Part shown: positions 1 through 64,000 of the stretch, piece after piece
How positions within the stretch are numbered: the stretch's first letter is position 1
How the letters are laid out: the number at the start of each line of letters is the position of its first letter
Source of the DNA: Pyropia yezoensis
Taxonomy: Eukaryota > Rhodophyta > Bangiophyceae > Bangiales > Bangiaceae
Assembly (NCBI GenBank): GCA_009829735.1
Contig: CM020620.1
Location: 14,567,420 to 14,631,419, forward strand
Direction of reading: 5' to 3'
Length of the DNA: 64,000 nt
Made by a program: the position numbers and the translations under genes
Notes under the pieces: model-generated
What the model was told of the DNA's origin: nothing
Database searches by the model: none
Seen by the model: the letters and a program-made list of their open reading frames with translations, nothing else

Positions 1-1127
1 TTATATGCAGTCGTAAGGAGGGACACATAGCGATCCCATTCCCGCGGGTGCTCGGACGAGTACGTCCGTAGCTGCCGCATGATTGTCTTGTTATACCGTT
101 CCACTTGACCGTTGGTCTGTGGGTGATACGGAGTCTTATAGTTTGTGGAGATCCTTAGGAGCCCCATGACTCCTTGGAAATAGACGGCCGCAAATTGAGG
201 TCCGTTGTCCGTCAGAATAGAATCCGGGATGCCATACGCAGCCACCCAATAATCGATAAATGCAGAGGCTACCCCAAGGGCAGTCGTGTCCGATAGTGGG
301 ACCGCCCCAACCAATTTGGTGAACCGGTCGCACATCACCACGAGCATGGTGTGCCCATTCTCCGTCTTCGGAAGGGGACCCAGGAAATCCATGGCCACCG
401 ATTGGAATGGCTCATGGGCGGGGAAAAGCTTCATAGAAGACTTATGCCTCCTATCCGATATACGGTTCTTGGTACATCCTGGGCAGTTATAGACATACCC
501 GTATACATCCGCCACTAGGGCGGGCCAATAAAAATACTGGCGCATGGTCCTGTACATCTTCTGGGAACCCGGATGACCCGCCGTAGGCGCATCATGATAC
601 ATTTATAGAACACGCTTCCGCAGCGATTCCGGGATGACCCATTGGTCATTCCCCCCGAGTAGGGAGTGGCGACACAGTACACCATCATCGTCTTCAAAGA
701 AGAAGGCGTTCCGCTGCCAGCGGGCATCCTTTGGAGGGATGAGAGGCCCCTCCATCCGGCGTTACTTGCAAAACTCATCAGAGCCCTGGGCCTCAATGAG
801 CTCTCGAAGTGTAATCTTCCCGAGGCCCTTAGGGTTTCGGTCTGTGAGGGCCTTTGCTGACCGGGTCATTGCCAATACGGGTATCTGGTCATCCAAAGGT
901 GTCCTATCCAAGCCATCCGTAGGAAGGCGAGACAGGGCATCAGCCGCTTTGTGGTCCTTCCCCGGTTTGTGCTTAATTTGGTACGAGAATTCCGCCAAGC
1001 GGAGCCTCCAGCCCGTAAGGCGTCGATTAGGGCTATTGCTTGTCATCACAGAAGTGAGGGCAGAATGGTCACAGCGCACCAAAATTCGGATCCTTCCAAG
1101 AAGGAACGCAGGTAGGTCACTGACCAT
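1..1127 (-). pseudogene. pol: Family A RNase H C-terminus and integrase, broken
   Basis: The frame starts with VRCDHSALTS of RNase H and LSRLPTDGLD, then runs through an in-frame TAA at 762-764 and another at 603-605 into the integrase. Integrase features are the zinc-binding His pair in MYHDAPTAGH, the Cys pair CPGC, and the core with all three acidic residues: Asp in AMDFLGPLP (about 387-389), Asp in TDNGPQF (about 207-209) and Glu in NGQVERYN (99-101). The frame is open to base 1, so the C-terminus lies outside the window. Confidence 0.85.
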
Positions 1128-1831
1128 ACCACTCCGAGTGCCTCAATTTCTGTGGCACAATAGTTCCGTTCGGCCTGGGATAGACCCCGACTAAAATACC
1201 CGACGGGGAGATACTTCCCGTCCTCTTGTTGTTGCAGCAAGGCACAGCCCAGCTGCTCATAGCTGGCGTCCACCTCCAAAATATAATGGGCTCCCTCCCG
1301 AGGGATGGCCAAAATAGGAGGCTTCAAGAGGCAGTCGCGAAGCTCTTCGAACGCCGCTTGAGTCTCTTCCGTTGGAGGAGGTAGTTCCTTGGCTATGTGC
1401 GTACTAGTCAGCACGTTCAGCGGTCGAGCGATACGGGCAAAATTCGGGACAAACCTTCGGTATACCCCACACGTGCCCAAGAAGCTCTTCAGCTGCGTTT
1501 GTGTACGCGGATAATGCAACCCCTTCAGGGCTTTGGTATTCTTCTCATTCACGGCCACACGCCCTGGGCGGATGACATGTCCCAAATATTCGACCTCCCT
1601 TTGAAATAGGTGGCACTTGGACGCCTTCGGCGACACGCCGTTCTCCTTGAGGAGACTCAAAACGTGTTCCAAGTGGTGCAGGTGCTCCTCGTCAGAACGA
1701 GAAAAGACGATAACATCGTTTAAATATACGAGGCAGGTCTGCCACTTCACACCAGCCAGGATAATATCCATAGCTCTCTGATCGTTGCTGGAGCGTTGCA
1801 GAGCCCAAAGGGCAACCGCGTACATTGCCAT
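1046..1831 (-). pseudogene. pol: Family A reverse transcriptase C-terminus and RNase H start
   Basis: After the frameshift the frame continues with RAMDIILAGV and the RT catalytic box, read here as VYLNDVIVFS at about 1730-1700. The normal box is YLDD, so one catalytic Asp is Asn (GAC/GAT to AAC, a G-to-A change). Further RT thumb blocks (LGHVIRPGR, FLGTCGVYRRFV) and the RNase H start (EVDASYEQLGCALLQQQ, YCATEIEALGVVWSV) follow. The frame is lost at about 1100, where a one-base shift moves RNase H into the next frame. Confidence 0.85.
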
Positions 1832-3046
1832 ATGCCCTTATGGCACGTAAATGCCGTTAGGTGCTTATCCTCTGGTGCAATAGGAATTTGCCAATATCCA
1901 GCGTTACAATCTAGGGTGCTACACACCCTGGCTTCCCCAAGGGAGTCCAAGCATTCATCCATCCTTGGGATAGGATATGCGTCCTTCACCGTGACGAGGT
2001 TGAGCCGCCGGTAGTCAATACAAAACCGGGGCGTACCGTCCGACTTCGGGACGATTACTACGGGACTAGCCCACTCGCCCTCGGCGGGTTCAATAACGTC
2101 GAGTTTTCGCATTCGTTCCACTTGTTCCCCTTCCAACTGGCGATGCTTGTGCCCCGCCTTGTAGGGATGTTGCCTTACCGGGGTTGCCCCGGTTTTTAAG
2201 CGGATACGGTGCACGGTATTCTTGATGAGTCCAAGAGTACCATCCCATAGGGATTTGTATTTCTCCACCCGCTCCAAGAGCTGGCCACGTAGGGCTTCAG
2301 AGACCTCTCCTAGGTCAACCTCAGAACGGGCGCCCTCCTCCTTCACCGCAGGACCTTCGCTCAGCTTTTGCATCTCTTCTTGAGAGACGCTCAGTATATT
2401 TCCTTGATAAGATGATTTTGACGCCACCACCGTCCCAACGGGAAGGCGGACCATCCTTGGCGTAGGATTCATCATTTGTACGTTGTACGGGGTGTCCCAG
2501 TTTAGCTCCGCGGGGCCGTTCGCCACGTGAACACCGTACTTGGAGGCGATACGGGGCTGCTTGGAAATAATCCCGTCGCCTTGAAAATTCCCTCGCACGT
2601 TCACATGGGAGATAACCCCAGGCTTCAGCCTCAACTTGTGACACAAGGTGAGTTTTGTGGTCTTGACCTGTGGACAAGCGCACACAGGGTTCGACTTAAT
2701 GGGACCCGTTTCCACATCCTCCATATCCCGGAGAATCGGGACAACCATCCCTGTCTTGAGGGTCACCGTCTGGTCCTCTCAGGAGATGGTTTTCACGTCG
2801 GTGTCACCAAATGAATTTCCTAATATGACGGGTACCGCCATATTATCGATCACTCCAAAGCAGACGTAGGAGACTTGGTCTCCCACTTGTACGCCCAAGC
2901 CTACAGTTCCTCGAATGGGGAGCCACCCCCCATTCAGGTCAAAGTACAATATATTCTCCAGCTCCCCTAGGGTCTGGAGCCCCATTCCCTTCGGGAGCAA
3001 GGAGCTTCGAATCAATTAGGGCCCGCTGCCGGTATCCAGGACAGCG
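1747..3046 (-). pseudogene. pol: Family A protease and N-terminal reverse transcriptase, broken
   Basis: The protease active site VLDTGSGP is read at about 3040-3020 and is followed at once by a TAA (3017-3019), then LIRSSLLPKGM, which aligns with family B. A second stop, TGA at 2779-2781, lies between protease and reverse transcriptase, and the frame continues unchanged into the 2766-1747 reading frame. That contains typical RT blocks: ASPVVIVPKSDGTPRFCIDYRRLN, DAYPIPRMDECLD, STLDCNAGYWQIP and RLPFGLCNAPAT. A one-base shift near 1800, right after CNAPAT, ends this frame. Unlike families B and C, the catalytic Asp of the protease is present here. Confidence 0.85.
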
Positions 3047-3257
3047 TGAAAAGCATGCTCTAACCCTTCAGTAGCAAAAAAATGTACAGCCAGCTGATAG
3101 CTGGATGAAGGCATAATCGCGCAAGTAACATTTTCCCGTTTCACCCCCTTCGGGAGTGCCAATAATGCAGGCTTGTTCGTTGGGGGGCGGCGCAAAATCC
3201 TCTTAGGCCCCCTCGTATCAGGGGACGTAGTGGGAGAAGCTCTAGGAGGACCGCCCC

Positions 3258-4979
3258 TTACGCGATTCCCGAGGATGAGGAATCAGACGAACTCCCCTTG
3301 GGAGAACTCGGTCGATCTACCTTCCCCTTTGGGGAGGGCGTAACTGCAGCAATCGCCCCGCCAGTTCGGGCGGAGTCACAGGCCTCCTTGCGCTCCGCGC
3401 GTGCCTTGGCCATCTGTGCTCGAGTCGCCTCCGGGAGGTGTGGACAATTTGACATCCAATGGGAGGTACTATTACAGACGTGACAGGCGAAGAGTTCCCG
3501 CTTCCCGTCCATCCATCTTGACCCCCCAGAGGGTCGATAATCCTTGCGGGAAGAGCCAGAGGCCTCCCCCACCTCCTGGGGTGACGACGTAACAGCCGCC
3601 AGAGCCCGACGCGCCATGCGGCGAGCGTTACGCTCCGCGTCTTCTTTCGCCTTTAACTCCTTGGCGGCGGCTTGAACCCGTCACCGGAAATCTCCTGCCC
3701 GTTGGGCATGCTGTACTACGAGCTCAATAGGAGCATGAGGGTGGTCAGCCACGTAGTTGCGTACCTCGTGCCGAATTTCCCACCAGGTGCCCTGCATAAA
3801 GCGGGCTCGGACCTGGCCCGAGGTTTGTAGATATCCACACTTCGCGTGGAGTTCCATGAGGCGGCGGTGATACGCCGTCTCCGTCTCATCCTCCTCTTGG
3901 GAGGCACCATTAAAAATGGCCTCCTGTTCATTCAGGAGATGCTCATCCGCGTACGCGCGCAGAAGCCAATTCACCAGTTCCAAATAGGAGGTCACCTCCC
4001 CAGTGCGCCGGCCGTCATTGACGGACTGGCGAATTCGATAAAGGTCCCTCTTCAAGGGATCCTTAGTAAATTCCGGGAGTAGAAGCAAAGCTCGCCCCTC
4101 TGAGAGGCCATTATCATTTGTCGAATTTACAAAGCGGTTGAGAAATTCGAAGACTCCCAGAGGAGGGTCTCCCCCCCATTCACAATCGCGACCAAATATA
4201 CTGGCCAGGTCCTTTCGCTTCTTACCCAGGCCTTGGTCCTCGGCTCCCAATACTCGGTTGTCCTTGTTCTTGAGAGCATATGTCTCACAGTCCAGCAGGC
4301 TCGCATAACGATCGTCTGCCGGAATAAATTTGGGGGGAATCTCCCGTAGGGGGACTCGCCCCGGTCCTGCCTGAGCGGAAACCGCTCGGACTACAGGTCG
4401 CGGGCGCCGACGGCGCTCGGGAGGCGAAGCCTTCTCTCCGGAATAATCCGAAGTCGACTCAGATGAAGAACTGGGCTGCCGGCCATGCTGGCGCTCCCGT
4501 TTCTGCACACTTTGCTCCACAAAACTCAACCGTTGGTTGAGTGGAGCCAGCAGGCCGCTAACAGCCTCCACCATCGCTTTCTTCCATTCCTCCGTAGGAG
4601 TATCCGATCCAGGGGCCACGAACGCTCGAGGTGTCTCCTTAGGAGACGATGCCCCCGTGAGGGGAACCGGAGGGGTGGGCGTTCCCTCAGAATCCACCCC
4701 CGCAAAGGGGAGAATCCCAGGAAAATTGCCGAAGCCGGTTGAATGCCCTCCCTCGCGCTTCCCGCGCGGCTGGGAATACGGCTCGCCCGATGGGCCCTCC
4801 GAACCGATCTCCAGCGGGAGTAGCCGGGTAGTCACCCTACGGGTGCCCAGGTCGTCAACTCCAGCCCCTTGGGCGCGCGGAGGAGCAGCGCCTCCTATCG
4901 CGCTCTCCTTCGTCACGGATGAACCGCCCTCCAGGACTCCCGTCTCCCCCTGAGGGGGACTCTGCTTGTTATCAGACAT
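3258..4979 (-). pseudogene. gag: Family A gag, one in-frame stop
   Basis: The ATG at 4979 opens a 432-codon frame ending in TGA at 3681-3683. Reading on in the same frame gives a further 141 codons to 3258 that include the nucleocapsid zinc knuckle CHVCNSTSHWMSNC (CX2CX4HX4C) near 3480-3440. The capsid part carries the block DCETYALKNKDNRVLG and the later FEFLNRFVN and LVNWLLRAYADE blocks, which match the family B gag blocks DCETYALHNKS, FEFLRRFTK and LVNWLLRAMVDE. The N-terminal ~200 residues are Ser/Pro/Gly rich and disordered-looking. A single nonsense change therefore separates capsid from nucleocapsid. Homology to family B gag is by eye but clear. Confidence 0.85.
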
Positions 4980-5600
4980 TACTACAACCGCGTTCCCTTA
5001 GGGAAGACAGAGCACAACCACAGAATGAGTACAAAGAAGGTGCAGACCCCTTTGGCAAGAAGGAACCTAGTCCCCTCCCCCGCGGATCCACCCAATGTAG
5101 TGGTTTTACGTACCTTAGGCGCGTAGCACCCAGAACAAACAGAGAAACAACCCACCAAGAACGCAGGGAGACAGGAGAGATACCGAACCGCCGACCGCCT
5201 GGCTGGTTCACGCGGGGATCCGCGACCAGGACGACAGTGTTCAAGCACACGCAAGTCTGTTTTTTTCGAATGGGGAAGCAACGCGCACCCCCACGCACAC
5301 TCTTACTCTCTCTCACCCGCACCCAGCAACCCTCCACACCGGGCCACGTGCGGGCCAATCAAAACCCTCCAACATGTCCGGAGGGCCCCCTCCCCCACGG
5401 ATCATCCCTGCCAGCGGGGCAGGAACCTCCAAGATACGGGGAAGAGGAGCCCCGCCGGACATCAGTGCCATCACTCAAGATCTCCCCAATCTCACAATCA
5501 CGCAAAATACACAATCAAAATCCAAACCCCAAATGCATCCCATCCCGGAATATTGACCAATGGCCAATTTCGGTCAGGGGAAATTCCCATACACTGGAAA

Positions 5601-5617
5601 TCCCAACATGGGCGCCA
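5601..5617 (-). promoter_or_regulatory. Candidate tRNA primer-binding site of family A
   Basis: On the minus strand this reads TGGCGCCCATGTTGGGA, beginning with the TGG expected opposite a tRNA CCA end and resembling known lysine-type primer sites. It lies 620 bases upstream of the family A gag start. No LTR end was recognised directly before it, so the call is tentative. The leader between it and gag (4980-5600) holds no supported gene. Confidence 0.3.
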
Positions 5618-5709
5618 GAACCAATGGCGACCCGGTCCCATCTCCATAGGAGGGGACCAATCGGAAGCCAGTAAAATCCCAAGGGACCAAATCGGCCCCG
5701 TCCTCCTCC

Positions 5710-7158
5710 CTAGGAAGGTGGGCACAGGGGTGCGACGCGATCTCTACGAGGCCCCCCCACGTGAAGGGCCCATAGGGTCCCTACAATCGGCATGGGTACC
5801 GGAGTTCGGACCCGTAGCGAACCCAACCCCACGTCGGGGAAGGGCTCGAGGAAGTGAAAGGGTGGAGCCTGAGTTGGCTCCACACCCCCCGAGGTCAGGG
5901 TCGCGACCCGCGGGGAAGACGTCGGCATGGTTCGCCCGAGGCTCCGAGGGACGCCCCGACGAGCACCACGACGAGTCGTCGCCGATGACGTCGCCCACCC
6001 AGAGCCAGGGGGCGACGTAGAAGGAGTAACCCCCTCCGCGTAAGCAAGAAAAGGGTCCCCCAACCGCTCACGCAGGAGTAGCTGCCCCTGCACCAGAGTT
6101 TGGGTGACATGGACGAAGTCCCGGGGTGGCTCACTCTTCAACTCCGGCTCCGAACGCTTCTTGGAGCGGAGGAAGGGGTCCAACTGCTCCCAATCGATTC
6201 GATTGTGCAGGGTGACCATCCCCTTAAGGAGGAGCGGAGCCAGGTCCCCCGCCCCCAAGGCTAACCAGTGGAAGCCAAGGGTTTCCATACCCTCCACCAG
6301 CGTCGGTGGGAGATGCTATAGGTAACCCCTATGGACTACATCGGAGTACCAGCCCCTCGCCACCACGACCACCAAGTGCGTGGCGAGGTAGGCGAGAACC
6401 CGGTTACCCCCCGAGCCGGAGTGTAACACAGAGCCAAAGTAGGCTACGAGGAGTGGGATCCGAGCCGAAAACCCACAAGGTACCTCCACCCTCTCCCACC
6501 ACCCCGGGAGAAAATGATACTGGTGTTCACGCTCTTCCAGAGGTACGTGGGTGAACTCCACCCACGATCCGTGGATGAGGAAACCAGAGGAGCCCCGGAG
6601 TCGGAACTGCTCTCGCACCACGCCGTGTTGGACGTGGGCGTCCTCTCCTCCCAGGTAGGGACGAGGGGGGGCACACCACTCGGAAGACACCACCGCACAG
6701 GTGTCGTCAATCTCCACGTCGCCTGACCCCATGGCGAGGGAGGTTGACAACGCCTGGACTTCAGGCGCGTCCGCCAGGCAGAGTAGTGCCGGTAGGTCGC
6801 AGACCACCCCCTCAGGAAGTGTCACCTGGTTGGGGTACCGACGAGTCCGGCGGTACCACACGTCGGTCCGCCGTGGCTCAGGAATGACCAAGTAGGTCTC
6901 TTTGAGCTTACAGTCGGAAAGCTCCCCGACTGACTTGAGAGGCGCCCAGGCTGGGGGCTCCACAGGAGGACGGGGCCGCGGCGGGAGTAGCAACCGCGAC
7001 TCCGGAAGGCGGGGAATGGGAGTCACATCCCCTTCCGCCACCGGGTTGGAGGACCCATCACCCGGTGGGACCACAGCCGAAGGAACGGTAGAGGGTGATG
7101 GGGCAGGGACGGCCGAGGCGGCCGCCTCCGACCCCCGCCCGGGACGAGTCGTTTCCAT
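5710..7158 (-). pseudogene. Antisense ORF (aORF) of family E, one in-frame stop
   Basis: ATG at 7158 in good context (gccATGG) opens 280 codons to TAG at 6316-6318; the same frame then continues to 5710. The product has no domain I recognise. It aligns by eye with the antisense ORF of B2. Shared blocks include PRPYL then EFRL-type residues and VEF (B2: RPAYL, LEF), the run GFSARIPLLVAYFGSVL against B2 GVPALLPRLLDHFGSVM, and LLKGMVTLHNRIDWEQL against LLEEMLRLHEFIEWASI. The TAG sits where B2 has Trp. The first ~100 residues are Pro/Ser rich. Function unknown; the last ~100 codons (below about 6030) find no counterpart. Confidence 0.65.
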
Positions 7159-8297
7159 GGCCGACCCCCAGCCCAGAGACTCCTCTGTCCCGAGGGACTC
7201 CTCACCCGCCCGTCGCTTCTACGACAGCGACGTGGGCGAAGGGGACAGCGGCCGACTCGGCTCACCCGCCATCTGGTAACCAACCTTGACCAACTCAGTG
7301 AGGTTGAGCTCTAGAGGGGGGATACGACCCACACTCCCTCGACTAACGCGTCAACGACCTTGACCGACTCGGTGAGGTTGAGCACAGGGGGGATACGACC
7401 CGCTCCCCCTCCTTAGCAACCACCAGGTTGACCCGACCTTGGCTACCCACTCCCCCTCCTTAGCAACCACCAGGTTGACCCGACCTTGGCTAGAGTAAAG
7501 GGGGGGGACACGACCCACACCCCCCACCGACAACGACGACGCCCCACACAGGGGCGGAGAGGGGAAAGACACACCCCCCGAGACGACACTTACCGCACGG
7601 TGGGAAGAGACAGACCCGCCGACGCGAGGGAACAGCGGCGGGAAGACACACACCCGCCCGCACACACGAAGGGGAAGGAAGACCCCGCACCGGCGGCCGG
7701 GAGACACACCACCGCCGGCGACAGAGTGCGACACCCCCAACTCGGGGTGCGCACAACCCTCAACCCTGACTTAAACGGGGGGGGGAGAGAGTAAGAAACA
7801 CCCCGCAGAGAGCCAGCTGCGGGTGGATCGAGATGTAGGGGGGGGTACAACCCGAACCCCCCGAGAGCAACCGTACCCCAACAGAAGGGGCAGGTGCAGG
7901 TCGACGCTCCGAGTGAGAACGTCGACACCCTACTCCTCCAGTTGAGGAGCACGGGTATGTGGCGGAGAGACGCCAACACCCAGGCGAGGGGGCGCACCCA
8001 CACGGGAGTCCACCTGTGGAGCACCCTAAACAGGTGGGGGATGACTTCCCCCCACACCTGTGTCGCGTGGAGGGGGCTCCTCTACCCAGTTTCAGGGCAG
8101 AGAGCGCACCCCACGGAGAGAGACAGCCTCTCCCGGAGGGCTCCGCCGGACGCGAGTGCAACTCCGGCGTAACCCTGGTGCACGCGAGACGCCAGCGATG
8201 CACCGTATTTCGCACCCCGACTCGGGAATTGCACCCTCCTCTCCCGGTCACTGCGACTCGCAGCTGATTGGACGTCCACCGGGACGGCTGGACTTTT
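7159..8297. other. Gene-free stretch between aORF start and polypurine tract (family E)
   Basis: No supported gene. It contains several runs of 7-10 G, repeated phrases such as GGGGGGATACGACCC, and a short tandem repeat listed separately. The right-arm copy is 45353-46491. Open frames here are low-complexity shadows. Confidence 0.5.
7403..7492 (+). repeat. Two-unit tandem repeat, about 45 bp each
   Basis: The phrase CTCCCCCTCCTTAGCAACCA plus the following CCAGGTTGACCCGACCTTGGCT occurs twice back to back. A related GTGAGGTTGAGC...GGGGGGATACGACCC phrase also repeats just before it at 7289-7400. The inverted copy is at about 46158-46247. Confidence 0.8.
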
Positions 8298-8310
8298 GAG
8301 AAGGGGGAAA
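8298..8310 (+). promoter_or_regulatory. Polypurine tract of family E
   Basis: GAGAAGGGGGAAA lies immediately before TGTGGGAGATTGG. A purine run abutting a TG start is the usual plus-strand primer and LTR junction of LTR retrotransposons. Inverted copy at 45340-45352. Confidence 0.6.
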
Positions 8311-8732
8311 TGTGGGAGATTGGATCGGAATTCGGTACCAATACTTTGGAGATTCGGGTCAAGTCGACCCGACCGAAAGTCGAAATTCACCCGACCCACG
8401 ATGGTAAAACTTCTGACTTTTGGACGGAAATTCGACTAGGACTTCTGGCATACTAGTGCAGGGCAATGCTGCTGGTATTTGTTTCTTGGGTTTTATGCAC
8501 GGGAGCCAGACGGATTTCTACGCTTTGAGTTCTTTGCGTGTGGCATGATCTGATTGGTTTGTTTGAGTGTTCATTTTCTGAGTGTTTTGAGGGGTTGCGT
8601 GAGCGTGTGAGAAGGGTTGATAAGGAGGGACAGCAAGGCGGGGAGGGCCCACCTTGGCTAGCCAAGCAAGTAAACACCGTCTGGCTCCGACACATCTTAT
8701 TCGTGCCTTGGTGAGTGGACCCGCTCACCACA
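8311..8732 (+). repeat. Probable 3' LTR of family E
   Basis: Starts TGTGG directly after a polypurine tract; the first matching inverted end, CCACA, is at 8728-8732, giving 422 bp. The 3' end is a guess from that inverted pair only, because no second LTR copy of this family is in the window other than the mirror copy at 44918-45339. Confidence 0.45.
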
Positions 8733-9160
8733 CGCGAGTTCCGTGTTTGGCTGTGTGGAGGTGCTTGCTTCCGGTGTCCCAAGTTGGGATATCGGCAATA
8801 CTCCTCTTCTTTCCCTGACTCGGGGTTGGTGGTTGGGAGTACTGCATTACCCGTGGCGGGATGGGGGGGTGGTTGGGCGCGCGGGCAGGTGGCGAGGAGG
8901 GGTCAGCGGGGAACGGGCGTCGGCCGCCGCGCCAAGGGGGGGACCCGCTCGGGGTCCGCGGCGCGCGGACCGCAGGTGCCGGCCGCGGCGGCGGCGGGGG
9001 CGGCGGCGGCGGCCGCGGTAGGGTGGCGGTGTAGGCGTTGTGTGCTGCCACCCGTGGTGGAGCGGGCGCCCGCGCGTGCGCAGCCGCGGTCGCCGTCGCT
9101 GCAGCCGTCGACACGGGCGCCGCTGCGCACGCGACCACCGCGGCGGCCGGCGCGGCCACT
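8733..9160. other. Gene-free stretch after the family E LTR
   Basis: GC-rich sequence with CGG/GCG runs. The long Arg/Pro-rich open frame across it (8725-10068 minus; mirror 43582-44925 plus) has the composition of a shadow frame. Nothing else supported. Confidence 0.4.
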
Positions 9161-9221
9161 GTTTCATGGGGAGGTGCAGCCCCTTGAGGACTTGGGCATC
9201 TGTGGCGAATTTCTCTTTGGT

Positions 9222-9377
9222 TCATGCGCCCGCCGCGCTGACTCGGTGGCCGGCCGGCAGAGGCGGAGCTCCGGCAGGCGTGGCGCCCGAGGAGGGGCAT
9301 TGGCCGAGCGCTGCGGCAGGGGCCAGCAGCCTCGCGGTGTGGCAGGCGTGCGGGGCGAGGCGGCGAGCGAGGAGCAT
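9222..9377 (-). CDS. Short ORF with organelle presequence-like N-terminus (left copy)
   Basis: ATG at 9377 gives 51 codons beginning MLLARRLAPHACHTARLLAP, an Arg/Ala/Leu-rich, acid-free start like a mitochondrial or plastid presequence, with third positions almost all G/C. It ends at TGA 9222-9224. The same frame then continues with codon use just as biased (KEKFATDAQVLKGLHLPM) before turning Arg/Pro rich. The mirror copy is at 44273-44428 and carries the same TGA. It may be the first exon of a split gene or a pseudogene; the function is unknown. Confidence 0.25.
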   Translation of the reverse strand: MLLARRLAPHACHTARLLAPAAALGQCPSSGATPAGAPPLPAGHRVSAAGA

Positions 9378-9751
9378 GGCACTCAGTCGGCGCGGGAGCC
9401 GGGCCGTGGCGGGAGAATTTGGGGGAGGCACCGCGGTGAGGGCGGCGCGCGGGCCGGCCTGGGGGAGCGCCCGTGAGGGCGCGTTGGACGAGTGCAGGTG
9501 GAGCCAGCGTTGGGCGCGGGTGTGGGCGTGCGGCGAAACGGGGTGGGAGAGGGGAGACGGGGGAGGGGCGGCCCCTGATGGGGCAAGTGGCGGGCGTGGG
9601 CACGCGGGGGTTCGGGACGTGCGGGGGAGCGGGGCAACGTGAGGACCGGGAGGGGAGCTTTATGAGGGGGCGGCTTCGTGCAAGGAGGGGGTAGGGCAGC
9701 AAACCCGGAGCGACTTTATCACCAATTACATGGTCCCTATACCTGGGGCTG

Positions 9752-10720
9752 CTATGGGAGGGGGGCGGGCAGGAGGCCCGGTGCTTTCCACTTAACAGCC
9801 ACCGCCGCGGCCGCCACCGCCGCGGCCGCCGGTGGAAGTCCCGGCGGCGTGATCCCGGCCGCCGACGACGCGGACGCCAGGGGCAGCGGCAGGGGCGGCG
9901 GTGTGGACGGCCGCGGCGGCGGTGGGGAAGGCATGTACGGAGTGACGGCGCGCAAGCGCGTGTGCTCCGCCCCCCCATTACTGACACTGCTGCCGCCACT
10001 CTCCCAGCCGCCGCCGTCGTCGCACAGCGACACCCGCTCCGCGTCCGAGTAGTTTGTGGCGTTGCCATCGTCCGCGCCAGGCAGCGGCGCAGCCGCGGTA
10101 ACGGCGGCGCACGTGGTCAGGACGCGGCCAGCACGGTGGCCGCGGTCGTAGCTGTCGCAGGTGTCCCCAAACGCCGCCGACGCGGCACGGTCCGCCGTGG
10201 CAGTCCGCGGCGCGGCCGCCGCCACCGACGCCGCCGGCTCCCCCTCTATCACCCCCACCGCTGCCAACGCCGCCGACGCACCGCTCCCCAGCGCAGTGGG
10301 CGGCGGGTGACGGGCGGGGGCGGTGGTGCAGCAGTCACCGCCACCGCCAATGCCACCGCCGCCGCCGCCACTACCGACGCGACCGCGTCCCGGCACGGCG
10401 CGGCGAGGGGAGGCCGCGCGGCGGCCGCGCCGGTCCCGCTCGCCCCTCTCCCCGCGGTGCCGCCGCCGGCGACTCCCGGTCGGAGGCGGCGGCGGCGGTG
10501 GCGGCAGCGGCGCGGCGCGCGCCGGGCCGCGCGTGTACGCCGCGGCCGCGGCCACCGCAGACGGCAGCTGGGCGGGCGGCGTCGCGGGCGGCCGCCCGGC
10601 GTCCCCCCCACCGCCCTGGGCGGACGGCTGCGTCGGCCAAAGCGGCGGCTGCTGGGCCACCCCCGCCACCGCCGCAGGCGGTTCTACGAGTCTCGCGATT
10701 GACCCTCGCGCCGCCACCAC
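9752..10720 (-). CDS. Hypothetical Ala/Gly/Pro-rich protein, 5' end not defined (left copy)
   Basis: The frame encodes 322 residues, with GC-ending codons throughout and a mixed-composition stretch near residues 195-270 (GDTCDSYDRGHRAGRV, NYSDAERVSLCDDGGGWESGG, RLRAVTPYMPS) that looks like real protein. The frame is open upstream to a TGA (about 10769) with no ATG, so the true start is probably in an upstream exon or beyond a sequencing indel. The mirror copy (42930-43898) has the same length with several amino-acid replacements and no frameshift, which supports coding. No domain recognised. Confidence 0.5.
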   Translation of the reverse strand: MVAARGSIARLVEPPAAVAGVAQQPPLWPTQPSAQGGGGDAGRPPATPPAQLPSAVAAAAAYTRGPARAAPLPPPPPPPPTGSRRRRHRGERGERDRRGRRAASPRRAVPGRGRVGSGGGGGGIGGGGDCCTTAPARHPPPTALGSGASAALAAVGVIEGEPAASVAAAAPRTATADRAASAAFGDTCDSYDRGHRAGRVLTTCAAVTAAAPLPGADDGNATNYSDAERVSLCDDGGGWESGGSSVSNGGAEHTRLRAVTPYMPSPPPPRPSTPPPLPLPLASASSAAGITPPGLPPAAAAVAAAAVAVKWKAPGLLPAPLP

Positions 10721-11048
10721 TCTCGTTGCGAATGGGTGACGGGTGTGAACAGCACACGTCCGGGAATATCAAAATGGGTGGCATGGAATCGTGCGCGGGG
10801 GGGGATATGGGGTGGGGGTGGGGGTGGGTGGGAGAGCACGTTGACGTGACGGCGCGGTGCTGGGAGGGCGCGCCCCGCCGCGGCTTGCTAACCGACGCCG
10901 GGTGGAGCGCGTCGGGGGGGGGGGGGTGGAGGGGAGCAGAGAGTGGGGGGTGTCGCCTGAGCCTGCCGACAGCGACGCAACCCCCCCCTCCAAACCGCTA
11001 CCGCCGCCACCACCGCCGCAGCGCCCACAACCACCGCCAACGCCATCG

Positions 11049-11822
11049 CTATTGCGGCGGCGGCCCGCCGGCGCTACCGAGGCTGCCGACACCACCGGGG
11101 CTGCGGCCACAGCCGCCACCGCCGGCGTCGCTGTCTGGGGTGCCCCCGCTATTCGGGCGCCCCCGCTTGTCCCACTGCCCTCCTGCGGTTACTGTGGCCG
11201 CGGGGTGAGGAGGGGGGTAGCGCGGGGAGCGCAGGGGGGCGGCGGGAGGGAAGGGAGTGCGCACCGCCATGGACGCGTCCCCCCCCACCCCCGGCAGCCG
11301 CGGAGCGGCCGCGCCGGCGTCACCAACGTCGCTGACCCCCCCTCCGCCCACTGACGACGGCGGGTCCCCCGCCTTTCCCGGCTGCGGCGGGGCGGCTTCC
11401 CCCACCCTGCACGCGGGGGCAGACGCAGCGGCGGCGAGCGCGTCCGCGGACCTCACCCTCGACGGCCACGTCGCGTCGGTGAGTGGGGGGGGGGTGACGC
11501 GGCCGTTGGGGAGGGAGTCGCAGGCGTGGGGGACCGGGCAGTAAGGAGGACTGGCTGCGAAGTCCCAACGGGAGCCCCACGTCCCCCCCTCGCGGGGCGC
11601 AACTCCCGTGGGTCGCCATGGAGACCAGACAATCGCCACACGAACGCGCTGCGGCGCCGGCGTCGTCGTCTGGACAAAGGGGCCAGGTCCCCCCTCAGAT
11701 CGCAGGCCTTGGAGGCTGTCCGGATGACGATATCCACATCCATCTGACCCCCCCTCAACGACCATTCCCGGGGTACCTTTCCCGGAGAAAGGAACCAGGT
11801 TACTGCTGAGGCAGGAGCACAC
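11049..11822 (-). CDS. Possible 5' portion of the Ala/Gly/Pro-rich gene (left copy)
   Basis: A 257-codon frame upstream of the previous entry, with high GC at third positions in its 3' half (GGGGVSDVGDAGAAAPRLPG, GQWDKRGRPNSGGTPDSDAG). The right-arm copy is 41889-42599. It may be joined to the downstream frame by an intron or hidden indels. The opposite strand also has a plausible short exon (11272-11478), so strand is not certain. No recognised domain. Confidence 0.25.
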   Translation of the reverse strand: MCSCLSSNLVPFSGKGTPGMVVEGGSDGCGYRHPDSLQGLRSEGGPGPFVQTTTPAPQRVRVAIVWSPWRPTGVAPREGGTWGSRWDFAASPPYCPVPHACDSLPNGRVTPPPLTDATWPSRVRSADALAAAASAPACRVGEAAPPQPGKAGDPPSSVGGGGVSDVGDAGAAAPRLPGVGGDASMAVRTPFPPAAPLRSPRYPPPHPAATVTAGGQWDKRGRPNSGGTPDSDAGGGGCGRSPGGVGSLGSAGGPPPQ

Positions 11823-12136
11823 ACGCCAGGAACCGGCAACTCAGTTCTCTCCCAGGGGAAAGGTTGGAGAGCCTTTCCCGGGAGGAGCCGGATAGGCCTT
11901 TCGGCGCCGTACTTGGCGAGACCCGCCTCCTGGGCTTGATGCAGTGGAAGATTAAGCGTCCTCGATCCCCTATAAGCTGCCCTAATCCCCTAATGCGGTA
12001 CCTTTCCCCTCAGGAAGAACTGTAGGTTGGATGCAGCCAGGAGACATTGGGCCCGGATGATTAGTGAAGGGGTGCTCACACATTTCCCGGGGCACCCCCC
12101 CTAACCGCGCCCCGAGCTGACGTTTCCCGGGCCCGA
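11211..12136. repeat. Local duplication, copy 1, left of the assembly gap
   Basis: This ~926 bp segment is repeated at 12637-13554 directly after the 500-N gap. The right arm has only one copy (about 41500-42430). The two copies differ mainly by one-base indels in homopolymers, with copy 2 having more losses. Confidence 0.9.
11778..12132. promoter_or_regulatory. Cluster of TTTCCCGG motifs
   Basis: TTTCCCGG occurs at 11778, 11874, 12083 and 12123 with related TTTCCCC and AGGGGAAAGG boxes between them. The same cluster is in copy 2 and in the right arm (about 41515-41880). The motif resembles an E2F-type core. It lies between two divergently placed gene candidates, so a promoter role is conceivable but unproven. 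Confidence 0.3.
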
Positions 12137-12636
12137 NNNNNNNNNNNNNNNNNNNNNNNNNNNNNNNNNNNNNNNNNNNNNNNNNNNNNNNNNNNNNNNN
12201 NNNNNNNNNNNNNNNNNNNNNNNNNNNNNNNNNNNNNNNNNNNNNNNNNNNNNNNNNNNNNNNNNNNNNNNNNNNNNNNNNNNNNNNNNNNNNNNNNNNN
12301 NNNNNNNNNNNNNNNNNNNNNNNNNNNNNNNNNNNNNNNNNNNNNNNNNNNNNNNNNNNNNNNNNNNNNNNNNNNNNNNNNNNNNNNNNNNNNNNNNNNN
12401 NNNNNNNNNNNNNNNNNNNNNNNNNNNNNNNNNNNNNNNNNNNNNNNNNNNNNNNNNNNNNNNNNNNNNNNNNNNNNNNNNNNNNNNNNNNNNNNNNNNN
12501 NNNNNNNNNNNNNNNNNNNNNNNNNNNNNNNNNNNNNNNNNNNNNNNNNNNNNNNNNNNNNNNNNNNNNNNNNNNNNNNNNNNNNNNNNNNNNNNNNNNN
12601 NNNNNNNNNNNNNNNNNNNNNNNNNNNNNNNNNNNN
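12137..12636. other. Assembly gap, 500 N
   Basis: Exactly 500 N, a conventional placeholder length. Any frame translated through it is meaningless. The flanks are near-identical, so the gap probably marks a failed overlap, not unknown unique sequence. Confidence 0.98.
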
Positions 12637-13554
12637 GGGGGTAGCGCGGGAGCGCAGGGGGGCGGCGGGAGGGAAGGAGTGCGCACCGCCATGGACGCGT
12701 CCCCCCCCACCCCCGGCAGCCGCGGAGCGGCCGCGCCGGCGTCACCAACGTCGCTGACCCCCCCTCCGCCCACTGACGACGGCGGGTCCCCCGCCTTTCC
12801 CGGCTGCGGCGGGCGGCTTCCCCCACCCTGCACGCGGGGGCAGACGCAGCGGCGGCGAGCGCGTCCGCGGACCTCACCCTCGACGGGCCACGTCGCGTCG
12901 GTGAGTGGGGGGGGGGGTGACGCGGCCGTTGGGAGGGAGTCGCAGGCGTGGGGGACCGGGCAGTAAGGAGGACTGGCTGCGAAGTCCCAACGGGAGCCCC
13001 ACGTCCCCCCCTCGCGGGGCGCAACTCCCGTGGGGTCGCCATGGAGACCAGACAATCGCCACACGAACGCGCTGCGGGCGCCGCGTCCGTCTGGACAAAG
13101 GGGCCAGGTCCCCCCTCAGATCGCAGGCCTTGGAGGCTGTCCTGACGATATCCACATCCATCTGACCCCCCCTCAACGACCATTCCGGGGTACCTTTCCC
13201 GGAGAAAGGAACCTTACTGCTGAGGCAGGAGCACACACGCCAGGAACCGGCAACTCAGTTTCTCTCCCAGGGGAAAGGTTGGAGAGCCTTTCCCGGGAGG
13301 AGCCGGATAGGCCTTTCGGCGCCGTACTTGGCGAGACCCGCCTCCTGGGCTTGATGCAGTGGGAAGATTAAGCGTCCTCGATCCCCTAATAAGCTGCCCC
13401 TAATCCCCTAATGCGGTACCTTTCCCCTCAGGAAGAACTGTAGGTTGGATGCAGCCAGGAGACATTGGGCCCGGATGATTAGTGAAGGGGTGCTCACACA
13501 TTTCCCGGGGCACCCCCCCTAACCGCGCCCCGAGCTGACGTTTCCCGGGCCCGA
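12637..13554. repeat. Local duplication, copy 2, right of the assembly gap
   Basis: Repeats 11211-12136 with scattered single-base losses (for example GGGGAGCGC against GGGAGCGC). Probably an uncollapsed overlap or haplotype copy; see findings. Confidence 0.9.
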
Positions 13555-13707
13555 ACGTGCTCCCGCGCGAGCTAGCTTGGAATTATGCATTATCATTGGA
13601 GTTGTGTTGATGACTAATCGTGGGCGGCGTCAACCGGCCCTGAAGACCCACTTCACCAGAGGGAAAAGGGCCATCCGGCGCCCATCTGTCCGGCGGGCCG
13701 CCTCTGC

Positions 13708-14714
13708 ATGTTGCCATCGGGGCAAGGTGCGAGCTGCGGCCTCCTCGCCAAGTCGAGCATCGGCGGCAGCGGCGGCGACGGCGACAGCGGGAGGAGTGGC
13801 GCGCCGCCTTCGCGGGCCGCCCCGCGGCGGCTGTGGCGGTGGAGCGATGGCAGTGGCGGTTGCGGCGGGGGTCGCCCCTTTGCTGGTGGCGATACCCCGC
13901 CGCAAGCCCCAAGCCAGGCAGCCGCCGCTGCCGTTGCCACGCTGCGGGGGTGGCTCGCGTCGGACGTGTACGAGTGGGGGGGGGACGCCCCGGCGGCGAC
14001 CACCACCCGCTACGGCGTGCACGGCGGCGGCGACGGCGGCGGCGGTGCGGACACCGCTGCCGGCCTCGACCGCAACCCGCCGACGCTGGCCGGCGACGCG
14101 GACACGGCCGACACGGCCGCCGCGCTCGACACGCTCGGGCAACTGGCAGGGGGACGATGGGCCGCCGACGTTGCCGCGGTCGCGCACGCGCTGCTGGCGG
14201 AGCTGCTTCTCGGGGCGACTGTCGCGGGCGACGGTGGCGGCGGGGGGCCGGGGGTCGCGGCGGGGCGGCTGCCCTCGCTGTCACGTGGGGCACTTTGCGG
14301 TATTCCCGCCACTGAGTGGTGGCAGCCACAGGCGGCTCTCGTTGGCGGTCGCCCGCCGTCGCCGCCGCCGCCTCCGCCGTCGGAGGCGGCCACCCACGAC
14401 CTCCGGCAGGCGCGCGCCGAGACGCTGCCACCGCCCCCACACCCGCCGCCACCGCCGCCGCCGCCCCGACACCCGCCGCCGTCACCACCACCGCCGCCAC
14501 CGCTGCAGTCGCGGCCACTGTCGCCGTGGTCGACACCGAGGTCGCCGCCGACGCTGCCACGGCCGCCACGGGCGGGCAAGCGGTCACGGGGTGGGCCGTC
14601 GCCGCCGCCACCACTTCCGCCGACACCGCCACCACTGCCACCCCCGCCGCCCCACGTGGCCGCCGCCCCGACAGGGTGGGTGGGGGCGCTGACCGGCTCG
14701 CCCTGCTTCCGTAA
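13708..14714 (+). CDS. Hypothetical Ala/Pro-rich protein, frame ambiguous (left copy)
   Basis: From ATG 13708 the frame reaches a convincing region around residues 75-210 (LRGWLASDVYEWGGDAPA, DTAAALDTLGQLAGGRWAADVAAVAHALLAELLLG) in which nearly every codon ends in G or C, including GAC, TAC and CAC. Past about 14340 that frame becomes a poly-Pro run, while the frame ending at 14714 becomes more protein-like (VAVVDTEVAADAAT, GQAVTGWAVA). A hidden indel or small intron near 14340-14420 is therefore likely. The first ~40 codons differ in frame between the arms. No domain recognised. Confidence 0.4.
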
Positions 14715-15333
14715 TGATGACTCCTCGCATGTGGGCTTCCCGGTCGGTACGTTTAGCGCCGCATGCGTTGGCGACGCGGCGTCGGGCGCCCGCCGCTGCC
14801 GGAGGTTGTCGGAAGAGGCGGTGGCGTGCGGCACCGACATGGCCGCGTGTTTCCGATTTATAGGGCTGGTGTGACGCTGTCACCCGCCGGTGTGTGCGAA
14901 GGGGGGGGGGGGCGATGCCGGGGTCGCCTGGCTCTAGACAAACGAGACAGCGGGCCCGTGGCCTCGGCGCCCCGCCGTCTTGACGATTCTGTTCATTTTA
15001 TTTTTGTTTTTCTCATCCCTCTTGTGACACCCCCTCTCCCCTTCTTCCCTCACGGGAATAGGAGGGGACGGCGGTCGTGGAACAGAGGAGTGGCTCTACC
15101 AGAATCGTGAAGATGCACGTGGAGAGACAATGTCTGTCACGGCCAGCGGCTGCGACAGGCCCGACTCAACGCGCGGCGACCGCCGTCGCATGGCTCCAGG
15201 CGGTGTCCCCCGCCGCCAGCGCCACCGTCTCAGCCGCCGCCACCCTGCTACAACCGCTACCTCCGACGCCACCACCGCCGCCGCCGCGGCCGTCTCTGCA
15301 AACCCCCCTGTCCAGCACCTTGCTCCAATCCCC

Positions 15334-16268
15334 TCAACACAAGGTTGAAGCAATCTTGATCTTCGCAGCGAATTCATCCGAGCAGCCCAGGGAGCAGAAG
15401 CCGAAGCTGAGCGGGTTAGCCCCAAATAGAAGCGCCTGGCACCCTGAATTGCACAAGCGGAACTCCTGGTGATGATGCTTGCCTGTGCAGCTGAAGGCCC
15501 CGCGCAGGGGGGGCGGGCGTGCCGCCGGTGATGACTTGAAGGTGACCTTGCCCTTCGCCTTCACCGCGCGGTTGGACGCATAGTGAAACTTCGCCACAGG
15601 AACACCCGCCTTGTATCGAAACTCGCCACCCCCGAAGACAGTGAGGTCATATGACGAGCCGCGAAAGGTCCAATTCTTAGCGTAGACACTCCCCTTGAGG
15701 CGGCTACCGTCGCGCCAGACGCCCCTCTGAATCATTAGCACGTGGTAGTGGCGAAGAAGGGGCCTACCGTCCACCGTCATCCGCGACACGCCGCGGACGA
15801 CCATCTTGACAAGCTCCTCATGCGAAGAGGCACTTACGCTCTGACCACCCCGTCCACCACGGTCTCGATCGACATCTTCGCCGAAGCCAGCCCACCCAAG
15901 CTATCGTCCGCCCCCGTCCCTTGCAGGGTTCGCAGCCCGCGGGTGGTGAGGGGAAGCTGCTGACTTTTCCCCTCACCCACCCCAAACTCGTGCGACCCCA
16001 CGAAAGTCGTGTCGGCGCCTGCTGCCTGTGCCACCACCCACGTTCACCGAAGTATCAGCCATGCCTCCGGTGGCGGTACGTACACCGGCGGAGGTGCTGT
16101 CGGACGCGAAAACGCCGCGGTCCACCGCGTGCAGCTGCGGTCTTGCCATCAAGGTGACGACGTCGGTCGCACGAGACGCCGCAGGCACCGCGGTCGTGTC
16201 CCCTCCAATAGGAGCATTGAGGTGGTCATGACTGCAACTGACAACAAGAGGACCAGCCGGAGGGCCAT
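15334..16268 (-). pseudogene. Secreted Cys-containing protein, frameshifted copy (left arm)
   Basis: Mirror of the intact gene at 38789-39724. Relative to that copy it has single-base indels near 15838 (AAGAGCG reduced to AGAGCG on the coding strand), near 16035 and near 16220, so no continuous frame remains; the C-terminal 156 codons are still open (15334-15804). Either this copy is decaying or the assembly is unpolished here. Two compensating indels around 15480-15520 make the C-terminal Cys-containing stretch read differently from the right copy. Confidence 0.7.
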
Positions 16269-16492
16269 GGTGACGCGCTGTGGGGCACCGTGAAGAGGGC
16301 AAAAGGGAGGAACAATGGTAGGAAGCGGGGCGACCCTAGTGGGAGCTCTTGTTTGGCGCGTGACTACGGGATCGAAAAGAGGACGGGGGAGGCTTGACGG
16401 ATGGTACCTTACGAGGTACGTCGGTGGTGCGACACTGCGGCTGTCATGATGCCCGACTGGGAGACTCGGCAAGAGCAGTCCAAGCACCTCGT

Positions 16493-16499
16493 TTTATAG
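16493..16499 (-). promoter_or_regulatory. TATA box of the secreted-protein gene (left copy)
   Basis: TATAAAA on the minus strand, 225 bases upstream of the ATG at 16268; mirror of 38559-38565. Confidence 0.5.
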
Positions 16500-17085
16500 C
16501 CAACCCACCGGATTTAGGGTACAGCGCGGCGGCAGGAAGCTAGCAGCTTAAGCAATGTGGGGAGAGGCGGAGGCAGGTGCGCCGCAGAGGGAGACCTTGT
16601 CATATGCCTAGCAAAGATGTGCCATGGACGTTGACAAGGATTCCACTTTTACTGGACTCCTCCAGATACCGTCTGAGGGGGAGGAAGCCACATGGGCGCC
16701 ACTGATCGCAGCGGAGAGCGACATCTGGAATCGTCAAGCCAGGGGGCACCGGGCGAGGTGACGACAGGTCACGCATGGGGGAGTCCGATACACATGCCCA
16801 GGGGACCGCTGGGGAGAGCACGTGTCAACTCTAGGCTCCCGGGAGTGGCCGAGGACTGCCCGTGGAGAGGTCGACTTTGGGGGGCGGTCCCCTGAGGAAA
16901 TCCAAGGGCTGATCTGTCACAGACTAATGCCTATCCACTAATTTAACCCCCTTCCAATGTACCGCCCTCCCCCCTACTATTTAAGCGGTGGTCCCCTGTG
17001 CGCGGTAAGCCCCCCCCCGTCGCTCCCCCGCCGCTGCTGCGGTGGCCACTGCCGCCGCCGCCGGCAGCCCTTCATTGGCTGCTGC

Positions 17086-17178
17086 AACCGTCACCCCCCC
17101 CCCTCCCCCCTCCAGCCAGGAGCCCCGTCATTGGCTGCAACCGTCACCCCACCCCCCCCCCCTCCCTAAGGAGAACTG
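17086..17178 (-). repeat. G-rich dispersed repeat with CCAAT box (left copy 1)
   Basis: On the minus strand: ACAGTTCTCCTTAGGGAGG, a long G run, then TGACGGTTGCAGCCAATGA twice, separated by GGGGCTCCTGGC. A second copy in the same orientation is at 20308-20420; mirror copies are at 37880-37972 and 34638-34750. Confidence 0.7.
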
Positions 17179-17240
17179 TCGCGGGCGAGGGTTAGGAAGG
17201 GGACCCGTCGCTGAGCGCCTCAGCATCTAGGGGGAGGGTC

Positions 17241-19000
17241 TCAGCGGCGGGTGGCGTGGAGAGACGTTGACGGCGGCTCCTCCTTGAACTTATCCCCGTC
17301 TACATCCAGGCCCCTTCCCACAAAGCCCATGAACGTGGCGTCGACATCGGAGTCGTCTGCGTCGTCCATGTGGTTGTCATTGTTGTCTTCGTTGTCGTCG
17401 CCGTCGTCGCCCCCCTCCTCCTCCCAGCCCTCCCCCCACCCCGCGGGTCTCCAAAATCGCCATAGCTCTGCCTCGGCGACCCCCCCAAGGGCCACGGCCG
17501 CCGCCCACTCCCGCCCTGTCACCACCGCGTCGACGTCTGCGCCGAGTGCGGCGGCCCACGAGTACAGCAGCAGGCAATCCCGGTCAGGGAAGAGGGGCGT
17601 CTCGGGCCGCACCGACACGGCGGGAAAGGATAGCATGTCCGCCTCGGCAAGCATCGCAGCCGACGCCTCGGCGTCGCCGCCGCCGCCGCTGCCGAGGGAA
17701 AAGAGGGTGCCCAGCTGGCGGTAGGCGGCAACCGCGCCGGGGGACTGCCGGATGGCGGGGCCCACTGACCGGAGGAGAGAGCGGCCGAGCCGCTCGGCAG
17801 CGGACGAGCCGTCGAGAGTGGCCTGCACCAGCCGCCCGCTGGGGAGGGGGGTGGGGCGGCCATCCGCGCCGGCGGAGGTGGAGCTAGAGCGCGCCCTGCG
17901 CCGGCGTCCCGACGACGGCGGTCCGCCGGCCGACGGCGCGGGCGGGGGGAGCGATGACGGGGGAAGGGCCGGGCCTCCAGGCGCGGTGGCGGACCCGGTG
18001 CCCCCGCCGCCGCCCCCCCCCCGGTCGGGCGTCACGGGCGGGGCCACAGGCGGAGGCGGCGGAAGCGGCTGCACCGTAATGCCCCCCCCCGGTGAGGGCG
18101 GCGGCAGCGCGGCGAGGAGGCGGTCAACGAGCGCCGCCCGCCCGAGCGCCGCGAGCGCCGGCCCATCAGGCGCCGCACGACGGGCGGCGTCGCGGAGCTC
18201 GGCCAGCCGGAGCGCCGGCACCACCGCCGCCGCGCCCCGCCAGCCTGGCCTCGCAGCCAGGCCCGACCCCACCAGCGCTGCCGCCGCGGCGGGGACGTCA
18301 ATCTCGGGGTAGGCCGCAGCGGCCTCGCGGGTCACCCCGCCCGACGCGGCGGCGGCGCGCCGGAAGAGGCGCGCAAACAGCCGCCGGGGGGGGTCGGCCA
18401 GCGCCGCCCAGCGGGCGGCGAGGCGGCGCTCACCGGCCGACAGCGCCGACGCGTTCTGCGAGTCTTCCCTCTCCCACCCCCCCCAGCAGAGGCCGGGCCC
18501 CTTCCCCAACACCGAAGGACCTCGCAAGCCCCAGCTCTTTGGCCGCCGCCGAGACGGCGGCAGCCACCACCCCGGCAGGCGGCGGCGGTGGGGCCCCACC
18601 CGCCGCCGCCACCGCCCCCCAATCGCGCCGCTGCGTCGTCGCTGCTACGGCTGTCCACGTCAGCACCGGGTGGGCTGCACGGCACCACCGCCACCGCCGC
18701 CATAGCAGCCACCGCCGCCGCCGCCGCCGCCGTCGCCAACGCCGTTGCCGCCGCCTCGGCCGTTGCTGCAGCTGCCACCGCGGTCTGGCCCACCGCGGGC
18801 GCGGCGCCTCTCCCCCCGCCCCCCCACCCAACCCCTGGCGGCAACGGCGGCGGCAGCGGCGGCGGCGGCGAGCTTGGCGGCGACAGTGTCCGGCACGGCC
18901 GCTTGGCTGCCTCCCGTCCGCGGCCAGGGGGGCGGGGGGGCGGCGGCGCCTCCTCCGCCGTGGCGGATGCGGCCGCGCGACCGCGCCGCGATGGGGGCAT
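17241..19000 (-). CDS. FAN1-like protein without the VRR nuclease domain (left copy)
   Basis: From the frame 18599-17241 (452 codons), residues 72-165 match the FAN1 winged-helix and SAP-like region: RRLFARLFRR, AYPEIDVPAAAAALVGSGL, LRLAELRDAARR and the following ALVDRLLAAL. Residues 288-370 match the next FAN1 segment: YRQLGTLFSLG, MLSFPAVSV, LFPDRDCLLLYSWAAAL and EWAAAVAL. It then runs into an acidic tail (EEEGGDDGDDNEDNNDN) and stops, so the TPR and VRR_NUC nuclease parts of the usual ~900-1000-residue protein are missing. The ATG MPPSRRGR at 19000 is the likely start, but joining it to the FAN1 part needs two frame changes in G runs, present in both arms. FAN1 family members are DNA-crosslink repair nucleases; this one is probably truncated or regulatory. 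Confidence 0.6.
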
Positions 19001-21130
19001 GCCAAGCGGCAGCGGAGAAGGCGATGCGGAGCGCAGACGCGGCCACGAGGGAAAGGGGGGGGGGAGGGGGGGGGGGGGACTTAGGAGGAGGAAGGGTGGC
19101 GGAGCAGGTGGGGGAGAGGCGCACGGGATGGGAGCAAGTGGGAAGGCACAGGGAAGAGGAGCGGGGGAGCAGTTGAGGGAAGAAAGAGCTGATGTCGGGC
19201 GTACCGAAGATTGATTTCGGTGGCCGCTCACCACCATTGCTGGCGCTGGATACTGCACGTCGACGGCCGCAGGACGCGTTTAGTTCAGTACGTGACAGCC
19301 AGCGCCCCCTGCACCCGTCACGAGGGGACATGCGCAGCTACCGGTGGTTGGGAGGCGGTGGGCAGCCTCGCGGCACGCAGAACTCTCTCCAGGCGGGTGG
19401 TGCGCCGGGCGGGCCGATGGCGTGCGGGTGGCGGCGCCACGCCCCCCGTCCTTTTGACCTCATTGTGGCGGCGAATTTGGACGGAATGAGATGGGGAGGG
19501 GAAGGGACATACCGGCTGCCGACCCACCCACCCACCCACCCCCCGGCGCCCCAGCCGTGGACGTTGCAGCAGCCGCTGTGGTTTGGGGGGCGAGGGGAAG
19601 AGGCAACGGAGACGGGGGGGCGACAAGACGCAGAGGTCACTACACTATTTCTGCCATGTCAAAGGCGTGACGAGAAGATGGGACGAATCCAACGTGTGGG
19701 GCCACTGCCAGCGACCAGGCGACCAGCCCGCCCTTTCCCGGCACGCGCCGCAATGGCACGCTGCCAATGTACCAGCTAGGTCTTCCCCTCTGCCCCGGCC
19801 CCCTTCCCCCACCGCCCCCTTGCCCCCCCCACTTTCCCCCTCCCCAAGCTGTGCAGTCCAAGCACGGCTGGCAGCAACTCCCCTGCCGGCCCCTTCCTCC
19901 CCCCCCTCCCCCCGACTTGCCCCTGACCGCGGCGGGGAAAGGCACGAAGAGGACGCACCACCCTTGCCTGCGTCGTGGCGAACAGACTGCTACCTCCCAC
20001 CGGACGGCGGCGGCCGCCGCCGCCGCTCGTCACGCGGGTGTCTCGGACGAAGCACTCCGCTGCAGGCTGGTGGGTCAGGACGGAAAGGGGGGGCGTGCAT
20101 CGCGTGAATGTCGAAGATTGCGGAGCGATGGAGGAGGCGCAGCGGCGATGGATACTTTTCTTAGACCAAAGAAGACGTCAAGGTGGCGACCCGTTGCCTC
20201 CACGTTTCTCTGCGGGACCGTCCTGACAGCGATCAACCGGTGGGTGGACAGCTACACGGATGGTTTCAGCACGGCGATGGGGAATAAGATGGTGGCTGAC
20301 TTCTCAGCCCGTCATTGGCTGCAACCGTCACCCCCCCCCCCCTCCCTCCCCCCCGCCAGGAGCCCCGTCATCGGCTGCAACCGTCACCCCCCCCCCCCTC
20401 CCTCCCTAAGGAGAACTGTCAAGACCAGCTACGCCCGCCAGCCTTCCTCGCAAAGAACTCAGAACGCGACCCGACCCGAGGCTACATACTGGCCCCTACA
20501 CACTCATTCGCGGTGCGACGGCGAGCCCATACTGACTGCTCTGAGCGCCTGAAAATCACACCCCCCTTCGTCCGACGACTTATGCGCAGAAAGTGGGAGG
20601 AGGGCGGGCGTAGCTGGTGTGGGGCGGCGAAAGGAGAATGCCTGTTCCCGACGCGCCACACCGCACTACGCCACCACCGCCACCTCCGTCACAACGTCAA
20701 AGCGATCGACCGCTGCCAGCAGAGAACGGCCTCACCATTGGGTGGGACTTCCTCAAGACGGCGGGGTGGTAGAGGGGAACGTTGTGGGTGGCTGGGGGGT
20801 GGTGGGGGGGGGGGTTCGGAGGTGGGGTCGCGGAGACGGCGGCGGTGGTGTCTGGGTGGGGAGCGGCTCGACCTTGGCGAGGCCTTCGCTTTAAATCCAT
20901 GCATTGTCACGCCTGGGAGAGCGTTTTTGGTGCCACGATTGGCTGCCCGACCCTTTTCTACGCCCAATCCCGACCCCAAACGTGAGCAGCCACCCCCCCT
21001 CCCACTCCAGTCCGCTCGAGTGCCGCTTCTCCTGCTCCACTGCCGTGGGAGAGTGGGCGTTGCCTTCGAGCTTCCATAGCGGAGCTTGTGCTTGCCGCTG
21101 GGAAACACCACACACCGCGGTTCATGGGTC
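19001..21130. other. Intergenic region between FAN1-like and glutaredoxin-MsrA genes
   Basis: No supported gene. Contains one copy of the G-rich CCAAT repeat (20308-20420), CCC/GGG runs and a GTGGGTGGGTGG run near 19530. Open frames conserved in both arms (for example 19767-20552 and 34073-35293) lack codon bias and look like shadows. Mirror region 33928-36057. Confidence 0.4.
20308..20420 (-). repeat. G-rich dispersed repeat with CCAAT box (left copy 2)
   Basis: Same structure as 17086-17178, but both half units are TGACGGTTGCAGCC(A/G)ATGACGGG. The orientation is the same. Confidence 0.7.
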
Positions 21131-21138
21131 TCCATAAA
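21131..21138 (+). promoter_or_regulatory. TATA-like box of the glutaredoxin-MsrA gene
   Basis: CATAAAAG about 200 bases upstream of the chosen ATG (21337), followed by a pyrimidine-rich leader. This supports the internal ATG over the upstream open frame. Mirror copy at 33920-33927. Confidence 0.4.
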
Positions 21139-21336
21139 AGTGCCGCCGTCGTCGTCTTTGCTCGACGCCAGGTCCCTGTCATCATTCCTATCGCGTACCT
21201 TGCCATCCTCCATCCGCTCCCACCCCTCTCCCCCTCCCTCCTTGTCGCCGTTGTTGCGTTCCCGCAGTGCCTTCGCCCGCCTTCAGCTCCACTCCACCTT
21301 CCCTCCTTTTCCTTTTTCGTTCCACCGCTTTCCGAG

Positions 21337-22407
21337 ATGGGACAACATCTTCCCCGCTCGGCTGGAGCCGCCGCCGCTTCCTCTGGCATGTCCACCGCTG
21401 CTGCTGCCGCTGACGCCTACGTGGCCTCCACCATCGCTACCCACCCTGTCGTTGTGTTTTCCAAGACCTACTGCCCTTACTGCAACAGTGCCAAGGATGC
21501 TCTGGCCACCTCGGCGAGGGCTGTTGTCGACGCACCGACGCCGCACATTGTCGAACTCGACCGCCGCGCGGATGGGACGGCGGTGCAGGCGGCGCTCGCG
21601 CGCCTGACCCGCCGCCGTACGGTACCCAGCGTGTTTGTCGGCGGCACCCCCGTGGGCGGGGGGGACGAAGTGGCCGCCCTCAGCCGCTCGGGGGTGCTCA
21701 AGCAGATGCTCCGCGCCGCCCCCGAGACGCTGTCGGCGGCCAAAGCGGCGGCGGCGGCCAAGGCAGTCAAGGCGAGCGGCGACGCCACCCAAGGCGGTGC
21801 GCCACTGACAGCGGCCCCAGAGGGGGGTTCTTCGGTTTCTGCGACCGCCGCCGGCACGTGTGCCGCCCCGTCGGCCGCCGCACCTGTCAAGGATGCCGCC
21901 ACCCCCTCTTCCGGCCTGCGCACGGTGCAGTTTGGGGCGGGCTGCTTCTGGGGGGTGGAGCCGGCCTTTGCCCGTGGGCCCGGCGTTGTGGAGACTTCAG
22001 TCGGCTACGCCGGGGGCTCGTCCAAGGACCCTTCCTACCGCGCTGTCTGTGGGGGTGCCACTGGCCACACCGAGGTTGTTCGCATCGCCCATGACCCCGC
22101 GGTGGTGTCCCTGGCGGACCTGCTGAAAGTGTTTGCCGACCGCCATGACCCGACTGTGGCGAACCGCGTGGGCAATGACGTTGGATCCCAGTACCGCTCG
22201 GCCGTCTATGTCGAGACGGACGCAGAGGCAAACGAGGTGCGGGCGTGGGCGTCGCGGGTGGCGGCAAAGCGCCGCAAGCCGGTTACAACCGAGATTCGCA
22301 CAGGGGTGCCGTTCTGGGCTGCCGAGGAGTCGCATCAGCGGTATCTGGAGAAGAAAGGTCAAGATGCGACCAAAGGGGCCACCCCTCGTATCCGGTGCTA
22401 TGGTTGA
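21337..22407 (+). CDS. msrA: Glutaredoxin-methionine sulfoxide reductase A fusion (left copy)
   Basis: The product has 356 residues. Residues 35-130 are a glutaredoxin with the dithiol site CPYC (46-49), the cis-Pro motif TVPSVF (Pro97) and a GG turn at 102-103. A ~60-residue Ala-rich linker follows. Residues 196-340 are MsrA: GAGCFWGVE with catalytic Cys203, SVGYAGG, GHTEVVRI, SQYRSAVY and FWAAEESHQRYL; the tail ends RCYG with Cys354 placed as a resolving Cys. MsrA reduces methionine-S-sulfoxide and the fused glutaredoxin probably recycles it with glutathione. The open frame extends 83 codons further 5', but that part is Pro/Leu-rich leader downstream of a TATA-like box, so the ATG at 21337 is preferred. 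The start MGQHLPRSAGAAAASSG could be a short transit peptide. Confidence 0.92.
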   Translation: MGQHLPRSAGAAAASSGMSTAAAAADAYVASTIATHPVVVFSKTYCPYCNSAKDALATSARAVVDAPTPHIVELDRRADGTAVQAALARLTRRRTVPSVFVGGTPVGGGDEVAALSRSGVLKQMLRAAPETLSAAKAAAAAKAVKASGDATQGGAPLTAAPEGGSSVSATAAGTCAAPSAAAPVKDAATPSSGLRTVQFGAGCFWGVEPAFARGPGVVETSVGYAGGSSKDPSYRAVCGGATGHTEVVRIAHDPAVVSLADLLKVFADRHDPTVANRVGNDVGSQYRSAVYVETDAEANEVRAWASRVAAKRRKPVTTEIRTGVPFWAAEESHQRYLEKKGQDATKGATPRIRCYG

Positions 22408-23108
22408 GGACGAAGGAGGTTGGAACTTCACTCACTGAGTGCTCTCTCGGCTCGTCCTGTCTCCGTGTGTCACCAGTAATTTGTTGTGGGGCATGTGATG
22501 AGACGTATCTTCTCTTTCTTTGTTCTCTTTCCGTGGGGCTGCTTGTGTTCATGGACCAGACCAGTCTGCAACCGCCTCGTGCCCAGAATTCCGGACGCAA
22601 CTGCCCACAGGCGTACGCATGTCTGTCGATCACGAGCCCCTTTCTACGCATCTCGCACGAGTCGACGATATGGGTTATCCCAATTGGACCGCGGCGCTGA
22701 CGCCCCGTGGCCGCGAGCAGTCCCTGCGGAGCAGCAAGCGAGCCGCCCAGGTACATTCAGAGAGAACAAGAACCACACAAGAAACGCATGGCCGACGCCG
22801 CCCGACGCCGCCCGGCGCAACGTCTCCCCGGGCGCCACCTGTTAGGCGGCGTCGCCCCGCGACGTACACGACACCGCGCCGGTACCGTCACAGGGCGTCG
22901 GCGCGGGCAGGTAACTCACCACGCCGTGACAGTGCCCCGGCTGCCTCGGCACCGATTGTCAGGGCGAGTGTCTCTGGTGGGTGTCGTTGATTCTGTTGTC
23001 TGAAACCGCCCTCGTGGGCTGGGTCCGAGGCGTGATCGTTGTTTAGCTCAATTGTCGCGTGCACATAAAAAACCAGGCCTGATCAAGGGTACATGTCGCG
23101 CCTTACAT
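22408..23108. other. Downstream of glutaredoxin-MsrA, no gene seen
   Basis: No supported gene; overlapping frames of 60-156 codons lack codon bias or domains. Mirror region 31950-32650. Confidence 0.4.
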
Positions 23109-23181
23109 ATCAATCTAGATAGGTATTGCAGTTCTCCCAATTTTGGCCGATCCGGACAAGAACAAGGACATTCAGTCCACT
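23109..23181. repeat. Half of a TA-flanked MITE at the inner end of the left arm
   Basis: Carries only one terminal inverted repeat (TTGCAGTTCTCCCAATTTTG and the rest of the TIR) of the element that is complete at 31712-31932, then is cut at 23181 and joined to family B reverse transcriptase. Confidence 0.75.
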
Positions 23182-26100
23182 AAAGGTAGTTTTATGCCTG
23201 TCTTCCGGGGCAATGGGAATTTGCCAGAACCCCGCGTTACAGTCTAGGGTAGAGAGCGCGTTTGCCTCCCCAGGAGAGTCCAGACAGTCGTCCATCCTAG
23301 GTAGGGGATAACTGTCCTTCACCGTGCTCTCGTTGAGCTTACGGTAGTCGATACAGAACCGGGGGGTCCCATCAACTTTAGGGACGATAACCACCGGACT
23401 CGCCCACTCGGCGTTGCTGGCCTCGATCACATCGAGGGCCTCCATGCGAGCGACTTGCTCCTTAACGAGGGCCCTTGAACGGGGTCCTCCCCTATACGGT
23501 TGTTGGCGTACAGGGGGTGCACCGGGCTTCAACTCGATCCGGTGTTGAGTGGCTCTCATGAGTCCCAATTGACCATCCCACAACTTGTGATATCGGTGCA
23601 AGAGGCGTTCAACTTGAACCCTCAACCTGGGTGGAACACCCTCCATGTTCACTTGGGGCCGGGGAGAGGCGACCGACTTGGCTTGATGCTTCTCCTTCCC
23701 GAACTTCGGGTCGCTACTTGCGCCCGCGTTGAGGGTGGCCGCTACTACCGGTCCCTCATGTTGGTCGATATAGCCGAACTTGGCTCCCGACTTGAAGTAC
23801 TTGGGCGACGAGCTCAGGTTCATAACCTGGATCCTCCACGGGACTCCAGCCTTGGAGCCCATCGTGCCAAGGGCAACATGCACTTGGTGCTTGCGAGCAA
23901 GGCGGGGGTAGAGGTGCACCAACCCGTTCCCCGTATAATCAGTTACAACGTCAACGTGCGCCACCGAGTTGGGGGGCAACGTGACTTTACGGGCTAAACG
24001 CAGGGTAGCAGTAAACCCTTCCCTCACAGAGCAAACTGGCTTCGACTGTGAGACTGTCACAGGAGCCACAGACTTTCCCTTACCAAGGATGGGGATGGTC
24101 TCCCCATTCATCAACTTGACCCAATACTCAGGGCCACAAATCAAAGGCACTTGTGTAACAACATAAGGGGTACCCAGAAGCAGGGGTACCGATACATTCT
24201 CAACTACTCCGTAGGTCACGTCGACCTCATGGGTTCCCAACCTAGTTGGTAGGGTCACGGCACCAACAATGGGAAGTACCCCACCATTGATATCGATCAA
24301 ATGGTCAGCTTTAGACTTCCAGCGTTGGAGCTTCATCTCCTTTGGTAATAGCGACTTGCGTATCAAGGAGGCTCCTGACCCGGTACCAAGTGCGATACGG
24401 GCACAGCAGGCGCGGCCGGGGGCAAGTTGCACCCGTCCAGCCACCTGGAAGTTCTCACCCGTCAGCACCGCGATGACCCGGCGTGGGTTTACGTTCTTGG
24501 GGAGTCCTACCCGAGGTGGGCGGACTCCCTTAGGTCGCCGCAGTATCCGGCAGGGTTGGTTCATCCTCTTGACCCACTTGGCCGAGGCTGCCGTTGTGAG
24601 CTTCGGACGGCCAGCTCCAACGGTCATTCGTTTCCCGCCGACTTGGCGTCCGAATCTGAGGACGAAGGGGAAGACGACCGAGGACGACGTGTCCGCCCCC
24701 TTCGTCGAGGGTGTGGCGACCGCGACGACTGGTCGAGGTCCACCCTCGCGGCGTGAACGTGCTTTGTTCGTAGCCGACTTCTTACTCGCATTCCTTACAA
24801 GTTGTAGGATGCGTTTACTTAACTTGGGGCAATCATATGCCCAGTGTCCATCGGAGTTGCAGTTCCAACACCGATTGTCAGTTCCCGGAGGGGTCTTCCC
24901 GACTGGAGAAGACGAAGAGGTACCCTGGGAAGTTCCCACGGCAGCTACCACCCTCTCCTTGCGGATTCGGCGTGCCTCTCTCAACTCTCTGGCCTGGCGC
25001 GCCTCCTCGCGATCCTTGGCCAACTCGGCGTGACGCTCCTGGCGTTGTTCCGCCCGCAACTTGCGGTAGGCCTCACCTCTGCGGTAGGCGAACCTAGCCA
25101 ACTCGGCCAGGGTCGCCCGGGCAGTATTATGCTCCCGGGTCTCCATCCGGACTGACCAATGGAGTCCCTCCACAAACCGACTCTTCACCACAGCTTGTGG
25201 ATGAAGAAACCCACAAAGATTGTTGAGCTTACGGACTCGCTCCGCAAAGGACAACTCGTCCTCCGCCTCTTCCTGATGGGCTTGCGTAAACTCCTCGACT
25301 TGAGAAGCCAACGCTGCTTCATCAACCATGGCTCTCAACAACCAGTTGACGAGCCCCAAATAGGACGTTACCTGACCAGCGCCTCCACTTGAGGAACTGG
25401 GCATGACGGACATAAGTTCTGTCCGCAGGTCGCCCTTCGTAAACTCCTGTAGCATATAGAAAGCCATGCCTTCACTTATGGCATTGTCGTCACAGGCTTT
25501 TGTGAAACGACGTAAAAACTCAAAGACACGGAGGGGGGGAGTTCCATCCCACTCCGCTTTGTGCCCAAAAGAGTGAAGTGCATTCTTCTTGGCACGGCCC
25601 ATGGCTTGGGCCTGGACAGGACCATACACCACCGACTTGTTGTGGAGGGCGTAGGTCTCACAGTCAAAGATCCTCTGGTAGACCGGGTTGGCTACCTGGA
25701 TCTTGGGCGGCACCTCACGTTGATGGAACAGCCGCTGTGGCACTGGGGTAAGTTGATCCTCAGTGCCTGTAGTCTGGCGCGGCGAGCTTGGTGTAGCCGC
25801 CGGCGTTTCCGGGGGAAACTCCCCCGTGAAGGGCGTACGCCCCACCGAGTATGGTGTGGCTCCCTCGTTGGGAGTCACAGGGGTCGCCCCCTGTTTTGGG
25901 CGACCCGAGATAGGCGAGAGGAGGGATTCCCCCTGCGCCTGCGCGCTCGAAAGCCCCGATCCTGTCTGGACATTAAGGCCATCTGGCAAACTCGCCACAA
26001 TCTGATTCAGAATAGTATTCGTCATCGTGACCACCAGGTCCGGCAAAGTCTGCCGCAACACATTGGTCGCCTCCCGACGGACAGTTTCCGCGAGGAGTGG

Positions 26101-26439
26101 ATTGACGACTCCAGTTGAGTCTCGGTCCGCCTCCGGGAGTCCACCTGAGGGGTAACCACGATCCTCAGGGGTCTCAACCGGGGGCATGGGCGCGCGCCCA
26201 TCGCCGACCAACGGAGGTCCGCCGTCCTCCGAAAGCCTAGTTGGCGACGGCTCCAAGCCAAAGTTGGCTCCAACCCGAGTGGAACCCGCGGGGACAGTCC
26301 TCACCCCTTGGGACGTTCCCGTTGAGTGTACCACACGGTGGCCAGACTTCGGCCCACCCACATCAGAAGTGTCACCCGAGTGGACTCCCGACTGAGTCGG
26401 GGTGGCCTGTTGCCCGCCCACACTTCCAGTCCTGCTGGC
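23182..26439 (-). pseudogene. gag-pol: Family B gypsy gag-pol, truncated at both ends, gag fused in frame to pol
   Basis: Reading minus, the segment begins inside gag (about codon 45) and runs without a stop through capsid (DCETYALHNKS, FEFLRRFTKACDDN, LVNWLLRAMVDE), the CCHC knuckle CWNCNSDGHWAYDC, the protease-like block LGTGSGASLIRKSLLP, and RT as far as STLDCNAGFWQIPIAPEDRH. There it is cut by the arm junction. Compared with the copy at 48260-53427, five bases are missing in the Ser codon run at the end of gag, which puts gag and pol in one frame. The protease catalytic Asp is Gly (GGT at 24385-24387). Confidence 0.9.
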
Positions 26440-26888
26440 CACAACTGGCTGCAAGCTGCACCTGATCGTATCTCGCCGGGACGGCTCGAAGCTTGCAACG
26501 GGGGTATGTAGCATCTCGGCCCTTTGTACCTAATTCCGGTATTGTCTGGCTAGTAGCCCCCCTGACTGGTGGTCCCAACCTTGTCAGTATGGGCCCACTT
26601 GTGGCTCGCCCTTTGGGGGACTACTTTCGTTCTGTATTGTTTATCTGTCCTTGCTTTGGAGGGATCTTTTATGTTAATTACCATGCTCGTAGCGATCGGC
26701 CGTTCGGCCTCCGCTCGGTCGCTCGACCAGCATGTTATTTCGCCCTTACCTGCGACGTGGGGGCTCGCCGCCGCCCTTCGGCCGGCTTGCTCCCCATCGA
26801 ACATCTTAGAGCTAAAGGATTGTCTTCTTTGCCTTTACGGTAATAGCTGTCTCTTTGCCTTCCGGGCGTCGGTCGGTCCCATATCCTT

Positions 26889-27926
26889 TTATTGGTCAAC
26901 ACTTATTCCACACCGTAGAAGCTGTCCCGACGCGTCGCAGACCCGCGTTGAATTCGGGGGCCTATAGGCGTAGCATCGCCAATCTCTATGCAAGAAGTCC
27001 TCCCTAGTATCACTTGGGCCTGCTCCGGTACCTAAAACCGCTGTCGTAGGCCTCGCTGGGTGTTGCGCCGTCAACTGGATGGCCACGTTGATCTCGAAGT
27101 TTCTCTTTCGTAGTGCCAGGAGGGTCCCTTTAAACGCAAAGGACCGTCCTGGGTTGCACTCCTCGGACCCATAAGCAGGGGCCTCGCAAGGGAGTACGGT
27201 AGGACAAGACGTAATAGTACATGCAATCATGGTAGGCGTGCAGGTTCTGTCCCTTGAACGGGGAGTAGGTGCGAGCCCACTCCCCACTACGCTTCCCCCG
27301 AAGACGGAGGGGGTCCGGCCGACATGGCCCGCAGAGACTTGGCCGACCGACGGACGCCCTCCTCTTCATCCGACTGTTCAATACCATCTCAGAGGGCCTG
27401 CACCACCGCAATTCGAGTCCGACGGTTGATGTCCCGCTGATCACAGTACTTGGCCTCATCGTTGATCTTCTTGTGGCCCCTTGTTGACTGCAGGAGCGCA
27501 TCGCGGGCCTTGATCACATTCTCCCGCTGGGCCTCCGTCCTCGCGGTTCCCCCGCCTGCCGCTCCGTCCCCCCTCCCCGTCGCGTTGCTCCCCCCTCGCC
27601 CGGCCCCCCGACCGCTCCTTTCCACGCCACAACCCCGTCCTGCCGCTCCACCCACCGGCACCGTCGCGCGACCCGAAGACATCTTCATTGGCTCGCCCTA
27701 CAACACTCGATGCCTGAGCATCACCCCTTGCCCCCGACGCCGCACCCCGCCGCAATCTGGACGGCCAAGCATCTCCTTCTCTCCCCCTAAACACCGTGGC
27801 AGCCCATATCACCCGTGATGCCGTGGCATCCCCCCTCACGACTAAGCCAGCATCCCTTCGCGCTGTCCGAGACACACCACCCCCCTTGCTCGTGCTTCTG
27901 ACTGTGGAAGAACTGGCCCCACGCAA
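26889..27926 (-). pseudogene. Family C retroelement fragment: Arg/Gly-rich region and protease
   Basis: In the minus direction there is an Arg/Gly-rich segment (GRGAGRGGSNATGRGDG), a block NVIKARDALLQSTRGHKKINDEAKYCDQRD, then after frame changes the protease-like block TTAVLGTGAGPSDTREDFL (about 27045-26990) with a later DASGQLLRCG. This is the order gag end to retropepsin. The usual DTG is GTG (GGT at 27030-27032). No reverse transcriptase follows. The protease call rests on this motif and its context. Confidence 0.5.
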
Positions 27927-28039
27927 AGGATGGGGAGGGCCAGACGGGCCCGCAGGAGATAACTAGTTTGAACAGGTTTCTCCCTGCGTTTGGTTCGGTT
28001 TACCCCTTTCTTAGGTCGGGAGACTTGTCATGATAGCCA

Positions 28040-28165
28040 ATCCAACGTCGACTTGAGATTTTTCTGCATTCTATCGTCTTGAATTTTGCGTGCGGTCCGG
28101 TGGGTGGGTGCTGGGGTAGGAGAATCTGATGGGCGCGATTCCGTGGGGACCCTGGTGGGAAGAGG
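28040..28165 (+). repeat. Diverged relic of a family B-like LTR
   Basis: Shares TCTGCATT, then TATCGTCTTGAATTTT, CCGGTGGG and GGTGCTGGGGT in order with the family B LTR at 47825-47885. Ends could not be placed. Confidence 0.65.
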
Positions 28166-31106
28166 GCAGGGACAGCAGCCAGACTAGAGGAGAAATTGTT
28201 CGAGCGCATCAGGTGCTTTGCGTAGAAAATTTTGGGTGGCGGGCACAATGATCCAATAGGATGCGAGTCCCAAATAGCGCTCACGGTCCGTCGGGCTCGG
28301 GCCAATCAGCAAGGAGTAGCCCTATACAGCGGACTGCAATACCAAATCTCTGACTTCTGCCAGTCGCTCGATCAGACTCAAAAGTGGCGGCTTGGGCGTC
28401 ACTGTCTACTCTGTGCAGAATGCTTCTCGCTCTCCCATAATGTGACGTGAAACAGCGTGTGCAGCGTTCCTGGATTGTTCGGTGGATACCTGTAGGCTCT
28501 GTCACAGTACATGCCTTCGCATTCTCAAAGTCTGTTGGCTAGACCTTGACAATTTACCGTGGGGGCGGCGATGGGCGTCTTTTCCAGGCGCAACACACCC
28601 AGTTAATGGCGGACATCTGGGATCAGAACGGACGGTTATCACTGTTGGACAACTGCCAGCAACACCCAGAAAACATGGATAGAGAAGTAGAGAGACATAG
28701 ATGAGCACCTGGAGTCTGCCTGGCTGAGAGCGAATGGTGGCGTCGTAAACTACCAGATGCGCCATGAGGTCCTTTTTCTCATGCACTTCTTACTCCCGTT
28801 TCTCGTACGTGATTCACGTCGCCTTGAAGGGAAGCAACGCCTGAAGTCCGGTACAGGCTCTTAAATCTGGGCCCCGGTAGAGCAGTGCCCGTCGAATAAC
28901 TCGACCGCCGCCAAGGGGCTATGCTTCGAAGTGCACCAAGATGTGTAACCAAGATAGAGAGTGGGACAGAAAAGTCCACCAAAGGGCCGAGCGAGGCACG
29001 GGGGGGGGGGGGGGGGGGACGGGGAGGGAGTGGGAGGCATGTCCTGTCCTTGAAATGATAACATCCAAATGAGGAAGCGTTAACCGATTATTACAGTATT
29101 ATTTCCAAAGCTTTCTGTTAGGGCACTATTTTGATCATGAAATATCTCATACGTCTTCGCCGCAGCCGCGAAGCCGCGACAGTTCACACAAGAGCCGCCC
29201 AAGGGCCAGGAGAAGTCCGCACAAGGGCCATCTGAAGAGCCTCACACAGGCCATATGAAAGCCACACAAAGAAGCATCCGGCTCTGTGACGCGCCTGGGG
29301 CGCTGTTGACATTATCGGATCCAGCGCTCTTGAATCGCTTGTTGGGCACTAAGCGCCGGGACCTCGGCCTCGTCTGTGCCGCAATCATTTTCACTTTCGA
29401 TCTGTTCTTGGGAGGCGTTGTCTATCCCGAATTGGCTGCTCCGCCACTTCGTCGGCCGGAGCGGCGTTGCCGCGCCGGAAAGACGCTCAAGCGAACCCGT
29501 CGCACCTCCTGCCGCTTCCATCAAGCTGGGTGTGCCGCTCTACTTCGTTGTTGATGCAACGTGGAACCTGTGGACGATCCAAGGGTTGTAAAAAGCCCGC
29601 CATGGATCAGTTGCAGCGCTCAAGTTTAACAAGTTGAAGCAGTTGAGAAACGAAGGAATCTCTTTCAAGGGTACATATCTGACGTACCTTTAGCCGAAAT
29701 GTAGAATTTGACAGCTAAACATACTCTCTTTCCAACTGGGAGAGATGTATCTGCGGCACCCTTTCCATTGTTTCGCATGGGTACTGAACTTAATTCCAAA
29801 TTCTTACTAGTTGGAGACCCAAGTGAGCATGAAATGGGCTATTGGGTCCGTTCCGCGATAGAATAGGTTATTCAAAGCGCTTCGAAGCCAAGTTCAAATT
29901 GCATGTATAACGGAAAACTGGCTTTACTACAGCACGAAGGAACATGAAGCACCGGCGATAAACACGAGAAAAACATGTGAGGAAGAGGAGCTCATAGCGC
30001 ATCTGGTAGCGTGAGACGGTAATGATCTCACCGATCCAGTCTCACCCCAGGTGCCGATCTGCGTCTCTATCTCACGATCCTTATTGTTTGGTTGGTGTTT
30101 CTTCCAAATTTTTATACGAACGAACGGCCGTCTTCTGACCGAAGATGTCCTCCTTCCTTTGCTAGGCGTCCGTTCGTGTAACAGAAACTCAGACTGACAG
30201 TTGCCTTCAAGTAAGTCACACACAAGAACCAATCTGCACATCCGCAGCGAATACAAACTTCGCATCATCTCGTATTTCACGTCCGGCAAAAAGTATACAT
30301 GCTGAGAACTACCTGAAAAATCTCCCTCACCAGATGCCTCGCCAGCGCGGGGCCAGGCGAAACTCAGCTTTGGTCGGCAGGCAGTGTCGCAGTCTCGATG
30401 CACATGAGTGGGCCCTCCAGCATTGTTATCATCCTGTGCGGCCCTGGGGGGGGACCGCTGTGATTAGGACCCGAGCCGAGAGAGAACGTTTCTGCAGCTA
30501 TTACTCCTCGAGCATTAAGCCACCGGAAAATGTCCGAACCCTGCCTTAGACGGGGATGGCTTCGAATTAGGCTCGCCGAGCCCAACAATGGGACTTTTTA
30601 TTTTTAGGAACTACCGCGGTTCCTGTGTTTTCTGTGAGGGCGCTTTTTTGGTCAGGGAAGGGCTAGCGGGTCTGGTGGCTCGCAGGGGTGCTTTCGATTG
30701 GTGTGAAGACAAACGGTGGACCTCACGGGATCATCTGCTGATGGCCTCTCTCGAAGGCACGTTCCGACGGGCAGGCCCGCAGGTCCACTGGACGACCGCT
30801 ACAAGGGCATGGTCCCATCACCAACGGGTGTAGCCCGCTGCAGGGGCACTTGGCTCAGATTCTTATTGGACAACGACTCAAACGCGAGATCGAAAAATAT
30901 TTTGATGCGCGTCGGAGACCCGCGCATGCGCATGTACACTATTTGGCGGCCGTGTCAATATGTTTGATGAGATGCGAGGTTTTCATGCTCTTGGGTATCA
31001 ATTCAGTGATCCACCGGAGGTCGAGCTTGGTCAAACGTATCTACTGCCTTTCTGCAGTACAAATAAAGTCTGCAGGTCCCAATACACATACATATCTAAA
31101 CATGAC
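28166..31106. other. Lower-GC spacer without recognisable genes
   Basis: Clearly less GC-rich than the arms. Contains a 19-G run at 29000-29018. Open frames up to 158 codons (29927-30403 minus) have no codon bias or domain I recognise. This is probably the ancestral neighbour of the arm, because the right-arm inner end continues into it through an intact MITE. Confidence 0.5.
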
Positions 31107-31114
31107 GTACGAAC

Positions 31115-31632
31115 CAGGGGTTATCAAGCGCTCCACTTCAGGTCAAGCGTGCAAGTAACGAGTATTTTAGAGATCAGCGAACAAGTGTCAGCCTGTCGTC
31201 GACTGGAGCAAGCGACTCTTCTAGACTTACCTGAAAGAACGCACTTTCCGCTCGTATTTTTATTCCATGATAGCTGGCACGCGTAGTGTCCAAAAATGCA
31301 AATAGCGTACCGCAAGCGTACTATTTTTGACGAAACGGTCAGACCGAAGGCTCACGAAAACGTTCGCAGTGCGTCATGTTCCCCAATTGATGTAAATGCA
31401 GCCTCTATCCGTCCGAGAAACGGTGATAACTGCGCGTTGGCCGTTATATTTTGCCCGACAGCGTACCTTGCAAAGTACGTTCGAGCATGATACTTTAGCG
31501 TACATTTTGTCCGCTAGAGTGCGCGTATGCGTACCAGGAACGTTTAGGGATTACTCAGAGCGTAGGCGTAGTACGCTAAAAGAATACGCGCGTAATACGC
31601 TTGTTTCAAGTAGATACGCTTGGCAACCCCTG
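31115..31632 (+). mobile_element. Non-autonomous hAT-type transposon, 518 bp
   Basis: Ends are CAGGGGTTATCAAGCG and, reversed, CAGGGGTTGCCAAGCG (14 of 16 bases equal). The flanks are GTACGAAC (31107-31114) and GTATGAAC (31633-31640), an 8-bp duplication with one mismatch. An 8-bp duplication and CAGGGG-type ends are typical of the hAT superfamily. No transposase ORF is present. The inner 31300-31625 part is dense in GCGTA/TACGC motifs, likely sub-terminal transposase-binding repeats. Confidence 0.8.
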
Positions 31633-31711
31633 GTATGAACGAGGCAAATGCTCATACCCACGGCTCGAATGAAGCTTCATTACCATAGATACATACAGAT
31701 GGTTCAGTCTA

Positions 31712-31932
31712 TTGTTGTTCTCCCAATTTTGGCAGATCCGGACAAGAACAACACTGCATGAACAACTGTGCTCGGAGTCCCGCGGAAGTCGCAAGTACTA
31801 CTGTTTACACAACAATGGCGGCTGATTCGGAGCTCTCATTGGTCAGAGAGGCATCCTGTGAGGCATGTCATTGGTCAGTGGACTGAATGTCCTTGTTCTT
31901 GTCCGGATCGGCCAAAATTGGGAGAACTGCAA
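31712..31932 (+). mobile_element. Complete TA-flanked MITE, 221 bp, at the inner end of the right arm
   Basis: The terminal inverted repeats are about 38 bp (TTG..GTTCTCCCAATTTTGG and on through GATCCGGACAAGAACAA). TA lies on both sides (31710-31711 and 31933-31934), as expected for Tc1/mariner-type insertion. No ORF. The right arm begins inside it at 31877. Confidence 0.7.
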
Positions 31933-32650
31933 TACCTATCTAGATTGATATGTAAGGCGCGACATGTACCCTTGATCAGGCCTGGTTTTTTATGTGCACG
32001 CGACAATTGAGCTAAACAACGATCACGCCTCGGACCCAGCCCACGAGGGCGGTTTCAGACAACAGAATCAACGACACCCACCAGAGACACTCGCCCTGAC
32101 AATCGGTGCCGAGGCAGCCGGGGCACTGTCACGGCGTGGTGAGTTACCTGCCCGCGCCGACGCCCTGTGACGGTACCGGCGCGGTGTCGTGTACGTCGCG
32201 GGGCGACGCCGCCTAACAGGTGGCGCCCGGGGAGACGTTGCGCCGGGCGGCGTCGGGCGGCGTCGGCCATGCGTTTCTTGTGTGGTTCTTGTTCTCTCTG
32301 AATGTACCTGGGCGGCTCGCTTGCTGCTCCGCAGGGACTGCTCGCGGCCACGGGGCGTCAGCGCCGCGGTCCAATTGGGATAACCCATATCGTCGACTCG
32401 TGCGAGATGCGTAGAAAGGGGCTCGTGATCGACAGACATGCGTACGCCTGTGGGCAGTTGCGTCCGGAATTCTGGGCACGAGGCGGTTGCAGACTGGTCT
32501 GGTCCATGAACACAAGCAGCCCCACGGAAAGAGAACAAAGAAAGAGAAGATACGTCTCATCACATGCCCCACAACAAATTACTGGTGACACACGGAGACA
32601 GGACGAGCCGAGAGAGCACTCAGTGAGTGAAGTTCCAACCTCCTTCGTCC

Positions 32651-33721
32651 TCAACCATAGCACCGGATACGAGGGGTGGCCCCTTTGGTCGCATCTTGAC
32701 CTTTCTTCTCCAGATACCGCTGATGCGACTCCTCGGCAGCCCAGAACGGCACCCCTGTGCGAATCTCGGTTGTAACCGGCTTGCGGCGCTTTGCCGCCAC
32801 CCGCGACGCCCACGCCCGCACCTCGTTTGCCTCTGCGTCCGTCTCGACATAGACGGCCGAGCGGTACTGGGATCCAACGTCATTGCCCACGCGGTTCGCC
32901 ACAGTCGGGTCATGGCGGTCGGCAAACACTTTCAGCAGGTCCGCCAGGGACACCACCGCGGGGTCATGGGCGATGCGAACAACCTCGGTGTGGCCAGTGG
33001 CACCCCCACAGACAGCGCGGTAGGAAGGGTCCTTGGACGAGCCCCCGGCGTAGCCGACTGAAGTCTCCACAACGCCGGGCCCACGGGCAAAGGCCGGCTC
33101 CACCCCCCAGAAGCAGCCCGCCCCAAACTGCACCGTGCGCAGGCCGGAAGAGGGGGTGGCGGCATCCTTGACAGGTGCGGCGGCCGACGGGGCGGCACAC
33201 GTGCCGGCGGCGGTCGCAGAAACCGAAGAACCCCCCTCTGGGGCCGCTGTCAGTGGCGCACCGCCTTGGGTGGCGTCGCCGCTCGCCTTGACTGCCTTGG
33301 CCGCCGCCGCCGCTTTGGCCGCCGACAGCGTCTCGGGGGCGGCGCGGAGCATCTGCTTGAGCACCCCCGAGCGGCTGAGGGCGGCCACTTCGTCCCCCCC
33401 GCCCACGGGGGTGCCGCCGACAAACACGCTGGGTACCGTACGGCGGCGGGTCAGGCGCGCGAGCGCCGCCTGCACCGCCGTCCCATCCGCGCGGCGGTCG
33501 AGTTCGACAATGTGCGGCGTCGGTGCGTCGACAACAGCCCTCGCCGAGGTGGCCAGAGCATCCTTGGCACTGTTGCAGTAAGGGCAGTAGGTCTTGGAAA
33601 ACACAACGACAGGGTGGGTAGCGATGGTGGAGGCCACGTAGGCGTCAGCGGCAGCAGCAGCGGTGGACATGCCAGAGGAAGCGGCGGCGGCTCCAGCCGA
33701 GCGGGGAAGATGTTGTCCCAT
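32651..33721 (-). CDS. msrA: Glutaredoxin-methionine sulfoxide reductase A fusion (right copy)
   Basis: Mirror of 21337-22407; the translated proteins are identical over the whole open frame, including CPYC, TVP and GCFW sites and the C-terminal Cys. Same ATG choice, with the TATA-like box at 33920-33927. Both copies therefore look functional, in contrast to most other paired genes in the arms. Confidence 0.92.
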   Translation of the reverse strand: MGQHLPRSAGAAAASSGMSTAAAAADAYVASTIATHPVVVFSKTYCPYCNSAKDALATSARAVVDAPTPHIVELDRRADGTAVQAALARLTRRRTVPSVFVGGTPVGGGDEVAALSRSGVLKQMLRAAPETLSAAKAAAAAKAVKASGDATQGGAPLTAAPEGGSSVSATAAGTCAAPSAAAPVKDAATPSSGLRTVQFGAGCFWGVEPAFARGPGVVETSVGYAGGSSKDPSYRAVCGGATGHTEVVRIAHDPAVVSLADLLKVFADRHDPTVANRVGNDVGSQYRSAVYVETDAEANEVRAWASRVAAKRRKPVTTEIRTGVPFWAAEESHQRYLEKKGQDATKGATPRIRCYG

Positions 33722-34637
33722 CTCGGAAAGCGGTGGAACGAAAAAGGAAAAGGAGGGAAGGTGGAGTGGAGCTGAAGGCGGGCGAAGGCACTGCGGGAAC
33801 GCAACAACGGCGACAAGGAGGGAGGGGGAGAGGGGTGGGAGCGGATGGAGGATGGCAAGGTACGCGATAGGAATGATGACAGGGACCTGGCGTCGAGCAA
33901 AGACGACGACGGCGGCACTTTTATGGAGACCCATGAACCGCGGTGTGTGGTGTTTCCCAGCGGCAAGCACAAGCTCCGCTATGGAAGCTCGAAGGCAACG
34001 CCCACTCTCCCACGGCAGTGGAGCAGGAGAAGCGGCACTCGAGCGGACTGGAGTGGGAGGGGGGGTGGCTGCTCACGTTTGGGGTCGGGATTGGGCGTAG
34101 AAAAGGGTCGGGCAGCCAATCGTGGCACCAAAAACGCTCTCCCAGGCGTGACAATGCATGGATTTAAAGCGAAGGCCTCGCCAAGGTCGAGCCGCTCCCC
34201 ACCCAGACACCACCGCCGCCGTCTCCGCGACCCCACCTCCGAACCCCCCCCCCCCACCACCCCCCAGCCACCCACAACGTTCCCCTCTACCACCCCGCCG
34301 TCTTGAGGAAGTCCCACCCAATGGTGAGGCCGTTCTCTGCTGGCAGCGGTCGATCGCTTTGACGTTGTGACGGAGGTGGCGGTGGTGGCGTAGTGCGGTG
34401 TGGCGCGTCGGGAACAGGCATTCTCCTTTCGCCGCCCCACACCAGCTACGCCCGCCCTCCTCCCACTTTCTGCGCATAAGTCGTCGGACGAAGGGGGGTG
34501 TGATTTTCAGGCGCTCAGAGCAGTCAGTATGGGCTCGCCGTCGCACCGCGAATGAGTGTGTAGGGGCCAGTATGTAGCCTCGGGTCGGGTCGCGTTCTGA
34601 GTTCTTTGCGAGGAAGGCTGGCGGGCGTAGCTGGTCT

Positions 34638-34750
34638 TGACAGTTCTCCTTAGGGAGGGAGGGGGGGGGGGGGGGGCGGTTGCAGCCGATGACGGGGCTC
34701 CTGGCGGGGGGGAGGGAGGGGGGGGGGGGTGACGGTTGCAGCCAATGACG
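34638..34750 (+). repeat. G-rich dispersed repeat with CCAAT box (right copy 2)
   Basis: Mirror of 20308-20420; G runs differ in length between the arms. Confidence 0.7.
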
Positions 34751-36057
34751 GGCTGAGAAGTCAGCCACCATCTTATTCCCCATCGCCGTGCTGAAACCAT
34801 CCGTGTAGCTGTCCACCCACCGGTTGATCGCTGTCAGGACGGTCCCGCAGAGAAACGTGGAGGCAACGGGTCGCCACCTTGACGTCTTCTTTGGTCTAAG
34901 AAAAGTATCCATCGCCGCTGCGCCTCCTCCATCGCTCCGCAATCTTCGACATTCACGCGATGCACGCCCCCCCTTTCCGTCCTGACCCACCAGCCTGCAG
35001 CGGAGTGCTTCGTCCGAGACACCCGCGTGACGAGCGGCGGCGGCGGCCGCCGCCGTCCGGTGGGAGGTAGCAGTCTGTTCGCCACGACGCAGGCAAGGGT
35101 GGTGCGTCCTCTTCGTGCCTTTCCCCGCCGCGGTCAGGGGCAAGTCGGGGGGAGGGGGGGGAGGAAGGGGCCGGCAGGGGAGTTGCTGCCAGCCGTGCTT
35201 GGACTGCACAGCTTGGGGAGGGGGAAAGTGGGGGGGGCAAGGGGGCGGTGGGGGAAGGGGGCCGGGGCAGAGGGGAAGACCTAGCTGGTACATTGGCAGC
35301 GTGCCATTGCGGCGCGTGCCGGGAAAGGGCGGGCTGGTCGCCTGGTCGCTGGCAGTGGCCCCACACGTTGGATTCGTCCCATCTTCTCGTCACGCCTTTG
35401 ACATGGCAGAAATAGTGTAGTGACCTCTGCGTCTTGTCGCCCCCCCGTCTCCGTTGCCTCTTCCCCTCGCCCCCCAAACCACAGCGGCTGCTGCAACGTC
35501 CACGGCTGGGGCGCCGGGGGGTGGGTGGGTGGGTGGGTCGGCAGCCGGTATGTCCCTTCCCCTCCCCATCTCATTCCGTCCAAATTCGCCGCCACAATGA
35601 GGTCAAAAGGACGGGGGGCGTGGCGCCGCCACCCGCACGCCATCGGCCCGCCCGGCGCACCACCCGCCTGGAGAGAGTTCTGCGTGCCGCGAGGCTGCCC
35701 ACCGCCTCCCAACCACCGGTAGCTGCGCATGTCCCCTCGTGACGGGTGCAGGGGGCGCTGGCTGTCACGTACTGAACTAAACGCGTCCTGCGGCCGTCGA
35801 CGTGCAGTATCCAGCGCCAGCAATGGTGGTGAGCGGCCACCGAAATCAATCTTCGGTACGCCCGACATCAGCTCTTTCTTCCCTCAACTGCTCCCCCGCT
35901 CCTCTTCCCTGTGCCTTCCCACTTGCTCCCATCCCGTGCGCCTCTCCCCCACCTGCTCCGCCACCCTTCCTCCTCCTAAGTCCCCCCCCCCCCTCCCCCC
36001 CCCTTTCCCTCGTGGCCGCGTCTGCGCTCCGCATCGCCTTCTCCGCTGCCGCTTGGC

Positions 36058-37816
36058 ATGCCCCCATCGCGGCGCGGTCGCGCGGCCGCATCCGCCACGG
36101 CGGAGGAGGCGCCGCCGCCCCCCCGCCCCCCTGGCCGCGGACGGGAGGCAGCCAAGCGGCCGTGCCGGACACTGTCGCCGCCAAGCTCGCCGCCGCCGCC
36201 GCTGCCGCCGCCGTTGCCGCCAGGGGTTGGGTGGGGGGGCGGGGGGAGAGGCGCCGCGCCCGCGGTGGGCCAGACCGCGGTGGCAGCTGCAGCAACGGCC
36301 GAGGCGGCGGCAACGGCGTTGGCGACGGCGGCGGCGGCGGCGGCGGTGGCTGCTATGGCGGCGGTGGCGGTGGTGCCGTGCAGCCCACCCGGTGCTGACG
36401 TGGACAGCCGTAGCAGCGACGACGCAGCGGCGCGATTGGGGGGCGGTGGCGGCGGCGGGTGGGGCCCCACCGCCGCCGCCTGCCGGGGTGGTGGCTGCCG
36501 CCGTCTCGGCGGCGGCCAAAGAGCTGGGGCTTGCGAGGTCCTTCGGTGTTGGGGAAGGGGCCCGGCCTCTGCTGGGGGGGGTGGGAGAGGGAAGACTCGC
36601 AGAACGCGTCGGCGCTGTCGGCCGGTGAGCGCCGCCTCGCCGCCCGCTGGGCGGCGCTGGCCGACCCCCCCCGGCGGCTGTTTGCGCGCCTCTTCCGGCG
36701 CGCCGCCGCCGCGTCGGGCGGGGTGACCCGCGAGGCCGCTGCGGCCTACCCCGAGATTGACGTCCCCGCCGCGGCGGCAGCGCTGGTGGGGTCGGGCCTG
36801 GCTGCGAGGCCAGGCTGGCGGGGCGCGGCGGCGGTGGTGCCGGCGCTCCGGCTGGCCGAGCTCCGCGACGCCGCCCGTCGTGCGGCGCCTGATGGGCCGG
36901 CGCTCGCGGCGCTCGGGCGGGCGGCGCTCGTTGACCGCCTCCTCGCCGCGCTGCCGCCGCCCTCACCGGGGGGGGGCATTACGGTGCAGCCGCTTCCGCC
37001 GCCTCCGCCTGTGGCCCCGCCCGTGACGCCCGACCGGGGGGGGGCGGCGGCGGGGGCACCGGGTCCGCCACCGCGCCTGGAGGCCCGGCCCTTCCCCCGT
37101 CGTCGCTCCCCCCGCCCGCGCCGTCGGCCGGCGGACCGCCGTCGTCGGGACGCCGGCGCAGGGCGCGCTCTAGCTCCACCTCCGCCGGCGCGGATGGCCG
37201 CCCCACCCCCCTCCCCAGCGGGCGGCTGGTGCAGGCCACTCTCGACGGCTCGTCCGCTGCCGAGCGGCTCGGCCGCTCTCTCCTCCGGTCAGTGGGCCCC
37301 GCCATCCGGCAGTCCCCCGGCGCGGTTGCCGCCTACCGCCAGCTGGGCACCCTCTTTTCCCTCGGCAGCGGCGGCGGCGGCGACGCCGAGGCGTCGGCTG
37401 CGATGCTTGCCGAGGCGGACATGCTATCCTTTCCCGCCGTGTCGGTGCGGCCCGAGACGCCCCTCTTCCCTGACCGGGATTGCCTGCTGCTGTACTCGTG
37501 GGCCGCCGCACTCGGCGCAGACGTCGACGCGGTGGTGACAGGGCGGGAGTGGGCGGCGGCCGTGGCCCTTGGGGGGGTCGCCGAGGCAGAGCTACGGCGA
37601 TTTTGGAGACCCGCGGGGTGGGGGGAGGGCTGGGAGGAGGAGGGGGGCGACGACGGCGACGACAACGAAGACAACAATGACAACCACATGGACGACGCAG
37701 ACGACTCCGATGTCGACGCCACGTTCATGGGCTTTGTGGGAAGGGGCCTGGATGTAGACGGGGATAAGTTCAAGGAGGAGCCGCCGTCAACGTCTCTCCA
37801 CGCCACCCGCCGCTGA
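36058..37816 (+). CDS. FAN1-like protein without the nuclease domain (right copy)
   Basis: Mirror of the left copy. ATG at 36058 (MPPSRRGRAAASATAEE). The FAN1 segments lie in frames 36459-37538 (YPEI, LRLAELRDAARR) and 37229-37816 (GTLFSLG, LFPDRDCLLLYSWAAAL). A run of 9 G at about 37036, where the left copy has 10, breaks the frame between these two parts here, so the left copy is the better reading. A substitution changes LWRFW of the left copy to LRRFW. The coding end (37816) is followed within ~70 bp by the G-rich CCAAT repeat, so insertion of that repeat may be linked to loss of the 3' part. Confidence 0.55.
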
Positions 37817-37879
37817 GACCCTCCCCCTAGATGCTGAGGCGCTCAGCGACGGGTCCCCTTCCTAACCCTCGCCCGCGAC

Positions 37880-37972
37880 AGTTCTCCTTAGGGAGGGGGG
37901 GGGGTGGGGTGACGGTTGCAGCCAATGACGGGGCTCCTGGCTGGAGGGGGGGAGGGGGGGGGGTGACGGTTG
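37880..37972 (+). repeat. G-rich dispersed repeat with CCAAT box (right copy 1)
   Basis: Mirror of 17086-17178. Confidence 0.7.
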
Positions 37973-38558
37973 CAGCAGCCAATGAAGGGCTGCCGGCGGC
38001 GGCGGCAGTGGCCACCGCAGCAGCGGCGGGGGAGCGACGGGGGGGGGCTTACCGCGCACAGGGGACCACCGCTTAAATAGTAGGGGGGAGGGCGGTACAT
38101 TGGAAGGGGGTTAAATTAGTGGATAGGCATTAGTCTGTGACAGATCAGCCCTTGGATTTCCTCAGGGGACCGCCCCCCAAAGTCGACCTCTCCACGGGCA
38201 GTCCTCGGCCACTCCCGGGAGCCTAGAGTTGACACGTGCTCTCCCCAGCGGTCCCCTGGGCATGTGTATCGGACTCCCCCATGCGTGACCTGTCGTCACC
38301 TCGCCCGGTGCCCCCTGGCTTGACGATTCCAGATGTCGCTCTCCGCTGCGATCAGTGGCGCCCATGTGGCTTCCTCCCCCTCAGACGGTATCTGGAGGAG
38401 TCCAGTAAAAGTGGAATCCTTGTCAACGTCCATGGCACATCTTTGCTAGGCATATGACAAGGTCTCCCTCTGCGGCGCACCTGCCTCCGCCTCTCCCCAC
38501 ATTGCTTAAGCTGCTAGCTTCCTGCCGCCGCGCTGTACCCTAAATCCGGTGGGTTGGC

Positions 38559-38565
38559 TATAAAA
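38559..38565 (+). promoter_or_regulatory. TATA box of the secreted-protein gene
   Basis: TATAAAA, 224 bases upstream of the ATG at 38789. A start site about 30 bases downstream would exclude the upstream open frame from 38570. Confidence 0.6.
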
Positions 38566-38609
38566 CGAGGTGCTTGGACTGCTCTTGCCGAGTCTCCCAG
38601 TCGGGCATC

Positions 38610-38648
38610 ATGACAGCCGCAGTGTCGCACCACCGACGTACCTCGTAA
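38610..38648 (+). other. Short upstream ORF, 12 codons
   Basis: ATG at 38610 reads MTAAVSHHRRTS and stops at 38646-38648, between the TATA box and the main ATG and in a different frame. It could dampen translation of the main ORF. Confidence 0.35.
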
Positions 38649-38788
38649 GGTACCATCCGTCAAGCCTCCCCCGTCCTCTTTTCGATCCCGTAGTCACGCG
38701 CCAAACAAGAGCTCCCACTAGGGTCGCCCCGCTTCCTACCATTGTTCCTCCCTTTTGCCCTCTTCACGGTGCCCCACAGCGCGTCACC

Positions 38789-39724
38789 ATGGCCCTCCGG
38801 CTGGTCCTCTTGTTGTCAGTTGCAGTCATGACCACCATCAATGCTCCTATTGGAGGGGACACGACCGCGGTGCCTGCGGCGTCTCGTGCGACCGACGTCG
38901 TCACCTTGATGGCAAGACCGCAGCTGCACGCGGTGGACCGCGGCGTTTTCGCGTCCGACAGCACCTCCGCCGGTGTACGTACCGCCACCGGAGGCATGGC
39001 TGATACTTCGGTGAACGTGGTGGTGGCACAGGCAGCAGGCGCCGACACGACTTTCGTGGGGTCGCACGAGTTTGGGGTGGGTGAGGGGAAAAGTCAGCAG
39101 CTTCCCCTCACAACCCGCGGGCTGCGAACCCTGCAAGGGACGGGGGCGGACGATAGCTTGGGTGGGCTGGCTTCGGCGAAGATGTCGATCGAGACCGTGG
39201 TGGACGGGGTGGTCAAGAGCGTAAGTGCCTCTTCGCATGAGGAGCTTGTCAAGATGGTCGTCCGCGGCGTGTCGCGGATGACGGTGGACGGTAGGCCCCT
39301 TCTTCGCCACTACCACGTGCTAATGATTCAGAGGGGCGTCTGGCGCGACGGTAGCCGCCTCAAGGGGAGTGTCTACGCTAAGAATTGGACCTTTCGCGGC
39401 TCGTCATATGACCTCACTGTCTTCGGGGGTGGCGAGTTTCGATACAAGGCGGGTGTTCCTGTGGCGAAGTTTCACTATGCGTCCAACCGCGCGGTGAAGG
39501 CGAAGGGCAAGGTCACCTTCAAGTCATCACCGGCGGCACGCCCGCCCCCCTGCGCGGGGCCTTCAGCTGCACAGGCAAGCATCATCACCCAGGAGTTCCG
39601 CTTGTGCAATTCAGGGTGCCAGGCGCTTCTATTTGGGGCTAACCCGCTCAGCTTCGGCTTCTGCTCCCTGGGCTGCTCGGATGAATTCGCTGCGAAGATC
39701 AAGATTGCGTCAACCTTGTGTTGA
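38789..39724 (+). CDS. Secreted protein with C-terminal Cys cluster (right copy, intact)
   Basis: The product has 311 residues from the ATG in context CACCATGG. The start MALRLVLLLSVAVMTTINA is a good signal peptide. The middle holds regular hydrophobic and polar segments (IETVVDGVVKSVSASSHEEL, MTVDGRPLLRHYHVLMIQRG, GSVYAKNWTFRGSSYDLTV), and the C-terminus has a Cys group (LCNSGCQALLFG, GFCSLGCSDEF, final Cys). No family recognised; likely extracellular or cell-wall. The left copy (15334-16268) is frameshifted. Between about 39547 and 39590 the two arms read different frames because of paired one-base differences, so that ~15-residue stretch is uncertain. Confidence 0.75.
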   Translation: MALRLVLLLSVAVMTTINAPIGGDTTAVPAASRATDVVTLMARPQLHAVDRGVFASDSTSAGVRTATGGMADTSVNVVVAQAAGADTTFVGSHEFGVGEGKSQQLPLTTRGLRTLQGTGADDSLGGLASAKMSIETVVDGVVKSVSASSHEELVKMVVRGVSRMTVDGRPLLRHYHVLMIQRGVWRDGSRLKGSVYAKNWTFRGSSYDLTVFGGGEFRYKAGVPVAKFHYASNRAVKAKGKVTFKSSPAARPPPCAGPSAAQASIITQEFRLCNSGCQALLFGANPLSFGFCSLGCSDEFAAKIKIASTLC

Positions 39725-40345
39725 GGGGATTGGAGCAAGGTGCTGGACAGGGGGGTTTGCAGAGACGGCCGCGGCGGCGGCGGTGGTGGCGTCGGAGGTA
39801 GCGGTTGTAGCAGGGGTGGCGGCGGCTGAGACGGTGGCGCTGGCGGCGGGGGACACCGCCTGGAGCCATGCGACGGCGGTCGCCGCGCGTTGAGTCGGGC
39901 CTGTCGCAGCCGCTGGCCGTGACAGACATTGTCTCTCCACGTGCATCTTCACGATTCTGGTAGAGCCACTCCTCTGTTCCACGACCGCCGTCCCCTCCTA
40001 TTCCCGTGAGGGAAGAAGGGGAGAGGGGGTGTCACAAGAGGGATGAGAAAAACAAAAATAAAATGAACAGAATCGTCAAGACGGCGGGGCGCCGAGGCCA
40101 CGGGCCCGCTGTCTCGTTTGTCTAGAGCCAGGCGACCCCGGCATCGCCCCCCCCCCCCCTTCGCACACACCGGCGGGTGACAGCGTCACACCAGCCCTAT
40201 AAATCGGAAACACGCGGCCATGTCGGTGCCGCACGCCACCGCCTCTTCCGACAACCTCCGGCAGCGGCGGGCGCCCGACGCCGCGTCGCCAACGCATGCG
40301 GCGCTAAACGTACCGACCGGGAAGCCCACATGCGAGGAGTCATCA

Positions 40346-41352
40346 TTACGGAAGCAGGGCGAGCCGGTCAGCGCCCCCACCCACCCTGTCGGGGCGGCGG
40401 CCACGTGGGGCGGCGGGGGTGGCAGTGGTGGCGGTGTCGGCGGAAGTGGTGGCGGCGGCGACGGCCCACCCCGTGACCGCTTGCCCGCCCGTGGCGGCCG
40501 TGGCAGCGTCGGCGGCGACCTCGGTGTCGACCACGGCGACAGTGGCCGCGACTGCAGCGGTGGCGGCGGTGGTGGTGACGGCGGCGGGTGTCGGGGCGGC
40601 GGCGGCGGTGGCGGCGGGTGTGGGGGCGGTGGCAGCGTCTCGGCGCGCGCCTGCCGGAGGTCGTGGGTGGCCGCCTCCGACGGCGGAGGCGGCGGCGGCG
40701 ACGGCGGGCGACCGCCAACGAGAGCCGCCTGTGGCTGCCACCACTCAGTGGCGGGAATACCGCCAAGTGCCCCACGTGACAGCGAGGGCAGCCGCCCCGC
40801 CGCGACCCCCGGCCCCCCGCCGCCACCGTCGCCCGCGACAGTCGCCCCGAGAAGCAGCTCCGCCAGCAGCGCGTGCGCGACCGCGGCAACGTCGGCGGCC
40901 CATCGTCCCCCTGCCAGTTGCCCGAGCGTGTCGAGCGCGGCGGCCGTGTCGGCCGTGTCCGCGTCGCCGGCCAGCGTCGGCGGGTTGCGGTCGAGGCCGG
41001 CAGCGGTGTCCGCACCGCCGCCGCCGTCGCCGCCGCCGTGCACGCCGTAGCGGGTGGTGGTCGCCGCCGGGGCGTCCCCCCCCCACTCGTACACGTCCGA
41101 CGCGAGCCACCCCCGCAGCGTGGCAACGGCAGCGGCGGCTGCCTGGCTTGGGGCTTGCGGCGGGGTATCGCCACCAGCAAAGGGGCGACCCCCGCCGCAA
41201 CCGCCACTGCCATCGCTCCACCGCCACAGCCGCCGCGGGGCGGCCCCGCGAAGGCGGCGCGCCACTCCTCCCGCTGTCGCCGTCGCCGCCGCTGCCGCCG
41301 ATGCTCGACTTGGCGAGGAGGCCGCAGCTCGCACCTTGCCCGATGGCAACAT
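40346..41352 (-). CDS. Hypothetical Ala/Pro-rich protein, frame ambiguous (right copy)
   Basis: Mirror of 13708-14714 with the same well-biased core (LRGWLASDVYEWGGDAPA). The first ~40 codons read in another frame than in the left copy because of a G-run difference (GGGG against GGG). On the opposite strand a 276-codon frame (40220-41050) has a TATA-like box only 25 bases before its ATG and less biased codons; it is the less likely gene. Confidence 0.4.
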
Positions 41353-41888
41353 GCAGAGGCGGCCCGCCGGACAGATGGGCGCCGGATGGCCCTTTTCCCT
41401 CTGGTGAAGTGGGTCTTCAGGGCCGGTTGACGCCGCCCACGATTAGTCATCAACACAACTCCAATGATAATGCATAATTCCAAGCTAGCTCGCGCGGGAG
41501 CACGTTCGGGCCCGGGAAACGTCAGCTCGGGGCGCGGTTAGGGGGGGTGCCCCGGGAAATGTGTGAGCACCCCTTCACTAATCATCCGGGCCCAATGTCT
41601 CCTGGCTGCATCCAACCTACAGTTCTTCCTGAGGGGAAAGGTACCGCATTAGGGGATTAGGGGCAGCTTATTAGGGGATCGAGGACGCTTAATCTTCCCA
41701 CTGCATCAAGCCCAGGAGGCGGGTCTCGCCAAGTACGGCGCCGAAAGGCCTATCCGGCTCCTCCCGGGAAAGGCTCTCCAACCTTTCCCCTGGGAGAGAA
41801 ACTGAGTTGCCGGTTCCTGGCGTGTGTGCTCCTGCCTCAGCAGTAACCTGGTTCCTTTCTCCCGGGAAAGGTACCCCGGGAATGGTCG

Positions 41889-42599
41889 TTGAGGGGGGGT
41901 CAGATGGATGTGGATATCGTCATCCGGACAGCCTCCAAGGCCTGCGATCTGAGGGGGGACCTGGCCCCTTTGTCCAGACGGCGACGCCGGCGCCGCAGCG
42001 CGTTCGTGTGGCGATTGTCTGGTCTCCATGGCGACCCACGGGAGTTGCGCCCCGCGAGGGGGGGACGTGGGGCTCCCGTTGGGACTTCGCAGCCAGTCCT
42101 CCTTACTGCCCGGTCCCCCACGCCTGCGACTCCCTCCCCAACGGCCGCGTCACCCCCCCCCCCACTCACCGACGCGACGTGGCCGTCGAGGGTGAGGTCC
42201 GCGGACGCGCTCGCCGCCGCTGCGTCTGCCCCCGCGTGCAGGGTGGGGGAAGCCGCCCCGCCGCAGCCGGGAAAGGCGGGGGACCCGCCGTCGTCAGTGG
42301 GCGGAGGGGGGGTCAGCGACGTTGGTGACGCCGGCGCGGCCGCTCCGCGGCTGCCGGGGGTGGGGGGGGACGCGTCCATGGCGGTGCGCACTCCCTTCCC
42401 TCCCGCCGCCCCCCTGCGCTCCCCGCGCTACCCCCCTCCTCACCCCGCGGCCACAGTAACCGCAGGAGGGCAGTGGGACAAGCGGGGGCGCCCGAATAGC
42501 GGGGGCACCCCAGACAGCGACGCCGGCGGTGGAGGCTGTGGCCGCAGCCCCGGTGGTGCCGGCAGCCTCGGTAGCGCCGGCGGGCCGCCGCCGCAATAG
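41889..42599 (+). CDS. Possible 5' portion of the Ala/Gly/Pro-rich gene (right copy)
   Basis: A 236-codon frame with biased codons in its second half, mirror of the frame at 11049-11822. Here the sequence is single-copy, without the gap. A third frame (42529-42762) continues with protein-like text (LEGGVASLSAGSGDTPP), then the 42930 frame follows, so one gene with introns or indels from about 41.9 to 43.9 kb is possible. Confidence 0.3.
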   Translation: MRGGQMDVDIVIRTASKACDLRGDLAPLSRRRRRRRSAFVWRLSGLHGDPRELRPARGGRGAPVGTSQPVLLTARSPTPATPSPTAASPPPPLTDATWPSRVRSADALAAAASAPACRVGEAAPPQPGKAGDPPSSVGGGGVSDVGDAGAAAPRLPGVGGDASMAVRTPFPPAAPLRSPRYPPPHPAATVTAGGQWDKRGRPNSGGTPDSDAGGGGCGRSPGGAGSLGSAGGPPPQ

Positions 42600-42929
42600 C
42601 GATGGCGTTGGCGGTGGTTGTGGGCGCTGCGGCGGTGGTGGCGGCGGTAGCGGTTTGGAGGGGGGGGTTGCGTCGCTGTCGGCAGGCTCAGGCGACACCC
42701 CCCCACTCTCTGCTCCCCTCCACCCCCCCCCCCCCCGACGCGCTCCACCCGGCGTCGGTTAGCAAGCCGCGGCGCGGCGCGCCCTCCCAGCACCGCGCCG
42801 TCACGTCAACGTGCTCTCCCACCCACCCCCACCCCCACCCCATATCCCCCCCCGCGCACGATTCCATGCCACCCATTTTGATATTCCCGGACGTGTGCTG
42901 TTCACACCCGTCACCCATTCGCAACGAGA

Positions 42930-43898
42930 GTGGTGGCGGCGCGAGGGTCAATCGCGAGACTCGTAGAACCGCCTGCGGCGGTGGCGGGGGTGGCCCAGCA
43001 GCCGCCGCTTTGGCCGACGCAGCCGTCCGCCCAGGGCGGTGGGGGGGACGCCGGGCGGCCGCCCGCGACGCCGCCCGCCCAGCTGCCGTCTGCGGTGGCC
43101 GCGGCCGCGGCGTACACGCGCGGCCCGGCGCGCGCCGCGCCGCTGCCGCCACCGCCGCCGCCGCCTCCGACCGGGAGTCGCCGGCGGCGGCACCGCGGGG
43201 AGAGGGGCGAGCGGGACCGGCGCGGCCGCCGCGCGGCCTCCCCTCGCCGCGCCGTGCCGGGACGCGGTCGCGTCGGTAGTGGCGGCGGCGGCGGTGGCGG
43301 TGGCGGTGGCGGTGACTGCTGCACCACCGCCCCCGCCCGTCACCCGCCGCCCACTGCGCTGGGGAGTGGTGCGTCAGCGGCGTTGGCAGCGGTGGGGGTG
43401 ATAGAGGGGGAGCCGGCGGCGTTGGTGGCGGCGGCCGCGCCGCGGACTGCCGCGGCGGACCGTGCCGCGTCGGCGGCGTTTGGGGACACCTGCGACAGCT
43501 ACGACCGCGGCCACCGTGCTGGCCGCGTCCTGACCACGTGCGCCGCCGCCACCGCGGCTGCGCCGCTGCCTGGCGCGGACGATGGCAGCGCCACAAACTA
43601 CTCGGACGCGGAGCGGGTGTCGCTGTGCGACGACGGCGGCGGCTGGGAGAGTGGCGGCAGCAGTGTCAGTAATGGGGGGGCGGAGCACACGCGCTTGCGC
43701 GCCGTCACTCCGTACATGCCTTCCCCACCGCCGCCGCGGCCGTCCACACCGCCGCCCCTGCCGCTGCCGCTGGCGTCCGCGTCGTCGGCGGCCGGGATCA
43801 CGCCGCCGGGACTTCCACCGGCGGCCGCGGCGGTGGCGGCCGCGGCGGTGGCTGTTAAGTGGAAAGCACCGGGCCTCCTGCCCGCCCCCCTCCCATAG
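42930..43898 (+). CDS. Hypothetical Ala/Gly/Pro-rich protein, 5' end not defined (right copy)
   Basis: Mirror of 9752-10720; 322 codons with no in-frame ATG at the 5' end (open from 42882). It differs from the left copy by replacements such as Ile/Gly, Ser/Leu, Thr/Ala, Val/Ala and Asn/Ser without loss of frame. Stop TAG at 43896-43898. Confidence 0.5.
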   Translation: MVAARGSIARLVEPPAAVAGVAQQPPLWPTQPSAQGGGGDAGRPPATPPAQLPSAVAAAAAYTRGPARAAPLPPPPPPPPTGSRRRRHRGERGERDRRGRRAASPRRAVPGRGRVGSGGGGGGGGGGGDCCTTAPARHPPPTALGSGASAALAAVGVIEGEPAALVAAAAPRTAAADRAASAAFGDTCDSYDRGHRAGRVLTTCAAATAAAPLPGADDGSATNYSDAERVSLCDDGGGWESGGSSVSNGGAEHTRLRAVTPYMPSPPPPRPSTPPPLPLPLASASSAAGITPPGLPPAAAAVAAAAVAVKWKAPGLLPAPLP

Positions 43899-44272
43899 CA
43901 GCCCCCGGTATAGGGACCATGTAATTGGTGATAAAGTCGCTCCGGGATTGCTGCCCTACCCCCTCCTTGCACGAAGCCGCCCCCTCATAAAGCTCCCCTC
44001 CCGGTCCTCACGTTGCCCCGCTCCCCCGCACGTCCCGAACCCCCGCGTGCCCACGCCCGCCACTTGCCCCATCAGGGGCCGCCCCTCCCCCGTCTCCCCT
44101 CTCCCACCCCGTTTCGCCGCACGCCCACACCCGCGCCCAACACTGGCTCCACCTGCACTCGTCCAACGCGCCCTCACGGGCGCTCCCCCAGGCCGGCCCG
44201 CGCGCCGCCCTCACCGCGGTGCCTCCCCCAAATTCTCCCGCCACGGCCCGGCTCCCGCGCCGACTGAGTGCC

Positions 44273-44428
44273 ATGCTCCTCGCTCGCCGCCTCGCCCCGC
44301 ACGCCTGCCACACCGCGAGGCTGCTGGCCCCTGCCGCAGCGCTCGGCCAATGCCCCTCCTCGGGCGCCACGCCTGCCGGAGCTCCGCCTCTGCCGGCCGG
44401 CCACCGAGTCAGCGCGGCGGGCGCATGA
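44273..44428 (+). CDS. Short ORF with organelle presequence-like N-terminus (right copy)
   Basis: Mirror of 9222-9377. A CATAAAG box about 285 bases upstream (near 43986) could serve it. The in-frame TGA at 44426-44428 is shared by both arms, so it is not a random sequencing error. Confidence 0.25.
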   Translation: MLLARRLAPHACHTARLLAPAAALGQCPSSGATPAGAPPLPAGHRVSAAGA

Positions 44429-44917
44429 ACCAAAGAGAAATTCGCCACAGATGCCCAAGTCCTCAAGGGGCTGCACCTCCCCATGAAACAGTGGCCGCGC
44501 CGGCCGCCGCGGTGGTCGCGTGCGCAGCGGCGCCCGTGTCGACGGCTGCAGCGACGGCGACCACTGCTGCGCACGCGCGGGCGCCCGCTCCACCACGGGT
44601 GGCAGCACACAACGCCTACACCGCCACCCTACCGCGGCCGCCGCCGCCGCCTCCGCCGCCGCCGCGGCCGGCACCTGCGGTCCGCGCGCCGCGGACCCCG
44701 AGCGGGTCCCCCCCTTGGCGCGGCGGCCGACGCCCGTTCCCCGCTGACCCCTCTTCGCCACCTGCCCGCGCGCCCAACCACCCCCACATCCCGCCACGGG
44801 TAAAGCAGTACTCCCAACCACCAACCCCGAGTCAGGGAAAGAAGAGGAGTATTGCCGATATCCCAACTTGGGACACCGGAAGCAAGCACCTCCACACAGC
44901 CAAACACGGAACTCGCG

Positions 44918-45339
44918 TGTGGTGAGCGGGTCCACTCACCAAGGCACGAATAAGATGTGTCGGAGCCAGACGGTGTTTACTTGCTTGGCTAGCCAAGGTG
45001 GGCCCTCCCCGCCTTGCTGTCCCTCCTTATCAACCCTTCTCACACGCTCACGCAACCCCTCAAAACACTCAGAAAATGAACACTCAAACAAACCAATCAG
45101 ATCATGCCACACGCAAAGAACTCAAAGCGTAGAAATCCGTCTGGCTCCCGTGCATAAAACCCAAGAAACAAATACCAGCAGCATTGCCCTGCACTAGTAT
45201 GCCAGAAGTCCTAGTCGAATTTCCGTCCAAAAGTCAGAAGTTTTACCATCGTGGGTCGGGTGAATTTCGACTTTCGGTCGGGTCGACTTGACCCGAATCT
45301 CCAAAGTATTGGTACCGAATTCCGATCCAATCTCCCACA
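44918..45339 (-). repeat. Probable LTR of family E (right-arm copy)
   Basis: Mirror of 8311-8732, preceded on the minus strand by the same polypurine tract (45340-45352). Confidence 0.45.
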
Positions 45340-46491
45340 TTTCCCCCTTCTCAAAAGTCCAGCCGTCCCGGTGGACGTCCAATCAGCTGCGAGTCGCAGT
45401 GACCGGGAGAGGAGGGTGCAATTCCCGAGTCGGGGTGCGAAATACGGTGCATCGCTGGCGTCTCGCGTGCACCAGGGTTACGCCGGAGTTGCACTCGCGT
45501 CCGGCGGAGCCCTCCGGGAGAGGCTGTCTCTCTCCGTGGGGTGCGCTCTCTGCCCTGAAACTGGGTAGAGGAGCCCCCTCCACGCGACACAGGTGTGGGG
45601 GGAAGTCATCCCCCACCTGTTTAGGGTGCTCCACAGGTGGACTCCCGTGTGGGTGCGCCCCCTCGCCTGGGTGTTGGCGTCTCTCCGCCACATACCCGTG
45701 CTCCTCAACTGGAGGAGTAGGGTGTCGACGTTCTCACTCGGAGCGTCGACCTGCACCTGCCCCTTCTGTTGGGGTACGGTTGCTCTCGGGGGGTTCGGGT
45801 TGTACCCCCCCCTACATCTCGATCCACCCGCAGCTGGCTCTCTGCGGGGTGTTTCTTACTCTCTCCCCCCCCCGTTTAAGTCAGGGTTGAGGGTTGTGCG
45901 CACCCCGAGTTGGGGGTGTCGCACTCTGTCGCCGGCGGTGGTGTGTCTCCCGGCCGCCGGTGCGGGGTCTTCCTTCCCCTTCGTGTGTGCGGGCGGGTGT
46001 GTGTCTTCCCGCCGCTGTTCCCTCGCGTCGGCGGGTCTGTCTCTTCCCACCGTGCGGTAAGTGTCGTCTCGGGGGGTGTGTCTTTCCCCTCTCCGCCCCT
46101 GTGTGGGGCGTCGTCGTTGTCGGTGGGGGGTGTGGGTCGTGTCCCCCCCCTTTACTCTAGCCAAGGTCGGGTCAACCTGGTGGTTGCTAAGGAGGGGGAG
46201 TGGGTAGCCAAGGTCGGGTCAACCTGGTGGTTGCTAAGGAGGGGGAGCGGGTCGTATCCCCCCTGTGCTCAACCTCACCGAGTCGGTCAAGGTCGTTGAC
46301 GCGTTAGTCGAGGGAGTGTGGGTCGTATCCCCCCTCTAGAGCTCAACCTCACTGAGTTGGTCAAGGTTGGTTACCAGATGGCGGGTGAGCCGAGTCGGCC
46401 GCTGTCCCCTTCGCCCACGTCGCTGTCGTAGAAGCGACGGGCGGGTGAGGAGTCCCTCGGGACAGAGGAGTCTCTTGGCTGGGGGTCGGCC

Positions 46492-47275
46492 ATGGAAACG
46501 ACTCGTCCCGGGCGGGGGTCGGAGGCGGCCGCCTCGGCCGTCCCTGCCCCATCACCCTCTACCGTTCCTTCGGCTGTGGTCCCACCGGATGATGGGTCCT
46601 CCAACCCGGTGGCGGAAGGGGATGTGACCCCCATTCCCCGCCTTCCGGAGTCGCGGTTGCTACTCCCGCCGCGGCCCCGTCCTCCTGTGGAGCCCTCAGC
46701 CTGGGCGCCTCTCAAGTCAGTCGGGGAGCTTCCCGACTGTAAGCTCAAAGAGACCTACTCGGTCATTCCTGAGCCACGGCGGACCGACGTGTGGTACCGC
46801 CGGACTCGTCGGTACCCCAACCAGGTGACTCTACCTGAGGGGGTGGTCTGCGACCTACCGGCACTACTCTGCCTGGCGGACGCGCCTGAAGTCCAGGCGT
46901 TGTCAACCTCCCTCGCCATGGGGTCAGGCGACGTGGAGATTGACGACACCTGTGCGGTGGTGGCTACCGAGTGGTGTGCCCTCCCTCGTCCCTACCTGGG
47001 AGGAGAGGACGCCCACGTCCAACACGGCGTGGTGCGAGAGCAGTTCCGACTCCGGGGCTCCTCTGGTTTCTTCATCCACGGGTCGTGGGTGGAGTTCACC
47101 CACGTACCTCTGGAAGAGCGTGAACACCAGTATCATTTTCTCTCGGGGTGGTGGGAGAGGGTGGAGGTACCTTGTGGGTTTTCGGCTCGGATCCCACTCC
47201 TCGTAGCCTACTTTGGCTCTGTGTTACACTCCGGCTCGGGGGGTAACCGGGTCCTCGCCTACCTCGCCACGCACT
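46492..47275 (+). pseudogene. Antisense ORF of family E, truncated by the arm end (right copy)
   Basis: ATG at 46492 (METTRPGRGSEAAAS). Matches the left copy with a few replacements to 47275, where the sequence switches to a minus-strand family B integrase fragment; the open frame runs on into that foreign sequence to 47331. The homologous C-terminal half is missing. Confidence 0.65.
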
Positions 47276-47281
47276 GGGTGT

Positions 47282-47671
47282 ACCTGCCCATTAGCTTGTG
47301 GGTGGGTGGGGGGTGGCATAGTTTGCCTTGACCCCCAACATATCCAGCACTCCCTGAAACAGTACAGACGCAAATTGCGGTCCATTGTCCGATAGTGTAC
47401 TATCCGGGATGCCATACGCGGCAACCCAGTGATCTAGGAAGGCTGACACGACCGACATGGCCGTGATCTCTGCCAGTGGGATCGCTCGCGAAAGTTTCGT
47501 GAAGCGGTCACAGATGATTAGGAGGTACTGGCTGCCCTCCTCGGTCACTGGCAGTGGCCCAAGGATGTCCATTGCCAACGCGGCAAAGGGCTCCTTGGCC
47601 GGGAACAGTAGCATAGCCGTAGTAGGCCGCCGTTCCATCAGACGGTTCTGCGGACAACTTGTGCAGGCAGC
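47282..47671 (-). pseudogene. pol: Family B integrase core fragment
   Basis: On the minus strand it encodes the integrase from CTSCPQNRLMERRPTTAML through AMDILGPLP and LSDNGPQFASVLF to about NGQV, near identical to the other B copies. It is cut on one side by the LTR at 47672 and on the other by the inverted-duplication junction. It is what remains of a B element that received a second B insertion. Confidence 0.9.
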
Positions 47672-48140
47672 TGTGGCAGTATTGATCCCCAGGTACGGGG
47701 GCAACACGTGCCATGCAAGGGGCGGCAGGCCACTAGCCTGACCCGTTCCTCCCCCTGCATTTGGGTCCGTATTCCCTAAGTTTGGGATAGTTAGCTTAGT
47801 AGTAAGTCCAACTTGGATTTGAGGGTATTCTGCATTTATCGTCTTGAATTTTCGTGTGGCCCGGTGGGCAGGTGCTGGGGTGGGAGATTCTGAGTGGCGA
47901 GATTCTGAGGGGACCCTGGGGGGATAAGGGGAGGGACAGCGGGGCTTGGCCCTGCGTCCCCGTCTCGACCAAGAAACTGTTGGACCACACACCATCCTCT
48001 TGTTTGTCAGTGGGGAGTTTGCCCCACAACAGGGACAGAGTGTGTGCGACTTGCACTTCTTCCGGTTCCCCCGACACGGGAGGCAGCCCTTGCACACCGC
48101 CCCAACTTGGGTGTCGTGTGTGCAAGTGGTTTTTGCCACA
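47672..48140 (+). repeat. Family B 5' LTR, 469 bp
   Basis: Begins TGTGGCAG and ends TTGCCACA, a 7-base inverted pair. Near-identical copies are at 54641-55108 (minus) and 58696-59165 (plus). It is followed after TT by a primer-binding site. The antisense strand carries a Cys-rich open frame (see findings). Confidence 0.9.
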
Positions 48141-48142
48141 TT

Positions 48143-48160
48143 TGGTGGAGCAGCAGGGGA
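48143..48160 (+). promoter_or_regulatory. Family B primer-binding site
   Basis: TGGTGGAGCAGCAGGGGA, two bases after the LTR end and starting with TGG opposite a tRNA CCA end. The same sequence follows the LTR of the inverted copy (54621-54638 minus). The tRNA was not identified. Confidence 0.7.
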
Positions 48161-48259
48161 CAGGGATAAACTTTACCTCCGGGTGCACCCGGGTGTAGGG
48201 GGCCCTCTGTCTCAGAGGAACAGTGGACTTGGACCGTGTCATACGGATCGTCAGCCAAC

Positions 48260-50206
48260 ATGGCTAGTTCGGACCCCCCGTCGTCCGGGGAGTACACGGG
48301 TGACGCACGTACTTCAGTGCCTTTGAATACTGGTGAGACACAGGTGGGTTTACCTGGGGTCGTAGAGGGACTGGAGGTCCCTCAAGCCAGCAGGACTGGA
48401 AGTGCGGGCGGGCAACAGGCCACCCCGACTCAGTCGGGAGTTCACTCGGGTGACACTTCTGATGTGGGTGGGCCGAAGTCTGGCCACCGTGTGGTGTACT
48501 CAACGGGAACGTCCCAAGGGGTGAGGACTGTCCCCGCGGGTTCCACTCGGGTTGGAGCCAACTTTGGCTTGGAGCGGTCGCCAACTAGGCTTTCGGAGGA
48601 CGGCGGACCTCCGTTGGTCAGCGATGGGCGCGCGCCCATGCCCCCGGTTGAGACCCCTGAGGATCGTGGTTACCCCTCAGGTGGACTCCCGGAGGCGGAC
48701 CGAGACTCAACTGGAGTCGTCAATCCACTCCTCGCGGAAACTGTCCGTCGGGAGGCGACCAATGTGTTGCGGCAGACTTTGCCGGACCTGGTGGTCACGA
48801 TGACGAATACTATTCTGAATCAGATTGTGGCGAGTTTGCCAGATGGCCTTATTGTCCAGACCGGATCGGGGCTTTCGAGCCCGCAGGCGCAGGGGGGATT
48901 CCCCCTCACGCCTATCTTGGGTCGCCCCAAACAGGGGGCGGCACCTGTGATTCCCAACGAGGGAGCCACACCATACTCGGTGGGGCATACGCCCTTCATG
49001 GGGGAGCTCCCCCCGGCAACGCCGGCGGCTACACCAAGCGCGCCGCGCCGGACTACAGGCACTGAGGGTGAACTTACCCCAGGGCCACAGCGGCTGTTCC
49101 CTCAACGTGAGGTGCCGCCCCAGATCCAGGTAGCCAACCCGGTCTACCAGAGGATCTTTGATTGTGAGACCTACGCCCTCCACAACAAGTCGGTGGCGTA
49201 TGGTCCTGACCAGGCCCGAGCCATGGGCCGTGCCAAGAAGAATGCACTTCACTCTTTTGGGCACAAAGCGGAGTGGGATGGAACTCCCCCCCTCCGAGTC
49301 TTTGAGTTCCTACGTCGTTTCACAAAAGCCTGTGACGACAATGCCATAAGTGAAGGCATGGCTTTTTACATGCTACAGGAGTTTACGAAAGGCGACCTGC
49401 GGACAGAACTTATGTCCGTCATGCCCAGCTCCTCAAGTGGAGGCGCTGGAGAGGTGACGTCCTACCTGGAGCTCGTCAACTGGTTGTTGAGGGCCATGGT
49501 TGATGAAGCGGCGTTGGCTTCTCAAGTCGAGGAGTTTACGCAAGCCCATCAGGAAGAGGCGGAGGACGAGTTGTCCTTTGCGGAGCGAGTCCGTAAGCTC
49601 AACAATCTTTGTGGGTTTCTTCATCCACAAGCTGTGGTGAAGAGTCGGTTTGTGGAGGGACTCCATTGGTCAGTCCGGATGGAGACCCGGGAGCATAATA
49701 CTGCCCGGGCGACCCTGGCCGAGTTGGCCAGGTTCGCCTACCGCAGAGGCGAGGCCTACCGCAAGTTGCGGGCGGAACAACGCCAGGAGCGTCAAGCCGA
49801 GTTGGCCAAGGAACGGGAGGAGGCGCGCCAGGCCAGAGAGTTGAGAGAGGCACGCCGAATCCGCAAGGAGAGGGTGGTAGCTGCCGTGGGAACTTCCCAG
49901 GGTATCTCTTCGTCTTCCCCAGTTGGGAAGACCCCTCCGGGAACTGACAATCGGTGTTGGAACTGCAACTCCGATGGACACTGGGCATATGATTGCCCCA
50001 AGTTGAGTAAACGCATCCAACAACTTGTTAGGAATGCGAGTAAGAAGTCGGTTACGAACAAAGCACGTTCACGCCGCGAGAGTGGGTCTCGACCGGTGGT
50101 GGCGGTCGCCACACCCTCGACGAAGGGGGCGGACACGTCGTCCTCGGACTCGTCGTCTTCCCCTTCGTCCTCAGATTCGGACGCCAAGTCGGCGGGAAAC
50201 GAATGA
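48260..50206 (+). CDS. gag: Family B gag, intact
   Basis: 648 codons from ATG 48260 (MASSDPPSSGEY); the upstream GTG-started extension is not needed. The N-terminal ~270 residues are Thr/Ser/Pro/Gly rich. The capsid region follows, with DCETYALHNKSVAYG, WDGTPPLRVFEFLRRF, LVNWLLRAMVDEA and NNLCGFLHPQAVVKSRFVEG. A charged helix (ELAKEREEARQARELREAR) precedes the CCHC knuckle CWNCNSDGHWAYDC. The end is a Ser-rich tail. Gag makes the virus-like particle of the element. The stop TGA overlaps the pol start as ATGA. Confidence 0.92.
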   Translation: MASSDPPSSGEYTGDARTSVPLNTGETQVGLPGVVEGLEVPQASRTGSAGGQQATPTQSGVHSGDTSDVGGPKSGHRVVYSTGTSQGVRTVPAGSTRVGANFGLERSPTRLSEDGGPPLVSDGRAPMPPVETPEDRGYPSGGLPEADRDSTGVVNPLLAETVRREATNVLRQTLPDLVVTMTNTILNQIVASLPDGLIVQTGSGLSSPQAQGGFPLTPILGRPKQGAAPVIPNEGATPYSVGHTPFMGELPPATPAATPSAPRRTTGTEGELTPGPQRLFPQREVPPQIQVANPVYQRIFDCETYALHNKSVAYGPDQARAMGRAKKNALHSFGHKAEWDGTPPLRVFEFLRRFTKACDDNAISEGMAFYMLQEFTKGDLRTELMSVMPSSSSGGAGEVTSYLELVNWLLRAMVDEAALASQVEEFTQAHQEEAEDELSFAERVRKLNNLCGFLHPQAVVKSRFVEGLHWSVRMETREHNTARATLAELARFAYRRGEAYRKLRAEQRQERQAELAKEREEARQARELREARRIRKERVVAAVGTSQGISSSSPVGKTPPGTDNRCWNCNSDGHWAYDCPKLSKRIQQLVRNASKKSVTNKARSRRESGSRPVVAVATPSTKGADTSSSDSSSSPSSSDSDAKSAGNE

Positions 50207-53200
50207 CCGTTGGAGCTGGTCGTCCGAAGCTCACAACGGCAGCCTCGGCCAAGTGGGCCAAGAGGACGAATCAACCGTGCCGGATACTGCGGCGACCTAA
50301 GGGAGTCCGCCCACCTCGGGTAGGACTCCCCAAGAACGTAAACCCACGTCGGGTCATCGCGGTGCTGACGGGTGAGAACTTCCAGGTGGCTGGACGGGTG
50401 CAACTTGCCCCCGGCCGCGCCTGTTGTGCCCGTATCGTACTTGGTACCGGGTCAGGAGCCTCCTTGATACGCAAGTCGCTATTACCAAAGGAGATGAAGC
50501 TCCAACGCTGGAAGTCTAAAGCTGACCATCTGATCGATATCAATGGTGGGGTACTTCCCATTGTTGGTGCCGTGACCCTACCAACTAGGTTGGGGACCCA
50601 TGAAGTCGACGTGACCTATGGTGTAGTTGGGAATATATCGGTATCCCTGCTTTTGGGTACCCCTTATGTCGTAACACAAGTGCCTTTGATTTGTGGCCCT
50701 GAGTATTGGGTCAAGTTGATGAATGGGGAGACTATCCCCATCCTTGGTAAGGGAAAGTCTGTGACTCCTGTGACAGTCTCACAGTCGAAGCCTGTTTGCT
50801 CTGTGAGGGAAGGGTTTACTGCTACCCTGCGTTTAGCCCGTAAAGTCACGTTGCCCCCCAACTCGGTGGCGCACGTTGACGTTGTAACTGATTATACGGG
50901 GAACGGGTTGGTGCACCTCTACCCCCGCCTTGCTCGCAAGCACCAAGTGCATGTTGCCCTTGGCACGATGGGCTCCAAGGCTGGAGTCCCGTGGAGGATC
51001 CAGGTTACGAACCTGAGCTCGTCGCCCAAGTACTTCAAGTCGGGAGCCAAGTTCGGCTATATCGACCAACATGAGGGACCGGTAGTAGCGGCCACCCTCA
51101 ACGCGGGCGCAAGTAGCGACCCGAAGTTCGGGAAGGAGAAGCATCAAGCCAAGTCGGTCGCCTCTCCTCGGCCCCAAGTGAACATGGAGGGTGTTCCACC
51201 CAGGTTGAGGGTTCAAATTGAACGCCTCTTGGACCGATATCACAAGTTGTGGGATAGTCAATTGGGACTCATGAGAGCCACTCAACACCGGATCGAGTTG
51301 AAGCCCGGTGCACCCCCTGTACGCCAACAACCGTATAGGGGAGGACCCCGTTCAAGTGCCCTCGTTAAGGAGCAAGTCGCTCGCATGGAGGCCCTCGATG
51401 TGATCGAGGCCAGCAACGCCGAGTGGGCGAGTCCGGTGGTTATCGTCCCTAAAGTTGATGGGACCCCCCGGTTCTGTATCGACTACCGTAAGCTCAACGA
51501 GAGCACGGTGAAGGACAGTTATCCCCTACCTAGGATGGACGACTGTCTGGACTCTCCTGGGGAGGCAAACGTGTTCTCTACCCTGGACTGTAACGCAGGG
51601 TACTGGCAAACTCCCATTGCCCCGGAAGACAGGCATAAAACTACCTTTACCTGTCACTGTGGTACCTACCAGTGCAAGCGTCTACCGTTTGGCCTGTGTA
51701 ACGCGCCGGCAACTTTCCAGCGCGCTATGGACATGATTCTGGCCGGAGTACGGTGGCAGATCTGTCTCGTGTACCTAGACGATATCATTGTGTTCTCCCG
51801 AAGTCCGGAGGAACACATTGGCCATCTTGGCCAGGTGTTCAAGCTACTTGCTGACGCCGGTGTGTCACTGAAGGCGAGTAAGTGCCACCTCTTCACTCAA
51901 GAGGTGGAATACTTGGGACATGCTGTCCGTCCGGGGCGTCTCAGTGTCAACGAGAAAAACTTGAGGGCCATCCGTAAGGCTCAGTACCCCCGGACCCAGA
52001 CCCAGATGAGGAGCTTCCTCGGGATGTGTAACGTGTACCGACGTTTCACCCAGGGCTTCGCCAAGGTGGCGAAACCGTTGAATGAGTTAGTGAGCTCAAC
52101 GCTACCGAAGAACCTGCCTCCCCCAAGTCGGGTGGAGCAGGAATCCTTTGAAACTCTTCGGGACCTTCTGCTGAAGCCCCCCATCTTGGCTATTCCCAGG
52201 TTGGGAGGCCACTACATCCTGGATGTGGACGCTAGCTACGACCAACTTGGTTGTGTGTTGCTTCAGCAGCAGCCGGACAAGGAGTACTTGCCGGTGGGAT
52301 ACTTCAGCAAGGGGCTGAACTCGGCCGAGAAGAACTACGGAGTCACCGAGTTGGAAGGACTCGCAGTGGTGTGGGCGGTGACGTCACTTCGTCACTACCT
52401 AGAGGATGAGAAGTTCCTCATCCGCTGTGACCACCGCGCATTGCAGTTCATCTTCAAGACGGACTGTACGAACACTCGTCTCAACCGGTGGAGGGTGCGA
52501 CTGGCACCCTTCAACTTTGATATTGAGTACCGACCTGGCAGGCAACATGCCCTTGCCGACGGCCTCTCTCGGGTACCTACCGAGGGGCTGGACACTAACC
52601 CAGTCGATGAGGACATCCCCATCGTGGGGGTAGTCACGCGCTCGGGTCAGGCGTTGAACCCCGAGGCGCCAGGGAACAAGAAGTACTTGCCCCTGTCCCT
52701 GGACGAGGTGGTGAAGGCCCAGGCCGAGGATCCCTTCTGCAAGTCGCAGAGGGATACACTGGATACAGTGGCGGAGACGCGGTTCTTTCTGGGAGACGAT
52801 GGCCTCCTCATGAGGAGGGGGGTATTCCAGGGGACCGAACAACTTGTCGTCCCCGCATCCCTCAAGGACAGTATCCTTGAGAGGGAGCACAATGCTCCCA
52901 CGGGTGGACACCTGGGGTCTAGTAAACTGTACCAGACCCTGAGGACCAGGTACTACTGGCCGTCCATGGTAGTGGACATCTACAGTTGGGTGGCTGCCTG
53001 CACAAGTTATGCACAGAACCGTCTGATGGATCGGCGGCCTACTACGGCTATGCTACTGTTCCCGGCCAAGGAGCCCTTCGCCGCGTTGGCCATGGACATC
53101 CTTGGGCCACTGCCAGTGACCGAGGAGGGCAACCAGTACCTCCTGGTCATCTGTGACCGCTTCACGAAACTTTCGCGAGCGATCCCACTGGCAGAGATCA

Positions 53201-53427
53201 CGGCCATGTCGGTCGTGTCAGCCTTCCTAGATCACTGGGTTGCCGCGTATGGCATTCCGGAGAGTACACTATCGGACAATGGACCGCAATTTGCGTCTGT
53301 ACTGTTTCAGGGAGTGCTGGATATGTTGGGGGTTAAGGCAAACTATGCCACCCCCTACCACCCACAAATTAATGGGCAGGTGGAGCGCTCAACAAAACTA
53401 TTGTTCGGCAGCTGCGCCACTATGTGA
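50203..53427 (+). pseudogene. pol: Family B pol: protease-like, reverse transcriptase, RNase H, integrase; frameshifted near its 3' end
   Basis: 1074 codons from ATG 50203. The protease motif is LGTGSGASLIRKSLLP, with Gly in place of the catalytic Asp (GGT 50443-50445). RT is complete, with ASPVVIVPKVDGTPRFCIDYRKLN and VYLDDIIVFS (about residues 522-531). RNase H follows (DVDASYDQLGCVLLQQ, TELEGLAVVWAV, RCDHRALQF), then integrase with HNAPTGGH, CTSY where other copies have CTSC (zinc Cys lost by TGT to TAT), and the core acids in AMDILG, LSDNGPQF and GQVERS. A one-base loss near 53389 then shifts the frame. The gag-pol overlap ATGA suggests reinitiation or a -1 shift. Confidence 0.9.
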
Positions 53428-54185
53428 GTGAGCACGTGAAAACGTGGGACCAATACATTTCTATTCTTACCACTGCCTACAATTCGCAGGTTCACTCATC
53501 TACCGGGGAAGTACCCCTCGCTTTCGTGACCCCCCGCCGCGTGCGGTCTATTGCCGTGCGGCGGCCGATCCCAACTAGGGAGGATGGTGGCAGTACGCCC
53601 ACTCCTACTGAGAGTAAGGCGGAGTTCGCTGCTAGGCTTGAAAACCTCATCCTTAAAGTCAGGGCTAAGATGGACAAAGCACAAGAGCGCTACAAGCGTA
53701 CCTTTGACAAAAAGGTGCGCCATGCGAAGCATGTCCCCGAGCAGGGTGACTGGGTGCTGGTACACTCACACACCCCAACTGGGGGTAAGTTGGTATTCCA
53801 GACGAAGGGGCCGTACCAGGTCCTTCGTACTGATGGGCGGCGCTTCACCATCGAAAGTGACAATGGGGTCCGCACAGTGAACGGACAGGACGTGGTCAAA
53901 GTTGCACCACCGCATGCAGGCGACCCAGCTTGGGCACGTGCGTGGAAAGCGTGGCGCCTCCCTTCGCTGCCTGCGGCCAAACAGGGCTCGCAGGAGTACG
54001 TGTTCGATAAGCTCATCGACCACGGCTGGGATGAGGACACTAACCGCCTCATGTTGAGGGTGCGTTGGTTTGGCTACAAAGCCAAGGATGATACGTGGGA
54101 GTATGTGGAGGACCTTCCCGCTGAGAAGGTCCGGGCGTACTGTGCCCGGCATGAGATAGACCCTGACAGCCCTCCCTCAACGTGA
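53389..54185 (+). pseudogene. pol: Family B integrase C-terminus and chromodomain, out of frame with pol
   Basis: Continues integrase in the shifted frame (HVKTWDQYISILTTAYNSQ, QERYKRTFDKKVRHAK, GDWVLVHSHTPTG) and ends in a chromodomain: EYVFDKLIDHGWDED, LRVRWFGYKAKDDTWEYVEDLPAE. Chromodomains in integrases of chromoviruses direct insertion to marked chromatin. It ends with stop at 54183-54185. Confidence 0.9.
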
Positions 54186-54283
54186 GGGAAGGCCGAGCAA
54201 CAGTGCCAAGAGAGTGCTTCAAGTCGAAGTGGTACGCAGAGTGGCTTTTAACTACAGCCCTAACCCTCACACTCTCACAACAA

Positions 54284-55108
54284 GTACCACACGGTGGCCA
54301 GACTTCGGCCCACCCACATCAGAAGTGTCACCCGAGTGAACTCCCGACTGAGTCGGGGTGGCCTGTTGCCCGCCCGCACTTCCAGTCCTGCTGGCTTGAG
54401 GGACCTCCAGTCCCTCTACGACCCCAGGTAAACCCACCTGTGTCTCACCAGTATTCAAAGGCACTGAAGTACGTGCGTCACCCGTGTACTCCCCGGACGA
54501 CGGGGGGTCCGAACTAGCCATGTTGGCTGACGATCCGTATGACACGGTCCAAGTCCACTGTTCCTCTGAGACAGAGGGCCCCCTACACCCGGGTGCACCC
54601 GGAGGTAAAGTTTATCCCTGTCCCCTGCTGCTCCACCAAATGTGGCAAAAACCACTTGCACACACGACACCCAAGTTGGGTCGGTGTGCAAGGGCTGCCT
54701 CCCGTGTCGGGGGAACCGGAAGAAGTGCAAGTCGCACACACTCTGTCCCTGTTGTGGGGCAAACCCCCCACTGACAAACAAGAGGATGGTGTGTGGTCCA
54801 ACAGTTTCTTGGTCGAGACGGGGACGCAGGGCCAAGCCCCGCTGTCCCTCCCCTTATCCCCCCAGGGTCCCCTCAGCATTTCGCCACTCAGAATCTCCCA
54901 CCCCAGCACCTGCCCACCGGGCCACACGAAAATTCAAGACGATAAATGCAAAAACTCTCAAATCCAAGTTGGACTTAGTACTAAGCTAACTATCCCAAAC
55001 TTAGGGAATACGGACTCAAATGCAGGGGGAGGAACGGGTCAGGCTAGTGGCCTGCCGCCCCTTGCATGGCACGTGTTGCCCCCGTACCTGGGGATCAATA
55101 CTGCCACA
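54284..55108 (-). mobile_element. Family B element B3: 5' LTR, PBS and gag start, reverse orientation, truncated
   Basis: Minus strand: LTR 55108-54641 (468 bp, TGTGGCA...TGCCACA), PBS about 54638-54621, gag ATG at 54521 reading MASSDPPSSGEY and cut at 54284. It sits inside the integrase of B2, which resumes at 55109. Confidence 0.9.
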
Positions 55109-55498
55109 GCTGCCTGCACAAGTTGTCCGCAGAACCGTCTGATGGAACGGCGGCCTACTACGGCTATGCTACTGTTCCCGGCCAAGGAGCCCTTCGCCGC
55201 GTTGGCAATGGACATCCTTGGGCCACTGCCAGTGACCGAGGAGGGCAACCAGTACCTCCTGGTCATCTGTGACCGCTTCACGAAACTTTCGCGAGCGATC
55301 CCACTGGCAGAGATCACGGCCATGTCGGTCGTGTCAGCCTTCCTAGATCACTGGGTTGCCGCGTATGGCATCCCGGATAGTACACTATCGGACAATGGAC
55401 CGCAATTTGCGTCTGTACTGTTTCAGGGAGTGCTGGATATGTTGGGGGTTAAGGCAAACTATGCCACCCCCCACCCACCCACAAACTAATGGGCTGGT
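54286..55498 (-). repeat. Right arm of the 1.2-kb inverted repeat
   Basis: Reverse complement of 47282-48495. Its far side continues as a longer B2 element, so the duplicated structure (B inserted head-on in a B integrase) is the same in both arms. Confidence 0.9.
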
Positions 55499-56303
55499 GG
55501 AGCGCTTCAGCAAAACTATTGATCGGCGGCTGCGCCACTATGTGAGTGAGCACGTGAAAACGTGGGACCAATACATTTCTATTCTTACCACTGCCTACAA
55601 TTCGCAGGTTCACTCATCTACCGGGGAAGTACCCCTCGCTTTCGTGACCCCCCGCCGCGTGCGGTCTATTGCCGTGCGGCGGCCGATCCCAACTAGGGAG
55701 GATGGTGGCAGTACGCCCACTCCTACTGAGAGTAAGGCGGAGTTCGCTGCTAGGCTTGAAAACCTCATCCTTAAAGTCAGGGCTAAGATGGACAAAGCAC
55801 AAGAGCGCTACAAGCGTACCTTTGACAAAAAGGTGCGCCATGCGAAGCATGTCCCCGAGCAGGGTGACTGGGTGCTGGTACACTCACACACCCCAACTGG
55901 GGGTAAGTTGGTATTCCAGACGAAGGGGCCGTACCAGGTCCTTCGTACTGATGGGCGGCGCTTCACCATCGAAAGTGACAATGGGGTCCGCACAGTGAAC
56001 GGACAGGACGTGGTCAAAGTTGCACCACCGCCTGCAGGCGACCCAGCTTGGGCGCGTGCGTTGGAAGCGTGGCGCCTGCCCTCGCTGCCTGCGGCTAAAC
56101 ATGGCCCGCAGGAGTACGTGTTCGATAAGCTCATCGACCACGGCTGGGATGAGGACACTAACCGCCTCATGTTGAGGGTGCGTTGGTTTGGCTACAAAGC
56201 CAAGGATGATACGTGGGAGTATGTGGAGGACCTTCCCGCTGAGAAGGTCCGGGCGTACTGTGCCCGGAATGAGATAGACCCTAACAGCCCTCCCTCAACG
56301 TGA
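55109..56303 (+). pseudogene. pol: B2 integrase core, C-terminus and chromodomain, one frameshift
   Basis: Starts at ACTSCPQNRLMERRP and has AMDILGPLP, LSDNGPQFASVLF. One extra C near 55475 shifts the frame, and a CAG to CTG change follows; the rest (VERFSKTIDRRLRHYVSEHV to the chromodomain WFGYKAKDDTWEYVEDLPAE) is in the next frame, ending 56303. Very similar to the other copy at 53389-54185. Confidence 0.9.
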
Positions 56304-56432
56304 GGGAAGGCCGAGCAACAGTGCCAAGAGAGTGCTTCAAGTCGAAGTGGTACGCAGAGTGGCTTTTAACTACAGCCCTATCCCTCACACTCTCACAACA
56401 AAGGCAGCTGCGAACTAGGCATGCATGCTAGA

Positions 56433-58357
56433 CTATCCAACCCCACGGCGCTCGCCCTCACGAGGAGGCGAGCGGCGAGACCCACGTCGATAAAGCTCCC
56501 CACCAGTCGGCGGGGCCGGCGGCTCCAAGTCGGAACCGTCGCGCCCCTCACGGTCGCGCAAGTGGCTGCGACCGCGGCTGCTCTTCTGCTTAGTCTTGCG
56601 CGCAAGTTGGCGACGCAGACGCCGGACCGACTCCGACTCTGACTGAGTAGAGGACTCCGAGACGGAGTAAGACAACTCGTCTTCCGACACGGAGGGAGAG
56701 CGCCATGAGCGTCGGCGACGACGGCGAGGAGGCGAGTATGCCCGGCTCGCACGACGTTTGCCACGCCCAAGTGGGGCTGGCTGGGGCATAATAGCCCCGA
56801 TGCGAGCCAACTCGGCCGTCATAAACTCCGCCACCGACTCGCAACTCGCGGTCGCCACTGCAGTACGAACGCGCTCCTCAAGATGAGGAGTCTCGGAAGT
56901 TTGAAGGGTTGCGGTCGACGCGGCCAACCAGGAGATGGTGCGCACCAATGTGGTGATCATCATCTCTGAGGTCAGAGGCGTGGCCGGTTACACCAACTTG
57001 GGGTAAACCGTCAGAAGGGTGGCCCCCAAGTTGGGGGACACCGGGGTGGACGACTCAACGGCCACGCTAATCGGAATGTCCCCGTGCGGCTGGTAGGGGA
57101 CAGGAGGAAGCGGAGGGGCACGCCGAGGTGGCGGTGCCCGGGTGTAACTGCGACCCCTACTCGGGGCCCCCGCAGTGGGTTGAGTCATGTGGTCATCATG
57201 AGAAGGCACGGCCATCCCTATGGGCTTGTCCGGGGGTGGCGCAGTGTGGCGATCCACCCCCGGGCATACGGGTAGTCCCCGATGCCCAACCCCTCTCGTA
57301 GTACCACACGGCCGTCGTAACGTTCACGAGCGACCCATGCGAACTGGCGAAGTGCGCCATCGTCCTTGGGCCCACGAGTGGGGCGGCGCAACTTGTGCTC
57401 AATGCTCGCCCACTCGATAAACTCGTGGAGGCGGAGCATCTCCTCAAGTAGAGTGAGTTGTCCTGATGAGCACCCCTCAGCAACTAGCTGAGGCGTGAGC
57501 TGTTCCAAACCTTGGATAAGCCGGAGGGGATGATGCCAGAGCATCCCCCGCCGCCGGACACAGGACACCCAGGTCGACATGACCTCGAGGAGCCACTGGG
57601 TGGCCAACATGGCCCACACCAGGTGATCTGGGCTAGCCGTCAACATGACGGAGCCGAAGTGGTCGAGCAACCGTGGCAGCAACGCAGGGACCCCGTAGGG
57701 GACCTCATCTTGAGGCCATTACTCGGGCTTCTTCGGGTAGTACTGCTCCTTACTGGCAGCGGACTGCTGCGGAAACTCAAGTTGAGCCGAGGTCATCAAA
57801 TAGGGACCTCGCCGGAAGTCCTTCTCCATCCGCACATCAAAGTGATGAGTGTGCGGATCGGCCTCGTGAAGGTACGCGGGGCGAGTTGCCACCGCGTCCC
57901 AAGTGAAGGTCGGCAAGTCGCCGGGACCCGGGATAGTTCCCCCGCGGTCCACCATGGCCTTGGCCCGCTGTACGTCTTCGACCTCCTCATCGTCCAGGAA
58001 GACAAACTGGTCCGTCCTGAAGCCGGCAGGGAACCCGACCCTACGGGGATACTTCTCCCGTAGGCGGTCCCATACCCAACCCATCGCTGTGCCAAGTCGG
58101 CCACGGCGAAGAACAGTCAACCCCTCCTCATACAGAGGCCAAGCGGGGTAAAACCACCACCCCAAGGCCTCACGCGGGACAACGTGTCCCGCCTCCGGGG
58201 GAGATCCCGCCGTCAACCCAAAGCCGGGTGACACGGGAGTCCCATCCCCAGGAGTAACCGCGGAGCCCCCGCCGGAAGTCCCGGCGGGCGCTGCACCGTA
58301 GGAGGTGTCCTCCATACGTTCGTCAAGGGAGTCCGTCTCCACCCCCGGGGTCGCCAT
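56433..58357 (-). pseudogene. Antisense ORF (aORF) of B2
   Basis: ATG at 58357 in context gccATGGc reads MATPGVETDSLDERMED. The frame has one in-frame TAA (57719-57721) and continues to 57218. Blocks shared with families E and D include DEEVEDVQRAKAM, ARPAYL, GVPALLPRLLDHFGSVM, RLIQGLEQLTPQLV, LLEEMLRLHEFIEWA and ALRQFAWVARERYDG. A second frame (57257-56988, one stop, then 56963-56433) adds a Pro-rich and then Arg/Ser-rich basic tail (RRRRRRSWRSPSVSEDE, TKQKSSRGRS). The TAA lies where family E has Trp. No known domain; function unknown. The strand is opposite to gag-pol of the same element. Confidence 0.7.
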
Positions 58358-58682
58358 GGCTCTCCCCAAGTTGGGGAGAGACGTTCTGGCTACAGCGGCA
58401 CGAGACCCGCCTCGAGTTGAGGGGGGCTCGGATCGTGGGTAGATGGGTGGCCTCCCCAGCGTGGGGCGGCCAAGGGGAAGGTGAAGGGGATGTGGTGGTG
58501 GTGGGTAAGTGAGAACCGGGGAGAGCAAGCTGCCGAGTGGGCAAGCTTGAGGAGAGGGGCGGTCAACGTGACCGTCTCCACATCCGCGTTACGTACTCGA
58601 GGGGGGACAGCAAGTCGCGCCCCCAACGCCAAGACGTGCGTTTACGCACCCCCTCACAGGGCCGACCGGGTCGGTCGGAACT

Positions 58683-58695
58683 GAGGAGAGGGGAG
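58683..58695 (+). promoter_or_regulatory. Polypurine tract of B2
   Basis: GAGGAGAGGGGAG immediately before the LTR start TGTGCCAG. This fixes the 3' boundary of the internal region and shows that the antisense ORF lies inside the element. Confidence 0.85.
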
Positions 58696-59165
58696 TGTGC
58701 CAGTATTGACCCCCAGGTAAGGGGGCAACACGTGCCATGCAAGGGGCGGCAGGCCACTAGCCTGATCCGTTCCTCCCCCTGCATTTGGGTCCATATTCCC
58801 TAAGTTTGGGATAGTTAGCTTAGTAGTAAATCCAACTTGGATTTGAGGGTTTTCTGCATTTATCGTCTTGAATTTTCGTGTGGCCCGGTGGGCAGGTGCT
58901 GGGGTGGGAGATTCTGAGTGGCGAGATGCTGAGGGGACCCTGGGGGGATAAGGGGAGGGACAGCGGGGCTTGGCCCTGCGTCCCCGTCTCGACCAAGAAA
59001 CTGTTGGACCACACACCATCCTCTTGTTTGTCAGTGGGGGGTTTGCCCCACAACAGGGACAGAGTGTGTGCGACTTGCACTTCTTCCGGTTCCCCCGACA
59101 CGGGAGGCAGCCCTTGTACACCGCCCCAACTTGGGTGTCGCGTGTGCGAGTGGGTATTTGCCACA
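58696..59165 (+). repeat. Family B 3' LTR of B2, 470 bp
   Basis: TGTGCCAG...TTTGCCACA; near-identical to 47672-48140 with a few substitutions (for example GGTACGG against GGTAAGG). Preceded by a polypurine tract, followed by family D pol. Confidence 0.9.
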
Positions 59166-60154
59166 TTAGGCAAGCGGAGCCGCCGAAGACCAAGAGGGGC
59201 CTGCGCAGCTTCCTAGGCAAGTGTAGTGTCTATCGAAGGTTTGTGAAAGACTACGCGGAGGTGGCTCAGCCTTTGTCGGTCCTGACCAGTACAAAAGGCG
59301 CCGACCCGCTGCCCGAGTTTACGAAGGAGCAGCTGAGTGCCTTCGAGGACCCCAAGTGGAGGCTGACCCACACACCCATTCCGGCCCTCACGCGACGACA
59401 GGGGCAGTACACGGTCGATGCGGACGCCAGTGCTACCCAAGTTGGCTGTGTTCAACTCCAAGAGCAGCCAGAGGGTGGTCTCAAACCCGTTGGGTACTGG
59501 AGTGGACCCCTGTCGCAAGCCGAGGGCAACTACAGTACCACCGAGCGCGAATGTCTGGCCGTAGTGTGGGCCCTCTTCCTGTTGCGGCCCTACCTTTTGG
59601 GCACACCTTTCATCGTAAGGACGGACCATGCAGCCCTCAAGTGGATGCTCCACATGGACGGAGCACATGGCCGGTTGGCCCAGTGGCGGCTACGGTTGGC
59701 CGAGTTCGACTACATTGTGAAGACACGGGCCAGCGCGGCCCACCACGCAGCTGATACCATGTCAAGGCTCAAGACGACGAGGGTCGACAATAGGCCCATC
59801 CCGGAGGAAGTCCCCTGTCTACTTACGTTGGCCAACTTTGCTCGTGGCGGGGTGGCCCCCGATCCTAACACGAACAAGGGCTTCCCTCCTCTCACTGTGG
59901 AACGTCTGATAAGGTTCCAATCGACGGACGCACGCTGCATCGAGATCCGAGCCGAGATGAATAACAATACCCACTCAAGGTTTGGGGAGACTCCCGACGG
60001 CTTACTCGTGCAGTTGAGTCCCATTGACAAGGCCGTTCAAGTGTATGCGCCCGAGCGCCTACGCCAAGAGGTCATAACGTTGGAGCACGACCCGGCCCAC
60101 GCTGGCCACCCGGGCGTGAATAAGATGTACACCTCCATGCGGCGGGCCTACTGA
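59166..60154 (+). pseudogene. pol: Family D RT end, RNase H and integrase zinc region
   Basis: The frame enters from the B2 LTR. RT thumb: RGLRSFLGKCSVYRRFV. RNase H with its acidic set: DADASATQVGCVQLQEQ, TERECLAVVWALFLL, RTDHAALKWML, ADTMSRL. Integrase starts with HDPAHAGHPGVNKMYTSMRRAY and meets TGA at 60152-60154, exactly where the other families have Trp (YYWP). A second TGA follows in frame at 60176-60178, and CNAC supplies the zinc Cys pair in the same frame. Confidence 0.85.
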
Positions 60155-60192
60155 GATTCTATGGTGGCCGATGGCTGAAACTTTGAGGCCAA

Positions 60193-61335
60193 TTGCAACG
60201 CCTGTACCAAGGGAAGGTGAGGGGCCGAAGACGGACCGCACCCCTCCGCCTATTTCCGGCGTCTGAGCCCTTCACGGACATATGCTTGGCCTTGCTCGGC
60301 CCCTTCCCAGTGTCGGCCAGCGGTAATCGAATCCTGTTGGTCATCGTCGACCGCTTCTCCAAGTTGAATGGCGTGGTCCCAACCCCGAGGGAGGACGCAG
60401 AAACGGTGGCCTCGGCGTTTTGTGACACGTGGGTGGCCTCTTACGGCCCACCGGACACCCTCTTGACCGACAATGGGCCACAGCTAACCTCCGCCTACTT
60501 CCGCGGATTTTGTGGGATGCTGGGTATCCTCCACCTCACCTCGACGACCTACCACCCGCAGACGCATGGCCAGGTGGAGCGCTACAACCGGACCATGGTG
60601 GCGCAGTTGAAGGCCTACGTGTTGGAACATCAAGAGTCGTGGGATGAACTAGTCTCTGTCCTTACGTTGGCCTACAACTCACGGCCGCAGAAGAGTACGG
60701 GTGTGGCCCCCCTCGAGTTTGTCGTACCAGAGCGGGTCCGCGACCTCTCTCTCGAGCGAATGCCGGCCACGCCCTACCTCAAGGAAGTAGTCAAGACGGC
60801 CAGGGTGGCCCACGAGTATCATCGGGCCCACCGACGCAATCTGGTCCATTGGGTACGCAAGGCTTTGGCGTCCGCCCAACGAAGGTACAAGCGGCCCTAC
60901 GACAAACGGGTTAGGCGGGTGAACAAGACCCTCCGGGTGGGGGATTGGGCCTACATCGACGCCAACATCCAGAACCCCAAGAAGCCGGACGAGATGGTTC
61001 TGGGGCCCTACCAGATTGCGGGACGCGACGACCACACCTCCACGGTCATGATGGATGGCCATCCGGAACGGGTTAGTGGGGATAACGTGGCCCGCGCCCC
61101 TACCCCCAAGCACCAAGCGGACTCTTCGACCATCGTTCGTGGGCCGCAGGGCGTGGCGGTGCTGTAGGACCATCGGGGGACGGGCCACCAATTTATCTGG
61201 GAGCGCTTCGTGGACCACGCCTGTGACGTGGAAAGCAAGTTGTGGCTGCTTGTACGCTGGTGGGGCTACTCGGCGGAGGAGGACACTTGAGAGCCGCAAG
61301 ATGGCCTGGACAAGCGCAAGGTGACCGAGTACTGT
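60193..61335 (+). pseudogene. pol: Family D integrase core, C-terminus and chromodomain
   Basis: After a one-base shift near 60215: LRLFPASEPFTDICLALLGPFP, in which the first catalytic Asp (MDxLGP in B) is Ala (GCC), then LTDNGPQLTSAYF and HGQVERYN with the other two acids. The C-terminal domain has RYKRPYDKRVRRVNKTLRVG. TAG at 61165-61167 is followed in frame by a chromodomain (FIWERFVDHACDVESKLWLL, RWWGYSAEEDT) with TGA at 61288-61290, where the motif normally has Trp (DTWEP). Confidence 0.8.
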
Positions 61336-61536
61336 CGCAGAGTGAGCGTCTCTGTGCCCCCACCGTCGGCCGATGTGAGCGCTGTGGGGCCCCCTCCAAG
61401 ACCTTTGAGATCCGGACGTAGAGCTGGAGGAGGAGCCTGTGGCGGACGACTATGTGGGCCTGGTGAAGGCGCTCACGCTGGATCAGGACCCTCGGTGGGC
61501 CTGATGTGCCTCCTCCCGTTTCGGCCTGGTCACCTC

Positions 61537-61600
61537 TTGCTAAGCTGGCTTCGCGTCCCAAACCCGATGGTCATGGGTTCAAGCCTACCCGGGCGACACC
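61537..61600 (+). other. tRNA-like A and B boxes, possible tRNA relic or SINE promoter
   Basis: TTGCTAAGCTGG (61537-61548) resembles an A box and GGGTTCAAGCC (61575-61585) a B box at about tRNA spacing. The acceptor stem does not pair, so it is not a functional tRNA. Confidence 0.2.
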
Positions 61601-61857
61601 CATTATCTAAGGGGACATTATCGGTAACACGAGTCAGGCCGGGGAAAATATTTGTCCGGAAGACGGGAGTAGGCTAGTTTCAACCACGTCGCCGTGGTCG
61701 CGACCATCCCCTTCTCGGATGGCGCCTCGAACACGGATTCATCACAAAGCAGAGCAGAGGAGCCACCCCATTCAATGGATAGGCGGCAACAGAGAGACTA
61801 TGCTACATATACGCAAACGGTCTACTCTACGGACTTTCCTTCTGCTACCCGACACCC

Positions 61858-63938
61858 CTATTGGTCACGAGGACGGCCGTTCCTGTTCCATGGGCCTGCC
61901 TCCTCGTCACCCTCACGGCCACGTACCCGGTATGCAAAGTTCGACTGCCGACGGCCGTACTCCCGCTGGGCCGCCGTCTCCGTCAATCCCACCTCCCGAT
62001 GAATAGACTTCCGAATGGCAGGCAGGCCCACAAGGTCCAACAACTGCTGCAGCTCGTGGATGGGCGGGCCCCCCTGACAAGAGGCCCACCTACCAACCTC
62101 GACGCCCACGTCAGTCAACACGTGAAACAGACCCGCGATCAACGGACCCACACGGACCGAGCCAGAGGCAGCCCCCGATTGCCCGAGAAGTGGAGCCAAG
62201 CCCTGACTCACTTGCTCAGAGATCCGGCCATCAAGAGACGACAGGACCTCGTCCGGAACGTCGCGGTGGGCCATCGGGGACGCCATCAGCATACGTGGGG
62301 CCGACGAGGAGGGTACGACGGCCGGCGGCGGGAAAGGCGGACCGGCAGCGGCGGGATTAGCGGGCGGGTTGGCCATTATCTCTTCCTCTTGGTCCCTCGC
62401 CAATTCTCGGGCCTCCATCTCGTCCCAACTGTACCGCAGCGGGGAGCAAAGTCCTCATCCTTGTAAGCCGTCGCGGACTCCGCATCTCGCTCGATGCGAG
62501 TAGCAACCCAAGAGCCCCGGTGCCGCCAAGTCTTGTCCTCCGACTGAAGGCGGTCTGAGAAGGCCATCGTATGTGGAAGATGGTCGAGAAGCGCCAGCAT
62601 GGCCCCAAACTCTGCTCCGGCTACCATGTCGACAACGCCGGGGCCCACACGAACCGTCTCAAGTCCCACGCGGAGGATCCACTGCCCGAGTGGACGAGAG
62701 CAGAGCCATTGTCGGCGGGACTTGTGGTACTCATCTACCAAGTAGGCACCGGCAAGGTCGGCCCACTCCGACCGAAAGACGTTCCACACCCAAGCGTTGT
62801 TGGCGAACAGGAGCTCCTAGAAGTAGGTCAACGACGGGGGCATTTCCACCATAGCGCCTTAAGGGACTCCAACCGCCGACAACCAAGGGGGCACTCGTGG
62901 GTAGTGGGCCGCCCAAATGGTAACCGAGCAAGAGGGGAACTAGTCCTCATACCAACCTACGAAGAGCCCGCTGGTCTTAGTGCGGTGGAACCGGTGGGCC
63001 GTCACGAGCTGATGCGGAGGCCGAAACCCAGAGCGGCCGATGAAGGGGGTGTCCATCACCACGTACTTGGCCAACGGGGAGGGGGGCATCTGGGCCATCA
63101 CGACCGTCGCCAACAGCGACTTGGCCGCCTTGGTGTAGCCAATCTCCGCTTCATGACGCACCACCCTGATGGCCTCGCTACGATTGTCGGCCCCCGGGAC
63201 GTAGGCGTCCTTCAAGGCCATCATCTGCTTGCGGAACGAGTTCCCGTGACTGCCACCGTCAACGGCCAACATGGTTCGGTGGGCCAACGTTGAGGTAGTC
63301 CACTCGCGACCGCGCTCCCGCTCCCACGCTTGGGCCCATCCCGCCATGTCGTGCTCGTCGGCCGGTAGGGCACCCACCGCCGACTCGTACGGGACCGCCT
63401 CCTGCCCCTCCTCCGTCACCGGGCCCTCCATGTCGGCGTGAAGGCCCACAAAAAGAAGGTGGGCGACGTCGGCCAAGCACCTGACGAGGAGATAGCCGAC
63501 AACGAGGTGACTGGGGCAGCGGGGCGCTAACCAGACGTTTGACATGGGAGAAGAGAACAGAGGGGGAGTTTCCCCCTGGAGGTTTGGTTGGCCGACGAAG
63601 ACGCCCAAAAGACCCACAACCCTCCTGCCGATGGCCTTCTTATCCCTGGTACCTTGTCCTTCACCTCCCCCCTCCTTGTGGCCTTCGCTTCCCTTCTGCA
63701 CGATTAGTGTGGCCCTTGCGTACACCCCTGTAGCTAGCGGAAGGCCCACCGCCACGTCAGAGCCCCCATCGCGTGGAGCTGAGACTACGTGGGCCGAACG
63801 ACACGCAACGGCCCGCCCGGTCCGCGTCATGGCTGGTCGTGGATGGCCACCCTCTCCTCCTTCCCTCCCCTCACTGTCTCTCGAGGCCCCTGGACCTGTC
63901 CTATGTGTGCGGCCGGCGGGGACGCTTGGCCTTGGCAA
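61858..63938 (-). pseudogene. Antisense ORF (aORF) of family D
   Basis: The frames 63938-62940 and 62789-62376 are one reading frame separated by TAG (62940-62942), TAA and TAG; a third frame (62418-61858) overlaps it. Alignment by eye to B2: WADLAGAYLVDEYHKSRRQW and ILRVGLETVRVGP against HLVWAMLATQ and RLIQGLEQLTP; LALLDHLPHTMAF against EEMLRLHEFIEW; RGSWVATRIERD against FAWVARERYDG. The similarity is weaker than between B2 and E. N-terminal start uncertain. Function unknown. Confidence 0.55.
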
Positions 63939-64000
63939 ACGGGCCGTGTGGCGTGTGTGGCCGTCGTTCCCCCTCCTGGGACCGCGGAGTGCTGGCCTAC

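What the first reader, a model, noticed from the sequence alone, without database searches (positions are those of the whole stretch)
55109..63938. Ty3/gypsy elements with a conserved protein-coding ORF on the antisense strand between chromodomain and 3' LTR
Seen: in B2 the order is chromodomain (stop 56303), minus-strand ORF (58357 down to 56433), polypurine tract GAGGAGAGGGGAG, LTR at 58696, so the antisense ORF is inside the element. Family D has the same order (chromodomain to about 61335, minus-strand ORF 63938-61858), and family E shows antisense ORF, PPT and LTR at 5710-8732. The three antisense proteins align over several blocks, while their DNA is strongly diverged, which implies past selection on the protein. 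Known: antisense extra ORFs occur near the 3' end of some plant Tat-lineage gypsy elements; I know of no description for elements like these. Inference: an accessory protein expressed from an antisense promoter in or near the 3' LTR.
Basis: partly seen in the sequence, partly recalled or inferred. Interest (0 to 1): 0.85.

Follow-up and report, generated by a model that had tools for sequence, protein, structure and literature searches.

The report
Backwards accessory gene in seaweed retrotransposons
Jumping genetic elements in a genome that appears to be that of the nori seaweed carry, on the opposite DNA strand just before their end repeat, a protein gene without a known relative that natural selection has kept, although some closely related copies have lost it.

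Summary
Scaffold sizes match Pyropia yezoensis. Elsewhere in this genome open copies carry an antisense ORF (aORF) of 546-647 aa between chromodomain and polypurine tract. In the copies whose ends were read (four B, one E, one D-like), LTRs are 99.4-100% identical with 5-bp target duplications, so the aORF lies inside the mobile unit. The three aORF groups are homologous (profile E about 6e-8 to 1e-12; no shuffled decoy hit), with dN/dS 0.11-0.60 in 15 of 16 pairs. Between D-like families the aORF shares pol's high dS but has about 3-7 times its dN/dS. No Pfam or credible PDB match; a D-like profile found nothing in viral or prokaryote collections; no membrane segment by hydropathy. Of 21 D-like pol-open copies, 11 have no listed aORF; of 10 read, 7 keep only its N-terminal start and 1 only its C-terminal part, so it was lost there rather than gained. 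Best reading: a trans-acting regulatory accessory protein, dispensable in cis, working like plant Retand/Grande antisense ORFs but failing their membership tests. Expression is untested.

The parts
47672..48140 (+). 5' LTR of the rearranged B copy
   Evidence: 95.5% to the 469-bp LTR of another genome copy
48170..50206 (+). gag ORF with CCHC zinc knuckle (B)
   Evidence: PF00098, E 1.2e-05
50044..53427 (+). pol ORF: RT, RNase H, integrase (B)
   Evidence: PF00078, PF17917, PF17921, PF00665
54641..55108 (-). inverted B LTR inside the rearranged copy
   Evidence: 94.5% to the B LTR
55347..56303 (+). second integrase end plus chromodomain (B)
   Evidence: PF00385 26.7 bits against cut-off 25.1
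56418..58357 (-). antisense accessory ORF, family B, decayed in this copy (TAA at 57719-57721, frame change near 57257-57293)
   Evidence: 93.7% and 87.3% aa identity, in two pieces, to the open copy L003
58685..58695 (+). polypurine tract (GGAGAGGGGAG), directly before the 3' LTR
   Evidence: same tract before the 3' LTR of other copies
58696..59165 (+). 3' LTR (B)
   Evidence: 95.8% to the B LTR of another copy
59165..61167 (+). D-family pol fragments (RNase H, integrase)
   Evidence: PF17917, PF00665; tblastn
61891..63431 (-). antisense accessory ORF, family D, decayed
   Evidence: 82.7% aa to L010 and 39.9% to L035; profile hit E 1.3e-38 for its first piece
5782..7272 (-). antisense accessory ORF, family E, with TAG at 6316-6318
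   Evidence: 88% aa to the open copy L034
8311..8845 (+). 3' LTR of the E fragment, preceded by a purine tract (gagaagggggaaa)
   Evidence: 95.0% to the E LTR of a TSD-flanked copy
46378..47322 (+). second E antisense-ORF fragment, in the right arm of the large inverted duplication
   Evidence: 86.7% aa to L034

Best explanation
Chromodomain-bearing Ty3/gypsy elements of this red alga carry a true antisense accessory gene between the chromodomain and the 3' polypurine tract. Shown: it is inside the transposing unit of the copies whose ends were read, is homologous in three element groups, is under purifying selection in the antisense frame, has about 3-7 times the dN/dS of pol, and its core is missing from some pol-open copies, three of which are 98.5-98.7% alike and so multiplied recently. 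Inferred: an antisense transcript starting in the 3' LTR or in the leader next to it makes a soluble, probably nuclear protein that acts in trans on the expression, integration or silencing of the family, so that copies without the core can still spread.
For: Inside the mobile unit: LTR pairs, PPT and 5-bp TSDs at copies that hold chromodomain and aORF. Geometry: 22 of 69 B pol places have a listed aORF downstream, 22 of 22 on the opposite strand, 21 at 2232-2233 bases and the window copy at 4349; 20 of the other 47 were sampled and 20 of 20 have it on the opposite strand: 12 open, 4 with N, 4 shifted or stopped over 212 codons. In the full-length B search 56 of 69 scored matches (best of 3614 candidates) have no stop in 642 codons. 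Homology and selection. Similar dS but higher dN/dS than pol. No membrane segment by hydropathy, R-rich tail in B. Loss with remnants in pol-open copies. Parallel: the plant Grande antisense protein GENE23 is nuclear and has its own promoter (PMC7264820, parts 1-2 of 3 read).
Against: No expression data. The arginine-rich tail is seen in B only; of the other five proteins scanned, L038 has one KRRK and four have no such motif. No domain match gives an activity. Trans action is inferred only from copies without the core; these could simply not need the protein. The wobble-sharing sense frame also has dN/dS below 1 in 15 of 16 pairs. The structure prediction failed (mean pLDDT 31.6).
Confidence: 0.55

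Rival explanations
1. The antisense ORF is an accident of GC-rich DNA or a shadow of a sense-strand gene.
For: GC-rich DNA gives long spurious ORFs; the element-sense frame that shares the wobble position has dN/dS 0.21-0.63 in 15 of 16 pairs, and in L035/L042 it is lower than the aORF frame (0.37 against 0.42); in the decayed pair L010/window D two other frames are lower (0.43 and 0.67 against 0.92).
Against: In 12 loci (chosen for an open aORF frame) every other frame has 3-24 stops. Profiles link the groups at E about 6e-8 to 1e-12 among 477 targets; 0 of 240 shuffles and no window ORF outside aORF regions were hit. The aORF frame has the lowest dN/dS in 14 of 16 pairs.
Confidence: 0.02
2. 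It is an independent insertion (a captured host gene or nested element) that reached some elements only.
For: 54 of 106 D-like pol places have no listed aORF; 2 of 10 such copies read show no remnant.
Against: 7 of these 10 keep about the first 65-75 codons and 1 keeps the C-terminal part, so the gene was there before. It has dS similar to pol between families, and 20 of 20 sampled B copies have it. A single ancient capture before these families split is not excluded.
Confidence: 0.08
3. It is an envelope-like or particle-surface protein for spread between cells.
For: The place between pol and 3' LTR is where env-like genes lie; the protein evolves faster than pol.
Against: Antisense orientation; highest 19-residue hydropathy mean 0.98-1.38 in 7 of 7 proteins; no Pfam match at E up to 10 in 16 of 16 rows, four of them partial.
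Confidence: 0.05
4. The antisense RNA (double strand formation, silencing) is the functional product and the protein is a by-product.
For: Antisense transcripts of elements can feed siRNA pathways (discussed in PMC7264820, part 2).
Against: Selection is on amino acids: dN/dS 0.11-0.60 in 15 of 16 pairs, and protein homology persists where most of the aORF DNA no longer aligns.
Confidence: 0.07
5. It is a minor structural component of the particle, made in trans from an antisense mRNA.
For: Fast evolution and supply in trans would fit.
Against: No capsid or other domain match; arginine-rich tail in B.
Confidence: 0.13

Closest known systems
Antisense ORFs (aORF-3R / eORF-3'R) of plant Tat-lineage Ty3/gypsy elements: Retand, Grande (GENE23), RIRE2
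   Same: [quoted passage not shown] tandem repeats can occupy the same region (PMC11963269 passages; here L093).
   Different: Retand is a non-chromovirus lineage found in eudicots and Liliopsida, and 97% of its clusters have antisense ORFs with the TRP28 domain (PF04195) (PMC11963269, passages). Here the elements bear chromodomains, the host is a red alga, and PF04195 has no match in the genome at E 10 (no plant positive control was shown).
Boty of Botrytis cinerea and Sclerotinia (antisense ORF, named in PMC7264820)
   Same: Antisense ORF between pol and 3' LTR outside plants.
   Different: Its protein was not compared here.
HTLV-1 HBZ and other antisense retroviral regulators (named in PMC11963269)
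   Same: Antisense gene in the retroviral genome, nuclear product.
   Different: Analogy only; no direct sequence comparison was made.

Membership tests
Ty3/gypsy elements with chromodomain (chromoviruses) | RT-RNase H-integrase order with a chromodomain after integrase | tested here: met
   Pfam on window B ORFs (the window copy is rearranged); tblastn of the INT/chromodomain region matches after pol in L033, L034 and L035
Ty3/gypsy elements with chromodomain (chromoviruses) | LTRs with TG...CA ends, PBS, PPT, short TSD | tested here: met
   six copies with both ends read; the tRNA for the PBS was not identified
Ty3/gypsy elements with chromodomain (chromoviruses) | RT phylogeny inside the chromovirus clade | not tested
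   no tree was built
Plant Tat/Retand antisense aORF | Antisense ORF between pol and 3' LTR | tested here: met
Plant Tat/Retand antisense aORF | TRP28 / Transposase_28 domain (PF04195) | tested here: not met
   0 matches at E 10 in the genome; 0 Pfam families in 16 of 16 aORF rows, four of them partial. A kinship too remote for these scans is not excluded
Plant Tat/Retand antisense aORF | Element belongs to a non-chromovirus lineage | tested here: not met
   chromodomain present
Plant Tat/Retand antisense aORF | Own antisense promoter, nuclear protein (as for Grande GENE23) | not testable with these tools
   no RNA or localisation data
Env-like genes | Transmembrane segment | tested here: not met
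   highest 19-residue Kyte-Doolittle mean 0.98-1.38 in 7 proteins; hydropathy only

The most novel reading that the evidence does not exclude
The antisense protein is a shared, trans-acting control factor of a new protein family. In at least two D-like lineages, element forms with the gene and forms without its core have existed side by side since before or soon after those lineages split, with pol and LTRs kept alike by recombination. This would be a long-lived helper/cheater (or controller/escapee) pair inside one retrotransposon family.
Probability: 0.2. Interest if true: 0.75.

Novelty: new variant of a known kind. Interest (0 to 1): 0.55.

Why it matters
The antisense accessory genes of LTR retrotransposons in the papers seen are mostly from flowering plants, and their function is open. 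A further protein family, in chromodomain-bearing elements of a red alga, suggests that such genes arose or persisted more widely. Here selection is measurable, and near-identical sister forms with and without the gene coexist in one genome, so what such a gene does for its element can be tested by comparing expression and spread of the two forms.

Tried and rejected
Chance ORF or sense-gene shadow: rejected. Transposase_28 kinship: 0 matches at E 10. Pfam scan of 16 aORF rows (four partial) at E 10: 0 families. PDB profile search: the best hits, E 0.029 to 0.11, are to peptide chain release factor 1 and were judged chance. Relatives in IMG/VR contigs and in GTDB genomes were sought with the D-like alignment only: none confirmed; B and E were not scanned there. 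AlphaFold2 on three aligned window pieces: mean pLDDT 31.6, not used, and no fold search was made. Idea that aORFs were swapped between backbones, because the 3' noncoding DNA is so alike: rejected for the coding part, since aORF dS is similar to pol dS. L034 first looked like a 1.3-kb LTR pair; it lies next to a second E aORF copy and has a 500-N gap, so another E copy was used. Literature: searches, judged by titles and starts of abstracts, listed no paper on antisense ORFs in red algal elements; one search listed one paper, on a brown alga. The library holds open-licence papers only. Other Bangiales genomes were not on hand.

Counts to read with care: the genome search scores only the best candidates, so a missing listed match is not proof of absence. 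In one search, 12 of the 103 rows (second fragments of places already in) were left out and 7 places were added.

Full report
HOST. The window is C3:14567420-14631419 of an assembly of 107.5 Mb in 11 contigs, with large contigs of 43.59, 34.33 and 29.39 Mb. The Pyropia yezoensis genome paper (PMC7423979, passages seen) gives three scaffolds of 43.6, 34.3 and 29.4 Mb, 65% GC, and LTR retrotransposons as the predominant repeats. I take the host to be this red alga (nori); no marker gene was compared.

WHAT IS IN THE WINDOW. Gag (CCHC), RT, RNase H, integrase and chromodomain are on the plus strand. Antisense coding similarity lies at 58357-56418 (B), 63431-61891 (D) and 7272-5782 (E), with a second E fragment at 46378-47322 in the other arm of a large inverted duplication. 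All are decayed: B has a TAA at 57719-57721 and a frame change near 57257-57293, and E has a TAG at 6316-6318; D is broken. The B copy is rearranged: the integrase/chromodomain end occurs twice, with an inverted LTR between.

INSIDE THE ELEMENT. Searching the genome with the open N-terminal piece of B gave 150 scored matches from 1712 candidates, most in a 724-codon open frame. With a B protein of 642 aa, 56 of 69 scored matches (3614 candidates) have no stop. B pol gave 69 scored matches (5630 candidates), none with a stop in the matched 642 codons, most in a 1380-codon frame. Of these 69 pol places, 22 have an aORF of the list within 6 kb downstream; 22 of 22 are on the opposite strand, 21 at 2232-2233 bases, and the window copy is the exception at 4349. 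Of the remaining 47, I fetched 20 at the predicted place: 20 of 20 hold the aORF on the opposite strand; 12 are open over 212 codons, 4 contain N, 4 are shifted or stopped. Twenty-seven were not looked at. End pieces of four B copies show LTRs of 468-469 bp (TGTGGCAGTA...TTTTGCCACA), identities 99.4-100%, the PPT gaggagaggggag directly before the 3' LTR, and 5-bp TSDs CTGAG, GTTGT, GTTCC and GTCCC. An E copy has 539-bp LTRs at 100% and TSD CAGCG. A D-like copy (L041) has 634-bp LTRs at 99.5% and TSD GGCAG. The aORF therefore moves with the element, and these copies inserted recently.

IT IS A GENE. Twelve loci were chosen for a long open antisense frame; in them the five other frames have 3-24 stops each. 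Pairwise dN/dS (Nei-Gojobori, approximate at high dS) is 0.11-0.60 in 15 of 16 pairs; the exception, 0.92, is a pair of decayed D copies. The aORF frame has the lowest ratio of the six frames in 14 of 16 pairs; the exceptions are L035/L042 (0.42 against 0.37 in the wobble-sharing sense frame) and the decayed pair. In a test with 477 targets, a profile of D-like proteins finds B and E proteins at E 1e-10 to 6e-8 and a profile of B and E finds five D-like proteins at E 1e-12 to 2e-8; the short window pieces of B and D were not found by the other group's profile as given, though a later part of the window B ORF was found weakly (E 0.0019). None of 240 shuffles was hit, and of 225 window ORFs only those in aORF regions. 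The conserved block includes EF...Y...P.W...VEVP.G.

RATE. Between D-like families pol (RNase H-integrase part only) has dS 1.0-2.6 and dN/dS 0.07-0.11 in 11 finite inter-family pairs; 2 more were saturated. For the 5 pairs that can be compared directly the aORF has dS 1.0-1.7 and dN/dS 0.24-0.46, 2.7 to 6.6 times the pol value of the same pair. The gene has been inherited along with pol, and its protein changes faster.

NOT EVERYWHERE. Of 106 scored D-like pol places (4618 candidates), 52 have a listed aORF within 4.5 kb, all on the opposite strand; among 21 with a pol frame of at least 1390 codons without stop, 10 have it and 11 do not. An earlier pairing with a weaker query gave 51 of 106 and left 45 of 98 aORF places without a listed pol. 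I read 10 of the 11 (C1:40728188 was not fetched). Seven (L090, L091, L094, L100; L095, L096, L097) keep only about the first 65-75 codons of the gene, followed by other DNA; one (L098) keeps only the C-terminal part; two (L093, L099) show no remnant. L091 and L100 are 98.7% and 98.5% identical to L090, so the form without the core has multiplied recently. The end point near codon 65-75 is shared by copies of two lineages, and L090 and L095 are 82.7% alike over 1.5 kb that includes pol end and the replacing DNA. An old shared deletion kept in both lineages is the simplest reading; it is not proven.

WHAT THE PROTEIN MAY DO. No Pfam family at E 10 in 16 rows, no credible PDB match, no PF04195 in the genome; a D-like alignment found no relative in IMG/VR or GTDB. 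There is no membrane segment by hydropathy in 7 proteins; the two B proteins have an arginine- and serine-rich tail. The structure prediction on window pieces failed. I therefore infer, without direct evidence, a soluble regulator acting in trans, made from an antisense transcript.

COMPARISON. [quoted passage not shown] In Retand, 97% of clusters have antisense ORFs with the TRP28 domain; the lineage is a non-chromovirus one (PMC11963269, passages). A survey of green plants reports extra ORFs in most OTA elements and says that extra-ORF proteins are highly heterogeneous (PMC6317226, passages); whether its chromoviruses have antisense ones I did not see. The present gene fits the kind by position and strand but fails the TRP28 and lineage criteria. 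I call it a new variant of a known kind.

Noticed in passing
window 6370-47280: A large inverted duplication: arms about 6370-23181 and 31877-47280, mostly 99-100% complementary; a recent palindromic duplication or an assembly artefact.
   Followed up: no
L035:7950-8400 against L038, L047, L041: LTRs of D-like families are 94-98% identical to L038/L047 in three 150-base windows (69-95% to L041) although coding dS between the same families is 1 or more: LTR exchange between families or unusual constraint.
   Followed up: partly
window 58640-58695, 8270-8310; L041 before its 3' LTR: By eye, a short GC-rich inverted repeat (core CGGGWCG) lies just before the PPT in B, E and D-like elements; the energy fold shows it in B, E, L038 and L010 but not in L035, L037, L042, L045 and L047.
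   Followed up: partly
L093:1624-2138: A pol-open D-like element without a detectable aORF has 54- and 33-base tandem repeats in the same region, as reported for plant Retand elements.
   Followed up: partly
window 11235-13554: A tandem duplication with copies 1415-1422 bases apart, 92-100% identical.
   Followed up: no
L033 pol frame: The pol frame of this copy is cut by three in-frame stops while its 724-codon antisense frame is open.
   Followed up: no
L048, L089, L088 after the 5' LTR: B and D-like copies share a primer-binding-like stretch TGGTGGAGCAGCAGGGG and E a close one; the tRNA was not identified.
   Followed up: no
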